Virus record (IMG/VR): IMGVR_UViG_3300031227_000107 | Span: 1-43,972 of that record | Length of the DNA stretch: 43,972 bases | Source of the DNA: a virus | Strand: one strand, 5' to 3' | Part shown: piece by piece, positions 1 through 43,972 of the stretch | Position numbering within the stretch: position 1 is the stretch's first letter | Layout of the letters: each line of letters begins with the position of its first letter | Position numbers and translations under genes: made by a program | Notes under the pieces: generated by a model | Told to the model about the DNA's origin: nothing | The model's database searches: none | The model's input: only the letters and a program-made list of their open reading frames with translations

Positions 1-161
1 TTACTACTACAGGAAAGTGGTTCTGTTATATAGGAGAGACACCATATCTGGATCTGCCGTATATGTTTCTTAAGCAAATACCACAGACAACTCATCGTGT
101 AATCAAGCCGGGGGTTAGTCTTTTGCTATCCGGTTTTGGCAATGTTTATAAAGTTTGGTAA
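1..161 (+). CDS. 3' end of an unidentified gene (truncated by window edge)
   Basis: The frame starting at base 3 is open from the window edge to a TAA at 159-161 and encodes 52 residues that include a WFCYIGETPYLDLPYMF stretch and end in NVYKVW. I do not recognise the family. The stop lies immediately before the ribosome-binding site of the next gene, which is the spacing expected of two consecutive genes in one operon. Base composition is GC-richer than the region right of 2.4 kb and matches the following fibre gene, so the two may belong together. The start lies outside the window. Confidence 0.55.
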   Translation, partial: TTTGKWFCYIGETPYLDLPYMFLKQIPQTTHRVIKPGVSLLLSGFGNVYKVW

Positions 162-172
162 GGGGGTTTAAC

Positions 173-2413
173 TTGAAAAGAATACTATATTTATTATTGT
201 TTGCGCTGCTTCCCGGAACATTGCTTGCCCAGGGAGCGCATGGAACTGGCAGCAGGGCCAATAGATACAAACCTGTTACAGATACAACGAATGTTACTAA
301 GCAGCTTGGAAGAACATATGTTTATGATAGCAAATTCTGGATAGCAAATGGTACTTACCTCGTTGAGCAGCATAGTGCCGGGACTCCATCGGCCGGGTAT
401 ATGCAGACAGTAGATTCAACTCTCCACGCTATCGACAGTTACTTTTCACGTTCAGCAGGGGTTGATACTTCTGCAGCTCATATGACGCTTATCAACACAA
501 AGCTTAATTGGGGCGATTCTACGAGCGTATCTGAAGGTTCATATCGAAGCGGCAAAGCTGTAACGGATAGCTTATCTGATCATATGACTTTAATCAATAC
601 AAAAGTAAATTTAGCCGATAGCACTGCCGATACTGAAGGTAGTTATGCATCCCGAAAAGCCTTATCTGACAGCTTAACAGCCCATTGGTCTGAAATAGCA
701 CTGAAGGTATTTCTCGCAGATAGTTCGTTAGATACTGATGGGAGTTACGCATCTCGAAAAGCTTTATCTGATACCGCTTCTGCTCATTGGACTGAAATCG
801 GATTAAAAGCAGATGACGCTGATGTATTGAAAAAAGACGGCACAGTCGCCGCAACTGCTGATCTGGATATTGGTGGTAATTATTTGTTAGATAACCAGAA
901 CACCGCTAATCTAGGTAGGGCAGGGCAGAGTTATCACACTAATGGCATTACTCAGTATGTAAATATGGATGGCGTTGCGGCAGAGTTAGTTGCAACCGGG
1001 AACTCCACTGGAAGTATCATATGGGGAGGGATGTTTCATGACTTAACGACCGACAATCAGAGAATTTGGTATTTTGGGGACAGTGACGCAGTTGAGAGAA
1101 TTGGCCTAGCAGTTTCTACTACTGATTATAAATTGGGCGGGATTTGTGCTGTGGCTGGTGTAAATAAGTGGTCGTGGGCCTCAGATGATAGCTTTAATGA
1201 AAATACAGAGTATTCTATAGTATTCGAGCAGAATGGAACAACTCCAGCTCTTTATGTAAATGGAAAAGAATCTCCAATAACTTTCTCAATATCTACAGAT
1301 TTAACTGCTTGGTTTGATCAAGCAACTGGAATAGATAATGGCAAATTAAGTGCTGGAGCGTATGCTACATCATTCGCTGGTTCATTCGCTAATGTCGATG
1401 TTAATTACTTTGGTACGTTTAATACAGTTTTATCAGGCCAGGAAAAACAAGACCTATACACAACAGCCCGTTCCCCGAATAAGTATGTAGGGGCGAGTAA
1501 TGCTGCAGAATACACCGGAGATTTTTCTGCTGATGTAAATGGCTGGACACAAAATACAGGAGATGCAGATTTACAATTATCTGCACCAGTCACACAGGAC
1601 GCAGTTACCGAAACAATGAAAATATACGCTAATGGAGGAGATAAAACCTGTCAGCTAGACAGGGATGCATCAATCTTAGTTAGTGGGAAAGCATACAGGT
1701 TAACGTTTGATTATTTCGCAGAGACAAGTTCTGGCATAGCAAGTTTTGGCATTGGAGTTGCGTCTAATCGCTCACCAGGGCTTGATGGAACATTTACATC
1801 TAATGCTATTACTGTTGTTGAAAATGCTTGGCAAACTGGGCAAACACTAGAGTTTGTAAATAGCACAAATAGGCCAAATTTAGATTTTTGCACGTACACA
1901 TCATCAGTAGGGCAAATGGTTGATGTATTACTCACAGGAAAGTCTTTCTATTTGAAGAATGTAGTACTTACTAGAATAGGCGAAGTAGTTGGCTTCTACC
2001 CAGAGAATATGACCCCTACCACATGGTACGGGACAAACGACATAACCGGAACCGTGAGTGGGGCAACGCTGATTAATAGTCCTGTAGTTACATACCAGAG
2101 TGGTAGAGCTTTAGCTATTCAAGGTACTGACATAGCTTCTGCTAATGATATAACTCTTGGTGATGGCAATTACTTTGATATAACAGGCACTACGATAATC
2201 AACAGGATACTAGGTACTGGCTGGACAGCAGGCTCACAGGTTACATTGCAGTTTGACGCAAGTGTTACAGTTGATCATGGAACTGCTGCTGGAAGTAATT
2301 ATTATGGCTTTAAATTATCTGGTGCTGGGGATATGAGTGCAACGGCAGATGATACATTAACACTAGTTTTTGATGGAGCATGGTGGAGAGAAGTGGCAAG
2401 GACAGTTATTTAA
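173..2413 (+). CDS. Fibre-like or adhesin-like protein with signal peptide, lectin-like domains and phage tail-type C-terminus
   Basis: I chose the TTG at 173 because AAGGGGG sits 7 bases upstream and the product then opens with a textbook signal peptide (MKRILYLLLFALLPGTLLAQ). Seen in order: three 34-residue repeats (about residues 103-204); a LamG/concanavalin-like beta region (about 255-435); a second jelly-roll resembling carbohydrate-binding modules (about 445-620); and a C-terminal beta domain (about 650-746) of the kind that ends many phage tail fibres. Binding of a surface glycan is the inferred role. A Sec signal on a tail fibre is odd, because virion proteins assemble in the cytoplasm. 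It could instead be an exported adhesin. GC content is visibly higher than in the genes to its right, which suggests recent acquisition. Confidence 0.6.
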   Translation: MKRILYLLLFALLPGTLLAQGAHGTGSRANRYKPVTDTTNVTKQLGRTYVYDSKFWIANGTYLVEQHSAGTPSAGYMQTVDSTLHAIDSYFSRSAGVDTSAAHMTLINTKLNWGDSTSVSEGSYRSGKAVTDSLSDHMTLINTKVNLADSTADTEGSYASRKALSDSLTAHWSEIALKVFLADSSLDTDGSYASRKALSDTASAHWTEIGLKADDADVLKKDGTVAATADLDIGGNYLLDNQNTANLGRAGQSYHTNGITQYVNMDGVAAELVATGNSTGSIIWGGMFHDLTTDNQRIWYFGDSDAVERIGLAVSTTDYKLGGICAVAGVNKWSWASDDSFNENTEYSIVFEQNGTTPALYVNGKESPITFSISTDLTAWFDQATGIDNGKLSAGAYATSFAGSFANVDVNYFGTFNTVLSGQEKQDLYTTARSPNKYVGASNAAEYTGDFSADVNGWTQNTGDADLQLSAPVTQDAVTETMKIYANGGDKTCQLDRDASILVSGKAYRLTFDYFAETSSGIASFGIGVASNRSPGLDGTFTSNAITVVENAWQTGQTLEFVNSTNRPNLDFCTYTSSVGQMVDVLLTGKSFYLKNVVLTRIGEVVGFYPENMTPTTWYGTNDITGTVSGATLINSPVVTYQSGRALAIQGTDIASANDITLGDGNYFDITGTTIINRILGTGWTAGSQVTLQFDASVTVDHGTAAGSNYYGFKLSGAGDMSATADDTLTLVFDGAWWREVARTVI
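479..784 (+). repeat. Three 102-bp in-frame tandem repeats in the fibre gene
   Basis: Three consecutive units begin at 479, 581 and 683, and a partial fourth begins at 785. Each encodes 34 residues with the pattern H[MW]-x-x-[IL]-x-x-K, an aDSt segment, then GSYxSxKAxxD. The exact 34-residue period and lack of indels point to an elongated shaft, perhaps a trimeric coiled coil or beta stem. Units 2 and 3 are the most alike in DNA, so the array probably grew by duplication. Confidence 0.75.
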
Positions 2414-2458
2414 AAACCTGTAATAGAACAGGGAAATATTTATAAAAGGAGAAACACA

Positions 2459-2722
2459 ATGGATTTCACATTACCGAACACAATTGCAGTCCTTATGGGA
2501 TTATCAGTACCGGCACTTATTGGGTGGTTAAAACAGAAAATTACTTCTAGTAATTGGCGTTTTGCTTTGGCTATTGGTTTATCAGCACTTATTGGAGTTC
2601 TTTCAGCTATTATATCTAAGACACCATTTGATCCAACACATCTTGCAGTATATGCTAGTGTAGTTATTGGATATGGTCAGACAGCATATAATATATGGAA
2701 ACAGTTATTTGTTAAAAAATAA
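2459..2722 (+). CDS. Small membrane protein, holin-like
   Basis: The product has 87 residues and two or three hydrophobic segments (about residues 8-24, 34-52 and 62-80) with a basic C-terminus (QLFVKK). An AAAAGGAG site lies 8 bases before the ATG. Size, topology and position near a second holin-type gene (3615-4064) suggest a holin or holin-related protein of the inner membrane, but no family motif decides it. A strong hairpin directly after the gene suggests it ends a transcription segment that starts upstream. It may instead be a superinfection-exclusion protein. Confidence 0.5.
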   Translation: MDFTLPNTIAVLMGLSVPALIGWLKQKITSSNWRFALAIGLSALIGVLSAIISKTPFDPTHLAVYASVVIGYGQTAYNIWKQLFVKK

Positions 2723-2739
2723 AGAGTTGTTCTCCTAAA

Positions 2740-2773
2740 GAGAGTGGGGGGTTTCTCCCTTTCCCCCATTCTC
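2740..2773 (+). terminator. Hairpin, possible terminator
   Basis: An 11-bp stem (GAGAGTGGGGG with CCCCCATTCTC, one G-T pair) closes a 12-base loop in the gap after the 2459-2722 gene. The following tract (ACCCCTTACTTTTATAG) is only weakly T-rich, so this may be a partial terminator or an RNA-stabilising hairpin. It separates the fibre/holin-like genes from the operon starting at 2800. Confidence 0.5.
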
Positions 2774-2799
2774 ACCCCTTACTTTTATAGAGGTGCTTT

Positions 2800-3003
2800 A
2801 TGTCAGAAAAATTTTTACAATTAGTGCAAGAGACATTAGATAAAGAAGAATTTGATGAGTTAGTAAAGAGAATACTTGAAGCACACCCTGAGAGTAAAAG
2901 TGGAGAAGATACTTGTCCATATTTACCTCCTATGGACCCATTATGTATTGTTATGGGGAGTAGTTGGTGTACTTGGATACCTAAGGGGGGTTGTGCAGGA
3001 TGA
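2800..3003 (+). CDS. Small cysteine-rich protein with helical leader-like N-terminus
   Basis: The 67-residue product splits in two. Residues 1-35 are charged and predicted helical (MSEKFLQLVQETLDKEEFDE...). Residues 38-67 are uncharged and hold four cysteines (C39, C49, C57, C65), several prolines and a terminal GGCAG. GAGG precedes the ATG. The TGA overlaps the cupin gene's start (ATGA), so the two are translationally coupled. I do not recognise the family. The leader/core look recalls ribosomally made modified peptides, but no modifying enzyme of a known type is adjacent. A zinc-binding or disulfide-bonded virion protein is equally possible. Confidence 0.55.
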   Translation: MSEKFLQLVQETLDKEEFDELVKRILEAHPESKSGEDTCPYLPPMDPLCIVMGSSWCTWIPKGGCAG

Positions 3004-3431
3004 GTGCTCTAGTTAAAAGAGTATTGCATGGTCCTTCTCAAAGGAAGTTAGATGTATTAAATGTAGAGTATAATACACAGATGCAAGAATTAAAAGATCT
3101 TATTACATCCACTGGCGAAGGAGAAGTAGTTTATAATAATGATATTGAAGGTAAGTGTTTACTATCAAATAAAGATGTAGCTGTTCAAAAAGTATTTATG
3201 GAAAAGGGGGAAGTTTTTCCAGAACATGCTCATCCAAACTGCCTTGAATGGATATACATTTTATCTGGAAAATTAAAGTATGTAAAGGGAAACAAAGAAA
3301 TTATTTTTAACCCTGGTGATTGGGATATTATAGGAAGGTCTGCAGAAGTACATGGAAGTACTGCTATTGAAGATACAATAGTTATCGCTACAACTATTCC
3401 AAAAGACAGGGGATATCCCACAAATGGCTAA
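3000..3431 (+). CDS. Cupin-domain protein
   Basis: This 143-residue protein has a single C-terminal cupin. Motif 1 reads G-E-V-F-P-E-H-A-H-P-N-C-L-E-W (H76, H78, E83) and is followed by LSG. Motif 2 reads NPGDWD...EVH (H119). These are the four usual metal ligands, so the site looks intact. Cupins of this size include ChrR-type sensors, sugar-nucleotide epimerases and oxygenases, and the substrate cannot be read from sequence. The start is ATG 3000, overlapping the previous stop. An upstream in-frame TTG lacks a better ribosome site. The gene overlaps the next by 8 bases. A cupin inside a phage lysis/structural operon is unusual. Confidence 0.75.
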   Translation: MSALVKRVLHGPSQRKLDVLNVEYNTQMQELKDLITSTGEGEVVYNNDIEGKCLLSNKDVAVQKVFMEKGEVFPEHAHPNCLEWIYILSGKLKYVKGNKEIIFNPGDWDIIGRSAEVHGSTAIEDTIVIATTIPKDRGYPTNG

Positions 3432-3612
3432 ACAAGATGAGATTAATGGAAAATTATTAAATGCAGTTGATACTGTAGAAAAGATTCAGGCTATACACGG
3501 GGATAGTATATTAAAGAATACAGTTGCAGTAAGAGTAATATTTATAGTTTTATCTTTAGTAGTAAGTACATTTGGACTTATAGAAATTTTTAATAGATTA
3601 GCAGGTAGGTAA
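3424..3612 (+). CDS. Small single-TM protein before the holin
   Basis: The 62-residue product has a soluble helical N-terminus (about 1-34) and one membrane segment (about 36-56, VAVRVIFIVLSLVVSTFGLI), then a short basic tail. This layout resembles XhlA-like or other lysis-accessory proteins encoded next to holins, and the holin-type gene starts 3 bases after its stop. It begins inside the end of the cupin gene. The role is inferred from topology and context only. Confidence 0.55.
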   Translation: MAKQDEINGKLLNAVDTVEKIQAIHGDSILKNTVAVRVIFIVLSLVVSTFGLIEIFNRLAGR

Positions 3613-3614
3613 AA

Positions 3615-4064
3615 ATGAGTTGGGTAACAGATTTATTTACAGGGGGAGTTTCTTCAGTAGTTGATTCAGTAGGAGATATGATTGATAAATTATCTACTAC
3701 GAAAGAAGAAAAGAACCAATTTAAATTAGATTTTGCAAAAGAAATGAATAGGTTTAAAGAAATTCAGTTAACAGCAACTTCTAATTATGATGCAGAGATA
3801 ACTAAACGGCATGTAGCAGATATGGCTTCAGATAGTTGGTTGTCCAAAAATATTCGTCCGTTTACATTAGCATTTTTAACTTTTTTTGTTATGCTTTTAG
3901 CTTACTTAACACTATTTATTTTAGATGCTAGTCAAGAGGCTTTAGTAGAGCCGTGGTTACAATTATTTACAGTACTAATGGGTACAGTATATGCTTTTTA
4001 CTTTGGTAGTAGAGGGTTAGAGAAGATTCAAGAAATTAAATCAAATAGTAAAAAAGGGGAGTAG
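3615..4064 (+). CDS. Holin, resembling the three-TM (GTA-type) holin family
   Basis: The product has 149 residues. The N-terminal half is amphipathic and charged. A WLSKNIRPFTL motif leads into a long hydrophobic segment (about 78-100), and a second follows (about 113-135) that ends in YFGSRGLEK. The IRP...VM...YFGSRGLEKI pattern is typical of holins annotated for gene-transfer-agent release and many proteobacterial phages. The expected role is to permeabilise the inner membrane so that the amidase encoded at 34318-34812 reaches peptidoglycan. Holin and endolysin are about 30 kb apart in this window, at opposite ends of the late genes. Confidence 0.7.
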   Translation: MSWVTDLFTGGVSSVVDSVGDMIDKLSTTKEEKNQFKLDFAKEMNRFKEIQLTATSNYDAEITKRHVADMASDSWLSKNIRPFTLAFLTFFVMLLAYLTLFILDASQEALVEPWLQLFTVLMGTVYAFYFGSRGLEKIQEIKSNSKKGE

Positions 4065-4067
4065 TTT

Positions 4068-4373
4068 ATGGAAAAGCAATTAGAAACATATGTAGATGTA
4101 CAGATGGAAGTAATTAAGAAAGCACATGAAGAGTATAGTAAAGAGTTAACTCTTATTGAACAGCAAAGACAACAGGGAGAAAAAAGAAAGAATACTGTTA
4201 TAGCTGAATTAAATGCACTTAATGGAAGATTGATAGAGCTTATTGCTATTAAGACAGGGAAGTACATGGAAGTAGTTGAGGCACAGAAGAAAGAAGATCC
4301 ACCTTTGATAAAAGCACTTAAAAAAGAACAAGTAGAAGAAGCAAAGTGTGAGGAAAATCCAGTAATAGATTAA
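4068..4373 (+). CDS. Coiled-coil protein of unknown function, stop codon followed by in-frame extension
   Basis: The 101 residues are almost entirely charged helix (VIKKAHEEYSKELTLIEQQ...), with a probable coiled coil at about residues 8-75 and an acidic tail. GGGGAG precedes the ATG, and the gene starts 3 bases after the holin. It may act with the holin or be a head/tail accessory. The family is not recognised. The frame continues for 39 more codons after the TAA, so the protein may once have been, or may still at times be, about 140 residues long. Confidence 0.6.
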   Translation: MEKQLETYVDVQMEVIKKAHEEYSKELTLIEQQRQQGEKRKNTVIAELNALNGRLIELIAIKTGKYMEVVEAQKKEDPPLIKALKKEQVEEAKCEENPVID

Positions 4374-4493
4374 TTTAAAGTTATTTCTGTAGAACCTACT
4401 GCATTTAAGGAAAATAAGGATAAACCTATTCCTCCTAAAGTAAGAAAGGTTAAAGAGGGAGAGCAGTCTGAGAAACCAGAAGTTTCTGAATAA
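4374..4493 (+). other. In-frame open extension after the coiled-coil gene's stop
   Basis: After the TAA at 4371-4373 the same frame is open for 39 codons to a TAA at 4491-4493. It encodes a lysine-, glutamate- and proline-rich tail (contains DKPIPPKVRKVKEGE) that matches the character of the preceding acidic/basic tail. It has no ATG, GTG or TTG start of its own. It looks like the original C-terminus cut off by a point change, or a read-through extension. Confidence 0.45.
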
Positions 4494-4511
4494 TTTAGTA
4501 AGGGGATTATA

Positions 4512-5738
4512 ATGGAGAACTTTACAGATTTATTATGTCCAGAGTGTAATACAGCTACTCTGAGCAAAGCAGGAAAAAGGGAAACAAAATCAAAGGGTAA
4601 TGTACAAAGATATTATTGTTCAGAATGTAAACATACAACGTCAGATCCTGTTGTTATTGAAGAAACAATAGATAATCACATAAGAACAAAAGTACAGAAA
4701 CAGAAATTTCAAGATAAAACTAGAGTAGCAAATAAAGATTTTAGAGAAGTGAGTAGAATTTATAACGCAGTTGAAGAGTTAAATAATACAACAGTTGATA
4801 TTCTTTCTAAAGACACGTTTACAAAATTTACTAAATATCATGTGGATAAAAGAGATGGTAAAGGTGGAGTTATTCAGATCGGTGATTGGCATGGTAATGA
4901 GGAAGTAAATCTTAAAAGTAATGTTTATAATTTTGATGTTTTAAGTAAAAGAGCTCAAAAACTAGCACATAATGCAATACCTTTTTTTAAAATGCATGGT
5001 GTTAAATCTATATTTCTTGCTAGTACAGGAGATATGATAAATTCAGATAGGCGATTAGATGAGTCAACTACACAGTCATATAATAGAGTAAGTGCATTTT
5101 TATGTGTTGCTGATATCTTAAAGTCTTTAATTCTTGATTTAAATGGTGCAGGTTTTAATGTTTACTTTGGTGGTGTATGTGGTAATGAGAGTAGGGTCCA
5201 TGAAGAGATGGGTTTTTCAGATGTGCTTGTAACTAATAATTATGATTATGCTATTTACAATATTTTACAGGAAAAATTTAAAGGTTCTAAAGGAGTAACA
5301 TTTATTCAGGGTGATCCTAAAGAACTTGTTGTGAATGTGAATGGTCAAAACATTTTAGTTATTCATGGAGAAGAAGCAATTTTTAATGGGGATGTTGAGA
5401 AAGGTACTACTCGATTAATTGGTAAATATGCAAATATGGGAGTTATAATTGACTTTGTTTTATTTGGTCATTTGCATTATGCCAGAATAGGTGAGAATTT
5501 TGCTAGAAACTCTTCAATGGTTGGAAGTAATGGTTATTCAGATAGAGCATTACATTTAATTAGTAAAGCTTCTCAGAACCTTCATGTTGTAGAAAAGGAT
5601 GGGATGCATTCTATAAAGATTGATTTACAAAGTGTTAAGGGGTATAAAGGGTATGCTTATAATAAGCGTTGGATTGCTTATAATTCACAAGCAGATAGAC
5701 AAAGAGCATTAACCACTATATATAAAGTGGTAATATAA
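4512..5738 (+). CDS. Zinc-ribbon metallophosphoesterase
   Basis: The N-terminus is a four-cysteine zinc ribbon (C9, C12, C36, C39). A calcineurin-like phosphoesterase domain covers about residues 115-345 with all five blocks visible: GDWHGN (D125, H127), STGDMIN (D174), CGNES (N225), IHGE (H285) and FGHLH (H320, H322). The metal site is therefore intact, and the enzyme should hydrolyse a phosphodiester or phosphomonoester with two metal ions. The ribbon suggests a nucleic-acid substrate. It lies directly upstream of the head genes, unlike the Mre11-like nuclease of the minus strand, to which it is only distantly similar. The exact substrate is unknown. Confidence 0.75.
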   Translation: MENFTDLLCPECNTATLSKAGKRETKSKGNVQRYYCSECKHTTSDPVVIEETIDNHIRTKVQKQKFQDKTRVANKDFREVSRIYNAVEELNNTTVDILSKDTFTKFTKYHVDKRDGKGGVIQIGDWHGNEEVNLKSNVYNFDVLSKRAQKLAHNAIPFFKMHGVKSIFLASTGDMINSDRRLDESTTQSYNRVSAFLCVADILKSLILDLNGAGFNVYFGGVCGNESRVHEEMGFSDVLVTNNYDYAIYNILQEKFKGSKGVTFIQGDPKELVVNVNGQNILVIHGEEAIFNGDVEKGTTRLIGKYANMGVIIDFVLFGHLHYARIGENFARNSSMVGSNGYSDRALHLISKASQNLHVVEKDGMHSIKIDLQSVKGYKGYAYNKRWIAYNSQADRQRALTTIYKVVI

Positions 5739-5750
5739 GGGAGAAAATAT

Positions 5751-6071
5751 ATGACTTTAATTTTATTAGGAATAGTAGCATTTATTCAAAATATGATGTT
5801 CACTTGGGCAAGTAGAAGTAGAAATAGTGGATCTCCAGGATATCACTTTTTTGCAGCATTAGGTAGTAACAGCACATGGTTTATTTGTAATTTTTTCTTA
5901 ATCCTTCCTAAGATGCTAGATGTGTTTAAGAATGGAAATTTTAATGATCAATTAGTTGTTATGCTTGTGTATGTTATTTGTACTTCTTTGGGTTCATGTT
6001 TAATGATGAAGATATTATTAAAGAAAGAAAAAGGTAATAAACGGGTAGGAGCAACTAATGACAGTGAATGA
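5751..6071 (+). CDS. Small membrane protein
   Basis: The product has 106 residues with hydrophobic segments at about 2-18, 40-56 and 68-90 and a lysine-rich C-terminal tail. GGGAG precedes the ATG. The family is not recognised. Together with the overlapping 48-residue membrane peptide that follows, it forms a two-gene membrane module between the phosphoesterase and the portal. The pair could be a holin/antiholin-type or superinfection-exclusion pair, but nothing in the sequence decides this. Confidence 0.5.
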   Translation: MTLILLGIVAFIQNMMFTWASRSRNSGSPGYHFFAALGSNSTWFICNFFLILPKMLDVFKNGNFNDQLVVMLVYVICTSLGSCLMMKILLKKEKGNKRVGATNDSE

Positions 6072-6204
6072 TATTATATATATGTTACTAGATCATATAG
6101 GTACTGGAGTTAAATGGAATATGATTTTTTTAGGTTTTTTTGGTAGCATATTTTTTATAGTTAAGAAATTTTTCCCTAACTTGCTGAAGATGACTAAGGG
6201 CTAA
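6058..6204 (+). CDS. 48-residue single-TM peptide
   Basis: This short gene starts inside the end of the previous one (ATG 6058, AGGAG at 6046-6050) and stops 5 bases before the portal start. It has one hydrophobic segment (WNMIFLGFFGSIFFIV) flanked by lysines near the C-terminus (KKFFPNLLKMTKG). The good ribosome site and exact packing between neighbours support it as real. The function is unknown. A small membrane effector of lysis or exclusion is plausible. Confidence 0.5.
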   Translation: MTVNDIIYMLLDHIGTGVKWNMIFLGFFGSIFFIVKKFFPNLLKMTKG

Positions 6205-6209
6205 TATAT

Positions 6210-8309
6210 ATGTATATGAATATGTTTGAGAAACTGTTTATTAATAGAGTAAATAAATCTAGCATAGATGCACGATGGTTTAAAAACCTTGTCTCTCCAG
6301 ATAGTTCAGTTTCTGATGATCCTTATGGTAAAAGTGCATTAGCATATTCATGTATAAGTTACACAGGAAGAGCTATTAGTCAAGTTCCTCTTATTGAAGA
6401 GAGGAGAGTTAATACTAGGTGGGAAGCAGTTTTAAATTCCCCCTATACTAGAGCATTTGAGAATCCTAATGATGTTACAGAGGCAGACACTTTTAAGGAG
6501 TCTTTGGTAGGTCATTTACTTTTAGATGGAAATGTTTGGGTATATCCAGTATTTGGCAGTGATAAGAAAAAGGATATTCCTGATGTATGGGCAATTAAAC
6601 AAGAATATATTAAGGCTGTAAAAAAAGCTAATGGAAGACTAGATTATTGGAAATTTTCCCCTTCAGGTAAATTTTCAGAAGAAGATAATAAAAACATAAT
6701 AAAGATTCCTGCAAGTGATATAGCTCATATTAAGTTTTGGAATCCTAATGATTTAATTTTAGGACAGAGTCCTTCAAAAGCAGGAAAACTTCCATTAGGT
6801 AGTGATTATAAAGCATCGATGTATAATGATTTATTTTTTGAAAATGGAGCATCTATTAGTGGAGCTCTTACAACAGATAAGATAGTTAATGATAGTTCTT
6901 TTAAACGGCTTACAGAGCAGTTTACTAGTAAACATCAAGGGTATAAGAATGCACACCAGATAGCTGTGCTGGATAGTGGATTAAAATACACTCCTATGGG
7001 TATTACTCAAAAGGATATGGATTATCTTAATTTAAGAAAGTATAGTCGTGAAGAGATTATAACTCTTTATGGAATGAAACCTTCTATTCTTGGATTAACA
7101 GAAAAAATTAATTTTGCAACTACAGTGCAGATGAAAAAAGATTGGTGGACCACTACTAATATTCCTATAATGAGGAAAATTCAGAATGCACTTACTATTC
7201 TTTTCTTTGGTAAAGATCCAAATAGAAGACTTATTTTTGATATTAGTTCTATTGAAGCATTACAAGATGAGTATAAAGAAAAAGTAGAGAACTATTATAA
7301 GTTAGTAAATACAGGTGTTCCGCCTAAAGATGCTAATGAGACATTGAATATGCATCTTCCTCGTTTTGCTGGTGATGATATAGGTATGGTTCCAATGAAT
7401 TATGTTCCTAGAGCAGATGCTGCTTCAGGTATATATGCTGCAGGAGCAACAGTAGTTACTGATGAGAGTGGAGAAAAAGCCACTATTACCTATCCTGCTA
7501 AAAAAGAGGTTAAGCAACAGGAAGTAGTAACAAAAACAAAGAAACAAATCATGCTGGAATTAAGGTGGAAGAGCTTAATGGAAACCTTTTTTCCCATAGA
7601 GAAAATGTTTGAGAGTAAAGTTAAACGGGTATTTATGGAGATGCGAGTAGCTTCTTTAGCAGTTATTAAAAAAGATATTGATACTTCTCTTACAAAAATA
7701 CAGAAAAAAGATTTAGAAGATTTAGAGGAATTAGATTTTTTAGAATTTGAAGATTTAATGGCTGCTTTTACTGCTGCTATTTACTTGCTTGCAGTTAAAG
7801 AAGGCTGGGCTACAATGGTAGCAGAGTTAGGTGTAGCCCTACCATTTGATATAAATAATGTAGAAATTCAATATTTTTTACAAACAAAACCAAATAAAAT
7901 TAGAGGTATTGTAGAGACTGTACGAAGAGAGATTATAGCTAGTATACAAGTAGGTAAAGATAATGGTGAGAGTTTTGATCAGATTATTGCACGAATAAAA
8001 AAAGTATATAATGGAGCTTCTAATAGAGCAAAAAATATAGCTATAACAGAGATAATGGGTTCAGCTAATTTTGCTAGACATTTAGTTTTAGTTGGAAGTG
8101 GGTTTGATTATAAAAGATGGATTACTGCATTTGATGAAAAGGTTAGAGAATTACACGCCCCAATGCATGAAGTTATTATTTCTATTGATGAAGCTTGGGT
8201 AATGCCTAATGGTGAGTCTTTAGAGTATCCCGGAGATTGGAATGCTTCAGCACAAAATACTGTGGGATGTAGATGTATTGAAGATGGTGTAAAGACTTTA
8301 GAAGGATAA
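6210..8309 (+). CDS. Portal protein fused to a C-terminal MuF-type domain
   Basis: Residues about 35-430 match the HK97-type portal family, with the ALAYSCISYTGRAISQVPL entry motif and a GMKPSILGL block. The portal ring forms the DNA entry channel at one capsid vertex. Residues about 590-695 match the Mu gpF-like minor head domain: RAKNIAITEIMGSANFARH, then FDEKVRELHAPMH, a PGDW block and the closing GCRC. The two are usually separate neighbouring genes, so here the minor head protein is built into each portal subunit. AAGGG upstream favours ATG 6210 over the in-frame ATG at 6216. The protease gene follows, as in HK97-like phages. Confidence 0.88.
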   Translation: MYMNMFEKLFINRVNKSSIDARWFKNLVSPDSSVSDDPYGKSALAYSCISYTGRAISQVPLIEERRVNTRWEAVLNSPYTRAFENPNDVTEADTFKESLVGHLLLDGNVWVYPVFGSDKKKDIPDVWAIKQEYIKAVKKANGRLDYWKFSPSGKFSEEDNKNIIKIPASDIAHIKFWNPNDLILGQSPSKAGKLPLGSDYKASMYNDLFFENGASISGALTTDKIVNDSSFKRLTEQFTSKHQGYKNAHQIAVLDSGLKYTPMGITQKDMDYLNLRKYSREEIITLYGMKPSILGLTEKINFATTVQMKKDWWTTTNIPIMRKIQNALTILFFGKDPNRRLIFDISSIEALQDEYKEKVENYYKLVNTGVPPKDANETLNMHLPRFAGDDIGMVPMNYVPRADAASGIYAAGATVVTDESGEKATITYPAKKEVKQQEVVTKTKKQIMLELRWKSLMETFFPIEKMFESKVKRVFMEMRVASLAVIKKDIDTSLTKIQKKDLEDLEELDFLEFEDLMAAFTAAIYLLAVKEGWATMVAELGVALPFDINNVEIQYFLQTKPNKIRGIVETVRREIIASIQVGKDNGESFDQIIARIKKVYNGASNRAKNIAITEIMGSANFARHLVLVGSGFDYKRWITAFDEKVRELHAPMHEVIISIDEAWVMPNGESLEYPGDWNASAQNTVGCRCIEDGVKTLEG

Positions 8310-8321
8310 AAGGAGTATATA

Positions 8322-9548
8322 ATGGCAGAAAAATTAGTATTACCTGATGGTAAAAAAATTCTTACAAGAGACTTTACAAATGTAATAAAAAGTGTCGATG
8401 TAAATAAACGTCAAATAGTTATGCGGGGAACAGATGAGACTGTAGATAGACAAGGTGAAGTAGTAATGATGAGTGGTTGGGATCTTAAGAATTATCTTAA
8501 GAATCCAGTATTTCTTTGGGCTCATGATTATGGTAGTGTACCTTTAGCTGCAGCTAGTAAAGTTATTAAGAAAAAAGGTTCAGATCCTCATTTGTTATTT
8601 TATTTAGATTGGCCTACAAAGGAATTATTTCCTTTTGCAGATATGATTCTTAATTTATACCAGGAGAAAATAATTAATGCTTCTTCAGTAGGATTTTTTC
8701 CATTAAAGTCTGAGAATATGGATGAAGATGCAGAATCTTATTGGGCTCCACAGAGATATTTAAAGCAAGATTTGCTTGAGCTTTCAGGTTGTGCTGTTCC
8801 TTGTAATCCAAATGCTGTTCAGAGTGCTGTAAAAAGTATTGGTGGGATAAAAGCATGGGTAGAGTATATTATAGGTGAGCAAAAGCATATGTCTGCTCCA
8901 GATAATGCAGATGATATTTTAGAAGAGGTGGATAAATTGAGACAAAATGTTGAGTTTATAGATGAAACAAAGAAGACACAAGTAGTTATTGATGGTAATA
9001 AAGATGAAGTTTTTGAAACAAGTAAGAGCGAAGAAGTTAAAGCAGTTGAAGAAGTTCTAGTTAATCCTAATGGGAAATTTGATGAAGATTCTCATTATAC
9101 AAAAGTTGAAAATTCAGATGAGTTAATTGAGGAACTAGAAAAAGATATAACAGAAGAGGAGATTAAAGAAATTGATGAGGAAGATGCTGTAGTAAGAGAT
9201 GCTGAAAAAGCTATGAGTTTAGATTATGAAATAGAAGTAAATGGGAATCCTGTAGAAGATTTTAGAATGGAAGAGTTTGATATTGAAGATAATTCAGGGA
9301 TTAAAATTTACGTTAATTATAAGGAAGTAGAAGTGGAAGATGAAGTTAATTCTTCAGTGGAGTCCTTGGATGATAAATCCATAGAGGACAAATGCACAGA
9401 GGAGGATATAACTAAATACAAAGCAACACTATTTCCAGAGAAAGCTGAAGTAGAGAAAGAAATTGAAGGTAAGCTTACGTCTGAAGAGATTACAAAGCTT
9501 ATTCCTTTGGTTAAACAAGTAGAACAAGTAATAAAGGATAATATATAA
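8322..9548 (+). CDS. Prohead protease with acidic scaffold-like C-terminus
   Basis: Residues 1-175 form an S78/U35-type prohead protease with the expected blocks: FLWAHDYG (H68), ASSVGF (S122) and LLELSGCAVPCNPNA (E153). It should cut scaffold and the capsid N-terminus during maturation. Residues about 195-408 are strikingly acidic and low in complexity, rich in E, D, V and I. This is consistent with a fused scaffolding domain, since no separate scaffold gene is seen between protease and capsid. AAAGGAG precedes the ATG. The stop overlaps the capsid start by one base (TAATG), which suggests coupling. Confidence 0.85.
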   Translation: MAEKLVLPDGKKILTRDFTNVIKSVDVNKRQIVMRGTDETVDRQGEVVMMSGWDLKNYLKNPVFLWAHDYGSVPLAAASKVIKKKGSDPHLLFYLDWPTKELFPFADMILNLYQEKIINASSVGFFPLKSENMDEDAESYWAPQRYLKQDLLELSGCAVPCNPNAVQSAVKSIGGIKAWVEYIIGEQKHMSAPDNADDILEEVDKLRQNVEFIDETKKTQVVIDGNKDEVFETSKSEEVKAVEEVLVNPNGKFDEDSHYTKVENSDELIEELEKDITEEEIKEIDEEDAVVRDAEKAMSLDYEIEVNGNPVEDFRMEEFDIEDNSGIKIYVNYKEVEVEDEVNSSVESLDDKSIEDKCTEEDITKYKATLFPEKAEVEKEIEGKLTSEEITKLIPLVKQVEQVIKDNI

Positions 9549-10870
9549 TGGAAGACCTATTTAAAAAGAATGCAGAAGGAGAGTTTGTTCCTGTTGAAGC
9601 TGAGATTAAAGATAAGGATGTGAACATAATTACTTCTTCAAGTAAAAGTGAGTATGACCAGTTGAAAGACGGGCTTGATGGTATTGTGAATGCTGTTAAT
9701 ACGAATGGTGCTATGAAGCAGTTGCAGGAAGAGATGAAAGAGCAGAATGCAAAGTTTGAAGAGTTTAAGAAGGGTGGTTTTTCTATGCCCTCTAAACAAG
9801 AAGATGTAGATGATGTTGCGCAGAAGTATTTTACAAAGCATAATATTGATATGGCTTATCAAGGTAAAATGTTGCAGGATAAAGTTAAGCATCCTGGTTA
9901 TCAGATGAGTGAAGAAAAACGTGTATACTGTGCGGAGTGGATGGCTCTTGCTATTAAAGCAGCTAGTGGTGATTATCGGGCTAGAGAAATTATGGAAGGT
10001 AAGTATAAAACTGCTATTGGGGATTCAGGGAATGATGATCTTCCTATTCCAGATCCAGTACAGGTTGAGATTATGAAGTATGCTTATGAAGAGTCAGTTG
10101 GTTTGCAGGATTGTGAAGTTGTATCTATGAAGTCTGAATTTAAAACTTATCCAAGAGAGACTGCTGGTGTAACTTTTGCATGGAGTAATACTACTCCAGC
10201 AAGTGATCCTACACTTGATGAAGTTAAGTTGACTTGTGAGGAAGTATCAGCCTATTCAACTGCTCGTAATATGACGCTTGCTGATTCACCTTCTGATCTT
10301 GTTGGTTGGTTATTTGGGATTATGAGTAATGGTCTTGGACAGGAGATAGATGATCAGTTGTTTAATGGTACTGGTTCTCCTAATAGTGGGTTATTTACTG
10401 CTAAAACTGGTTATTCTGTAAATATGGGCACAGGAAGTACTTCTTTTGCAGATGTTTCAGATGTTGAATTTTCAAAAATGATAGCTGCTCTTGATGGCAA
10501 AAGAAAACGGAATGCTAAGTTCTATATGAATGGGGAAATTCTTCACTATGTTAGAACTCTTAAAGGTACTACAGATATGCCTATTTTTGTAGAGTCTGTT
10601 GGTTCTCCTGTTCCTGGTGCAATTTATGGTAAACCTTATAAAGAAGTAGTTGTTGCTCCTAGTACAGATGCTGCTGCTACTGCCTTTGTTTATTTTGGTG
10701 ATTTGAAGAAAACCTACATTGGGAAACATATAGATTCATTAGCATTCACTACTAACACTCAGGGTGATACAGCGTTTAAAACTAACCGTACCTTGTTTAA
10801 ATTGTATGGGCGATTTGCAATTGAAAATGGGTTGCCTAATGCAGGTGTTAGATTGATTACTGCTGCTTAA
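9548..10870 (+). CDS. Major capsid protein, HK97 fold
   Basis: The product has 440 residues. The N-terminal 130 or so are charged and helical (LQEEMKEQNAKFEEFKKGG), as in the scaffold-like delta domain that the prohead protease removes. The rest follows the phage capsid family: a P-domain helix around QEIDDQLFNGTGSPNSGL, a GKRKRNAKFYMNGE block and a C-terminal FGDLKKTYIG...AFKTNRTLFKLYGRFA block. It sits directly after protease and is followed by a GC-rich hairpin, as expected for a highly expressed gene. The cleavage site cannot be fixed by eye. Confidence 0.9.
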   Translation: MEDLFKKNAEGEFVPVEAEIKDKDVNIITSSSKSEYDQLKDGLDGIVNAVNTNGAMKQLQEEMKEQNAKFEEFKKGGFSMPSKQEDVDDVAQKYFTKHNIDMAYQGKMLQDKVKHPGYQMSEEKRVYCAEWMALAIKAASGDYRAREIMEGKYKTAIGDSGNDDLPIPDPVQVEIMKYAYEESVGLQDCEVVSMKSEFKTYPRETAGVTFAWSNTTPASDPTLDEVKLTCEEVSAYSTARNMTLADSPSDLVGWLFGIMSNGLGQEIDDQLFNGTGSPNSGLFTAKTGYSVNMGTGSTSFADVSDVEFSKMIAALDGKRKRNAKFYMNGEILHYVRTLKGTTDMPIFVESVGSPVPGAIYGKPYKEVVVAPSTDAAATAFVYFGDLKKTYIGKHIDSLAFTTNTQGDTAFKTNRTLFKLYGRFAIENGLPNAGVRLITAA

Positions 10871-10887
10871 TTTTTAATTTTTAAAAT

Positions 10888-10908
10888 GGGGGAGGTAAAC
10901 CCTCCCCC
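10888..10908 (+). terminator. GC-rich hairpin after the capsid gene
   Basis: A perfect 8-bp stem (GGGGGAGG with CCTCCCCC) closes a 5-base loop. No T tract follows on the plus strand. A T-rich tract follows only when read on the minus strand. It may limit read-through into the glycan cassette or protect the 3' end of capsid mRNA. Confidence 0.5.
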
Positions 10909-10930
10909 CTACTAATATAAGGGAGGTATT

Positions 10931-11887
10931 ATGATAGTTAATATTACATGTATGAAGTGTGGGCAAAGTGTTAGGGCTAAAAGTGGAACAACAAGAACAT
11001 TAACCTGTCAGTCTTGTGGTTGTACTGATGTTAAATTTTCATCTGATGCAGTCGTGCATTGTGTTAATTGTAAAGAACCTTATATACATATGAAAAATAA
11101 TATTTTTCGTAGTGTGTGTAAAAAATGCCATAAAGGGTTATGGACTATTACTTCTTTAGTAGAATATCAAGACGTAGCAATGGAGATAGAAGAAAATATT
11201 TCTCCAGAGGATGTAGTTTTAAGTAATGCTGTTTCAGCAGTGGTTGTATGTCATAATTTAGAAGGTATGACTGTAGATTGTATTGATAAGTTAAGAAAAG
11301 TTCCAGAAATTAAAGAAATTATACTTGTTGATAATGGTAGTATTGAACCTATTGGTAAATGGGCTAAGAAACAAAAGGATATTGTATATATACGAAATGA
11401 AACTAATCTCGGTCCGGCTGTTGCTAGAAATCAGGGAGTAAAGAAAGCTTTTAATGATTGGTTATTTTTTATAGATAATGATCAAATGGTTTCAAAAAAT
11501 GTTATAAGTAGAATGGCTAAAGAAAATAAAGATATTGTTGGTATTGAAGCTTGGCAGTTGGATGCAAAGGGAACACCTTCTCCTTCAACAAGCACTATAG
11601 AATTTAATACCTATGTTGGTACTGGTGGGATGCTTATTAAATCAAGAGTATTTAAAGCTATTGAGGGATTTGATGAGCAGTATGCTCTGTGGTATGAAGA
11701 TACAGATTTATGTCTTAGAGCAAGACAACGTGGATATGAGATAGGTTGTATTGCAAATCATAATGTTCAGCACTTAGAACATAGGACTATGAATACACAA
11801 AAGACCTTTAATAGTAGTAAAGAAAAACAAGTAAGTAGAAAATTGTTTGTTAAACGTTGGGGTACTTATCTTAAAGCAGGAAATTAA
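10931..11887 (+). CDS. GT2-type glycosyltransferase with N-terminal double zinc ribbon
   Basis: Residues 1-70 carry two CxxC...CxxC modules (C7, C10, C26, C29 and C44, C47, C63, C66). Residues about 100-310 form a GT-A family 2 domain: SAVVVCHN entry, LVDNGS, NLGPAVARNQG, the metal/nucleotide-binding DND (182-184) and WYEDTDLCLRARQRGY near the base. It should transfer a sugar from a nucleotide-activated donor and resembles rhamnosyltransferase-type enzymes. Zinc ribbons on a GT2 are unusual and may bind the protein acceptor. GGGAGG precedes the ATG. It is the first gene of the cassette. Confidence 0.82.
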   Translation: MIVNITCMKCGQSVRAKSGTTRTLTCQSCGCTDVKFSSDAVVHCVNCKEPYIHMKNNIFRSVCKKCHKGLWTITSLVEYQDVAMEIEENISPEDVVLSNAVSAVVVCHNLEGMTVDCIDKLRKVPEIKEIILVDNGSIEPIGKWAKKQKDIVYIRNETNLGPAVARNQGVKKAFNDWLFFIDNDQMVSKNVISRMAKENKDIVGIEAWQLDAKGTPSPSTSTIEFNTYVGTGGMLIKSRVFKAIEGFDEQYALWYEDTDLCLRARQRGYEIGCIANHNVQHLEHRTMNTQKTFNSSKEKQVSRKLFVKRWGTYLKAGN

Positions 11888-11899
11888 GGGAGTAATATA

Positions 11900-12847
11900 A
11901 TGAAAGTTTTAATTACGGGAATAAATGGGTTTGCGGCTTCACATCTTGCTAGATTTTTATTAAATAAGGGATATGAAGTTCATGGTACAATAAGAGTAAG
12001 ATCTGATTTGCATAGAATTAAAGATATTGAAGATAAAGTAAAACTTCATCTTGTAGAATTATCAGACACTATTTCAATAACTAATCTTATAAACACAGTT
12101 ACACCTGATGAGATATATCATCTTGCAGCACAAAGTTATGTTAAATCTTCTTGGACTTCGCCTATTGAGACATATACTACTAATGTATTAGGAACTGTAA
12201 GTTTGTTAGAAGTTATTAGACAAAGTGCAAAACCGTTTGTTAAAGTATTAGTTACATCTACTTCAGAGGTGTATGGTGATCAGAAAGGTACACTTAATGA
12301 AGATACTCCTCCAACCCCTAATACTCATTATGGTATAAGTAAATTAGCTCAAGATATGATTGCTAGATTATATGTTGGAGCTTATAAAATGAATGTCATT
12401 GTTACTAGGTCTTTTAATATTACTGGAGCAGGAAGAGCAGACGTTTTTGTAGATAGTAATTTTTGTAAACAAATAGCAGAGATGGAAAAGAGGGATGATC
12501 CTTTAAACAGTATTTTACGGCATGGTAATTTAGAAAGTGCTAGAGATTTTACAGATGTGCAGGATGTTGTAGAGGGGTATTACTTAGCAATGAAAGAGGG
12601 TATTTCTGGAGAAATATATTGTTTTTGTAGAGAAGAGGCAACGAAGATTCAGGATCTTTTGGATCTTATGCTTAGAAATGCAAAAATCTCAATACAAACA
12701 GAGGTTGATCCAGAGAGGTTTAGACCTGTGGATACGGCAGTTATGTTAGGGGATTGTACAAAGGCAAAGGCTTTAGGTTGGAGAGTTACAGTACCTTTAG
12801 AGCAATCTATAATTGAACTTCTTAATTATTGGAGAGACAGGGTATGA
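11900..12847 (+). CDS. Extended SDR, GDP-4-keto-6-deoxymannose reductase/GMD-like
   Basis: The Rossmann motif is TGINGFAASHL (G7, G10). HLAAQSYVKSSW, STSEVYG (S122, E123) and YGISK (Y144, K148) give the catalytic set. The FNITGAGRADVFVDSNF block, GNLESARDFTDVQDVV, DPERFRPVD and the closing GW...YWRDR resemble RMD (GDP-6-deoxy-mannose reductase) more than GMD, which has FNHESPRRG. It should act on a GDP-4-keto-6-deoxy sugar, with the host supplying GDP-mannose and perhaps the 4,6-dehydratase. The stop overlaps the next start (ATGA). The choice between reductase, epimerase-reductase and dehydratase is not certain. Confidence 0.8.
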   Translation: MKVLITGINGFAASHLARFLLNKGYEVHGTIRVRSDLHRIKDIEDKVKLHLVELSDTISITNLINTVTPDEIYHLAAQSYVKSSWTSPIETYTTNVLGTVSLLEVIRQSAKPFVKVLVTSTSEVYGDQKGTLNEDTPPTPNTHYGISKLAQDMIARLYVGAYKMNVIVTRSFNITGAGRADVFVDSNFCKQIAEMEKRDDPLNSILRHGNLESARDFTDVQDVVEGYYLAMKEGISGEIYCFCREEATKIQDLLDLMLRNAKISIQTEVDPERFRPVDTAVMLGDCTKAKALGWRVTVPLEQSIIELLNYWRDRV

Positions 12848-13917
12848 TATCATTAGCCACATCAAAAGTTACTCAGGCTGTAAGAGACAATATAGAAGAT
12901 TGTTTAAATGAAAATAGAATAGGGCAGGGTAGGTTTAATAAGGAATTTGAGGACCGTGTAGCTGCTTATATGGGGGTTAAACATGCTATAGCAGTATGTA
13001 ATGGTTCTATGGCTGATATAGTGGCTCTGGGAGCTCTAAAGGCCAAGTATCCCGATAAGGATGAAGTGATTGTTCCTGCTTACACTTTTATAGCTCAAAC
13101 TAATGCTATTCTTATTAATGGTTTGAAGCCTGTGTTTGTGGATGTAGAGAAATGTGATTTTCAACTTAATCATGTGCAAGTTGAGAAAGCTATTACAGAT
13201 AAAACTTTATGTATTTTTCCTGTGCATTTATTTGGTAGAGATTGTTATATTGATGCTCTTTTAGATATAGCTATTGACTATGACCTTCCTGTAGTAGAAG
13301 ATTGTTGTGAAGCTTATGGTGGGCAAACAGAGACTAAACAGAAATTTGGTACATTTGGTGATTTTGGTACATTTTCATTTTTTCCATCTCATACAATTAC
13401 TACTGGTGAAGGTGGTATAATAATTACAGATGACGATGAGTTGTCTGGAATAGCCAGACAAGTGGCTAATCATGGTAGACGAGGAAATAATATATTAGAT
13501 AAGTTTCATTTTGATGTTTTTGGATATAATGGTAAAATGAGTAATGTATTAGCTTCTATAGGTTGTGCTGTAGTTGATAGTGCTGATGAAGTTATTGAAA
13601 AAAGACAAAAGAATGTAGATTTATATAATAAGCTGTTAAATAAATATTGGTATGCAGAAAGTCCTCATTGTTATCCTGTTGTGTGTGAGAGTGAGATACA
13701 AAGAAATACTATATTACAGGTATTAGAAAGTAATGGTATTGAAGCTAGAAAGGCGTTTTCATGTTTACCCACGCAAGAAAAAGTATATGCTAATTTTGGT
13801 GGAAAGTATCCTATAGCAGAAGAGTTAGGTAAAGTAGCACTTTTTGTTCCAGTACATCAAGACCTTTCAGAAAAAGATATTATAAAAATTTGTAATGTAA
13901 TTAAAAAGTGTTTATAA
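12844..13917 (+). CDS. DegT/DnrJ-fold PLP enzyme with His for the catalytic Lys: probable sugar 3-dehydratase (ColD-like)
   Basis: The fold-type I sugar aminotransferase family is clear: VCNGSMADIVALGAL, DEVIVPAYTF, VVEDCCEAYGG (PLP-binding D153) and FGDFGTFSFFPSHTITTGEGG. Aminotransferases of this family have Lys six residues before GEGG. Here that position is His183 (codon 13390-13392). His there is known from ColD and the E1 enzymes, which remove the sugar 3-hydroxyl to make 3,6-dideoxyhexoses. No E1-type iron-sulfur cysteine set is evident and length (357) is nearer ColD. The ATG at 12844 overlaps the SDR stop. With the RMD-like neighbour this suggests a colitose-like GDP sugar. An inactive aminotransferase is the alternative. 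Confidence 0.8.
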   Translation: MISLATSKVTQAVRDNIEDCLNENRIGQGRFNKEFEDRVAAYMGVKHAIAVCNGSMADIVALGALKAKYPDKDEVIVPAYTFIAQTNAILINGLKPVFVDVEKCDFQLNHVQVEKAITDKTLCIFPVHLFGRDCYIDALLDIAIDYDLPVVEDCCEAYGGQTETKQKFGTFGDFGTFSFFPSHTITTGEGGIIITDDDELSGIARQVANHGRRGNNILDKFHFDVFGYNGKMSNVLASIGCAVVDSADEVIEKRQKNVDLYNKLLNKYWYAESPHCYPVVCESEIQRNTILQVLESNGIEARKAFSCLPTQEKVYANFGGKYPIAEELGKVALFVPVHQDLSEKDIIKICNVIKKCL

Positions 13918-13926
13918 TGGAGTTAT

Positions 13927-14565
13927 ATGTATTACTATGATATTGGGGATTATGAAATATTTTTTAATCCAAGATGTGCATTATCTACTATAAGGGAATG
14001 GGGGATAGGAATAAGAAAGAAAGGGATTCCTTCTATATTTGATGCTGCTCCTTCTATATTTGATTGGCCTTATAAAATGGCACTTACGACAGAACGAGAA
14101 AAAGTACTAGTTATAAGAAATCCAACAGAAAGATTTATTTCCATACTGAATCATGTTATTGTATTTGAGTGTGTAAATAATCTTGATACTAAAGCAAGAG
14201 TACCTTTATTTTTAGATGTGTTAGAAAAAGATGGGTTAAATTTTAATGATCATTTAAGATTGCAATGTAGATTTCAAGATAATTCTGAGTTATATAAAGT
14301 AGAAAATCCTAGTAAATATTTTGATCATATATTGAGATTAGAAGATGGGAATTTAATAGAGCGGTTAAATACATTAACTGGATACTTAAGTGAAGACATA
14401 TATGTAAATACAACTCAAGAAAAAATAGATTATCCAGAAAATTATTTTTATGATTATACAAAAATGGAGTTTATTACTAAGGAGGATATAACAGAGGAGA
14501 TGTTACAAAGGATAAAGAAGTTATATTATTATGATTATAAACATTTTTATCCTGAATTACTTTGA
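13927..14565 (+). CDS. Probable sulfotransferase (family 2-like)
   Basis: The product has 212 residues. An early FFNPRCALSTIREW stretch (residues 12-25) lies where sulfotransferases have the PAPS 5'-phosphosulfate loop. LVIRNPTERFISIL (residues 61-74) matches the 3'-phosphate-binding VRNPxxRFxS motif of carbohydrate sulfotransferases. LRLED follows at about 140. The rest is charged and unassigned. It would move sulfate from PAPS onto a glycan hydroxyl. The loop departs from the usual PKxGxTS, so the call rests mainly on the second motif and on the neighbours. GGAG precedes the ATG. Confidence 0.6.
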   Translation: MYYYDIGDYEIFFNPRCALSTIREWGIGIRKKGIPSIFDAAPSIFDWPYKMALTTEREKVLVIRNPTERFISILNHVIVFECVNNLDTKARVPLFLDVLEKDGLNFNDHLRLQCRFQDNSELYKVENPSKYFDHILRLEDGNLIERLNTLTGYLSEDIYVNTTQEKIDYPENYFYDYTKMEFITKEDITEEMLQRIKKLYYYDYKHFYPELL

Positions 14566-14599
14566 TGAATAATTTATACTAAAGAGAGGTATATGGGGT

Positions 14600-15382
14600 A
14601 TGGTAAATCTTATAGTGTTTTCTAAAAATAGACCAATGCAGTGTCAAGCGTTATTAGATAGTGTTGCGCTTCATACAAGTATTTTTGATAATATTGATGT
14701 ACTATATTACTCTGATGAAGAGTATGAAATAGGGTACTCTTTATTAAAGAGTAGAAAATCAGATGTACATTTTTATAGAGAAGTAGGAAATTTTAAAGAA
14801 GTACTATTACCTTTATTTAAATATGATTATACTTGCTTTGCTGCAGATGATGATATTGTGTATGGTGATTTTGATAAAGAGTTATTTGTAGCTTTTTTAG
14901 AAAGGGCAGTTTGTTTTTCATTAAGATTAGGAGAGAATATAGATTACTGTTATTCTAATGATAAACCAAATAAATGTAAAACAAAAGATGTGTATGATAA
15001 TAAATTTGTAGTATGGGAATGGAAAAAAGAAGAGTTAGATTTTGGTTATCCCTTGTCCGTAATTTCTCATATATTTAGAACTAAGGAAATAGAAGAATTA
15101 AGTAAATTAGATGAGTATCAAAACCCTAATGTATACGAGGGGGTATTACAGCAGCATCTAAATAAGATACAACCCTATATGGTATCTTATAAGGAAAGTA
15201 AAGTGTTTGGTGTACCTGCAAATAGAGTAAATGTTTCAGCACCTAATAGGAATGGTTTAGAATACCCCTATAGTGTAGAAGAACTTCAGGGGATGTATAT
15301 AGATGGTAAAATAATAGATGTAGCAAATATGGTGTATGATATTCATGCAGCACAGCAGGAAATTAAATATGTCTTTGCATAA
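14600..15382 (+). CDS. GT-A-like glycosyltransferase
   Basis: The product has 260 residues. It opens LIVFSKNRPMQCQALLDS, an entry typical of GT-A transferases, and has a DDD triplet (83-85, CFAADDDIVYGDF) where the metal-binding DXD should be. The last third includes SVISHIFRTKEIE and NRVNVSAPNR. The family number is not certain. It may modify a polysaccharide or protein with a nucleotide-sugar donor. GAGAGG at 14584-14589 favours the ATG at 14600. It overlaps the next gene by 14 bases. Confidence 0.65.
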   Translation: MVNLIVFSKNRPMQCQALLDSVALHTSIFDNIDVLYYSDEEYEIGYSLLKSRKSDVHFYREVGNFKEVLLPLFKYDYTCFAADDDIVYGDFDKELFVAFLERAVCFSLRLGENIDYCYSNDKPNKCKTKDVYDNKFVVWEWKKEELDFGYPLSVISHIFRTKEIEELSKLDEYQNPNVYEGVLQQHLNKIQPYMVSYKESKVFGVPANRVNVSAPNRNGLEYPYSVEELQGMYIDGKIIDVANMVYDIHAAQQEIKYVFA

Positions 15383-16007
15383 GATATTTACTTATTGGGA
15401 AGGACCAAAACCAGAGTATATAGGGATGTGTCAAGATAGTTTGAATAAACATTGTAGAAATGATTTTGAAATTTTTAATTTTTGTGATTGCCATAACCCT
15501 AATAATTTAAAGATTAATCATAAAGTAGATGTATTAAAGGCAAATTTAGTTTTAGAGAATGGTGGGTTTTGGATAGATGCAGATATGATTGTTATGCAGA
15601 GTTTATTACCGCTTATAAAATTAGTAGAAAGACATGGCTTTATAGGTTTTCCTGGATTTTTTGGAGCTAAAAAAGGAAATAGATTACTTCAGGATTGGGT
15701 AAAAGCAATGGATAAAATTGTATCTACAGAGCTTTCTTTTGCAGATCTTATTCAGCCTTTACTTAGTAATAAGAAGTATAAAGGATATCAATACTTAACA
15801 AGGGAAATGAGTACTCCTATTTGGCATACAAGAGATGAGTTTTGGAAATTATTTAAAGATCTTCCTTTAAAAGAGTATGTTACAAAAAAGACATATGTTT
15901 TTACATTATACAACTCACAGTTTAGTAAAGAATTTAAAGAAATGTCACGGGAAGCAATCCTAGAAAAGGATTGGCTAATATCAAAAGTATTTAGGGAGTC
16001 GCTATGA
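15369..16007 (+). CDS. GT32-like (DXD, capsular/mannosyl-type) glycosyltransferase
   Basis: From ATG 15369 the product has 212 residues and starts HKIFTYWEGPKPEYI. It contains the family block VDVLKANLVLENGGFWIDAD with the DxD at D70-D72, characteristic of the sugar-binding DXD region shared by GT32 and capsular polysaccharide enzymes. An upstream in-frame ATG at 15336 would lie deeper in the previous gene. CAGGAA upstream of 15369 favours the shorter form. It ends in a 4-base ATGA overlap with the next gene, which suggests translational coupling. Confidence 0.7.
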   Translation: MSLHKIFTYWEGPKPEYIGMCQDSLNKHCRNDFEIFNFCDCHNPNNLKINHKVDVLKANLVLENGGFWIDADMIVMQSLLPLIKLVERHGFIGFPGFFGAKKGNRLLQDWVKAMDKIVSTELSFADLIQPLLSNKKYKGYQYLTREMSTPIWHTRDEFWKLFKDLPLKEYVTKKTYVFTLYNSQFSKEFKEMSREAILEKDWLISKVFRESL

Positions 16008-17371
16008 AACTATGTAGTGTAATTTGTTCTTATAATGCACCGGAATTAACTGATAAAGTATTTCAGCAACTATTAAAGAATATTCCACATGATATATTTA
16101 TATTAGAGAATAGTTCTGATGTAAATAAAATGTACACTAAGGGTAGTGTAATTGATTTAGGTAGAGAGAATATTGGTTATGGTGGGATGAAGGATTATAT
16201 GTTTAAAAATTTTGGTCATTATGATTGGGTAGGAATGTTTAATAATGATGTATATGATATTCCAGAAAATTATATAGAAGTTTTAATGAAGTATATGAAA
16301 AAAGATGTAGGTATTATTTCAAGTGCTATTCAAGATAATGGTACTGGATGGAATTATATGAAAAAGAAAGGTAATTACCATCGAGAAGTTGAATCGGTAG
16401 AAGATATGGCAGCATTTTTTAATACTTCTTTATTTTCTGAAATGCAAAAATATTCACCTTATCAGTATTATGGGGTTGTAGATATTCAGGAAAGTATGCT
16501 TTATAAAAAGCATGGATATAAACGTTTAGTAGTAGATGAATTATGTATAGGCCATATGCTTTCTGGTGGTAGAGAAGCTGCAGGAACAAAAGAGGAATAC
16601 TATAGTAATACTGTAAGAGCTACTAATGATTGGCATGATGACTTTCTTGATCTTAAAGAACTATATGATGATTATTATTTTAAACGACATGAAACTCTTT
16701 CAGTAATTACTCCTCATTATAATCATAATGGATGTTTACGAGATGCATTATTAAGTATTATTAATCAAGAAACAAAATTTAATGTAGAAATGATAGTAAT
16801 AGATGATTGTTCAGATGTAGATCCATATGATAGTATTAAAGATTTGCCTATAAAATATATAAAAAATAAAAAGAATGTGGGTTTAGCAGCTACTAGAAAT
16901 GTGGGGATAGCTGCTTCAAGTGGAGAGTTTATATTACCCTTTGATGCAGATGATCAATTATTACCTGGGGCATTGCAGAAGTATTATGAAGCTAAAAACA
17001 AAGGGGATATTATTTATGGTAATCTTCTTTGGATGGGTAGTGAAGCCCAATTAAAACCAAGAGTTCCCATTGATAAAGAGTATTTTATTACTGATAATCA
17101 ACTCTCTGCTACTTCTATGTATACTAAAGAAGTTTGGAAGAATATAGGTGGTTATTGGGTAAAAAAGACAGGTAGTAAGGAGCACTATGAAGATTGGGAT
17201 TTTTGGGGTAGGGCTGCAGCATTAGGTTATGATTTTTATTATGTAGATTATAATATGTATCTTTACAATGGATTACCAGATGGTATGTGTGCTAGAGTAG
17301 GAAAAAATAGAAAAGAGAATGTTAAAATATGTACGGACCATATAAAAAAGTTTAAAAAGAGTTTAAAGTAA
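16004..17371 (+). CDS. Tandem two-domain GT2 glycosyltransferase
   Basis: Two GT-A domains lie in one 455-residue chain. The first (1-215) opens SVICSYNAPELTD and has NND at 80-82 (MFNND). The second (about 231-450) opens LSVITPHYNHNGCLRDAL and has VIDDCS, NVGLAATRNVG, DADD (314-317) and a HYEDWDFWGRAAALGY block. The second is a complete classical family 2 domain. The first is more divergent. Such double enzymes may add two sugars in turn, as chain polymerases do. The gene ends 10 bases before the tRNA-Pro, and the cassette resumes after it. Confidence 0.78.
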   Translation: MKLCSVICSYNAPELTDKVFQQLLKNIPHDIFILENSSDVNKMYTKGSVIDLGRENIGYGGMKDYMFKNFGHYDWVGMFNNDVYDIPENYIEVLMKYMKKDVGIISSAIQDNGTGWNYMKKKGNYHREVESVEDMAAFFNTSLFSEMQKYSPYQYYGVVDIQESMLYKKHGYKRLVVDELCIGHMLSGGREAAGTKEEYYSNTVRATNDWHDDFLDLKELYDDYYFKRHETLSVITPHYNHNGCLRDALLSIINQETKFNVEMIVIDDCSDVDPYDSIKDLPIKYIKNKKNVGLAATRNVGIAASSGEFILPFDADDQLLPGALQKYYEAKNKGDIIYGNLLWMGSEAQLKPRVPIDKEYFITDNQLSATSMYTKEVWKNIGGYWVKKTGSKEHYEDWDFWGRAAALGYDFYYVDYNMYLYNGLPDGMCARVGKNRKENVKICTDHIKKFKKSLK

Positions 17372-17381
17372 TAAAGTATTT

Positions 17382-17454
17382 CAGTGTGTAGCTCAGTTGG
17401 TAGAGTGCTCCCCTTGGACGGGAGAAGCCGGTAATTCAAGTTTACCCACACTGA
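17382..17454 (+). tRNA. tRNA-Pro (anticodon UGG)
   Basis: The fold is a complete cloverleaf. A perfect 7-bp acceptor stem (CAGTGTG/CACACTG) is followed by a D arm with GTTGGTA loop. The anticodon stem CTCCC/GGGAG has loop CTTGGAC (anticodon TGG), and the T stem GGTAA/TTACC has loop TTCAAGT. C1-G72 with discriminator A73 are the known bacterial proline identity elements. The 3' CCA is not encoded (CAA follows), so it must be added by the host. It reads CCA and other proline codons, and sits between two glycosyltransferase genes in the same direction. Confidence 0.93.
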
Positions 17455-17477
17455 CAACTAAAAATGGGGGGTAGTTT

Positions 17478-19256
17478 ATGGAGAATAAATTAAAGCTTGC
17501 ATGGGGTATTTTTTCAGATAAACGTTTAATTGGTAATGGTTATGGCTATAGGATGCATAATGAGCACTTGTATGAGGCACTAGATAAACTAGTAGATTTT
17601 GATGGTGATGCAGAGCATGTAGTTACAATAACATCTCCTGAATTTTTTACTCCTATACCAGATAGAGATAATTGGTTGTTTACAATGTTTGAAGGAACTA
17701 TACTACCTAAAGTGTATAAAGATGGAATTAGTAAAGCAAATTATTTATTAGTCCCTTCAACATGGGTTAGAGATTTATTTGGTAGATGGTTTGATAAAAA
17801 TAGAATATTTGTAGTACCTCATGGTATAGATAAAGATTTTACTTTAGTTAATAGGGGTTATCCAAAATTTGTGCCTTTTAGGTACTTGTGGGTTGGGGCA
17901 GCTAATCCTCGTAAAGGCTGGGTAGAAATAATTGCAGCGTGGGATTCAGTATTCAGTAAAGATAGCACTACTGAATTATATCTAAAGACAACTTCTGTAG
18001 AAGAGTCTAAAGAATTAGCCGAGAAGTTTGATTTTCAGCATATAGAAGAAGGTATTTGGAAAAAAGATAATGTTATCCTTGATGCTAGGAATGTTTCCGA
18101 AGAAGAGCTTGTTAAGTTGTATCATGATGCACATTGCTTTGTATTTCCTTCTAGGGGAGAAGGGTGGGGCATGACACTAGGGGAAGCTATGGCAACAGGT
18201 TTGCCTTGTATAGCCACTAATTTTTCAGGACACACAGATTTTTTTAATAATTTAAATGGATATCCTATTGGTTACAGTTTGAAAACTGCTAATATGACTA
18301 TGGCCGGAGTAGAAGTTGGAGATAGGGAAAGATCACATACTACAGTTTGTGCTTATCCTGATGTACAGGAGCTTATTGGAGCAATGATTTATGCTAGAAT
18401 ACATTACAATGAGTCATTAGCATTAGGAAGAGAAGCTTCAAAAACAATGAAAAATTTCACTTGGGGAGCTTCAGCTAGAACATTAATAAATATTATAAAA
18501 ACTCATGGTGGAGATAAAGAAAAAAATCATAAAACAGTGAATGTTGATCGTAATCCTGCTAAGAGAAAAGTAATGACTTTTACAGGATATAAAAGACCAA
18601 AGTACACACAACAAGTAATTGATGGATTAAGAAGCTGTGATGGTATAGAAGATTATAAATTATTCGCTAGACTAGAACCAGGATATCCTGAAGTAGTAGA
18701 TGTTATAAAATCTATTAATTTTATGGAATGTGAGTATATTATAAATGATTGTAGATTAGGGTGTAATGATAATTATTACCAAGCACTTTCTAGAGGATTT
18801 GAGGCAGGAGATTTTGTAGTTCAGGTAGAAGATGATACGGTTCCTACTAAAGATTTTTTAAGGTATATGGAATGGGCTCAAGAAAAATATAAAGATGATA
18901 AAGAAGTATTTACTATATGTGGATATAACAAGATAGATAAATATGATTCAGCAACTTCTCATGATGCATTTAAGAATCCTTGGTTTACTCCTTGGGGTTG
19001 GGCTACATGGGCTGATCGTTGGAAAGAGATTGAGAAGCAATGGGATTCTGAATTAGGTAAATCTTGGGATATCTTTATGAATGAAACTATGCGTAAAGAT
19101 AGATATGAGATAAGACCTACTTTAGGTAGAATACAAAATGTAGGTGCAGAGGGTGGAGAATTTTGTCCAAGTAAAGAGTTTCATGAAGCTAATCAGCTTA
19201 ATAAGATTTGGGCAGGAACAGAAGAATATGAACAAGGTGTTTGGAAACTAGTATAA
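17478..19256 (+). CDS. GT4 (GT-B) and GT2-like (GT-A) fusion glycosyltransferase
   Basis: Residues 1-345 are a GT-B family 4 enzyme: a VPHGID turn, GAANPRKG, and the E-x7-E donor site PSRGEGWGMTLGEAMATG (E228, E236) followed by ATNFSGHTDF. Residues about 365-592 are a second transferase with a GT-A look: VMTFTGYKRPKYTQQVI entry, VVQVEDDTVPTKDF (EDD 451-453) and FTPWGWATWADRW, as in enzymes related to GNT-I and phage/host HlpA-like transferases. One chain thus carries two transferase folds. A GGGGG-containing leader follows the tRNA. It is the last gene of the cassette, and the connector starts 10 bases later. Confidence 0.8.
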   Translation: MENKLKLAWGIFSDKRLIGNGYGYRMHNEHLYEALDKLVDFDGDAEHVVTITSPEFFTPIPDRDNWLFTMFEGTILPKVYKDGISKANYLLVPSTWVRDLFGRWFDKNRIFVVPHGIDKDFTLVNRGYPKFVPFRYLWVGAANPRKGWVEIIAAWDSVFSKDSTTELYLKTTSVEESKELAEKFDFQHIEEGIWKKDNVILDARNVSEEELVKLYHDAHCFVFPSRGEGWGMTLGEAMATGLPCIATNFSGHTDFFNNLNGYPIGYSLKTANMTMAGVEVGDRERSHTTVCAYPDVQELIGAMIYARIHYNESLALGREASKTMKNFTWGASARTLINIIKTHGGDKEKNHKTVNVDRNPAKRKVMTFTGYKRPKYTQQVIDGLRSCDGIEDYKLFARLEPGYPEVVDVIKSINFMECEYIINDCRLGCNDNYYQALSRGFEAGDFVVQVEDDTVPTKDFLRYMEWAQEKYKDDKEVFTICGYNKIDKYDSATSHDAFKNPWFTPWGWATWADRWKEIEKQWDSELGKSWDIFMNETMRKDRYEIRPTLGRIQNVGAEGGEFCPSKEFHEANQLNKIWAGTEEYEQGVWKLV

Positions 19257-19266
19257 GGAAAAGCTC

Positions 19267-19848
19267 ATGTTTGTGGATTTTACCGATTTAAAATTGGAAA
19301 TGGGAATAGCTAAAATTGAGCACGGTGATGAGGAGATTCTTAATTGGTTAGCTACTATGATTGTAGAGATGTGGGATGATCTAACTAACCGTACATGGGC
19401 TACTACAGCCTATACAGCAGAGATACATAGCACTAATGGTAATCAGTCTATTTTTAGTACAGATAACTACCCTATTACTGCTATAGCTGATATTTGGGAT
19501 GATCCTAATTGGGAGTATCCAGATAGTGACAAACTAGATGCCAGTACGTATGATTTTTCATATGATGCTGGTTCAGGTATGATTTATTCAGATACTCTTT
19601 TTTTAAAAGGACCAAGAAATATTAAAATTAGTTACACTGCAGGGTACACAGATACTAATGTACCTAAATGGTTAAAGCAGTTATTAATTAGACAAGCTTG
19701 TCACTGGTTCCATCAAAGGAATGAGCAGACTTGGCATAGAGCTTCTAAGGCATTACCTGATGGTGGTGTAGTTACTTTTAATACATTGAAAGCTAATTTA
19801 CTTCCAGACTTTATGTATTTTGCAGATTTTCATAGGAGAAGAGGATAG
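19267..19848 (+). CDS. Head-tail connector (HK97 gp6-like adaptor)
   Basis: The product has 193 residues. It begins with a helical region of the gp6/gp15 adaptor type (FTDLKLEMGIAKIEHGDEEILNWL...VEMWDDLTNR), followed by the typical beta section with YPITAI and the KISYTAGYTDTNVPKWLKQ segment that precedes a helix in this family. It binds under the portal to complete the head. It is the gene normally found directly after capsid, so the 8.3 kb cassette separates it from its usual neighbour. It overlaps the next gene by one base. Confidence 0.78.
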   Translation: MFVDFTDLKLEMGIAKIEHGDEEILNWLATMIVEMWDDLTNRTWATTAYTAEIHSTNGNQSIFSTDNYPITAIADIWDDPNWEYPDSDKLDASTYDFSYDAGSGMIYSDTLFLKGPRNIKISYTAGYTDTNVPKWLKQLLIRQACHWFHQRNEQTWHRASKALPDGGVVTFNTLKANLLPDFMYFADFHRRRG

Positions 19849-20348
19849 TGATTGAGTGGGAATTAAAGGGATGGAAAAGTACATTGCCTACAGCTCCTCC
19901 TGCTGTATCTGCTAATTGGAGTAAGATGGAATGGTCACAATTTTATGCTCAATCAAAGCAGTTACAAAAGACTATGCCTAATACTTTTGGAGTATTATTT
20001 CATAGAGGATTAAAGCATACACAAAAAGTAATTAAAAATAGACAACTTTCTAGAAAATCAGCTAGTACATTAGGTGTAGTTACTAACAGACTAAGAGCTA
20101 GTATACAGTTTAGGGTTATTTCTGTAACCAGAGATAAGATTAGGGGTGTAATTGGTACTGATGTATGGTATGGTAAATTATATGAAGAAGGTTTAAAAAA
20201 GGGAAAGAAAGTTTGGCCTAAAAAAGAGTGGATGAAAAAGGGTATTGCATTACAAGAAAATACTGTTTATTGGGATAAGATATTTAGAAAAGCAGGACCA
20301 AAAATATTTTCATTTCAAAAAGTAGAAACATTATATCCAGGAGTATAA
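19848..20348 (+). CDS. HK97 gp10-like tail-completion/neck protein
   Basis: The product has 166 residues from a GTG start supported by AGGAGAAGAGG just upstream. The central VTNRLRASIQFRVI...RGVIGTDVWYGKLYEEG segment is the hallmark of the HK97 gp10 family, in which a beta sheet is followed by a Y(A/G)xxxEfG turn. These proteins bridge head and tail. Position after the connector and before the tail-terminator-like gene fits. The end abuts the next ATG (TAAATG). Confidence 0.72.
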   Translation: MIEWELKGWKSTLPTAPPAVSANWSKMEWSQFYAQSKQLQKTMPNTFGVLFHRGLKHTQKVIKNRQLSRKSASTLGVVTNRLRASIQFRVISVTRDKIRGVIGTDVWYGKLYEEGLKKGKKVWPKKEWMKKGIALQENTVYWDKIFRKAGPKIFSFQKVETLYPGV

Positions 20349-20795
20349 ATGGGAACTACTAATATAGAAGTAAATATTCATGACCAGATAATGACTCAAT
20401 TAAAAGGTATTTCAGGTGGAACAAATTATAATTTTAATATTCCTGATAGAGATATTTTTACATCTTATAAATATCCTGGTGATGTTAATCCCACTAGAGG
20501 GAAGCCTATTATTTGTTTAGGTGAAACAATTATACAACCTCTTACTCCTATAATGAGAGGAATGTTTAATATGCCTATTGTTCAGGAGATTTGGGGATAT
20601 GTTCATGATTCAGATGACCCACACAGAGAAGCTAAGAAGTTATGCTCTGATATTCGTATAGCTTTATTAGGAGCACAGAGTTTAAAAGATTTAGTAACAC
20701 ATATGGAAATGGAAGCTTCTATAGGTGCTATGGATAATATGGGGATTCTTTTAGTAAGTCTCTCTGTACTAACACATTATGATACTGATGAGTAG
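20349..20795 (+). CDS. Probable tail terminator
   Basis: The product has 148 residues of mixed alpha/beta character (HDQIMTQLKGISGG..., HREAKKLCSDIRIALLGAQSLKDLV, then a C-terminal beta strand LLVSLSVLTHY). The helix with conserved charged spacing and the final strand recall the gpU/HK97 gp11 type that caps the tail tube. The call is made largely from gene order: connector, gp10-like, this gene, then tail tube. Sequence similarity by eye is weak. Confidence 0.55.
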   Translation: MGTTNIEVNIHDQIMTQLKGISGGTNYNFNIPDRDIFTSYKYPGDVNPTRGKPIICLGETIIQPLTPIMRGMFNMPIVQEIWGYVHDSDDPHREAKKLCSDIRIALLGAQSLKDLVTHMEMEASIGAMDNMGILLVSLSVLTHYDTDE

Positions 20796-20803
20796 GAGGA
20801 TAT

Positions 20804-21826
20804 ATGTTAACTACAGGTAAAGTTGGTACTTTACGAATATTAGATGGTTCTGAGATTATAGCTAAAGGGGCTCAAGCAACTATGAGTTGTTTTACTTATG
20901 TTTCTATTGGGACAACTTTTGCAGATAAAACAGCAGAGGCTTATGCTGATGATACAGATTATACAGGTAACTTTTGGGCTGCTGCTAGTGATACAATTTA
21001 TGTAGGGCAAACAAGCAAATTTGGAAGAATTAAGTTTTTAAAAGATGGGGGTGTATTTGCTATTGCTGCAGGACTTTTAATTCCTAAATACTACAATGGT
21101 ACTTCTTGGGTTACTATTACTGACTTTAATGATGGTACTGCTGTTGGTGGGCATACTTTTGCTGCAGATGGGTACATTGATTTTAAAATACCACAGGATT
21201 GGGCTGTACAAGGAGATGCTAGTTTAGATGCAGATATGTATTACATTGAACTTAATCCCACGGCACTCCCTTCTACAGAGCCTAGTGCTGATGTGTTAGC
21301 TCCTGTTGATGGTAAGTTTTTTGATGTAAAGTTTGCATCAATGGATTTTTCAGGACCACTAGGTAGACCGAAGACAGCGGAAAGGCTTAAGTTGAATAGG
21401 GGTAATATGGATTCTTGTGCTCACTTTGTAGAGGGTCCAGATGATCCTATCTATGAAGCAGTACCTATTTCTTTTAGTTTAGCATTGGATGATACTTGTA
21501 ATAGAGAGTATATACTTTTAGCTTTAGAGTGTGGTACAGTAGGAAGTACTTATTGGACAGGAGCAGGTGTAACTACTAAAGGGGATACTAAAAATGATGG
21601 TACAAATGCTAATCCTGCTTTTGTAGATAGTGGTAAAAAATGTGTTGATATTGTAATGATATGGGCTAATTCAACAGGAAGTGTTTATGGTAGAGCTTAT
21701 TATGAGGTTTATTTTCCACCTAATGAGCAGTCTATATCAGAAGCAGAGGATGCTGTAACATTAACTTGTGCAGGGGGTTGTTATGGTGTTATAGAGGGTA
21801 CTGGTGGTTTAGCTAGTAGATACTAA
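20804..21826 (+). CDS. Tail tube-like protein with inserted beta domain
   Basis: The product has 340 residues. Its C-terminal 170 or so match the neighbouring 22062-22649 product: GRPKTAERLKLNRGNMDSCA, HFVEGPDDPIYEAVP..FSL, a DTKNDGTNANPAFVDSGKK block and EAEDAVTLTCAGGCYG. The N-terminal 180 residues differ. They hold a beta-rich segment (about 30-165, with KFGRIKFLKDGG and YYIELNP) inserted after the first strands. Two related tail-tube-like genes side by side suggest one builds the tube and the other is a decorated, initiator or terminator variant. AGGAGG precedes the ATG. Confidence 0.65.
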   Translation: MLTTGKVGTLRILDGSEIIAKGAQATMSCFTYVSIGTTFADKTAEAYADDTDYTGNFWAAASDTIYVGQTSKFGRIKFLKDGGVFAIAAGLLIPKYYNGTSWVTITDFNDGTAVGGHTFAADGYIDFKIPQDWAVQGDASLDADMYYIELNPTALPSTEPSADVLAPVDGKFFDVKFASMDFSGPLGRPKTAERLKLNRGNMDSCAHFVEGPDDPIYEAVPISFSLALDDTCNREYILLALECGTVGSTYWTGAGVTTKGDTKNDGTNANPAFVDSGKKCVDIVMIWANSTGSVYGRAYYEVYFPPNEQSISEAEDAVTLTCAGGCYGVIEGTGGLASRY

Positions 21827-21835
21827 GGAGGAATT

Positions 21836-22078
21836 ATGAAGTATTATATATATGCTGATGGAGAAGAAGTAAAAATTGTAAATGCTAAAGGGTATGTTTC
21901 AGCAAAACAAAAAGGAGTAAAAGCTGGATTTATAGATTGTGTAGTATATCGAGAAGATGATGTTATGCCACCAATCAAAAAGAAAAAAAAGAAAAAACAA
22001 GAGGTTATAATTGAACAAGAGATTATGCCTGAAAATGAGATTATAAACGAAGGAGAAGAAAATGATATTCACGAATAA
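21836..22078 (+). CDS. Small charged protein between the two tail-tube genes
   Basis: The product has 80 residues. The first half is beta-like (MKYYIYADGEEVKIVNAKG). The middle has an unbroken run of lysines (KKKKKKK, from an A-rich stretch at about 21977-21997), and the end is acidic (EQEIMPENEIINEGEEND). AAGGAGG precedes the ATG. Its last 17 bases overlap the next gene's start. I do not recognise it. The position suggests a tail accessory. Confidence 0.5.
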   Translation: MKYYIYADGEEVKIVNAKGYVSAKQKGVKAGFIDCVVYREDDVMPPIKKKKKKKQEVIIEQEIMPENEIINEGEENDIHE

Positions 22079-22649
22079 ACCTGGATTAATTAGACTGTAT
22101 GATTCAGCTTCTACCCCAGTGTATTTACAATTAAAATTTGATTTAGGAGATGCTAATTTTCCTATGGGGACTCCTAAAACAGAAGAGAAACTTATGCTTC
22201 ATAGAGGTAATATGAATAGTGATTCTCATTTTGTTGAAGGATCAGATGAGCCTATGATGGAGTCAGTAGCTGTTACATTTAGTTTACATCTTGAAGATAC
22301 CTCCCATACAGGATATGTATTGGATTGGATAGATGCTATGAATGATGGTGGAAGTACTCAAGTTAATAGTCATACTTTAGAAACAGATCAAGCAGATACT
22401 AAACGAGATGGAACTAATGATAATGTAGCTTTTGCTGATAGTAATAAGTTAACCTGTAAGGTAGAAGTTATTTTTGATACTTCTGGTACAGATATGCATT
22501 GGGAAATTAGTGGTGTATATTTTGCTGCTGATCAACAGGGTGTTGGTGAGGCAGAGGATGCTGTAACATTATCTTTAAATGGTATGTGTTATGGAACTAT
22601 TGTGCACGATACTTCTGCATTTACTGAAGGAACAGATGTAACAGCGTAA
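22062..22649 (+). CDS. Tail tube-like protein (paralogue of 20804-21826)
   Basis: The product has 195 residues. GTPKTEEKLMLHRGNMNSDS, HFVEGSDEPMMESVAVTFSL, a DTKRDGTNDNVAFADSNK block and GEAEDAVTLSLNGMCYG align with the C-terminal half of the longer product at 20804-21826. It lacks the inserted N-terminal domain, so it is the more compact and probably the main tube subunit. AAGGAGAAG precedes the ATG at 22062. It lies directly upstream of the tail-assembly chaperones, the usual place for a major tail protein. Confidence 0.68.
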   Translation: MIFTNKPGLIRLYDSASTPVYLQLKFDLGDANFPMGTPKTEEKLMLHRGNMNSDSHFVEGSDEPMMESVAVTFSLHLEDTSHTGYVLDWIDAMNDGGSTQVNSHTLETDQADTKRDGTNDNVAFADSNKLTCKVEVIFDTSGTDMHWEISGVYFAADQQGVGEAEDAVTLSLNGMCYGTIVHDTSAFTEGTDVTA

Positions 22650-22680
22650 AATTAATAAAATAATATAAGGGTTAAATATT

Positions 22681-23199
22681 ATGAGTGAAAAAAAGAAAGT
22701 AACAGCGTTAGGTGAATTTGTTGCAGGAAAGGCTGTATTTCTTGCAAAGGGTACTGTTGAATTAAAGGTAGGGGAGAAAGTTATTTCCCTACCTATTAAA
22801 AGTGCAGGTATTAAAGAGACACAGGAACAATTAATCAGGTCTTTTCCTCATCCTCCTACTTCTACTATTAAAGTAACTAAAGGTAGTTCTTATGAGATTC
22901 AGCATGGTATGAAGGTTGATGATTTTGTTATTGTGCATGATATGGCAGATACTCAGTATATGGAAGAGTTTATGGAGCATAATACCATGTTTACTTGGCA
23001 AAATGTTATTGCTGGTTTAGATGTAACTTGGAAAGATACAGAAGGAAAAGAAGTAACATCTTTTGAAGCTAAGAAAGTTATTTTAGAAGATAATGGTATT
23101 ACCGGCCCTCATTTGGATAAGATAGTAAAAGCTATTGGACAACTTGTGTCTGATAGAGAGGATTACGCTGATTTTTTATCAAGCGGGAAATGGGGTTAA
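22681..23199 (+). CDS. Tail assembly chaperone (gpG-like)
   Basis: The product has 172 residues, lies between tail tube and tape measure, and ends where a second reading frame takes over. That is the standard layout of the gpG/gpGT chaperones, which coat the tape measure until the tube polymerises. Sequence similarity in this family is poor, so the call rests on order, size and the frameshift signal. The zero frame ends at TAA 23197-23199. A T-TTT-TTA slippery site lies 18 bases before that stop and would send some ribosomes into the next frame. Confidence 0.68.
   Translation: MSEKKKVTALGEFVAGKAVFLAKGTVELKVGEKVISLPIKSAGIKETQEQLIRSFPHPPTSTIKVTKGSSYEIQHGMKVDDFVIVHDMADTQYMEEFMEHNTMFTWQNVIAGLDVTWKDTEGKEVTSFEAKKVILEDNGITGPHLDKIVKAIGQLVSDREDYADFLSSGKWG
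23172..23178 (+). promoter_or_regulatory. Predicted -1 ribosomal frameshift site (T TTT TTA)
   Basis: In the chaperone frame the codons read GAT TTT TTA, giving the classical heptamer T_TTT_TTA. A -1 slip continues at base 23178 as ATC AAG CGG GAA ATG and enters the 23190-23510 frame. That frame has a TGA at 23169-23171 just upstream, so the only in-frame entry window contains this heptamer. The fusion would have about 276 residues (166 before the slip, 110 after), like lambda gpGT. No clear downstream pseudoknot was seen. Confidence 0.72.
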
Positions 23200-23510
23200 C
23201 AGAGAAGATAGAATCCTCGTTTCAGAAAAGTGGTAAAAAAGTATCAGGGTATTATGCTGATATTAGAACAATGAAAGAATTTAACATTTCCCCGTTTGAG
23301 TGGCAAAAAATGCATAGATGGGATAAGTTAGTATTATCCTATCAGTCTCTTTTAGAATCTTATTATGAAAAAGAAGCAATAGATAATGTTACAAAGAAAG
23401 TTAAGAAAGAACAAGAGTTAGAAAAGAAAAAAGCAGATATAAAGAAGGATCTTCCAAAGGTTAACTCTAGAGAACGAAGGAGTAGTAATGGCTCTAGCGG
23501 TACAATATGA
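23190..23510 (+). CDS. Second tail-chaperone frame (gpT-like), probably made by -1 frameshift
   Basis: The frame encodes 106 residues from its own ATG, or 110 as the tail of the frameshift fusion. It is helical and very basic/acidic (KEFNISPFEWQKMHRWDKLVL, then KKVKKEQELEKKKADIKK). The WQKMHRWDKL segment is reminiscent of T-type chaperone domains. It lies in the -1 frame relative to the gpG-like gene and overlaps it by 10 bases, and its 3' end overlaps the tape measure by 23 bases. No good ribosome site precedes the ATG, which favours production by frameshifting over independent initiation. Confidence 0.68.
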   Translation: MGLTEKIESSFQKSGKKVSGYYADIRTMKEFNISPFEWQKMHRWDKLVLSYQSLLESYYEKEAIDNVTKKVKKEQELEKKKADIKKDLPKVNSRERRSSNGSSGTI

Positions 23511-26500
23511 TATAGTTGCTAAAACAGTAAAAGCACAAAAAGCTATTGATGATTTAGTAAGAAAAGAAAAAGGGCTTAATTCCACTTTAGCAAAAACAAG
23601 TTCTGCTACTAAAAAAGCTTCTTCCTCTAGTAAAGTATTAACTACTAGATTTAGAAGTCTTTCAAAAGCTATTACTCCTTTGCGTACGGGTATTGCTGCA
23701 TTATTGGGTGCTTATGGTTTAACTAGAGTATCTAAAACTTTTTTACAAGCTGCTGCAGATGCTGAGAAGTATAGAGTAATTGCTAATACTGTCACAAGAA
23801 GCACAGAAGAAGGAGCTAGAGCATTTAGTTCTATGTCAAAGTATGCTATGCAAGTACCTTTTCAGTTTGAAGATATTATAAAAGCAGGAGTTAGACTTCT
23901 CCCTATATTAGAAAATGGTGTAGATGATATGAACAAGTGGCTTCCTGTTATTGGTGATATAGCTGCAGTTTCTGGATTGAGTATAGAGCTTGTTACTGGA
24001 CAGATGATTAAAGCTTTAAGTGGTGGTATTGGTGCAGCTAGAACGTTTAAAACTCATGGTATAGCCAATATGATGGGGTTTGAAAATGGTGTAGCTGTTA
24101 GTGCAAAGCGTACTGCTGAAAGAATGATGAATGCTTGGACTGATCCTCAAAGTGTTTTTAAAGATGCTACTCTTAATTTAGCTACTACGTGGATAGGTAC
24201 TGTGTCTATGATGCAAGATAAGTGGTTCTTTTTTAGAAATATGATTATGGATGGTGGACCTTTTCAGTTTTTAAAATCAGCATTAACAGATGTAAATAAA
24301 AGATTAATGAAAATGTTTGATTCAGGAGAATTGAAAAAGTTTACTGATAGGATTGGTAAGGTTTTAGTAGATGCTCTTAAAACTACGTTATTAGTTGGGG
24401 CTCAAGTATTAGACAGAGTTCTTGTTCCTATATTTTCAGTACTTGGGGCTGCTTATGATGGATTTATGGCACAAGACAAATGGTTACGAGAAATTGGTAT
24501 AGTTGGTGGTTTTCTTTTTGGTATTAAAGGTGCTCTTGTAGTAGCAGCAATTTCTTTAGTGTCTGGGGAATTAAAAAAAATTACAGATGAGTATGAAAGA
24601 TTTGTAAATTTAAAGGGTGGTACAGCTTTAGAAATAGATAGTGAAATTACTAAATTAAAAAATGAGCGGGCTATATTTTTAATGCAAAAAAAAGCCTTTG
24701 CTCAAAAGTATAATATAAGTGAAGAGCGTGTATTACAAAATAATTTTGGTGCAGAATTTACAGATTTTTATGGTATACAAACTCTTAATAAAAATTTAAG
24801 AGTTACTGCTGAAAAACTAGTTAGATTAAATGAAATAAAAAAGGCTGGATCAGCAGAGCAATATGATGTTAATGTGTTAGTAAAAAAAGAAATAGAGCTT
24901 TTAAAACAAAAGCAAATTTTAGCAGAAAAATATAAAGTAAGTGAAGATGAACCAGAATTAGATTTAGTAAAGGCTGGTGGATCTTTACGTAGTTTGCAAG
25001 GGTTGCTTTACTCTAATGTTGATCCTTTAGGAAAAGAACTTTCAGATTATGATAAGTGGATAGATTTAAATGGTGCTTTAGAAGAAAATACTAAAAAATT
25101 AAATGTTGCTCATATGGCGTTACAAGATAAAATACAAGGTAAAATAAAAGAAGCTATTCCTGAAAAAGATACTACGGGACTTTTTGGTGGTATCTTTGAT
25201 GCTATAACAAAACCTTTTGGTGATAAAAATTATGATAGAGTTAAAGAATGGGTAGATGGATTAGGGGATACAATACAAAAAGAGATGCCTAAACTTGAAA
25301 TGCAAAAAGACCCAGTTAACCAAAAGAAATTACGTAAATGGACAGGTGGTTTAGAAAAAGAATATTTAAAAGCTATAGCATGGCGTAAAAAAATAGTTTC
25401 TACTTTTGAAACAGCCAGAATAGGAACAATAGAAGATCCTAGAAAAAAGATAGAAGCACAACGAAAGTCAGATTTAGCTAACATTGAAATTAAGTATGCT
25501 GAAGAAATAAGATTAATAAAAGCTTATGGAAATAAGAAAGTAGAAGTAGATAGGTTTATTGCTCTTAGACGTTCAGAAGTAAATGTTGCTGCTGATAAAG
25601 CTGGTGATGTACTTATTAAAAATAAATATAATAAAGAACTAGAAATATTAAAAGCTTCTGGTGCTGAAGAAGAGGAACTTAATACCTTTTTTAAAGATAA
25701 ACGTTCAGAAATGGGTACTGAAGCTTATAAAGAAATAGAAAGACAACGAGAAGAAGATTTACTTAATATTAAATCTAAATATGCTGAAGAAATAGAATTA
25801 TTAAAAAAGCATGGGGATGATAAATTAAGTGTAAGTAAGTTTATTGAAAATAAAGGATTACAAATAAATGTAGAAGCTAGAAAGAAAATTCAAGCAGTAG
25901 ATATAAAAGATTTAGAAGCAAGAAAAAGAATAATGAAAGCTACAGAAGAAGCTAGAATAGGTGCCATAACTGATCCTAGAGAAAGAATGCTTGCTCAACA
26001 TCAATCAGAACTAGCTATGATAGAAATTCGTTATGCTAAAGAAATAGAGTTAATGCGTGAATATGGGTATGAAAAAATAAAAATTGAAAAATTTATTAAT
26101 GATAAAAAAGATCAATTAGATGAAAACTATAGAAGAAGTCAGCAAGCAGAAAGCCTGTCTAATCTTGGATTAATACAGTCACAAATGGGGGAATTTAGTA
26201 GTTTCTTTCAGGAGATGTCTCAAGCTAATATTAAAGCTGCTAAAAAATGGTTTAAAGTATATAAAGCATTATCTTTTGCTGAATCATTAATATCTACTTA
26301 TTCTGCTTATACTAAAGCTTTGAATTCAACTCTTCCAGTTGGAGTAAGAAACATATATGCAGGTTCTATTTTAGCTTTAGGTATGGCTAAAGCAGGAATG
26401 ATAGCTTCACAGCAACCACCTTCCTTTGATACAGGTGGGATATCAACTACTCCAGGTATGTACTACGCAGGTGTTAAGGAAGCTCATATACCTCTTCAGG

Positions 26501-26709
26501 GGGGTAATATTCCTGTAAACATAAAAGGCAATACTGGAAATACTATAAATATTAATATGGATGGGGCTACATTCTTAGATCAAGAGACTATGAGACAAAG
26601 TATGACAGTTATTGCTGCTCAAGTAACTAGACAATTAGCTCCTGAAGCAGTGGTAAGTGATTATTTTAATGATGGGCAAACAAGAGAAGTTTTTTATGGG
26701 AGAGAATAA
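23488..26709 (+). CDS. Tape measure protein
   Basis: The product has 1073 residues and is the second longest in the window. It starts with AVQYDIVAKTVKAQKAIDDL and a long helical region. Hydrophobic stretches follow (about 60-78 ITPLRTGIAALLGAYGL; about 335-360 IGGFLFGIKGALVVAAISLVSG type). Then come repeated charged coils from about residue 630 to 870, and a helical C-terminal region (about 925-970) ending in a beta segment. Using the usual 0.15 nm per residue, the tail would be roughly 160 nm. GAAGGAG precedes the ATG. It abuts the next gene with a one-base overlap. Confidence 0.86.
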   Translation: MALAVQYDIVAKTVKAQKAIDDLVRKEKGLNSTLAKTSSATKKASSSSKVLTTRFRSLSKAITPLRTGIAALLGAYGLTRVSKTFLQAAADAEKYRVIANTVTRSTEEGARAFSSMSKYAMQVPFQFEDIIKAGVRLLPILENGVDDMNKWLPVIGDIAAVSGLSIELVTGQMIKALSGGIGAARTFKTHGIANMMGFENGVAVSAKRTAERMMNAWTDPQSVFKDATLNLATTWIGTVSMMQDKWFFFRNMIMDGGPFQFLKSALTDVNKRLMKMFDSGELKKFTDRIGKVLVDALKTTLLVGAQVLDRVLVPIFSVLGAAYDGFMAQDKWLREIGIVGGFLFGIKGALVVAAISLVSGELKKITDEYERFVNLKGGTALEIDSEITKLKNERAIFLMQKKAFAQKYNISEERVLQNNFGAEFTDFYGIQTLNKNLRVTAEKLVRLNEIKKAGSAEQYDVNVLVKKEIELLKQKQILAEKYKVSEDEPELDLVKAGGSLRSLQGLLYSNVDPLGKELSDYDKWIDLNGALEENTKKLNVAHMALQDKIQGKIKEAIPEKDTTGLFGGIFDAITKPFGDKNYDRVKEWVDGLGDTIQKEMPKLEMQKDPVNQKKLRKWTGGLEKEYLKAIAWRKKIVSTFETARIGTIEDPRKKIEAQRKSDLANIEIKYAEEIRLIKAYGNKKVEVDRFIALRRSEVNVAADKAGDVLIKNKYNKELEILKASGAEEEELNTFFKDKRSEMGTEAYKEIERQREEDLLNIKSKYAEEIELLKKHGDDKLSVSKFIENKGLQINVEARKKIQAVDIKDLEARKRIMKATEEARIGAITDPRERMLAQHQSELAMIEIRYAKEIELMREYGYEKIKIEKFINDKKDQLDENYRRSQQAESLSNLGLIQSQMGEFSSFFQEMSQANIKAAKKWFKVYKALSFAESLISTYSAYTKALNSTLPVGVRNIYAGSILALGMAKAGMIASQQPPSFDTGGISTTPGMYYAGVKEAHIPLQGGNIPVNIKGNTGNTININMDGATFLDQETMRQSMTVIAAQVTRQLAPEAVVSDYFNDGQTREVFYGRE
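25414..26130 (+). repeat. Degenerate coiled-coil repeats within the tape measure
   Basis: The encoded protein repeats a block of about 55-85 residues: ARIGTIEDPRKK...LANIEIKYAEEIRLIKAYG, a middle copy with LLNIKSKYAEEIELLKKHG, and ARIGAITDPRER...LAMIEIRYAKEIELMREYG. Each ends in a K-x-x-V/I-x-x-FI segment. Tape measures often lengthen by such internal duplication. Boundaries are approximate. Confidence 0.55.
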
Positions 26710-27092
26710 TGGCAGCAGATGATTTTACATTACTTCCAACATGGGTTAAGCCCCCACAACCGCCTAAGTATGTAAATATTATAACAAAAACAGAAACAGG
26801 TAAAAAAGATTATACAAACCTTTCTTCTGATCCTGAAGAGATATATACTTTAGAATTTCAAGGACTTTCTGATGCTAATACTAAAATAGTACGAGATCAT
26901 TATAAAGCTAGGTATGGGGGATATGATGACTTTGCTTGGAAGAATGCTTATATTCCAGATTATATCATTGCTTTATTGGGATTAACAACAAATGATCTTA
27001 CAGGAAGATGGGTAGATAATTCTTTAAAAATAACACCTAATTCTAAATATTATGATGTTACTATTCAGTTTATTAAAAATCAAGTAACGTAG
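26709..27092 (+). CDS. Minor tail protein (tail-tip, gpM-like position)
   Basis: The product has 127 residues that begin with a proline-rich stretch (LLPTWVKPPQPPKYVNI) and end with a beta-rich domain (DNSLKITPNSKYYDVTIQFI). The KIVRDHYKARYGGYDDFAW block matches minor tail proteins encoded right after tape measures in lambda-like tails, where gpM lies. It probably caps the tape measure at the tail tip. It starts on the tape measure's last base. Confidence 0.62.
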   Translation: MAADDFTLLPTWVKPPQPPKYVNIITKTETGKKDYTNLSSDPEEIYTLEFQGLSDANTKIVRDHYKARYGGYDDFAWKNAYIPDYIIALLGLTTNDLTGRWVDNSLKITPNSKYYDVTIQFIKNQVT

Positions 27093-27100
27093 AGGGTAAG

Positions 27101-28042
27101 ATGGCTAAAGATTTATCAGCAGCAATGATAGCACAAATAGATGCTTCAGGTAGAAGACCTATTTTACTATATACTTTAACACTAGATGGGTTAACTGTTA
27201 GATATGCTGGATACAGTTATGATATTGTTTACAATGGTGAAACATATACTGCTAAAACTATAGAATATAGTGGTGGAACAATATCAAAAGGTAAACCTCT
27301 TCGTAAAGTATCTTTAACTTTTGATAATACTGCTGGAGATATGAGCTCTTTTATATCTTCTTATGTATTTACAAAGAAAGCACTAACTATTAGTAGAATA
27401 TTTTTAAATATTGATGATAGTGTTATTGATGGGGCAACAAACTACATAGAATTATTTAAAGGAGAAATGAATACTCCTGGTAAAGTTACTAATAAAAATG
27501 TAGTTATTACTGCTCGTCTTGGAAAAGATCTATCAAGAAAATTAAATAAAAGAAAACATCTTAAATATTGTCAATGGACATTTGGAAGTAAGGAATGTAA
27601 TTTTTTAGGTTACGCAGATTTAACTAGTGCTAGTATAACAAAAAGTGGTACTGCTACAGGAGGTACTAATACTACACTAATAGATACAGGAAAATTAGAT
27701 CAGGCAGATAACTATTGGAATTATGGTCCTGTACAAATAACAAAAGATACTGTAGTATATACTAGAAGGGTAGAGGACTCAGACCAATCTTCTAAAGAGC
27801 TTACTTTAGACATTGCTGTTCCTTTTACAATAGATGGCACATGTACTTATCAGGTATGGAAAGGTTGTCCTAAAACATGGGATGCCTGTACAGGTGCTGA
27901 ACCTTGGGGACCATCGGGAGATAACTCTTATCAATTCGGTGGATTTATTTTTAATGTAGATAGATCAGGATCATACTATTCTACTTTATATTCTAGAAGA
28001 AATAGAAAATTTAATAGTTCACGAAGAGGAACTAGAAAGTAA
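27101..28042 (+). CDS. Tail-tip protein, lambda gpL-like with probable Fe-S cysteines
   Basis: The product has 313 residues. The N-terminal 145 are beta-rich (LYTLTLDGLTVRYAG, KVSLTFDNTAGD). The C-terminal part carries C157-x8-C166 (CQWTFGSKEC) and C256-x6-C263 (CPKTWDAC), then NSYQFGGF. From established knowledge, lambda gpL binds a 4Fe-4S cluster through four cysteines with x8 and x6 spacings. The same two pairs are seen here, with a longer insertion (about 90 residues) between them. DUF2163/BR0599-type tail proteins share this end. It would sit between the tail tube and the hub encoded next. Confidence 0.72.
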   Translation: MAKDLSAAMIAQIDASGRRPILLYTLTLDGLTVRYAGYSYDIVYNGETYTAKTIEYSGGTISKGKPLRKVSLTFDNTAGDMSSFISSYVFTKKALTISRIFLNIDDSVIDGATNYIELFKGEMNTPGKVTNKNVVITARLGKDLSRKLNKRKHLKYCQWTFGSKECNFLGYADLTSASITKSGTATGGTNTTLIDTGKLDQADNYWNYGPVQITKDTVVYTRRVEDSDQSSKELTLDIAVPFTIDGTCTYQVWKGCPKTWDACTGAEPWGPSGDNSYQFGGFIFNVDRSGSYYSTLYSRRNRKFNSSRRGTRK

Positions 28043-28056
28043 TATAAGGATCAATA

Positions 28057-31000
28057 ATGGCAGGAGCAAAATCAAGTAACTTATTTTATACACCAGATAA
28101 AGTCGGTAGTTGGGGTTTAGCCTTATTTGGAGCTGTTATAGGCTTCTTTACAGGTGGTTTTTTTGGTGCAGCAACTGGATTTACTATTGGTTGGAATATT
28201 CCTAATTTAATGGATTCAACTTTTAATAACTCAGATAACTACGATGATAAAAATACACTAGATACTAATGCTGTTCTTGCGACATGCTATGGTCAGGTTA
28301 GGCGTACTGGTAATATTATGCGAGTATATAATTCTGATACTGATGCTTATTTAAAAGTTGCTGTAAGCATTGCTAAAGGAGCAATAAATTCTTATGAAAG
28401 TGTATACATTAATGATATTGCTTGGGCTGATTTAGAAAGTGGAACATATGCGAAAACAGAATACTTAGGTGGTTGGGGGCAAGTACCTGATGATGCTAGA
28501 TGGGCATTCGATGGGCATGTTTCAGCATATAAAGGTGTTGCTTATATATCTTACTTTTTAGAAAATACTGGTACTGTAGGAGCCTCTCCTCATCTATCTT
28601 GTATTATTAAAGGAAAAAATTGTTTAGTTATAGGTGCTACTTCTTTAACTGATGCTGGTACATATAAATGGACTAATTCTGGTGCAGGAACAGATGAATA
28701 TATATGTGAAGCTCTTGCAGGGGGTGATCCCGGATTAAACTCAGGTCCTTTATATAATGGAAGTGGTGTATTAGGTAATAATTTACCATATACAGAAGGT
28801 GTTATAGGTTCTTTAGCAGTAGGGCAGTGGGCATGGGGAGTATATGATCCTGGTGGTCTAGATCCTCCTTTTAATACAATACATATTAGGCTTCCAGATG
28901 GTACAGATCCTGATACTAAAGCTACTGATTATTTACAAAAAACTAAATTTTCAAGAAACAGTGCTGTAGTACTTCATGATTTTCAAGTTACTGAAGAAAG
29001 TGTACCTTTAGCAGATATAGATTTAACTTCATTTCAGGCTTTAGAAACATATTGTGATGTAGTTCCTGCAGGAGGGAGTGTACCAAGATATAGATGTGAT
29101 GTTGTTTTTGATAATGACATTGCTTTGTCTGATGCTAAAAAATTAATTTGGGCTTCTTTTCATGGAATGAGTTTTTATGATCAAGGAAAATTAAAAGTTG
29201 TATGGGACCAAGCAAACGCAACAACTTCTCATGCTTTTACAATGAATACCATTGTTGAAAATTCTTTCTCATGGAAACAAACTGAAAAAATAAATTCTGT
29301 TACTATTACATATTTAGATTCAGCTAATGAATACAAAGAAGATTATATTAGTGTAAAAGATCAAATAGATATTACAGATAATTATGAATCCCCCTATGAA
29401 GAAGTTGATTTATTTATTACAGATAAAGAAATAGCACAGCGTAGAGCTAGATTTATATTTGATAATTTTAAATACAAAGATTACACATGCATGCTAACAG
29501 GATTACCAAATTCTCAAGATTTAGAAATTTCAGATAAAGTAACTATAACTCATTCAGGACCAGGATGGACTGCTAAAGAATTTATAGTTGTTGATAAAGC
29601 AGAAGATTTTATTGGTAGACCTTCTTTTGTTTTTGAAGCATATTATGGAGGAATTTATGGTGATTTATCAGTAGCAGACCAAGTAGCATATTACTCTGAT
29701 CTCCCTAATCCAAATGCTCCTATGGACCCTTGTACTAATTTAGCATTAGTAGAAAATGGGTATATTAATGAAACTGGAAAGTACACTCCTTCTGTATTAT
29801 TAACATTTGATAAACCTCTAAATAGAACATTTTGGCATCATGCAGATTTGGAATTAAAAACAGAAAATGGTGCAGACCCACATGGATATGAACTTGTAGG
29901 TCAGGATGCTTCTGGTTTAGGATACTCTATTTCAGGAACTACAGGGCACCAGTTTAAAGTTGGAGAAACAGTCACTGTAAGAGTAAATTCAGTTAATCAG
30001 TTGGGTGTAAAACAAACAGACGATAATGCAGCAACTAGAGCTCTTAAAATAGTAGGGGCTACATTAAGTGATATTCCTGCTCCTAGACATTTAAGAGTCG
30101 TTGGAGCACCTAAAAGTAACTCATATGAGTGGAATGGTGTAGCTTTTACTATGACATGGACACAACCATCTTCTACAGGTGGGCTCAATAGAGAACACTT
30201 TTCTCAAGAATTATTGGGTTTTGGTGGAATGCTAGATTCAACAACTAAAGGGTGGTTAGCAGAAATATGGGTTGATGGTGTTAAAAAGTATACTTCTGAA
30301 TTACTTATGTACACAGGATTTCCCTATACTGTATGTGTGGATAATCCTGATGATCCACAAGCTGTTTATTTTAATGGTGTAGGACAAGCTTTACGAGAAA
30401 CAAATGGTACATTTACCTTTAAAGTAGCTACAGTAGATTGGTTTAATAGGATATCTGATTATACAGAAGCTGAGTTTACACATGAAACTCCTGCTATGGC
30501 TACCCCTTCGGGTACTCAAGATACTACAGGTCTTACCTTTGATTGGGATGATGACTATGATAGATCCATTAGAGGGTACAGTGTATCTACATATACAGAT
30601 TCAGGAAGAACTGCACTTTTAGTTAATGATACTTGTAGAGATACTAGATACTTTCTTAGTAGAAGTAGAATATGGAATTTAGCTAGTGGAAGCAATCCTA
30701 GTCCTTTATACATGACATTTTACAAGTTTAATATATTTGGACAACACTCAGCAGACGTAGAAGTGGAATCTGGATTAATTAGTGTTGTAGCCCCTCCTCC
30801 AATGCATGTACCTTTACCTACTATTAGTGGATTAGAAATAAAATGGGATACAGATAATAATCCAGATGTAACAGGATATAATATATATATTGACACTACT
30901 TCTCCACCTACAACATTTAGATCATTTACTAATGGTAATACATATACTTATTTTGGTTTACCTAATACATTATATTATACAAAAGTTACTGCTGTTACCC

Positions 31001-34000
31001 CTTATGGAGAAACAGCACTAGGAAGTGCTTCAGCAGAAAGTGGAACTACTTTATCTATAACTCCAGGTTACTTTGATTTAGATACTCCTATATTGACTGG
31101 TATAACATGGACAAGTGATGCTACAGATATTAGTTGGTCAAGCGGAACATTAGTTTATGAAGGGGTTAGTTATTCAATTACTGCTGATAGTGGAACTGGT
31201 AGTAATCCTTATGTATATTGGAATAAAAACTCTGCACCTACTACATTTACAAGTAGTGCTACAAGACCTACTTTAGGTGATGATATATGGGTTATGGCAT
31301 TTTATAATGTTTCAGCAGATGAAATCTATCCTGCAGAAGCACATAAATTAATGCACGCAGGACTTATACAAGCTAATAGTATTACTGCAGGGGAAATTAC
31401 AGCAGGAACTATAACTGGTACTGAAATAAGTGCTTCTGCACGTATAGTAGCAGGAACAGGAAATAACATAGGTGTTCTTGATGGTGCTGATGCAACATAT
31501 CGTATATACGCTGGCCATGATACTCCCGGATCAGCTCCCTTTAGGGTTACACAGGCTGGTGCATTAACAGCAACATCTGCTACAATTACGGGTAGTATAA
31601 CATCCACTTCAGGAGCCATAGGAGGCTGGACAATAGGGGCTACCACCCTTACTGGTGGAAATTTAACTCTTGATTCAGGTAACACAAAAATAACTGCTGG
31701 TACTGGTGACGATATTATAGCAATTGATGCAGTAGACGCTACGTACCGCCTTGCTATAGGAGATGCTGTATATGCAGATGCTCCCTTTAGCGTGGCTAAA
31801 ACAGGGGCTCTAGTAGCCACAAATGCCACTATTACAGGAAGTCTTACAGCAACCACTGGTGCTATTGGTGGATGGACTGTTGGAGCTACTACTTTAACAG
31901 GTGGAGATCTTACACTCGATTCTGGTAATACTAAGATTACAGCAGGAACTGGTGATGATATAATTGCTATTGATGCTGCAGATGCTACTTATAGATTAGC
32001 AATTGGAGATGCTGTATATGCTGATGCACCTTTTAGTGTTAGTAAAGCTGGTGTACTTGTAGCTTCTTCAGCGACCATTACAGGTACTATTAACGCTACT
32101 GCAGGAGCTTTTACAGGAGCTCTTACATTAGGTGATGGAGCAACTACTTCTGGTACTCTTACAATGAGCCTAGCTGCTGGACAAGGTGATGTATTTATTG
32201 CAAGCGGAAAAACTGATTTTACTAACACAGATGCTGGATTTATTCTTGGTATAGATGATAGTGATTCTGATACATCTAAATTTTATATAGGAGATTCTTC
32301 TTCTTATCTTAATTGGACCGGATCTGCATTTAATTTACATGGATGTTCTTTAGATGTTAGTTCAATAACTGCTCTTACTTCTGGTTCTGAAATAGGTATA
32401 CAGGGATGGCAATATGATGGTGCTTTTTCAGCTACAGATAATGATACAGTAGCATGGGCTTCTGGTACACTTACATTGATGAACGATGTGGTGTACCACA
32501 TTACAGGAGCTAATACAGGCGATATAGCGGCATTAACATATATTTATTTAGATATAGCAACGTCAACAACCCTATTTCAAACGTCTACTACTGCTGGTGA
32601 TGCTGTAGGTACAGGCAAAATACTAGTGGCTGTAGCTACAAATGTAGCTGCTGGAAAAGAAGCTACATACCAAGTTTTTGGTGGGATTGGTGGACAGAAT
32701 GTATTAATAGGTACGGATAATATAACAGCAGCTTCTGTAACAACAGATGAAATTGCTGCTACTACTATTGTAGCAGGTAATATAGCTGCAAATACTATTA
32801 CTGCAAATGAGATAGCTGCAGCAACAATAACAACTACAGAGATTGCAGCAGATACTATAGTTGCTGGAAATATAGCTGCAACAACTATAACCTCTGCTGA
32901 AATGGTTGTGGGGACTTTAGTTGGAACAGAACTAGCAGCAACAGCTAAAATCACAGCAGGTACAGGTACTGATGTGGCTGTTTTAGATGGGGATGATGCA
33001 ACATACCGTATATACGCTGGAGATGCTGTCCCTGCTGATGCTCCTTTTAGTGTTACTAAAGCAGGAGCATTAGTTGCTACTTCTGCTACTATTACAGGCA
33101 CTATTACTTCTGTGGCAGGGACAGGACAAAGAACAGTAATAGATGCTACTACTTTTAAATGGTTTAATGTTGATAATGATGAGGTAATAAATATTGATGC
33201 TAATATTTATGGTGCTATTCCTGGAATAAAAATAACTAATGGGATACTTTCAAATTATGAAGATAATGATAATTTTACTTATATAAACCCAGGAAATATA
33301 TTACAAACAAGCACAGATACAGCATATGCAATTTCTGCTATATGTGCATATAATGCTGCAGTTGATACCACAGCAATAAAAGGATTATACCAAGTAGCTG
33401 TAGATTCTACAGATGGTGCTGAAAGAGTTGGCGTTTTAGGAAATGCCCAAATAACAATTAGTGCAGCTAATGATAGTACTCTAATAGGTGTAAAAGGAAC
33501 GGTTTCTTCTAGTTCAGCAGGGGCTACATTATACTCTGGATATTTTGAGGGAGGTGATTTTTTTGTTACTTTAGGTGATGCTGCAGGTACTAATAAGATT
33601 AGTATTAATGATAGTGCAGATGCAGGAATATTCACAGTTAACTCTAATGGAAGAATATCTTCTGATAGTGGAAACACATATATACTATTAGGTGACAATG
33701 CCGGTGTAGATGCTTTCATAATAGAAGATAGTGATGCTGCAGAAGTATTTTCGGTTAATTCAGATGGAGCTACTACTTTTACTGGAGCTGTATCGCTTAC
33801 TGATGATGCTATTGTTACTAAAAGTTTATGGTTAAATGTTACTGGATTAAAAGCACCTGGGACAAAACCTGCAACACTAATAGATTATGGTATAGGAGAT
33901 GCATGGGAATTTTCTGATAGTACAGATGATACATTAGTTAGTAGGATAAAATTACCTGATGATATGGATAAGAGTGTTGGCATGACAATATTAATAGGGT

Positions 34001-34302
34001 GGAATACACCGACACTTACAGCCGGTAACGCTAAGTGGGATGTAGAATATCTATATAGACAAGAAAACGAATGGATGGCTGCTGGTGCTGATGCAACTTT
34101 AACAGCTACGGTTGCCTGTAGTGGAACTGGAGGTGGGTTGCTGATATCTTCACTAGGCACAACTGCTGTACCACATGCTGATGATGCGTGTATTACGGTA
34201 AGAATTAAGCGTAGAGCAGATGAAGCTGCTGATACTATATCCGCTGTTTGTTATTTGTTCGGGGTATGCTTTAATTATAAAAGTAATAAATTAGGATCTT
34301 AA
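28057..34302 (+). CDS. Giant tail hub and host-recognition fibre (gpJ-like) with fibronectin-like and repeat domains
   Basis: The product has 2081 residues. Residues about 15-50 are a glycine-rich hydrophobic stretch (LFGAVIGFFTGGFFGAATG), as at the tip proteins of lambda-like tails. About 90-560 is a baseplate-hub type region (SDAKKLIWASFHGMSFYDQGK, VTITYLDSANEYKEDYISV). About 570-1030 has fibronectin III-like domains. About 1100-1700 is a fibrous region of repeats, including four copies of a DATYR-IYAGD/LAIGD...DAPFSV block and many IAA.TI units. The end (about 1900-2081) is a distinct globular domain likely to touch the host. The many long antisense frames here are shadows of its GCT/ACT-rich repeats. 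Confidence 0.85.
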   Translation: MAGAKSSNLFYTPDKVGSWGLALFGAVIGFFTGGFFGAATGFTIGWNIPNLMDSTFNNSDNYDDKNTLDTNAVLATCYGQVRRTGNIMRVYNSDTDAYLKVAVSIAKGAINSYESVYINDIAWADLESGTYAKTEYLGGWGQVPDDARWAFDGHVSAYKGVAYISYFLENTGTVGASPHLSCIIKGKNCLVIGATSLTDAGTYKWTNSGAGTDEYICEALAGGDPGLNSGPLYNGSGVLGNNLPYTEGVIGSLAVGQWAWGVYDPGGLDPPFNTIHIRLPDGTDPDTKATDYLQKTKFSRNSAVVLHDFQVTEESVPLADIDLTSFQALETYCDVVPAGGSVPRYRCDVVFDNDIALSDAKKLIWASFHGMSFYDQGKLKVVWDQANATTSHAFTMNTIVENSFSWKQTEKINSVTITYLDSANEYKEDYISVKDQIDITDNYESPYEEVDLFITDKEIAQRRARFIFDNFKYKDYTCMLTGLPNSQDLEISDKVTITHSGPGWTAKEFIVVDKAEDFIGRPSFVFEAYYGGIYGDLSVADQVAYYSDLPNPNAPMDPCTNLALVENGYINETGKYTPSVLLTFDKPLNRTFWHHADLELKTENGADPHGYELVGQDASGLGYSISGTTGHQFKVGETVTVRVNSVNQLGVKQTDDNAATRALKIVGATLSDIPAPRHLRVVGAPKSNSYEWNGVAFTMTWTQPSSTGGLNREHFSQELLGFGGMLDSTTKGWLAEIWVDGVKKYTSELLMYTGFPYTVCVDNPDDPQAVYFNGVGQALRETNGTFTFKVATVDWFNRISDYTEAEFTHETPAMATPSGTQDTTGLTFDWDDDYDRSIRGYSVSTYTDSGRTALLVNDTCRDTRYFLSRSRIWNLASGSNPSPLYMTFYKFNIFGQHSADVEVESGLISVVAPPPMHVPLPTISGLEIKWDTDNNPDVTGYNIYIDTTSPPTTFRSFTNGNTYTYFGLPNTLYYTKVTAVTPYGETALGSASAESGTTLSITPGYFDLDTPILTGITWTSDATDISWSSGTLVYEGVSYSITADSGTGSNPYVYWNKNSAPTTFTSSATRPTLGDDIWVMAFYNVSADEIYPAEAHKLMHAGLIQANSITAGEITAGTITGTEISASARIVAGTGNNIGVLDGADATYRIYAGHDTPGSAPFRVTQAGALTATSATITGSITSTSGAIGGWTIGATTLTGGNLTLDSGNTKITAGTGDDIIAIDAVDATYRLAIGDAVYADAPFSVAKTGALVATNATITGSLTATTGAIGGWTVGATTLTGGDLTLDSGNTKITAGTGDDIIAIDAADATYRLAIGDAVYADAPFSVSKAGVLVASSATITGTINATAGAFTGALTLGDGATTSGTLTMSLAAGQGDVFIASGKTDFTNTDAGFILGIDDSDSDTSKFYIGDSSSYLNWTGSAFNLHGCSLDVSSITALTSGSEIGIQGWQYDGAFSATDNDTVAWASGTLTLMNDVVYHITGANTGDIAALTYIYLDIATSTTLFQTSTTAGDAVGTGKILVAVATNVAAGKEATYQVFGGIGGQNVLIGTDNITAASVTTDEIAATTIVAGNIAANTITANEIAAATITTTEIAADTIVAGNIAATTITSAEMVVGTLVGTELAATAKITAGTGTDVAVLDGDDATYRIYAGDAVPADAPFSVTKAGALVATSATITGTITSVAGTGQRTVIDATTFKWFNVDNDEVINIDANIYGAIPGIKITNGILSNYEDNDNFTYINPGNILQTSTDTAYAISAICAYNAAVDTTAIKGLYQVAVDSTDGAERVGVLGNAQITISAANDSTLIGVKGTVSSSSAGATLYSGYFEGGDFFVTLGDAAGTNKISINDSADAGIFTVNSNGRISSDSGNTYILLGDNAGVDAFIIEDSDAAEVFSVNSDGATTFTGAVSLTDDAIVTKSLWLNVTGLKAPGTKPATLIDYGIGDAWEFSDSTDDTLVSRIKLPDDMDKSVGMTILIGWNTPTLTAGNAKWDVEYLYRQENEWMAAGADATLTATVACSGTGGGLLISSLGTTAVPHADDACITVRIKRRADEAADTISAVCYLFGVCFNYKSNKLGS
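31621..32085 (+). repeat. Two 73-codon repeats nearly identical in protein but recoded in DNA
   Basis: Unit 1 is 31621-31839 and unit 2 is 31867-32085. By my codon-by-codon comparison, 65 of 73 residues are identical, but 42 of those 65 use different codons. Related but more diverged units lie upstream (about 31440-31590) and downstream (about 32950-33110). Unit 1 also uses codons such as CGC, CCC, GTG and ACC that are rare in its surroundings. Confidence 0.8.
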
Positions 34303-34317
34303 TAAAAAGGATATATT

Positions 34318-34812
34318 ATGAGAGCGAAATACATTATATTACATCATTCCTTAACAAAGGATAGCAAAACTGTTTCTTGGCAAGCAATACGAAAGTATCA
34401 TACTTCATATAGATATAGAGATGAGATAATAACTAGAGATAAAGCCATGGAATTAAAAGGTAATGATATCTCCGGAGTAACTAGCCCATGGAGAGACATA
34501 GGATATCACTTTGGTATAGAAGATATTAATGGTGAGTATGAAGTTTTACTTGGTAGAATGATGAATATTAGTGGAGCACACACAAGAGCTGGTGGTATGA
34601 ATTCATGTAGTTGGGGGATTTGTCTAATAGGATCATTTGATAAGAATCCTCCTCCTAAATATATGTGGCAGAAAGGGCTCCAACTAGTTAGAGCCCTTCA
34701 ATTATTTGGAAATATCCCTACTGAGAATGTATTAGGTCATAGAGAGAAATGTAGTTATAAAACATGCCCAGGAACAGCATTCGATTTAGATAAGTTTAGA
34801 AGTGAGCTTTAA
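34318..34812 (+). CDS. Endolysin, N-acetylmuramoyl-L-alanine amidase (Amidase_2/T7 lysozyme-like)
   Basis: The product has 164 residues. It starts KYIILHHS (H9/H10) and has [35 protein letters not shown] and the closing [14 protein letters not shown]9, H141 and C150 are the expected zinc ligands of the T7-type amidase, which cuts the MurNAc-L-Ala bond of peptidoglycan. There is no cell-wall-binding domain and no signal peptide, so release needs a holin, and the small size favours a Gram-negative host. AAAAAGGA precedes the ATG. It is the last plus-strand gene; its stop overlaps the last bases of a convergent minus-strand gene. Confidence 0.88.
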
Positions 34813-34829
34813 GCTTCACCCCCGTTTTT
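34802..34829 (+). terminator. Possible terminator at the convergence point
   Basis: GTGAGC pairs with GCTTCAC through one bulged T, followed by CCCCCG and then TTTTT at 34825-34829. The stem is short and overlaps the end of the amidase gene. The position, at the end of about 34.8 kb of plus-strand genes, fits a terminator. Confidence 0.3.
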
Positions 34830-34958
34830 ATTTATATATAATGTATCTTGTACAAAATTATAATCCTCATACTTCTCAGAATGAGCATACATTTCTAAAT
34901 GAGAAAAATACTTAAGTGTATTCCATAAGCATATAAATAAATTTAATAATAATTTCAT
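34809..34958 (-). CDS. 49-residue unknown protein, last gene of the minus strand
   Basis: An ATG at 34958 is preceded by AAGGGAG about 10 bases upstream and opens a 49-codon frame ([19 protein letters not shown]... ending INKNGGEA). The first 18 residues are hydrophobic, so it may be membrane-anchored or exported. Its TAA (34809-34811) overlaps the amidase stop on the other strand. It is short and unrecognised. The ribosome site is the main support. Confidence 0.45.
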
Positions 34959-34975
34959 TTAATCTCTGCTCCCTT

Positions 34976-35176
34976 TTATTTAAACTTTATTCTTATAGGT
35001 TCATTAAGTATCCATTGAGTAATAATAATGGCAAGACATCCAAATGGTCCTATACTAGCTATAAGAAAACTCACTTTTTTTCTAATTGGTATCTCCTCAA
35101 AATAAAGAGCGTTATAAGTTAACCCATAAGCAGGTATAGTAAACACTAACCAAATAAGTAAAATATAAAATAACAT
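34976..35176 (-). CDS. Small two-TM protein
   Basis: The product has 66 residues with hydrophobic segments at about 1-20 and 34-55 and a basic tail (NEPIRIKFK). The ATG shares a base with the stop of the upstream gene (TAATG) and has AGGGAG in front. The family is not recognised. It is part of a cluster of small membrane proteins at the distal end of the minus-strand operon, which in phages often alter the host envelope. Confidence 0.5.
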   Translation of the reverse strand: MLFYILLIWLVFTIPAYGLTYNALYFEEIPIRKKVSFLIASIGPFGCLAIIITQWILNEPIRIKFK

Positions 35177-35421
35177 TATTTCTCCCTATAATATTTTTTA
35201 GATGGTGGTGGAGGTGGTGGATTTGGTTTTTTATGTTTTATACATTTATCACATGTATCACCACAAAAGACATTACATGATTTAGGCCACTTCTTCTTTA
35301 GTGTACATATATTATTTTTTTTATAATATATACAATTAATATTTCTATTTATATGCCCCCCACTACTTCCAGACCCTAAAAATAAAAATAAGACAAGTAC
35401 TAATATAAATAAACCCTCCAT
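35176..35421 (-). CDS. Small anchored protein, cysteine-rich and polyproline-tailed
   Basis: The product has 81 residues. An N-terminal membrane anchor or signal (LFILVLVLFLFLG) is followed by GSGSSGG. A six-cysteine stretch comes next (C30, C39, C49, C53, C57, C60 by my count), then a PNPPPPPPS run before a basic end. There is no lipobox cysteine at the cleavage point. The anchored, disulfide-prone, proline-rich form would suit a periplasmic or spanin-like protein, but no family is evident. AAAGGAGG precedes the ATG. Confidence 0.5.
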   Translation of the reverse strand: MEGLFILVLVLFLFLGSGSSGGHINRNINCIYYKKNNICTLKKKWPKSCNVFCGDTCDKCIKHKKPNPPPPPPSKKYYREK

Positions 35422-35436
35422 TATACCTCCTTTTAT

Positions 35437-35619
35437 TTAAGCTTCCCAAAATTTCCAAATATTGTATTTTAATTTTGATAATAGTGAAATAATACCAAAA
35501 GATAAACTTACAGATAAAACAAAACTAAGTATCCATAAAAAAGAAGTAAACTCATATGTAAATCCTAAAAATAAACAAATACACCATATAAAAGGTAATA
35601 TAAATATCCATATTAGCAT
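35437..35619 (-). CDS. Small two-TM protein
   Basis: The product has 60 residues, almost all hydrophobic (MLIWIFILPFIWCICLFLGF, then FLWILSFVLSVSLSFGIISLL) with a short aromatic, basic tail. Its ATG overlaps the upstream stop (TAATG), and GGGAGG lies a few bases before. It is unrecognised and sits in the minus-strand cluster of small membrane proteins. Confidence 0.48.
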   Translation of the reverse strand: MLIWIFILPFIWCICLFLGFTYEFTSFLWILSFVLSVSLSFGIISLLSKLKYNIWKFWEA

Positions 35620-35840
35620 TACTCCCTCCCTGCTACTTGCAATTTACGTTTTTGATTAAACCCAAAGTATTTTTTAGGATTGAATTGTCCTACTGAATCT
35701 AAAGATTTACCTAACATATAAGCAAGAAACACTTTATTATATGGTACTCCCCAATCTTTTCTTTTATTCTCTCGTTTATCTAGTCTACGTAAATTAAACT
35801 TTGTTTTGTTTTGTCTTTTCTTCCATACTTTTTTTGACAT
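35619..35840 (-). CDS. Small highly basic protein
   Basis: The product has 73 residues and is very rich in lysine and arginine (MSKKVWKKRQNKTKFNLRR..., ending KRKLQVAGRE). A central WGVPYNKVFLAYMLGKSLDS segment looks helical. Strong positive charge suggests nucleic-acid binding, but no motif is recognised. AGGGAGAAATA directly precedes the ATG. Confidence 0.5.
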   Translation of the reverse strand: MSKKVWKKRQNKTKFNLRRLDKRENKRKDWGVPYNKVFLAYMLGKSLDSVGQFNPKKYFGFNQKRKLQVAGRE

Positions 35841-35851
35841 TATTTCTCCCT

Positions 35852-36250
35852 TTAAAACCTATAATTTAATGATATACCATTTCTAGTAGCCTGCACATAT
35901 ATCGGAGCATCAAAAGCATTTAATACAATTTGTACAGTAGCTATTCCTATAGAGTTAAACATTAAATCTTTCCAAGACCACCCATCTCCACCATAAAGTC
36001 CCCATTCTTCCCAAGGAAGTAAGGCATCCTTTATCTCATTAAGAATTCCTAATCCTATAGTACCCCATACAGCAAGAGTATTATTTTCAGTTGCATATAG
36101 TAATCCTGCATATACTCCCCCATAAAAAACAGCATGCTCTAATTTATCATGAGTAAACATTTCATCATCAGCCCATCTCCAGTGCTGGGCGTGAACAATT
36201 ATTGGAATAAACAACGTTATAAATACTATTAAAATTAAAAATTTTTTCAT
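35852..36250 (-). CDS. Exported protein resembling YfiM/DUF2279, paralogue of 43583-43972
   Basis: The product has 132 residues with a clear signal peptide (MKKFLILIVFITLFIPIIVHAQ, cleavage near residue 22). DKLEHAVFYGG, EIKDALLPWEEWGLYGGDG and WSWKDLMFNSIGI follow. The DK.EH and E.KD...GGDG.SW.DL pattern recalls YfiM-like periplasmic proteins of Gram-negative bacteria. The gene at the right edge of the window has the same motifs. The function of the family is not established. A periplasmic or membrane role during infection is inferred. AGGGAG precedes the ATG. Confidence 0.6.
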   Translation of the reverse strand: MKKFLILIVFITLFIPIIVHAQHWRWADDEMFTHDKLEHAVFYGGVYAGLLYATENNTLAVWGTIGLGILNEIKDALLPWEEWGLYGGDGWSWKDLMFNSIGIATVQIVLNAFDAPIYVQATRNGISLNYRF

Positions 36251-36272
36251 TATTTCTCCCTATTATTGTTTG

Positions 36273-36342
36273 TGAGGGTATGGGGAGTCGAACCCCATTA
36301 ACTGCAACCCATAGGGTGCAATCCCCTATTGTTGTGACCCCC
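36273..36342 (-). pseudogene. Degenerate tRNA-like sequence
   Basis: Read on the minus strand, a perfect T arm is present (TGGGG-TTCGACT-CCCCA, 36281-36297). Acceptor strand TACCCTC and discriminator A (36273) follow, and GGGGGTC (36336-36342) pairs at six of seven positions with one G-T. A D-like arm with AATAGGGGA also fits. The anticodon region does not fold normally: TTGCACCC-TAT-GGGTTGCAG makes a long hairpin with a three-base loop, so no anticodon can be assigned. It is probably a decayed tRNA. Confidence 0.4.
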
Positions 36343-36354
36343 CCCCATAACCTA

Positions 36355-36519
36355 CTAGTTAATAACTAATTTTTCTTGTTCTGCTTCTAATTCTTCTATT
36401 TCTTTAGTAAGGGCCTCCGTATATTGTGGAAGCATTACCCTCTCATTTTTTCTAACACCTATTAATTTTTGAAGTCTATTATATTTATCAATTAATTGTA
36501 CAAGATGTGATATTTTCAT
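36355..36519 (-). CDS. 54-residue coiled-coil peptide
   Basis: The ATG at 36519 has GAGGATG just upstream, overlapping the end of the HTH gene, and the frame runs 54 codons to TAG. The product is charged and helical (LVQLIDKYNRLQKLIGVRK, then EALTKEIEELEAEQEKL), probably a short coiled coil. It starts one base after the stop of the upstream gene. It may partner the HTH/terminase-like protein, but this is inferred from position only. Confidence 0.5.
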   Translation of the reverse strand: MKISHLVQLIDKYNRLQKLIGVRKNERVMLPQYTEALTKEIEELEAEQEKLVIN

Positions 36520-36520
36520 T

Positions 36521-37075
36521 TTAATCATCCTCATAGTCTGGTGCTTCTATTTGTTTCATAAATTCATTTTCTTCTTCTGGTACATCTGGAAGATCTTCAA
36601 ACTCTGCATCTTCTATTTCCCCTTGTATCTCCTGTACTGCTCCTGCAGGCAAAATCTGTATAACAACATCTCCTTTCTTCTCACCTTTAGCCAGAACTTT
36701 ACTATATCCCCTACTCTTCATTTTATGTTCAGCATACCACTTAACCCAAGGAGTATCATCTTTATGTACTCCCCCTTGTGTTTTTTCTAATACATCTTTT
36801 TTAATATTATAATCTATAGTATCATGAAAAGTATCTTCTGCCATTGTTTGTATAGTAAGTAAATCAGGATCTTTATTTATTCTATATGTTAAATTACCAG
36901 GAGTACATTTTAAAAGTTTAGCTGCTTCTGCTCTTACACCATAGACTTTCATTAATGCATTTGCTATTCTTGTTTTAGAAATAATTTCATTTTTTGGGGG
37001 TTTACCAGGAGCAGCTCTAGTAACACCTTTTTGCTTTTCAATTAAATTACCTAATTTAGTACTACCTTTTTTCAT
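36521..37075 (-). CDS. HTH protein, possible small terminase subunit
   Basis: The product has 184 residues. A helix-turn-helix lies at about 36-70 (RIANALMKVYGVRAEAAKLL, then TPGNLTYRINKDPD). A helical region with DVLEKTQGG and WVKWYAEHKMKSRGYSK follows, then VVIQILPAG and a very acidic C-terminal tail. The HTH, repeated-helix and GRGY-like order is seen in many phage small terminase subunits, which recognise DNA for packaging. No large terminase subunit lies nearby, so a transcription regulator remains possible. A short RBS (AGGAAAA) precedes the ATG. It follows the ClpP-like gene by 9 bases. Confidence 0.5.
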   Translation of the reverse strand: MKKGSTKLGNLIEKQKGVTRAAPGKPPKNEIISKTRIANALMKVYGVRAEAAKLLKCTPGNLTYRINKDPDLLTIQTMAEDTFHDTIDYNIKKDVLEKTQGGVHKDDTPWVKWYAEHKMKSRGYSKVLAKGEKKGDVVIQILPAGAVQEIQGEIEDAEFEDLPDVPEEENEFMKQIEAPDYEDD

Positions 37076-37084
37076 TATTTTCCT

Positions 37085-37696
37085 CTATAGTAAAATTTCA
37101 TCAACTAAACCTTTTTCTAAACAAGTTTGTGCATCCCACCAAAGATCATGTTTTAAAATTGCAGTTATTTCTTTACGTTTTAAATTAGTATCTTGGGCAT
37201 AAGTATCTTTTAATTGTACCATAAACTGCTGCATATTTTCAAACTCATCTTCTAATTCAGCAAACTTACCCCATCTCCCTGCAGAAAATTGGTGAATAAG
37301 TATATAAGCATCTGCACCTATATAGCGTTTACTTCCTGCTAAAGACATCAATGTAGCAGCACTGGCACACGCACCATCAATATAAGTATGTATAGGAACT
37401 TTACTAACTTGAATAGCATTTCTTGCAGCAAAACCAGCTAAAACACTTCCTCCATAAGAGTGAATATGTACCTTTATTGGAGGAGGAGAAATACTATATT
37501 GTAATCCTACCATTTGACTTTTTACTTCTTCTCTCTTTAAACTCTGAATAAATAATAAAACACTTTCTTCATCAACTCCACTGTAAAAATATATAACACC
37601 ATCTTCTTTATTAAATTTGCTTTCATTCTTTTTTGCTGCATTATTTTCTATTGGAAACTTACCCCATATTAAATTTTTCTTTTGTTTTTCTGCCAT
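37085..37696 (-). CDS. ClpP-like serine protease
   Basis: The product has 203 residues with the ClpP/crotonase fold: VHIHSYGGSVLAGFAARNAI (oxyanion glycines), GACASAATLMSLAG with nucleophile S112, ILIHQ with H135 and LKHDLWWDAQTCLEKGLVDEIL with D184 completing the triad. No capsid-type or Clp ATPase partner is next to it. In many phages a ClpP-like enzyme acts as prohead protease, but this phage already has an S78-type one at 8322-9548. This copy may therefore act in regulation or with host Clp ATPases. Confidence 0.82.
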   Translation of the reverse strand: MAEKQKKNLIWGKFPIENNAAKKNESKFNKEDGVIYFYSGVDEESVLLFIQSLKREEVKSQMVGLQYSISPPPIKVHIHSYGGSVLAGFAARNAIQVSKVPIHTYIDGACASAATLMSLAGSKRYIGADAYILIHQFSAGRWGKFAELEDEFENMQQFMVQLKDTYAQDTNLKRKEITAILKHDLWWDAQTCLEKGLVDEILL

Positions 37697-37996
37697 TTAT
37701 TTCTCCTTTTCTTCTTCAAAGTCAAACCACATTAAAAACAATAAACAACAAACTGCTGCAGCTAAATGGTGTTGTCCACCATCAGGATCTCTTATTTCTC
37801 CTTCCCACCAAGCTGTAATGTGCCGTAAAGCAGCATCATAATATCTCCATCTAGCTCCTTCTACTCTCTTCCAATTATCAGCTTCAGGATATCTCTTTGC
37901 TCCAAACATCAACCTTTTTATAACTTCTTGTATAGAAGGTAAAGGAAGTAAATGCCATTGAAGCTTTTCTTCATCAAACTTAACTCCCTTACTCAT
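37697..37996 (-). CDS. dATP/dGTP diphosphohydrolase-like protein (DUF5664)
   Basis: The product has 99 residues. KFDEEKLQWHLLPLPSIQEV, then RLMFGAKRYPEADNW, RYYDAALRHITAWWEGE and DPDGGQHHLAAAV.CLLFL form the characteristic sequence of this phage family. It belongs to the all-alpha NTP pyrophosphohydrolases, with acidic and histidine residues for metal binding. The predicted reaction is (d)NTP to (d)NMP plus pyrophosphate. The downstream partner would be the 5'-nucleotidase encoded just upstream, overlapping by 8 bases. The exact nucleotide preference cannot be read from sequence. Confidence 0.75.
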   Translation of the reverse strand: MSKGVKFDEEKLQWHLLPLPSIQEVIKRLMFGAKRYPEADNWKRVEGARWRYYDAALRHITAWWEGEIRDPDGGQHHLAAAVCCLLFLMWFDFEEEKEK

Positions 37997-38540
37997 TTAA
38001 CTTCCCTTCATATCTAATAACATCAAGATACACATCTAACCAATTATCTCGATACTTTAAATCTTCATTTTTATTACTAGGAGATAAATAAGGAATAATA
38101 TACACACCTTTAGCTTGAATTGCTTTAAGATGTTTTACATTATCATCAATAAATATATCTACATTAGCTTTAGTAACATATTTAGCTTTATCTCCATGAG
38201 AAAATATTATAGGTATATCTTCCCAACCTTTTAGTTTAGCCCACCAAAGGGTTTGCACTTTATCAAGCTCCTCATCTCTATCAGTAATGAAAGTTAATTC
38301 ATGCCCTTGGGAAATAAAAAGATCAATAGTTGCAGTAGCATTAAGACTCATCTTAATTCCAATATTTCCCTGAATAGATCTAAAAACTCTCCATACCTGA
38401 TTGAATTCTATTTTGTCCTTAAATACAGGAAAAAAATCTCTACCAGTTATATTATTATATTCTTTCTCTTTACCTGCTACTGCTAATAAGCTATAAGTAA
38501 AATTACAGAGAGTATCATCTAAATCTATAAATATTTTCAT
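37989..38540 (-). CDS. HAD-type 5'(3')-deoxyribonucleotidase-like phosphatase
   Basis: The product has 183 residues starting MKIFIDLDDTLCNFTYSLL, the HAD DxD nucleophile motif (D6, D8). ELTFITDRDEE follows (motif II-like), then SHGDKAKYVTKANVDIFIDDNVKHL with K and DD of motifs III and IV. The NT5C-like form dephosphorylates deoxynucleoside monophosphates. Overlap with the diphosphohydrolase gene suggests that the two enzymes act in sequence on a dNTP. The ATG overlaps the upstream stop (TAATG). Confidence 0.75.
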   Translation of the reverse strand: MKIFIDLDDTLCNFTYSLLAVAGKEKEYNNITGRDFFPVFKDKIEFNQVWRVFRSIQGNIGIKMSLNATATIDLFISQGHELTFITDRDEELDKVQTLWWAKLKGWEDIPIIFSHGDKAKYVTKANVDIFIDDNVKHLKAIQAKGVYIIPYLSPSNKNEDLKYRDNWLDVYLDVIRYEGKLNE

Positions 38541-38722
38541 TATTTTCCTTTATAATCGTTTATATAAAACCCTGGACCTTTAAACTGGATAGCTGGTGGG
38601 CCTGTCCAGAGACGTTTCCCCTTACCCCCACAATCAGGACAAGGGTGTGTATCTCTTGTTTTCTTTAATAGTTTTGTAAAAATAGATTTACAATCTTCAC
38701 ATTTAAAATCAAGAGTTGGCAC
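38540..38722 (-). CDS. FmdB-like zinc-ribbon protein
   Basis: The product has 60 residues with two CxxC pairs: CEDC (C8, C11) and CPDCGG (C28, C31). The ending PPAIQFKGPGFYINDYKGK is typical of small FmdB-type zinc ribbons, found in bacteria and phages. Members are often called regulatory proteins, but the molecular role is not known. It sits just ahead of the nucleotide enzymes and may control or assist them. Confidence 0.68.
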   Translation of the reverse strand: MPTLDFKCEDCKSIFTKLLKKTRDTHPCPDCGGKGKRLWTGPPAIQFKGPGFYINDYKGK

Positions 38723-38724
38723 TT

Positions 38725-39084
38725 TTATTCTCCTCTAGTTAAACAAATAATACCTAATTCAATATATTTTAAAAATTTAATAGGACAAAAACTAGGATAA
38801 TTAATTCGATCATTTTTATCACAGTACTCTACTTTAATATCTAAATCATAATCTCCTTGAGGATTTGCAGTACCTAAATCAGTGCACATCATTTTTACAT
38901 CCTGATAATGAAAGTACTCTCCTTCATTAAGTACAGCTTTTACTTTTTCAAGAGCATACACTTTGTCAGTAGATAATTCAATCACAGAAGGTCTATTAAA
39001 TATTTCTTTTAAATGACTTTCCATACCTAAATCATGTACTATTTGTGTAACCACTACTTCTAATTCTTCTTTATTAATTTCCAC
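38725..39084 (-). CDS. Unknown soluble protein
   Basis: The product has 119 residues of mixed alpha/beta character, with no membrane segment or recognised motif. It starts with an acidic helix (MEINKEELEVVVTQIVHDLG) and later has DYDLDIKVEYCDKNDRINYP. It is preceded by GGAAAATAAAGTGGAA and packed between neighbours at short spacing. Codon use matches the AT-rich surroundings. Confidence 0.5.
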   Translation of the reverse strand: MEINKEELEVVVTQIVHDLGMESHLKEIFNRPSVIELSTDKVYALEKVKAVLNEGEYFHYQDVKMMCTDLGTANPQGDYDLDIKVEYCDKNDRINYPSFCPIKFLKYIELGIICLTRGE

Positions 39085-39113
39085 TTTATTTTCCTTTGGT
39101 TAAATACCAGTGG

Positions 39114-39407
39114 TTACTTGCTGTCTGGATGAATGAGAATCTGACCTTTTTTATCAGTCTCAATGCCGGGAACTTCAACTGAAGGCTCTCTATACAACAT
39201 TCCATCCTTAATTTTGCAAATATAACCTTTCGCTTCATTGCTTACTTTGTATGTTCCGTTAGTAACGTGCATATTATCACACGTTGATTCAAACGATTTC
39301 ACTGGTTCCGGCTCAAACGCTTCCGGACATAAATCACGAGCAAAACATTCAACGTCCGTATGTCCATGTTCAAGAACTCTTTTAATATCTGCTTCTGTAA
39401 TATTCAC
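39114..39407 (-). CDS. Unknown protein with GC-richer codon use
   Basis: The product has 97 residues (MNITEADIKRVLEHGHTDVE..., a middle with ESTCDNMHVTNGTYK and an end with EVPGIETDKKGQILIHPDSK). No family is recognised. The second half looks like a small beta domain. Its codons include GCG, CCG, ACG, GGC and CTC, which neighbouring minus-strand genes seldom use, so it may have a different origin. AGGAGAATAAAG lies before the ATG. Confidence 0.5.
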   Translation of the reverse strand: MNITEADIKRVLEHGHTDVECFARDLCPEAFEPEPVKSFESTCDNMHVTNGTYKVSNEAKGYICKIKDGMLYREPSVEVPGIETDKKGQILIHPDSK

Positions 39408-39416
39408 TTTATTCTC

Positions 39417-39824
39417 CTATTCTACATTATCAAAACAATCTTTTATTGACTCGAATGATTCATATGATACTTCATGAGGTTTTCCACCATCTATAGAAAT
39501 AGTATGAGTTTGTTTACGTTCCCAAAGGAGTTTACGTTCTCCCCCCCAATTATTTTTTGATGAATATATACTAACTATATTCAAATTAAAAAAATTTGTA
39601 CATATAAATTTATCATTATATGCTTTTAACTCATTCATATACCTACCTTCAGCATCTACTAGTACATCTCCATTCCGTGTGTTTAATTTAATTTTTCTAA
39701 TCTCACCATTTGCATATATAACTGTATCATCTGTTCTCAAATCTGATTTTTTCATTATGTTCTCCTTTGTACCATATTCTGTTGGGTTAATAATAATTTC
39801 ATATCCTTGTGGTATTCTATTCAT
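39417..39824 (-). CDS. Unknown protein, first gene after the internal promoter, two possible starts
   Basis: The longer form (135 residues) starts at 39824 with AAGGGAGG just upstream. An in-frame ATG at 39755 also has a strong site (AAAGGAG) and gives a 112-residue form starting MKKSDLRTDDTVIYANGEIR, which looks like a natural N-terminus. The central part is beta-rich (RKIKLNTRNGDVLVDAEGRY). The function is unknown. Either start may be used. The first 23 codons could be a leader. Confidence 0.5.
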   Translation of the reverse strand: MNRIPQGYEIIINPTEYGTKENIMKKSDLRTDDTVIYANGEIRKIKLNTRNGDVLVDAEGRYMNELKAYNDKFICTNFFNLNIVSIYSSKNNWGGERKLLWERKQTHTISIDGGKPHEVSYESFESIKDCFDNVE

Positions 39825-39849
39825 TCTATCCTCCCTTTAATTACACTGT

Positions 39850-39879
39850 ATAATATAGTATAATTACTGACAATGTCAA
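39850..39879 (-). promoter_or_regulatory. Sigma70-type promoter with palindrome over the -35 box
   Basis: On the minus strand TTGACA (39874-39879) is followed after 18 bases by TATTAT (39850-39855), or after 16 by TATATT. Transcription would start around 39843, about 20 bases ahead of the 39824 start. The -35 lies within an 11-base palindrome TGACA-T-TGTCA, and the -10 region holds two copies of ATTATAC-type 7-mers, so a repressor site is plausible. Confidence 0.65.
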
Positions 39880-39887
39880 GTCTTTTT

Positions 39888-40502
39888 TTAATTGTTTTCG
39901 ATTACATAAGAAATACCATCTTCCTGAGTAACAGTCCATGACTTATCAGCTATCTCCATTAAAGCATTATCATGTGTAATCATTATAATTTGCATATCAA
40001 GCTTCTTGCTTATTTCTTTAATCATAGCACCAAACTTCTTGCTTAATTGTCCTGTCCATTTTCCTGGTTCATCTAATATGAATACATTTCTTGATCTAGG
40101 ATTTTGCATACTCCATAATACTACTCTTAAAGTAAAACCTATTACATCAAGTATACCGCCACCTTTATCATCTTTAGGTATGTACGGTTCTTTATCACCT
40201 TCTTGTACTAAGAAAAAACACTCACTCTTATTACGTTTAATTTCAAATTTAGCTATAAATCTCATATTCTTATCTTCATACACCCCCTGTAGAGCCATTG
40301 TAACCAATGCTTCTATTTTATGCTTCACTTGTACCTGTGTTAGCTGAGAAGCCTTCGCTAAGACCTCCCTAACAGTGGCAAGGGTATCATATTTGTATTG
40401 CTTAGTCTCTATAGAATCTTGTTTTTGCTTAATACTATCTTCTAAAAAGACCTTTCTATGCTTTCTTTCATCTACTTTTTCTTTTAGCTCTGATAGGTTC
40501 AT
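39888..40502 (-). CDS. C-terminal half of a split Rad50/SbcC ATPase
   Basis: The product has 204 residues. A short coiled coil (about 1-60) leads to the C-terminal ABC ATPase lobe. A signature-like KGGGILDVIGFTLRVVLW (113-130) is followed by Walker B NVFILDEPGKW (D144, E145) and ITHD with switch H177. There is no Walker A. It supplies exactly what the 41883-43088 protein lacks, so the two should assemble into one ATPase. It overlaps the upstream gene by 4 bases (ATGA). The promoter for the next block begins 9 bases upstream of its stop on the map. Confidence 0.8.
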   Translation of the reverse strand: MNLSELKEKVDERKHRKVFLEDSIKQKQDSIETKQYKYDTLATVREVLAKASQLTQVQVKHKIEALVTMALQGVYEDKNMRFIAKFEIKRNKSECFFLVQEGDKEPYIPKDDKGGGILDVIGFTLRVVLWSMQNPRSRNVFILDEPGKWTGQLSKKFGAMIKEISKKLDMQIIMITHDNALMEIADKSWTVTQEDGISYVIENN

Positions 40503-40759
40503 AACTTCACCACTTCTTCTTCAGGTAATACCTGTTCTCCTTTATACAAATACACCCCTGTTTCCCAAAACTCACAATACTCTTCATCAGGTAAACCAGC
40601 ACTAAAATCTTCTACATTTAATCCTTTTTCATTTATTATTTTTTCAATTTTATAAGTATATCCTTCTCTAATACTTACTCCATTTTCCTGAACATCAATA
40701 AGTATCCACCATCTAGTATCTTCTATTACACTACCATCTGGTTTAAGTGCTATATGCAT
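40499..40759 (-). CDS. Unknown small protein inside the recombination operon
   Basis: The product has 86 residues, acidic and mixed alpha/beta (MHIALKPDGSVIEDTRWW..., DEEYCEFWETGVYLYKGEQ). No family is recognised. The start shares a base with the upstream stop (TAATG) and the end overlaps the ATPase C-half by 4 bases, so it is translated with the recombination genes. It may be an accessory subunit, but this is inferred from position. Confidence 0.55.
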   Translation of the reverse strand: MHIALKPDGSVIEDTRWWILIDVQENGVSIREGYTYKIEKIINEKGLNVEDFSAGLPDEEYCEFWETGVYLYKGEQVLPEEEVVKL

Positions 40760-40998
40760 TACTCCTCCCCAAAAAACTCAGCTTCAATAGCTGCAATAGC
40801 TTTAGGAATTTCTAATTCTAAGTTTTCTTGTTTCTTTTTATTTTTTCTAATCTCTGCTTCTAATTCATCAAAATTAGTAAACCCTAACTCTTCTAACTTT
40901 TTTATTAGCCCTTCTTTTTTAGCACCTAATCGTATAACACCTTCTTTGGCTTTAGCTATCTCTTCTTTCATCTTCTTAATCTTATCTTCACTTGACAT
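40759..40998 (-). CDS. Small coiled-coil protein inside the recombination operon
   Basis: I chose the ATG at 40998 (AGGGAGG about 9 bases upstream), giving 79 residues that are nearly all charged helix (KIKKMKEEIAKAKEGVIRL..., FDELEAEIRKNKKKQENL). It overlaps the nuclease gene by 11 bases. Because it lies between the nuclease and the ATPase C-half, it could replace part of the ascending coil that is missing from the split Rad50. Alternatively it is a separate assembly factor. Confidence 0.58.
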   Translation of the reverse strand: MSSEDKIKKMKEEIAKAKEGVIRLGAKKEGLIKKLEELGFTNFDELEAEIRKNKKKQENLELEIPKAIAAIEAEFFGEE

Positions 40999-41905
40999 TA
41001 TCACATTCCTCCCTTAATTTACTTAATTCTATTTTAACTTCTTTAGTTTCTTTTTCTAATAGTTCATTTAAATTCTTTTCAAATAAGTCTGCATCTATCT
41101 CTCCTGAAAGACTATCTGTAAAATCACCCAAGATATCTTCACTTATTTCTATATCTTTTATATGGTCCCTAGATAATACTTTATCAGCAGGCTCATGTGG
41201 TATAATCTCCCAAGTTACTTCTTTAGTTTCTGTATCATACCAAGCAAAGCAGGGTTCATGTTCCATGCTATCCTTAGAAGCATTTAGCCTATTCATACAC
41301 CCTGTATTAACTATAATTCTACCATCTTTAGAGTATGTAAACTTCTTGTGAATATCACCACATAAAATAAGATCATACTTATGCTCTCTTAAAAAAGATA
41401 TACCATATAGTAAATTCTCCTGTTCATTCCATACTTTACTCATACCAATAGAAGCATGGATAATTAAAATGTTTAATTTACTCTCATCCTGTATTTCAGG
41501 TACATCTTCACCCCATGAGGCTCCATAAATAGCTATATTCTTTTCTTCATCTAATCCATTAGGAATACTAGATAATTCATTAACTAATCCTGAAGCTATT
41601 AAAATTCCAAGATTAGTTTTACGTGTATCTTTACTATACATATACTTATCATGTTGCCCAAAGATTACTCCAATACCAACAGGTTTTCCCACATACTTTA
41701 ATAAAATTTTACTCATTTCATTTAAAGTAAGGTAGGCTCTTTGTTTATCAAAAAAATCACCAGCTTGAAGAATATATGCTTTTTCATCACATGCCCTACC
41801 TAATATATATTTTATTTTCTTATATTGAGTTACTGTTAAATCATCTAATCTAGCAATAGGATTATGATCCAGTATGTGCAAATCAGATAGTAGCAATAAT
41901 TTCAT
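40988..41905 (-). CDS. Mre11/SbcD-like nuclease
   Basis: The product has 305 residues with the calcineurin-like nuclease blocks: LLLLSDLHI (D8, H10), QAGDFFD (D50), FGQHD (84-86), LIIHAS (H150) and LCGDIHKKF (183-186). The usual GNHD is GQHD and the usual GHxH is GDIH here, so two metal ligands differ from the standard set. A helical tail (about 255-305) could bind the ATPase. T4 gp47 and SbcD are relatives and process DNA ends with Rad50-type partners. The ATG lies inside the end of the ATPase N-half gene, with AGGGAGG upstream. Confidence 0.8.
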   Translation of the reverse strand: MKLLLLSDLHILDHNPIARLDDLTVTQYKKIKYILGRACDEKAYILQAGDFFDKQRAYLTLNEMSKILLKYVGKPVGIGVIFGQHDKYMYSKDTRKTNLGILIASGLVNELSSIPNGLDEEKNIAIYGASWGEDVPEIQDESKLNILIIHASIGMSKVWNEQENLLYGISFLREHKYDLILCGDIHKKFTYSKDGRIIVNTGCMNRLNASKDSMEHEPCFAWYDTETKEVTWEIIPHEPADKVLSRDHIKDIEISEDILGDFTDSLSGEIDADLFEKNLNELLEKETKEVKIELSKLREECDNVK

Positions 41906-43088
41906 CTATCCTCCCTTCTTCTAAAACAGTATTACATGTTGGGCATACACCTAATTCTTTTAAGTACACTTTATACTCATCTATTTTCTTTTGTAGTATG
42001 TCAACATTCATTTTACACATAGAATCATTACAAACATACTCTGTGTAAAGTCCATCTTGTTTAACAAGCAATAAAAATAATTCAGTATTTATATCTAATC
42101 TTTTATCTACCTTGTCAATAAGCACTTCACACTGAAGGAAGTCTTCTTCATCTAAAATACTTTCAGAACATTTATAGTACTCTTGTAATAACTCTATAAA
42201 ATCTTTTACTTCTGCTATTGAATTTATTTTTTTCTCTACTGCAATAACATCATTTTCTGCTTTAGCTCTGTGTATGTCCAGACTTAATTTCCCATTAATG
42301 TATTCACACTCTTCTAATAATTCAATAAGAGTAATACTACTTTTCATTTCTTCAATTTTACTTATAACTGCATTTACTTTACTCTCTGCTTTTAGAAGTG
42401 TATTCTTTATACTTAAAAGAAAATCTAACTCCTGCGCTTCATTACCAATTAATCCTAACTTCTGCCAAAGGACTTTACACTTCTCTGCTTCTACACTCTT
42501 ATTTTCTACTTTAGTAAATTCCCTGCTTAAAGCTTCAACATCCCCTAATTCATCTAACTCCTGAGATAATTCTATCTTTTGATCTTTAAGAAGTTTAATA
42601 TCCCTATTTTCACCATTAATTTTAGATGTACATAAAGTTACCCATTCATCCACTCTTTCTAATTTTGTAATTTTATTTAATTCTTTACCCACCAAACCAG
42701 GAGAATCTAGTATAAGATAGGACATCTCCTGTTGATAAGCAAAATTAAGATCAGATAAGTTAAGTTTTTGCTCAACTACATCCGGTATACTTTGCGAAAT
42801 TCCTTTAAAAGTTTCATCATCTACTGTATATGTAGCTCCTTTACTATCTTTATGTAATCCTACAGTAGTATCATCTGCAGTAAGTATAACTTCTGTATCT
42901 GGATCTTCCGTAAAGTCTGAGTGAAAACGGAAACCAGAGGGTTTGTTTTTACATACCCATTTAAGAGCTCTGGCAATTGCTGATTTACCTGTATCACTAG
43001 TACCAACGATCACATTAATTCCTGGTACAAAATCTAGAGTTGTTTTTTTATGACTTTGAAAGTTTTTTATATCTAATTTGGTAAACAT
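41883..43088 (-). CDS. N-terminal half of a split Rad50/SbcC ATPase ending in a zinc hook
   Basis: The product has 401 residues: FTKLDIKNFQSHKKTTLDF entry, Walker A GTSDTGKSA (29-37) and a Q-loop region near YQQEMSYL. A long coiled coil (about 165-375) follows, then CPTC (C382, C385) 16 residues from the end. CxxC at the apex of the coil is the Rad50 zinc hook that joins two molecules. In standard proteins the chain returns through a second coil to Walker B. Here it stops just past the hook, and the remaining lobe is encoded at 39888-40502. Confidence 0.82.
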   Translation of the reverse strand: MFTKLDIKNFQSHKKTTLDFVPGINVIVGTSDTGKSAIARALKWVCKNKPSGFRFHSDFTEDPDTEVILTADDTTVGLHKDSKGATYTVDDETFKGISQSIPDVVEQKLNLSDLNFAYQQEMSYLILDSPGLVGKELNKITKLERVDEWVTLCTSKINGENRDIKLLKDQKIELSQELDELGDVEALSREFTKVENKSVEAEKCKVLWQKLGLIGNEAQELDFLLSIKNTLLKAESKVNAVISKIEEMKSSITLIELLEECEYINGKLSLDIHRAKAENDVIAVEKKINSIAEVKDFIELLQEYYKCSESILDEEDFLQCEVLIDKVDKRLDINTELFLLLVKQDGLYTEYVCNDSMCKMNVDILQKKIDEYKVYLKELGVCPTCNTVLEEGRIDEIIATI

Positions 43089-43583
43089 TTAGCCCTTCCT
43101 CCTTAAATACTCAGCAATAAGAATAGCTTCTGCTCTATCATGGTCTTTCTTTCTTTTTAATTTACTATTTACTGAAGGAAATAATTCAAGAGCTCTAATA
43201 CGACTAGCATCCTTATTTTTACCCATACCCTGAAACATCTCCTTCTTCCATGTCTGAGGAGTAATAAGTGTTAATGGATGTCTGGTCATAGCAATTAGCC
43301 CTTTCCAGACGCCATAGCCCTCACCCATTTTGAACATTGATGATACTCCTTGCCCAGGCATAGCATGTATTTTTTCTAAACCAAAATGGTAATTTTCATT
43401 ATCTTTTTCACCTATAAGCAAACTAGCCACTATATCAGCCATTTCTACTGTATTATATACTCTTCTATTTTTCTTATTAACCTTAACCTGTAGAGTAGGA
43501 GTATCATACACCACAACTTCTCTATTGCTATATATAGCTGCAATAGCTCCGCTTAATCCAGGATCAATTCCAATGTATACCAT
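43089..43583 (-). CDS. RuvC-like Holliday junction resolvase
   Basis: The start is ATG 43583, which has GGAGG directly upstream and overlaps the previous stop (TAATG). An upstream GTG at 43595 is less likely. The product has 164 residues: MVYIGIDPGLSGAIAAI (D7), GLEKIHAMPGQG (E70) and KKDHDRAEAILIAEYLRR (D147 or D149, E152) supply the four acidic residues of the RuvC/RNase H fold. It should cut four-way DNA junctions made during replication or recombination before packaging. The SbcC-like genes follow immediately. Confidence 0.82.
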   Translation of the reverse strand: MVYIGIDPGLSGAIAAIYSNREVVVYDTPTLQVKVNKKNRRVYNTVEMADIVASLLIGEKDNENYHFGLEKIHAMPGQGVSSMFKMGEGYGVWKGLIAMTRHPLTLITPQTWKKEMFQGMGKNKDASRIRALELFPSVNSKLKRKKDHDRAEAILIAEYLRRKG

Positions 43584-43972
43584 TACCCCCTCCACAATTC
43601 AGTAATTCTAACACCACAATTTATAGTGTCAGCCATAAAAAGAAATCCTACAATATCAGCCACTAAGTCTCTCCATGAGAAGCCATCACCACCATACCAC
43701 CCATATATTCTCCAATCAAGTATACTATCTTTTATTTCCCATATAACCCCAAAGTACACACAGTATAAAAAAACTTGAAAAGGAGTAGCACATATAAAGT
43801 AAAGTATAAAATATAAAATCATAGAACCAAATAAATGTTCTAATTTATCTGATTCTAATACTGCCCCACTTGTACTGTTCCAAGTATCTCCAGACCATGC
43901 CCAATGGACTTTACCTGGATTCTTGAATAACATTGGCGTAAATAATAAGATTGTAATTATTGCTGCTAATAT
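43583..43972 (-). CDS. YfiM/DUF2279-like exported protein (5' end beyond window)
   Basis: The frame is open to the window edge. The codons before the internal ATG at 43933 encode ILAAIITILLFTP, which looks like part of a signal peptide or anchor, so the true start is probably outside. ESDKLEHLFGS, EIKDSILDWRIYGWYGGDG and FSWRDLVADIVGFLF match the motifs of the 35852-36250 product, but the rest has diverged. Its function is unknown. It precedes the RuvC-like gene with a one-base overlap, so it is co-translated with the recombination genes. Confidence 0.6.
   Translation of the reverse strand: MLAAIITILLFTPMLFKNPGKVHWAWSGDTWNSTSGAVLESDKLEHLFGSMILYFILYFICATPFQVFLYCVYFGVIWEIKDSILDWRIYGWYGGDGFSWRDLVADIVGFLFMADTINCGVRITELWRG

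Follow-up and report, generated by a model that had tools for sequence, protein, structure and literature searches.

Groups of glycan-modifying genes are known from the head operons of several phages. In mycobacteriophages of cluster J, such as Thibault, Omega and LittleE, the interval between the major capsid and head-tail connector genes holds 8-10 genes for glycosyltransferases, methyltransferases and kinases, and the 2013 description of this island left open whether its target is viral or host (PMC3706429). In Corndog, Che8 and Myrna, phage glycosyltransferases are reported to act on the tail tube as well as on the capsid (Freeman 2023, cited in PMC11600133, PMC12619734 and PMC12363180), and Corndog has its glycosyltransferase genes within the structural block, with portal and protease on either side (PMC4351075).

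The window analysed here, positions 1-43,972 of the IMG/VR record IMGVR_UViG_3300031227_000107, carries an eight-ORF cassette in the identical slot to that of cluster J, between the major capsid protein (MCP) and head-tail adaptor genes (Thibault gp10-gp21). Both islands contain several glycosyltransferases, one of them two-domain, together with sugar-tailoring enzymes, and both vary in content between members. However, homology is limited to a generic GT2 match (3e-5), and for this reason the window cassette is, by sequence comparison, analogous to the cluster J island rather than the same island. Neither the zinc ribbon nor the GT4 subfamily was detected in cluster J, and the same holds for the ColD-like enzyme and the sulfotransferase; the cluster J portal is only 27% identical to that of the window. 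Phages of the Corndog/Che8 type share with the window the possession of phage-encoded glycosyltransferases, three of which score above curated cut-offs in the window, but Corndog uses a different slot (portal-protease) and has fewer genes. The first-pass annotation had considered this arrangement unusual, a view that comparison does not support, as cluster J phages and many relatives of the window have glycan genes in exactly this interval.

Layout and enzymes of the cassette

The head genes of the window lie in order on the plus strand, comprising a portal fused to a MuF-like C-terminal domain (6210-8309; phrog_2662, E 1.5e-81; portal_HK97 above cut-off), a prohead protease (8322-9548; phrog_80 head maturation protease, 6e-13; phrog_617, 3e-18), an MCP of HK97 fold (9548-10870; PF05065, 3e-28), the cassette, the adaptor that forms its downstream edge (19267-19848; phrog_442, E 1.3e-10) and a neck protein (19848-20348). 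The coordinates and late-gene strand first given for the cassette are correct, and its eight ORFs, all on the plus strand, are accompanied by the tRNA originally annotated, which ARAGORN identifies as tRNA-Pro (TGG; 17382-17455, plus strand). Spacing between cassette genes ranges from -14 to +60 nt, with the ATGA-type overlaps that had been ascribed to the cassette at two junctions, 12844 and 16004, and a terminator scan found no site within the block.

Six of the eight ORFs match glycan-enzyme families above curated Pfam cut-offs, one is sub-threshold and one (14600) is without profile support. The first gene (10931-11887) encodes a double zinc ribbon (residues ~1-80) fused to a GT2 domain (PF00535, 4.9e-20); this N-terminal ribbon was overlooked in the first reading of the sequence. 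It is followed by an RMD-like SDR (11900-12847), first described as a GDP-sugar enzyme, which PF16363 (1.7e-72) supports as an NDP-sugar SDR and which lies nearer 4-keto reductases than dehydratases. Its closest solved relative is the GDP-6-deoxy-D-lyxo-4-hexulose reductase 2pk3 (215 bits), whereas GDP-mannose 4,6-dehydratases (GMDs) score 124-127 bits. Assignment as a GMD was rejected, as TIGR01472 gives 161 bits against an equivalog cut-off of 415 and the RMD 2pk3 scores higher. With cyanophage enzymes from the GDP-mannose dehydratase sets of cyanophages and jumbo phages, the records of which are large T4-like genomes, the SDR shares at most 38% identity.

The next gene (12844-13917, its start set by the ATGA overlap) encodes a DegT-family PLP enzyme of the ColD/3-dehydratase-like type (PF01041, 1.1e-88). 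Alignment to the perosamine synthase 3bn1 places a His where the PLP lysine is expected (FSFFPSHTITTGEGG), and with regard to this change the original ColD-like label is sound; among solved structures, perosamine synthases match best (187 bits) and ColD scores 95-103 bits. The window therefore shares the DegT Lys-to-His change and an RMD-like SDR with the GDP-colitose/perosamine pathways (ColD, perosamine synthase, RMD), but has no recognised GMD or ColC partner, no ColC-like second SDR being present in the cassette. The probable sulfotransferase (13927-14565) was likewise upheld as carbohydrate sulfotransferase-like, with Sulfotransfer_2 (PF03567) at 25.2 bits against a cut-off of 22 and a match to phrog_3347, galactose-3-O-sulfotransferase (2.3e-7); it has no solved relative by sequence.

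Of the five glycosyltransferases originally proposed, three are well supported, namely the zinc-ribbon GT2, a GT2 at 16004-17371 (PF00535, 1.1e-29, two stretches) and a GT4 fused to a GNT-I/GT13-like domain at 17478-19256 (PF13692, 1.3e-14; PF03071, 3.6e-9). Both domains of the last protein score above cut-off, as had been claimed for two double-domain enzymes; in the 16004 protein the C-terminal, second domain is certain, and the N-terminal part alone gives a sub-threshold GT2-like match (5e-4). The probable DXD (GT32/capsule-type) glycosyltransferase at 15369-16007 is weaker, with PF05704 (0.002) and PF04488 (0.003) both sub-threshold. The protein at 14600-15382, possibly GT-A-like, had been recognised by eye only and is unconfirmed, with no match in Pfam, PHROG or NCBIfam, a single homologue (31% identity, in a 735-kb phage) that likewise matches no glycosyltransferase profile, and a single-sequence AF2 model with a pLDDT of 38.

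No supply of GDP-mannose, GMD or PAPS was found, the SDR is closer to reductases than to dehydratases, and most donor sugars must be derived from the host, contrary to the initial picture of a largely self-contained system. Neither an oligosaccharyltransferase nor a named protein-O-glycosyltransferase family is present. DNA glycosylation was set aside as a less likely function, as it would not account for a sulfotransferase or for dideoxy-sugar enzymes and no DNA-base-modifying gene is seen in the cassette. ColD-like enzymes, GDP-sugar SDRs, GT2 and GT4 are typical of O-antigen pathways, and phages carry O-antigen conversion genes (a match to a GtrB-like gene was obtained), so the enzymes might instead remodel the host surface late in infection, in receptor masking, superinfection exclusion or debris release. 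We regard this as quite unlikely, given that no flippase, polymerase or initiating lipid-phosphate transferase is seen in the cassette and that the position of the cassette is conserved, as described below.

Recurrence of the MCP-adaptor slot

The N-terminal GT4 domain of the 17478 protein belongs to a subfamily characteristic of the capsid locus. This GT4 subfamily was collected by its own sequence, independent of position. It comprises 71 clusters, 45 of which have the MCP gene upstream and the adaptor gene downstream; one flank only is present in 24 (MCP only 14, adaptor only 10) and neither in two. In 28 of 55, no more than 50 nt separate the GT4 gene from the start of the adaptor gene. 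Among uncultured phages, the subfamily is nearly restricted to the MCP-adaptor interval. A search from the MCP side also recovers GT4 loci (L085, L092, L172, L180, L184 and the window), and the two-domain GT4-GNT-I/GT13 fusion recurs in L096 and L097, there 3 nt before the adaptor. The isolate phages Daubenski and Trina have distant GT4 matches upstream of the head genes, outside this slot, and a genome scan for prophages returned one Akkermansiaceae contig, which lacks the cassette. The search for the same insertion in related phages that the first-pass annotation had suggested found dozens of relatives with glycan genes at this junction, and on this ground chance placement is discounted. Because a glycosyltransferase gene of this one family is retained in the slot by dozens of related phages, the particles of these phages are probably sugar-coated by their own enzymes, as in a few mycobacteriophages.

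Most relatives without GT4 carry small decoration-like genes between MCP and adaptor. Outright replacement of decoration genes by the cassette was rejected as a rule, as the slot of L074 holds a 260-aa gene plus GT4. The same locus has a second GT4 just upstream of a tail-tube-like gene, which accords with the glycosylation of both capsid and tail tube in mycobacteriophages.

Enzyme content of the slot varies across dozens of lineages, yet its position in the head operon is kept. This constancy despite changing enzymes argues against host-surface remodelling, as does the usual location of surface-modifying morons outside the head operon. The widely varying content, together with HNH and GIY-like genes at the junction in L091 and L108, could also mark a hotspot of mobile metabolic cargo without common function at a permissive late-gene junction. 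However, what the slot carries is glycan-related in nearly every case, one and the same GT4 subfamily keeps returning with a divergence resembling that of the MCP, and codon usage of the window cassette fits that of the structural genes (r 0.99), which makes this explanation very improbable.

Rank correlations of distances were 0.78 for GT4-MCP, 0.74 for MCP-portal and 0.705 for GT4-portal; the partial correlation was 0.54 for GT4-MCP given portal and 0.30 for GT4-portal given MCP. Plain vertical inheritance of neighbouring genes would also give a GT4-MCP correlation. An association of the cassette with the head genes is supported by the near-confinement of GT4 to the slot, by its tracking of the MCP, and by the presence of glycosyltransferase genes among the structural genes of published glycosylated-virion phages. 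The close co-inheritance of GT4 with the capsid gene would point to a viral target.

The capsid protein as candidate acceptor

The AF2 model of the MCP (pLDDT 77.6) best matches the RcGTA capsid (VIA Z 18.9, rmsd 4.6, 253 aligned). Mature MCPs contain 16.1% Ser+Thr in phages with GT4 (n=53) versus 14.3% in those without (n=14; p 2e-4, kinship ignored), and the excess falls mainly near window residues 280-300 (nt about 10385-10447); portal Ser+Thr is 10.9 with GT4 versus 11.1 without (p 0.68). The MCPs of L091 and L175, two relatives that have no cassette, are devoid of the greater part of this Ser/Thr patch. Significance of the MCP enrichment was rejected, as an independent-pairs test with about four to six independent changes cannot reach it, and the enrichment in capsids of GT4 carriers, at about four independent contrasts, is no more than suggestive. 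Nor is the signal unique to the MCP, because the neck protein shifts comparably (12.4 versus 9.3). Glycans of the Corndog, Che8 and Myrna type are reported at C-termini, whereas the window MCP has no C-terminal extension.

The cassette might instead glycosylate another virion protein (tail tube, neck or tail tip), with the capsid side serving as a tolerant insertion point. The neck protein shift, the second GT4 of L074 and the tail tube as a proven target in mycobacteriophages are in keeping with this possibility, but distances among the GT4s agree more closely with those of the MCP than with those of the portal or protease, and we consider it unlikely. Taken as a whole, the comparative data favour the capsid as the target without proving it.

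We propose, as a fairly probable account, that the cassette is a late-expressed, capsid-linked protein-glycosylation island acting on a virion protein, most likely the MCP. The enzyme set, head-operon site, junction recurrence and GT4-capsid co-inheritance are observed, and the remainder is inferred. The cassette would be transcribed late together with the head genes, and the GT4 and zinc-ribbon GT2 would initiate O-linked chains, or add to them, on Ser/Thr residues of a virion protein during assembly; the MCP is the likeliest acceptor, with residues 280-300 as a candidate patch. The remaining transferases may lengthen the chain, while the ColD-like enzyme and RMD-like reductase could convert host GDP-4-keto-6-deoxymannose to a 3,6-dideoxyhexose nucleotide and the sulfotransferase could draw on host PAPS to cap the chain. 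A short glycan coat, sulfated in part, would then cover the mature virion and may alter adsorption, aggregation or recognition, with relatives exchanging extension enzymes and retaining the slot.

A broader reading, possible but on balance doubtful, is that uncultured phages with MuF portals share a widespread capsid-glycosylation system that has gone unrecognised, in which a dedicated GT4 would act on an MCP Ser/Thr patch (window residues 280-300, consensus near SG-x2-[ST]-A-x2-GYS-x4-SGST-x-FS) and the zinc-ribbon module next to the MCP would dock enzymes on the assembling head; exchange of extension enzymes between relatives would serve to vary the coat. If the capsid-glycosylation account is right, virion glycosylation would be a standard trait of a broad uncultured phage group, beyond a few mycobacteriophages, marked by its own enzyme family, which sequence alone identifies, and by a fixed gene address. 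Glycosylated capsids could then be predicted by rule in metagenomes, and the account would also provide an acceptor segment open to testing, phage enzymes that may glycosylate bacterially expressed proteins, and a partial answer to the cluster J question of 2013, with a viral rather than host target.

Near relatives have a small zinc-ribbon gene immediately 3' of the MCP, and in the window and several other loci the first enzyme carries this module as a fusion. Homologues of the 10931 protein directly follow the MCP in L170, L167, L192 and L088. Invariable pairing of ribbon and glycosyltransferases was rejected, as L175, L178, L183 and L188 have the ribbon without GT4, and because of these loci the ribbon probably represents an older gene of the head locus. 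Its fusion partners are GT2, GT9 or radical-SAM enzymes.

Layout and enzymes of the capsid-adaptor cassette

An eight-gene glycan cassette inside the virion structural operon, as the first-pass annotation described it, is confirmed with small corrections by head-gene order on the + strand and by Pfam families above curated cut-offs. The order runs from a portal-MuF fusion through the protease and major capsid protein (MCP, 9548-10870) to the cassette, a tRNA-Pro plus eight ORFs, and on to the head-tail adaptor (19267-19848), neck and tail genes; junction spacings, starting from the MCP, are 60, 12, -4, 9, 34, -14, -4, 10, 22 and 10 nt. Codon usage in the cassette correlates with that of the structural genes at r 0.99 and its G+C content is 31.6% versus their 33.3%; the cassette therefore bears no sign of recent foreign origin.

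The window, a 43,972-base record, has no terminal repeats and is extended to the right by about 17 kb by L002, a 59,985-base record of the same phage (99.97% identity across 19.5 kb). Probing with relatives' sequences found no large terminase in the window or the extra 17 kb (L012); a small-terminase-like gene lies on the - strand (36521-37075). Other genes of the window include a small cupin-like protein near the left end (2991-3431), a metallophosphoesterase-like exonuclease family protein (phrog_284) with a fused zinc ribbon just upstream of the portal (4512-5738), and a tail-tube-like paralogue pair (20804-21826 and 22062-22649; 42% over 161 aa).

Above curated Pfam cut-offs, all on the + strand, are two GT2 enzymes (ORFs 10931 and 16004), an NDP-sugar SDR (11900), a DegT enzyme (12829), a sulfotransferase (13927) and a GT4 plus GNT-I-like protein (17478). 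Three of five originally proposed glycosyltransferases (10931, 16004 and 17478) thus stand, whereas the glycosyltransferase match of + strand ORF 15369 is sub-threshold and ORF 14600 has no assignment. The 14600-15382 protein has one homologue found outside the window phage, at 6001-6795 of L201 (LR756501), a 735-kb phage. A double zinc ribbon opens the first cassette protein (10931). The SDR's nearest solved structure is a GDP-6-deoxy-D-lyxo-4-hexulose reductase (215 bits, versus 124-127 for GDP-mannose dehydratases), and it falls below the gmd equivalog cut-off. The DegT enzyme aligns best with perosamine synthases and carries His at their PLP lysine position, a hallmark of ColD and E1 3-dehydratases. 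Acting together, these two enzymes could make a 3,6-dideoxyhexose nucleotide from host GDP-4-keto-6-deoxymannose.

Recurrence of the insertion in related phages

Among 61 viral loci from portal-based searches, most complete MCP-adaptor intervals span 0-1.3 kb and hold small genes only, the exceptions with glycan genes being L011 and the groups L006-L009 and L021. Loci found by the GT4 part of the 17478-19256 protein alone lie nearly all directly downstream of an HK97-type MCP. Of the 147 relatives matched by a wider GT4 profile, 80 were retained; they form 71 clusters at 90% identity. The search for the same insertion in relatives, proposed with the original annotation, is borne out: MCP upstream and adaptor downstream flank 45 of the 71, with 14 having the MCP only, 10 the adaptor only (at least one, L079, an overlapping-ORF artefact with the MCP actually present upstream) and 2 neither. 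Because the GT4 search used no capsid sequence, this linkage to the head locus is independent evidence.

Among phages whose MCP is closely related to the window's, the slot combines a zinc ribbon and glycan genes in L011, L073, L085, L087, L088, L089 and L092; the combination is absent from that of L091. Cassettes reach 6-9 kb in L108, L114, L115 and L123. The two-domain GT4-GNT-I fusion of the window recurs in L096 and L097, where 3 nt separate it from the adaptor. Genes resembling HNH or homing endonucleases at the MCP-adaptor junction (L091, 4991-5326; L108, 9504-9998) are a possible route for cargo entry and exit. In L178, a close relative that lacks glycan genes, two decoration-like proteins come after the MCP (11282-12747).

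Variable cargo and the zinc ribbon

Relatives carry various accessory enzymes, among them radical-SAM and B12-radical-SAM proteins, GT9, polysaccharide pyruvyl transferase, methyltransferases, an SDR of GMD/RMD-like type and additional GT4s. In most of the near clade a small zinc-ribbon protein comes right after the MCP; the ribbon is fused to GT2 in the window, L088, L167 and L170, to GT9 in L011, and into a 1350-aa protein with B12-radical-SAM domains in L114, and occurs without GT4 in L175, L178, L183 and L188. Possibly the ribbon is an ancient protein of the head locus, co-opted to tether enzymes. A very large zinc-ribbon protein (1058-1354 aa) comes after the MCP in L114 (3903-7952; B12-binding and radical-SAM domains, weak GT2 match), L108 (3108-6281) and L189 (4188-8249). 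One clade pairs the capsid-locus GT4 with a radical-SAM-like protein (L007, 7767-8630; L021, 5968-6780; L074, 5483-6289). In L085, a 175-aa protein between radical SAM and GT4 (7850-8374) has a P-loop-like start (VGPESSGTKL) and resembles a second sulfotransferase, with no Pfam match.

Known systems and the proposed glycosylation target

This kind of system is already known, given cluster J islands, Corndog genes and the glycans of Freeman and colleagues. Cluster J mycobacteriophages place 8-10 genes in the MCP-connector interval; in Thibault, five of these are predicted to encode glycosyltransferases, and the study did not assign a target (PMC3706429). The window shares this slot and a multi-gene glycosyltransferase block, but homology to the cluster J island is limited to a generic GT2 match. 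In Corndog, the portal-protease interval contains two glycosyltransferases, an O-methyltransferase and a putative N-acetylglucosaminyltransferase, and mass spectrometry recovered surprisingly few peptides of the Corndog capsid (PMC4351075). According to papers that cite their work (PMC11600133, PMC12619734, PMC12363180), Freeman and colleagues later showed that the capsid and tail tube of phages of this type carry glycans, which weaken antibody responses. What our analysis contributes is the breadth of such systems among uncultured phages, together with a head-locus-linked GT4 subfamily, zinc-ribbon fusions, a sulfotransferase, dideoxy-sugar enzymes and a segment that may serve as acceptor.

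The reading with the best support is glycosylation of the virion, with the capsid as its most likely substrate; we consider it probable. Three lines favour the capsid as target, none decisive. Across 43 lineages, GT4 and MCP distances correlate at 0.78 (MCP-portal, 0.74), as joint inheritance of neighbouring genes would also predict; the partial correlation is 0.54 for GT4-MCP given portal versus 0.30 for GT4-portal given MCP. Mature MCPs contain 16.1% Ser+Thr in GT4 carriers versus 14.3% in non-carriers (p 2e-4), with no such difference in the portal and a shift similar to the MCP's in the neck protein. After correction for relatedness, four supported contrasts remain; a mean of 2.9 of them go the expected way and none goes the other, a number too small to reach significance. 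The excess centres on window MCP residues 280-300, placed by an AlphaFold model between a long helix (251-273) and helix 305-314. L074 carries a further member of this GT4 subfamily (7754-8791) between a tail-completion gene and a tail-tube-like gene, which suggests a tail-tube counterpart.

Follow-up and report, generated by a model that had tools for sequence, protein, structure and literature searches.

A predicted nucleotide-sugar 3-dehydrase with histidine at the catalytic lysine position, encoded in a sugar cluster beside a phage capsid gene

Genes between the major capsid gene and the head-tail adaptor

The window – the whole 43,972-nucleotide stretch of virus DNA analysed here, IMG/VR record IMGVR_UViG_3300031227_000107 – contains a cluster of sugar-related genes at 10931–19256, flanked by the major capsid gene and the head-tail adaptor gene (Table 1). 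Two of the genes in this cluster, for an RMD-like SDR and a DegT-family protein, are joined by the ATGA overlap that a sequence-only reading of this DNA had pointed out. The same 4-nt overlap between SDR and DegT genes is found in a related phage, L131, which also has the downstream glycosyltransferase set in common with the window. The DegT ORF starts with ATG, and an alternative TTG start lies 15 nt upstream in an open frame. Phage aminotransferase-like proteins already have a group of their own, PHROG 3139. A sister record of the same phage (L002, a 60-kb contig) is nearly identical to the window; its DegT protein differs by one amino acid, and this one nonsynonymous change is too few for any inference about selection.

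Other features of the cluster include the first ca. 75 residues of the upstream GT2 glycosyltransferase (10931–11150), which are rich in CxxC pairs and zinc-ribbon-like. The ORFs at 14600–15382 and 15336–16007 overlap by 47 bases (15336–15382) when longest-ORF starts are used, and the second may start later. A gene for tRNA-Pro (tgg) is located at 17382–17455, inside the cluster between two glycosyltransferase genes.

Table 1. Features of the sugar cluster and its flanking genes, in window coordinates
Feature	Position	Strand	Remarks
Major capsid protein	9548..10870	+	Directly upstream of cluster; PHROG 10, 3.5e-32
GT2 glycosyltransferase, Cys-rich N-terminal extension	10931..11887	+	PF00535 4.9e-20
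RMD-like extended SDR	11900..12847	+	Predicted NDP-4-keto-3,6-dideoxyhexose C4 reductase; best PDB match RMD 2pk3
ATGA shared by the DegT start and the SDR stop	12844..12847	+	Translational coupling likely
His-type DegT/DnrJ/EryC1/StrS protein	12844..13917	+	357 aa; predicted PMP-dependent nucleotide-sugar 3-dehydrase (alignment, Pfam, trees, AlphaFold model)
Motif SFFPSHTITTGEGG	13375..13416	+	Residues 178–191; Ser182-His183 replaces aminotransferase Asn-Lys
Sulfotransferase-like protein	13927..14565	+	PF03567 2.1e-5; PHROG 3347
Protein without Pfam match, glycosyltransferase-like by context	14600..15382	+	Homologue in L131 cluster
Probable DXD sugar-binding glycosyltransferase (weak)	15336..16007	+	PF05704/PF04488 below cut-off; similar sequence in L131
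GT2 glycosyltransferase	16004..17371	+	PF00535 1.1e-29; similar sequence in L131
Two-part glycosyltransferase, GT4 then GNT-I-like	17478..19256	+	PF13692, PF03071
Head-tail adaptor	19267..19848	+	Directly downstream of cluster; PHROG 442, 1.3e-10

A histidine-type DegT protein and its third clade

The DegT protein matches the PF01041 profile over its full length (E 1.1e-88). The claim that it has histidine where aminotransferases of this family have the Schiff-base lysine was borne out by two alignments: phmmer placed His183 (codon at 13390–13392) in the catalytic Lys column of GDP-perosamine synthase (3bn1), and MAFFT placed it in one column with the His of ColD and the His of E1. The key pair of residues is Ser182-His183 in the window protein, Ser187-His188 in ColD, Ala-His in E1 and Asn-Lys in the perosamine synthase PerA. 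PDB entry 3gr9 has the sequence of a ColD mutant with Asn-Lys at the Ser187-His188 positions, as in PerA, and this double mutant reportedly became an aminotransferase. Alignment with ColD shows that Asp153, Ser178 and Asn229, the counterparts of PLP-site residues in the ColD structures, are retained.

A lysine elsewhere in the protein could in principle fill the catalytic role. The sole invariant Lys of the clade, Lys231, aligns with Lys in E1 but with Arg in both PerA and ColD, and therefore no alternative Schiff-base lysine is visible; none is conserved at a suitable place in the alignment. An AlphaFold model of the protein (pLDDT 95.6) was matched by GDP-perosamine synthase (Z 47.7), E1 (Z 45.8) and ColD (Z 44.0), in a family range of Z 43–48. 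Judged by this model, fold alone does not separate the functions of these three enzymes.

A missing catalytic lysine often marks a pseudoenzyme, and the protein could be a dead or moonlighting aminotransferase homologue, or could still transaminate with His, as SpnQ can when its reductase is absent (PMC8987622). We consider this quite improbable – the residue is His, and no random one, in every close relative, including sequences 35–57% identical, the remaining PLP-site residues are conserved, and the His has an apparent single origin with that of ColD and E1.

Viral relatives were collected with search patterns placed outside the motif region. In this motif-independent scan every relative at least 36% identical has His, which argues that His183 is not due to chance; more distant relatives are a mixture of His and Lys types. 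In a 48-row tree, unrooted and of modest sampling like the others, one side of a single branch held all 34 of the His-type rows, including ColD and E1 (support 100/97). Without the motif columns and the long-branch rows, the support for this branch was 99/99. A quick later tree with eight sequences added still had only one label change, and in this larger tree two divergent His-type rows (L254 and L205) left the deepest forks open. Given a single label change in the trees, the His most simply arose once, apparently in common to ColD, E1 and the phage clade.

These trees place the window protein in a third clade beside ColD and E1, mostly viral in membership. The kinship to ColD and E1 proposed earlier thus holds for the shared His and the shared side of the tree, while the protein is an orthologue of neither. 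In constraint tests, whose groups were defined once the first tree had been inspected, a joint clade of the phage proteins and only the ColD-type rows was rejected (p-AU 7.2e-5), as was an independent K-to-H change within the perosamine-synthase group (p-AU 9e-4).

Alignment also showed that E1's Cys251, Cys253 and Cys261 are absent from the phage clade. Only the equivalent of C193 is present (C155 in the window protein), and this Cys, next to the PLP-binding Asp, is also found in ColD-type proteins. Four basal members of the clade (L134, L136, L143 and L144) have a CxCx2C...C loop at the position of the E1 loop, and its absence from the phage clade suggests that the loop was lost there and that the enzyme works without iron. 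The loop of the basal members is what favours an E1-like mechanism for the window protein, in which an iron-sulfur cluster and a distinct reductase take part; with three of the four cysteines (C193, C251, C253, C261) missing from the phage clade and the one that is left shared with ColD-type proteins, this was rejected as extremely improbable.

The same four basal members adjoin genes for a GHMP kinase, a GmhA-like protein or a TPP enzyme, a hint of heptose or branched-sugar substrates. In another relative (L166, 282–2387, minus strand) the His-type DegT is split by a 268-aa intein (EDA|intein|CESFG), inserted immediately ahead of the conserved Cys that neighbours the PLP-binding Asp. The intein matches Pfam Hint_2 (4.9e-7), with Intein_splicing slightly below its cut-off, and an HNH endonuclease ORF (1009–1542) lies entirely inside it in a different reading frame.

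The partner SDR and a proposed pathway

In the ranking of PDB matches to the SDR, RMD (2pk3) had 215 bits, GDP-D-glycero-D-manno-heptose 4,6-dehydratase 177 and GMD 127. The dinucleotide motif is GINGFAASH, compared to GxxGQDG in GMDs, and the protein is outside the GMD clade (support 100/100) in the tree. RMD (2pk3), 6x3b, 7us5 and the phage SDRs fall in one group of the tree, whose branching does not settle whether the window SDR goes with RMD or with GDP-heptose 4,6-dehydratase. A reading of the SDR as a true GMD is not supported by the motif, the clade or the TIGR01472 score (161 bits against a cut-off of 415).

The SDR might instead be a 4,6-dehydratase of GDP-mannose or GDP-heptose that supplies the substrate, with the last C4 step left to the host or to a gene that escaped recognition. 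PF16363 is its top Pfam family, its second PDB match is the heptose dehydratase named above, and it retains the dehydratase-type Thr-Ser-Glu, all of which are consistent with this role. However, RMD leads the PDB matches by 38 bits, the motif is GxNGF and not GxxGQDG, true GMDs form a separate clade, and the dehydratase Glu is replaced by Gln in the SDRs of relatives L129 and L140. For these reasons a dehydratase is unlikely and a reductase more likely. The RMD-like SDR and the His-type DegT are paired in five phages: the window, L131, L139, L129 and L140.

The explanation we favour, with a probability of roughly 0.6, is that a PMP-dependent 3-dehydrase and the SDR make a GDP-3,6-dideoxyhexose, which is attached most likely to a virion protein. 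C3 deoxygenation by the DegT protein is likely, and a GDP-3,6-dideoxyhexose is a reasonable product to propose. We infer substrate, reaction, product and acceptor alike. The sequence-only reading had predicted that the sugar is GDP-linked, that it loses its C3 hydroxyl and that the enzyme is paired with an RMD-like SDR; these three points are supported by the phylogeny, by the residues of the active site and by the conservation of gene order.

By analogy to the reaction of ColD and E1, reviewed in PMC8987622, the substrate would be a GDP-4-keto-6-deoxyhexose, most likely the GDP-4-keto-6-deoxy-D-mannose that host GMD makes, and PMP would form a Schiff base with it. His183 would take the C4' proton of the cofactor and the C3 hydroxyl would leave, after which hydrolysis of the intermediate would give GDP-4-keto-3,6-dideoxyhexose and ammonia. 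Glutamate would regenerate PMP from PLP, in a ColD-type cycle with no iron-sulfur partner. The coupled SDR would reduce C4 with NAD(P)H to give a GDP-3,6-dideoxy-D-hexose, which would be of tyvelose-type configuration provided that the SDR works as RMD does. Glycosyltransferases encoded downstream would attach the sugar, most likely to a virion protein from the same late operon.

The 60-kb sister record, which is possibly a fragment, yielded no GMD, and the host would therefore have to supply the substrate. A GMD gene adjoins a close DegT relative in L132. GHMP (heptose-type) kinase genes are found near the bacterial and basal members of the clade, and therefore the substrate may be a heptose.

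Capsid setting of the relatives and comparison with known systems

All ten phages of the clade that were checked, the window and nine others, have a major capsid gene in the same region as the His-type DegT. Their capsid proteins belong to seven PHROG families: phrog_10 (the window and L016), 1328 (L131), 1357 (L129, L140 and L184), 267 (L132), 9953 (L139), 1005 (L142) and 212 (L080). The recurrence of the DegT gene among head genes of phages with such different capsids suggests, and so favours, glycosylation of the virion.

The same enzyme chemistry could serve a different acceptor, the O-antigen or capsule of the host, with an altered host surface that blocks other phages, for example. Dideoxyhexoses are classic O-antigen sugars (PMC8987622), and some phage glycosyltransferases have been suggested to act on LPS (PMC10980836). 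Against this, the cluster sits among capsid and connector genes across phages with different capsids. Four records, which may be incomplete, yielded neither an integrase nor a resolvase, and thus lysogenic conversion is not favoured. We regard a host-surface role as somewhat unlikely compared with attachment to the virion. In L139 an ORF rich in Ser/Thr repeats (2238–2816) lies beside the cluster; it may be a glycan acceptor or merely low-complexity sequence.

In L132 (5525–8593) three consecutive genes encode a His-type DegT, a true GMD and a Lys-type perosamine-synthase-like DegT, a possible natural pathway to GDP-3-deoxyperosamine. In PDB 3dr7, GDP-3-deoxyperosamine is bound to a perosamine synthase. 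This trideoxy sugar was reportedly described by Cook and Holden in 2008 (cited in PMC6124807), and L132 would be a natural counterpart.

A broader and more tentative proposal, to which we give rather less than even odds, is that a third, mostly viral 3-dehydrase lineage evolved in capsid-linked operons, and that phages build GDP-dideoxy or GDP-amino-trideoxy sugars (GDP-3-deoxyperosamine in L132) to coat the virion. If so, tailed phages make rare deoxy sugars themselves, beyond transferring those of the host, and do so with sugar synthesis genes placed beside the capsid gene repeatedly in phages with different capsids. The glycan composition of the virion would be testable gene by gene, and the clade would be a source of new enzymes for GDP-3,6-dideoxyhexoses.

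Viral His-type dehydrases are common – a motif scan found the E1 type in at least 120 viral contigs. Phage-borne enzymes of this kind are not unusual in general, and one is annotated in Synechococcus phage S-CAM7. What seems new here is the third clade, the missing Fe-S loop, the RMD-like partner and the recurrent place beside capsid genes. A search of the full text of open-licence PMC papers found no report of a dideoxy-sugar module next to capsid genes in phages.

In mycobacteriophages, phage glycosyltransferases modify capsid and tail-tube proteins, according to Freeman et al. 2023 as cited in PMC11600133, and this makes a virion role plausible for the window cluster. That account describes glycosyltransferases and an O-methyltransferase, to which the window adds a predicted nucleotide-sugar deoxygenase pair.

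Among characterized enzymes, GDP-perosamine synthase (PerA; 3bn1/3dr7) is the closest solved structure by sequence (187 bits) and by fold (Z 47.7), and has the same substrate class as that proposed for the window protein. It differs in having Asn-Lys rather than Ser-His at the two key positions and in falling on the Lys-type side of the tree. E1 (AscC/DdhC/RfbH, the CDP-4-keto-6-deoxyglucose 3-dehydrase; 3bcx) has the same His, the same side of the tree and a similar fold (Z 45.6–45.8), but the window protein is ca. 80 residues shorter and retains only one of the four Fe-S cysteines, and E1 acts on a CDP sugar together with a reductase, unlike the proposed enzyme. ColD (WbdK, the GDP-4-keto-6-deoxymannose 3-dehydrase of colitose synthesis; 2gms/3b8x/3gr9) likewise has His for Lys, the preceding Ser, no Fe-S loop and a GDP-sugar setting (fold Z 44.0), though their structural alignment shows only about 29% identity and they belong to separate clades.

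The partners differ as well: that of ColD, ColC, is a GFS-type epimerase/reductase, while that of the window protein is an RMD-like SDR. RMD itself (GDP-6-deoxy-D-lyxo-4-hexulose reductase, 2pk3), the top PDB match at 215 bits, has the GxxGF motif in common with the window SDR, and the catalytic stretch is TSTSEVYG in the phage protein compared to IGSSEEYG in RMD. The DegT proteins of Synechococcus phages S-CAM7 and ACG-2014f (L124 and L126) are annotated as E1-like or hypothetical, though they are of ColD type by tree. The sugar clusters of these phages combine this His-type DegT with a GMD, a GFS-like SDR and glycosyltransferases, but there the ColD-type enzyme has a GFS-like partner, whereas the partner in the window is RMD-like.
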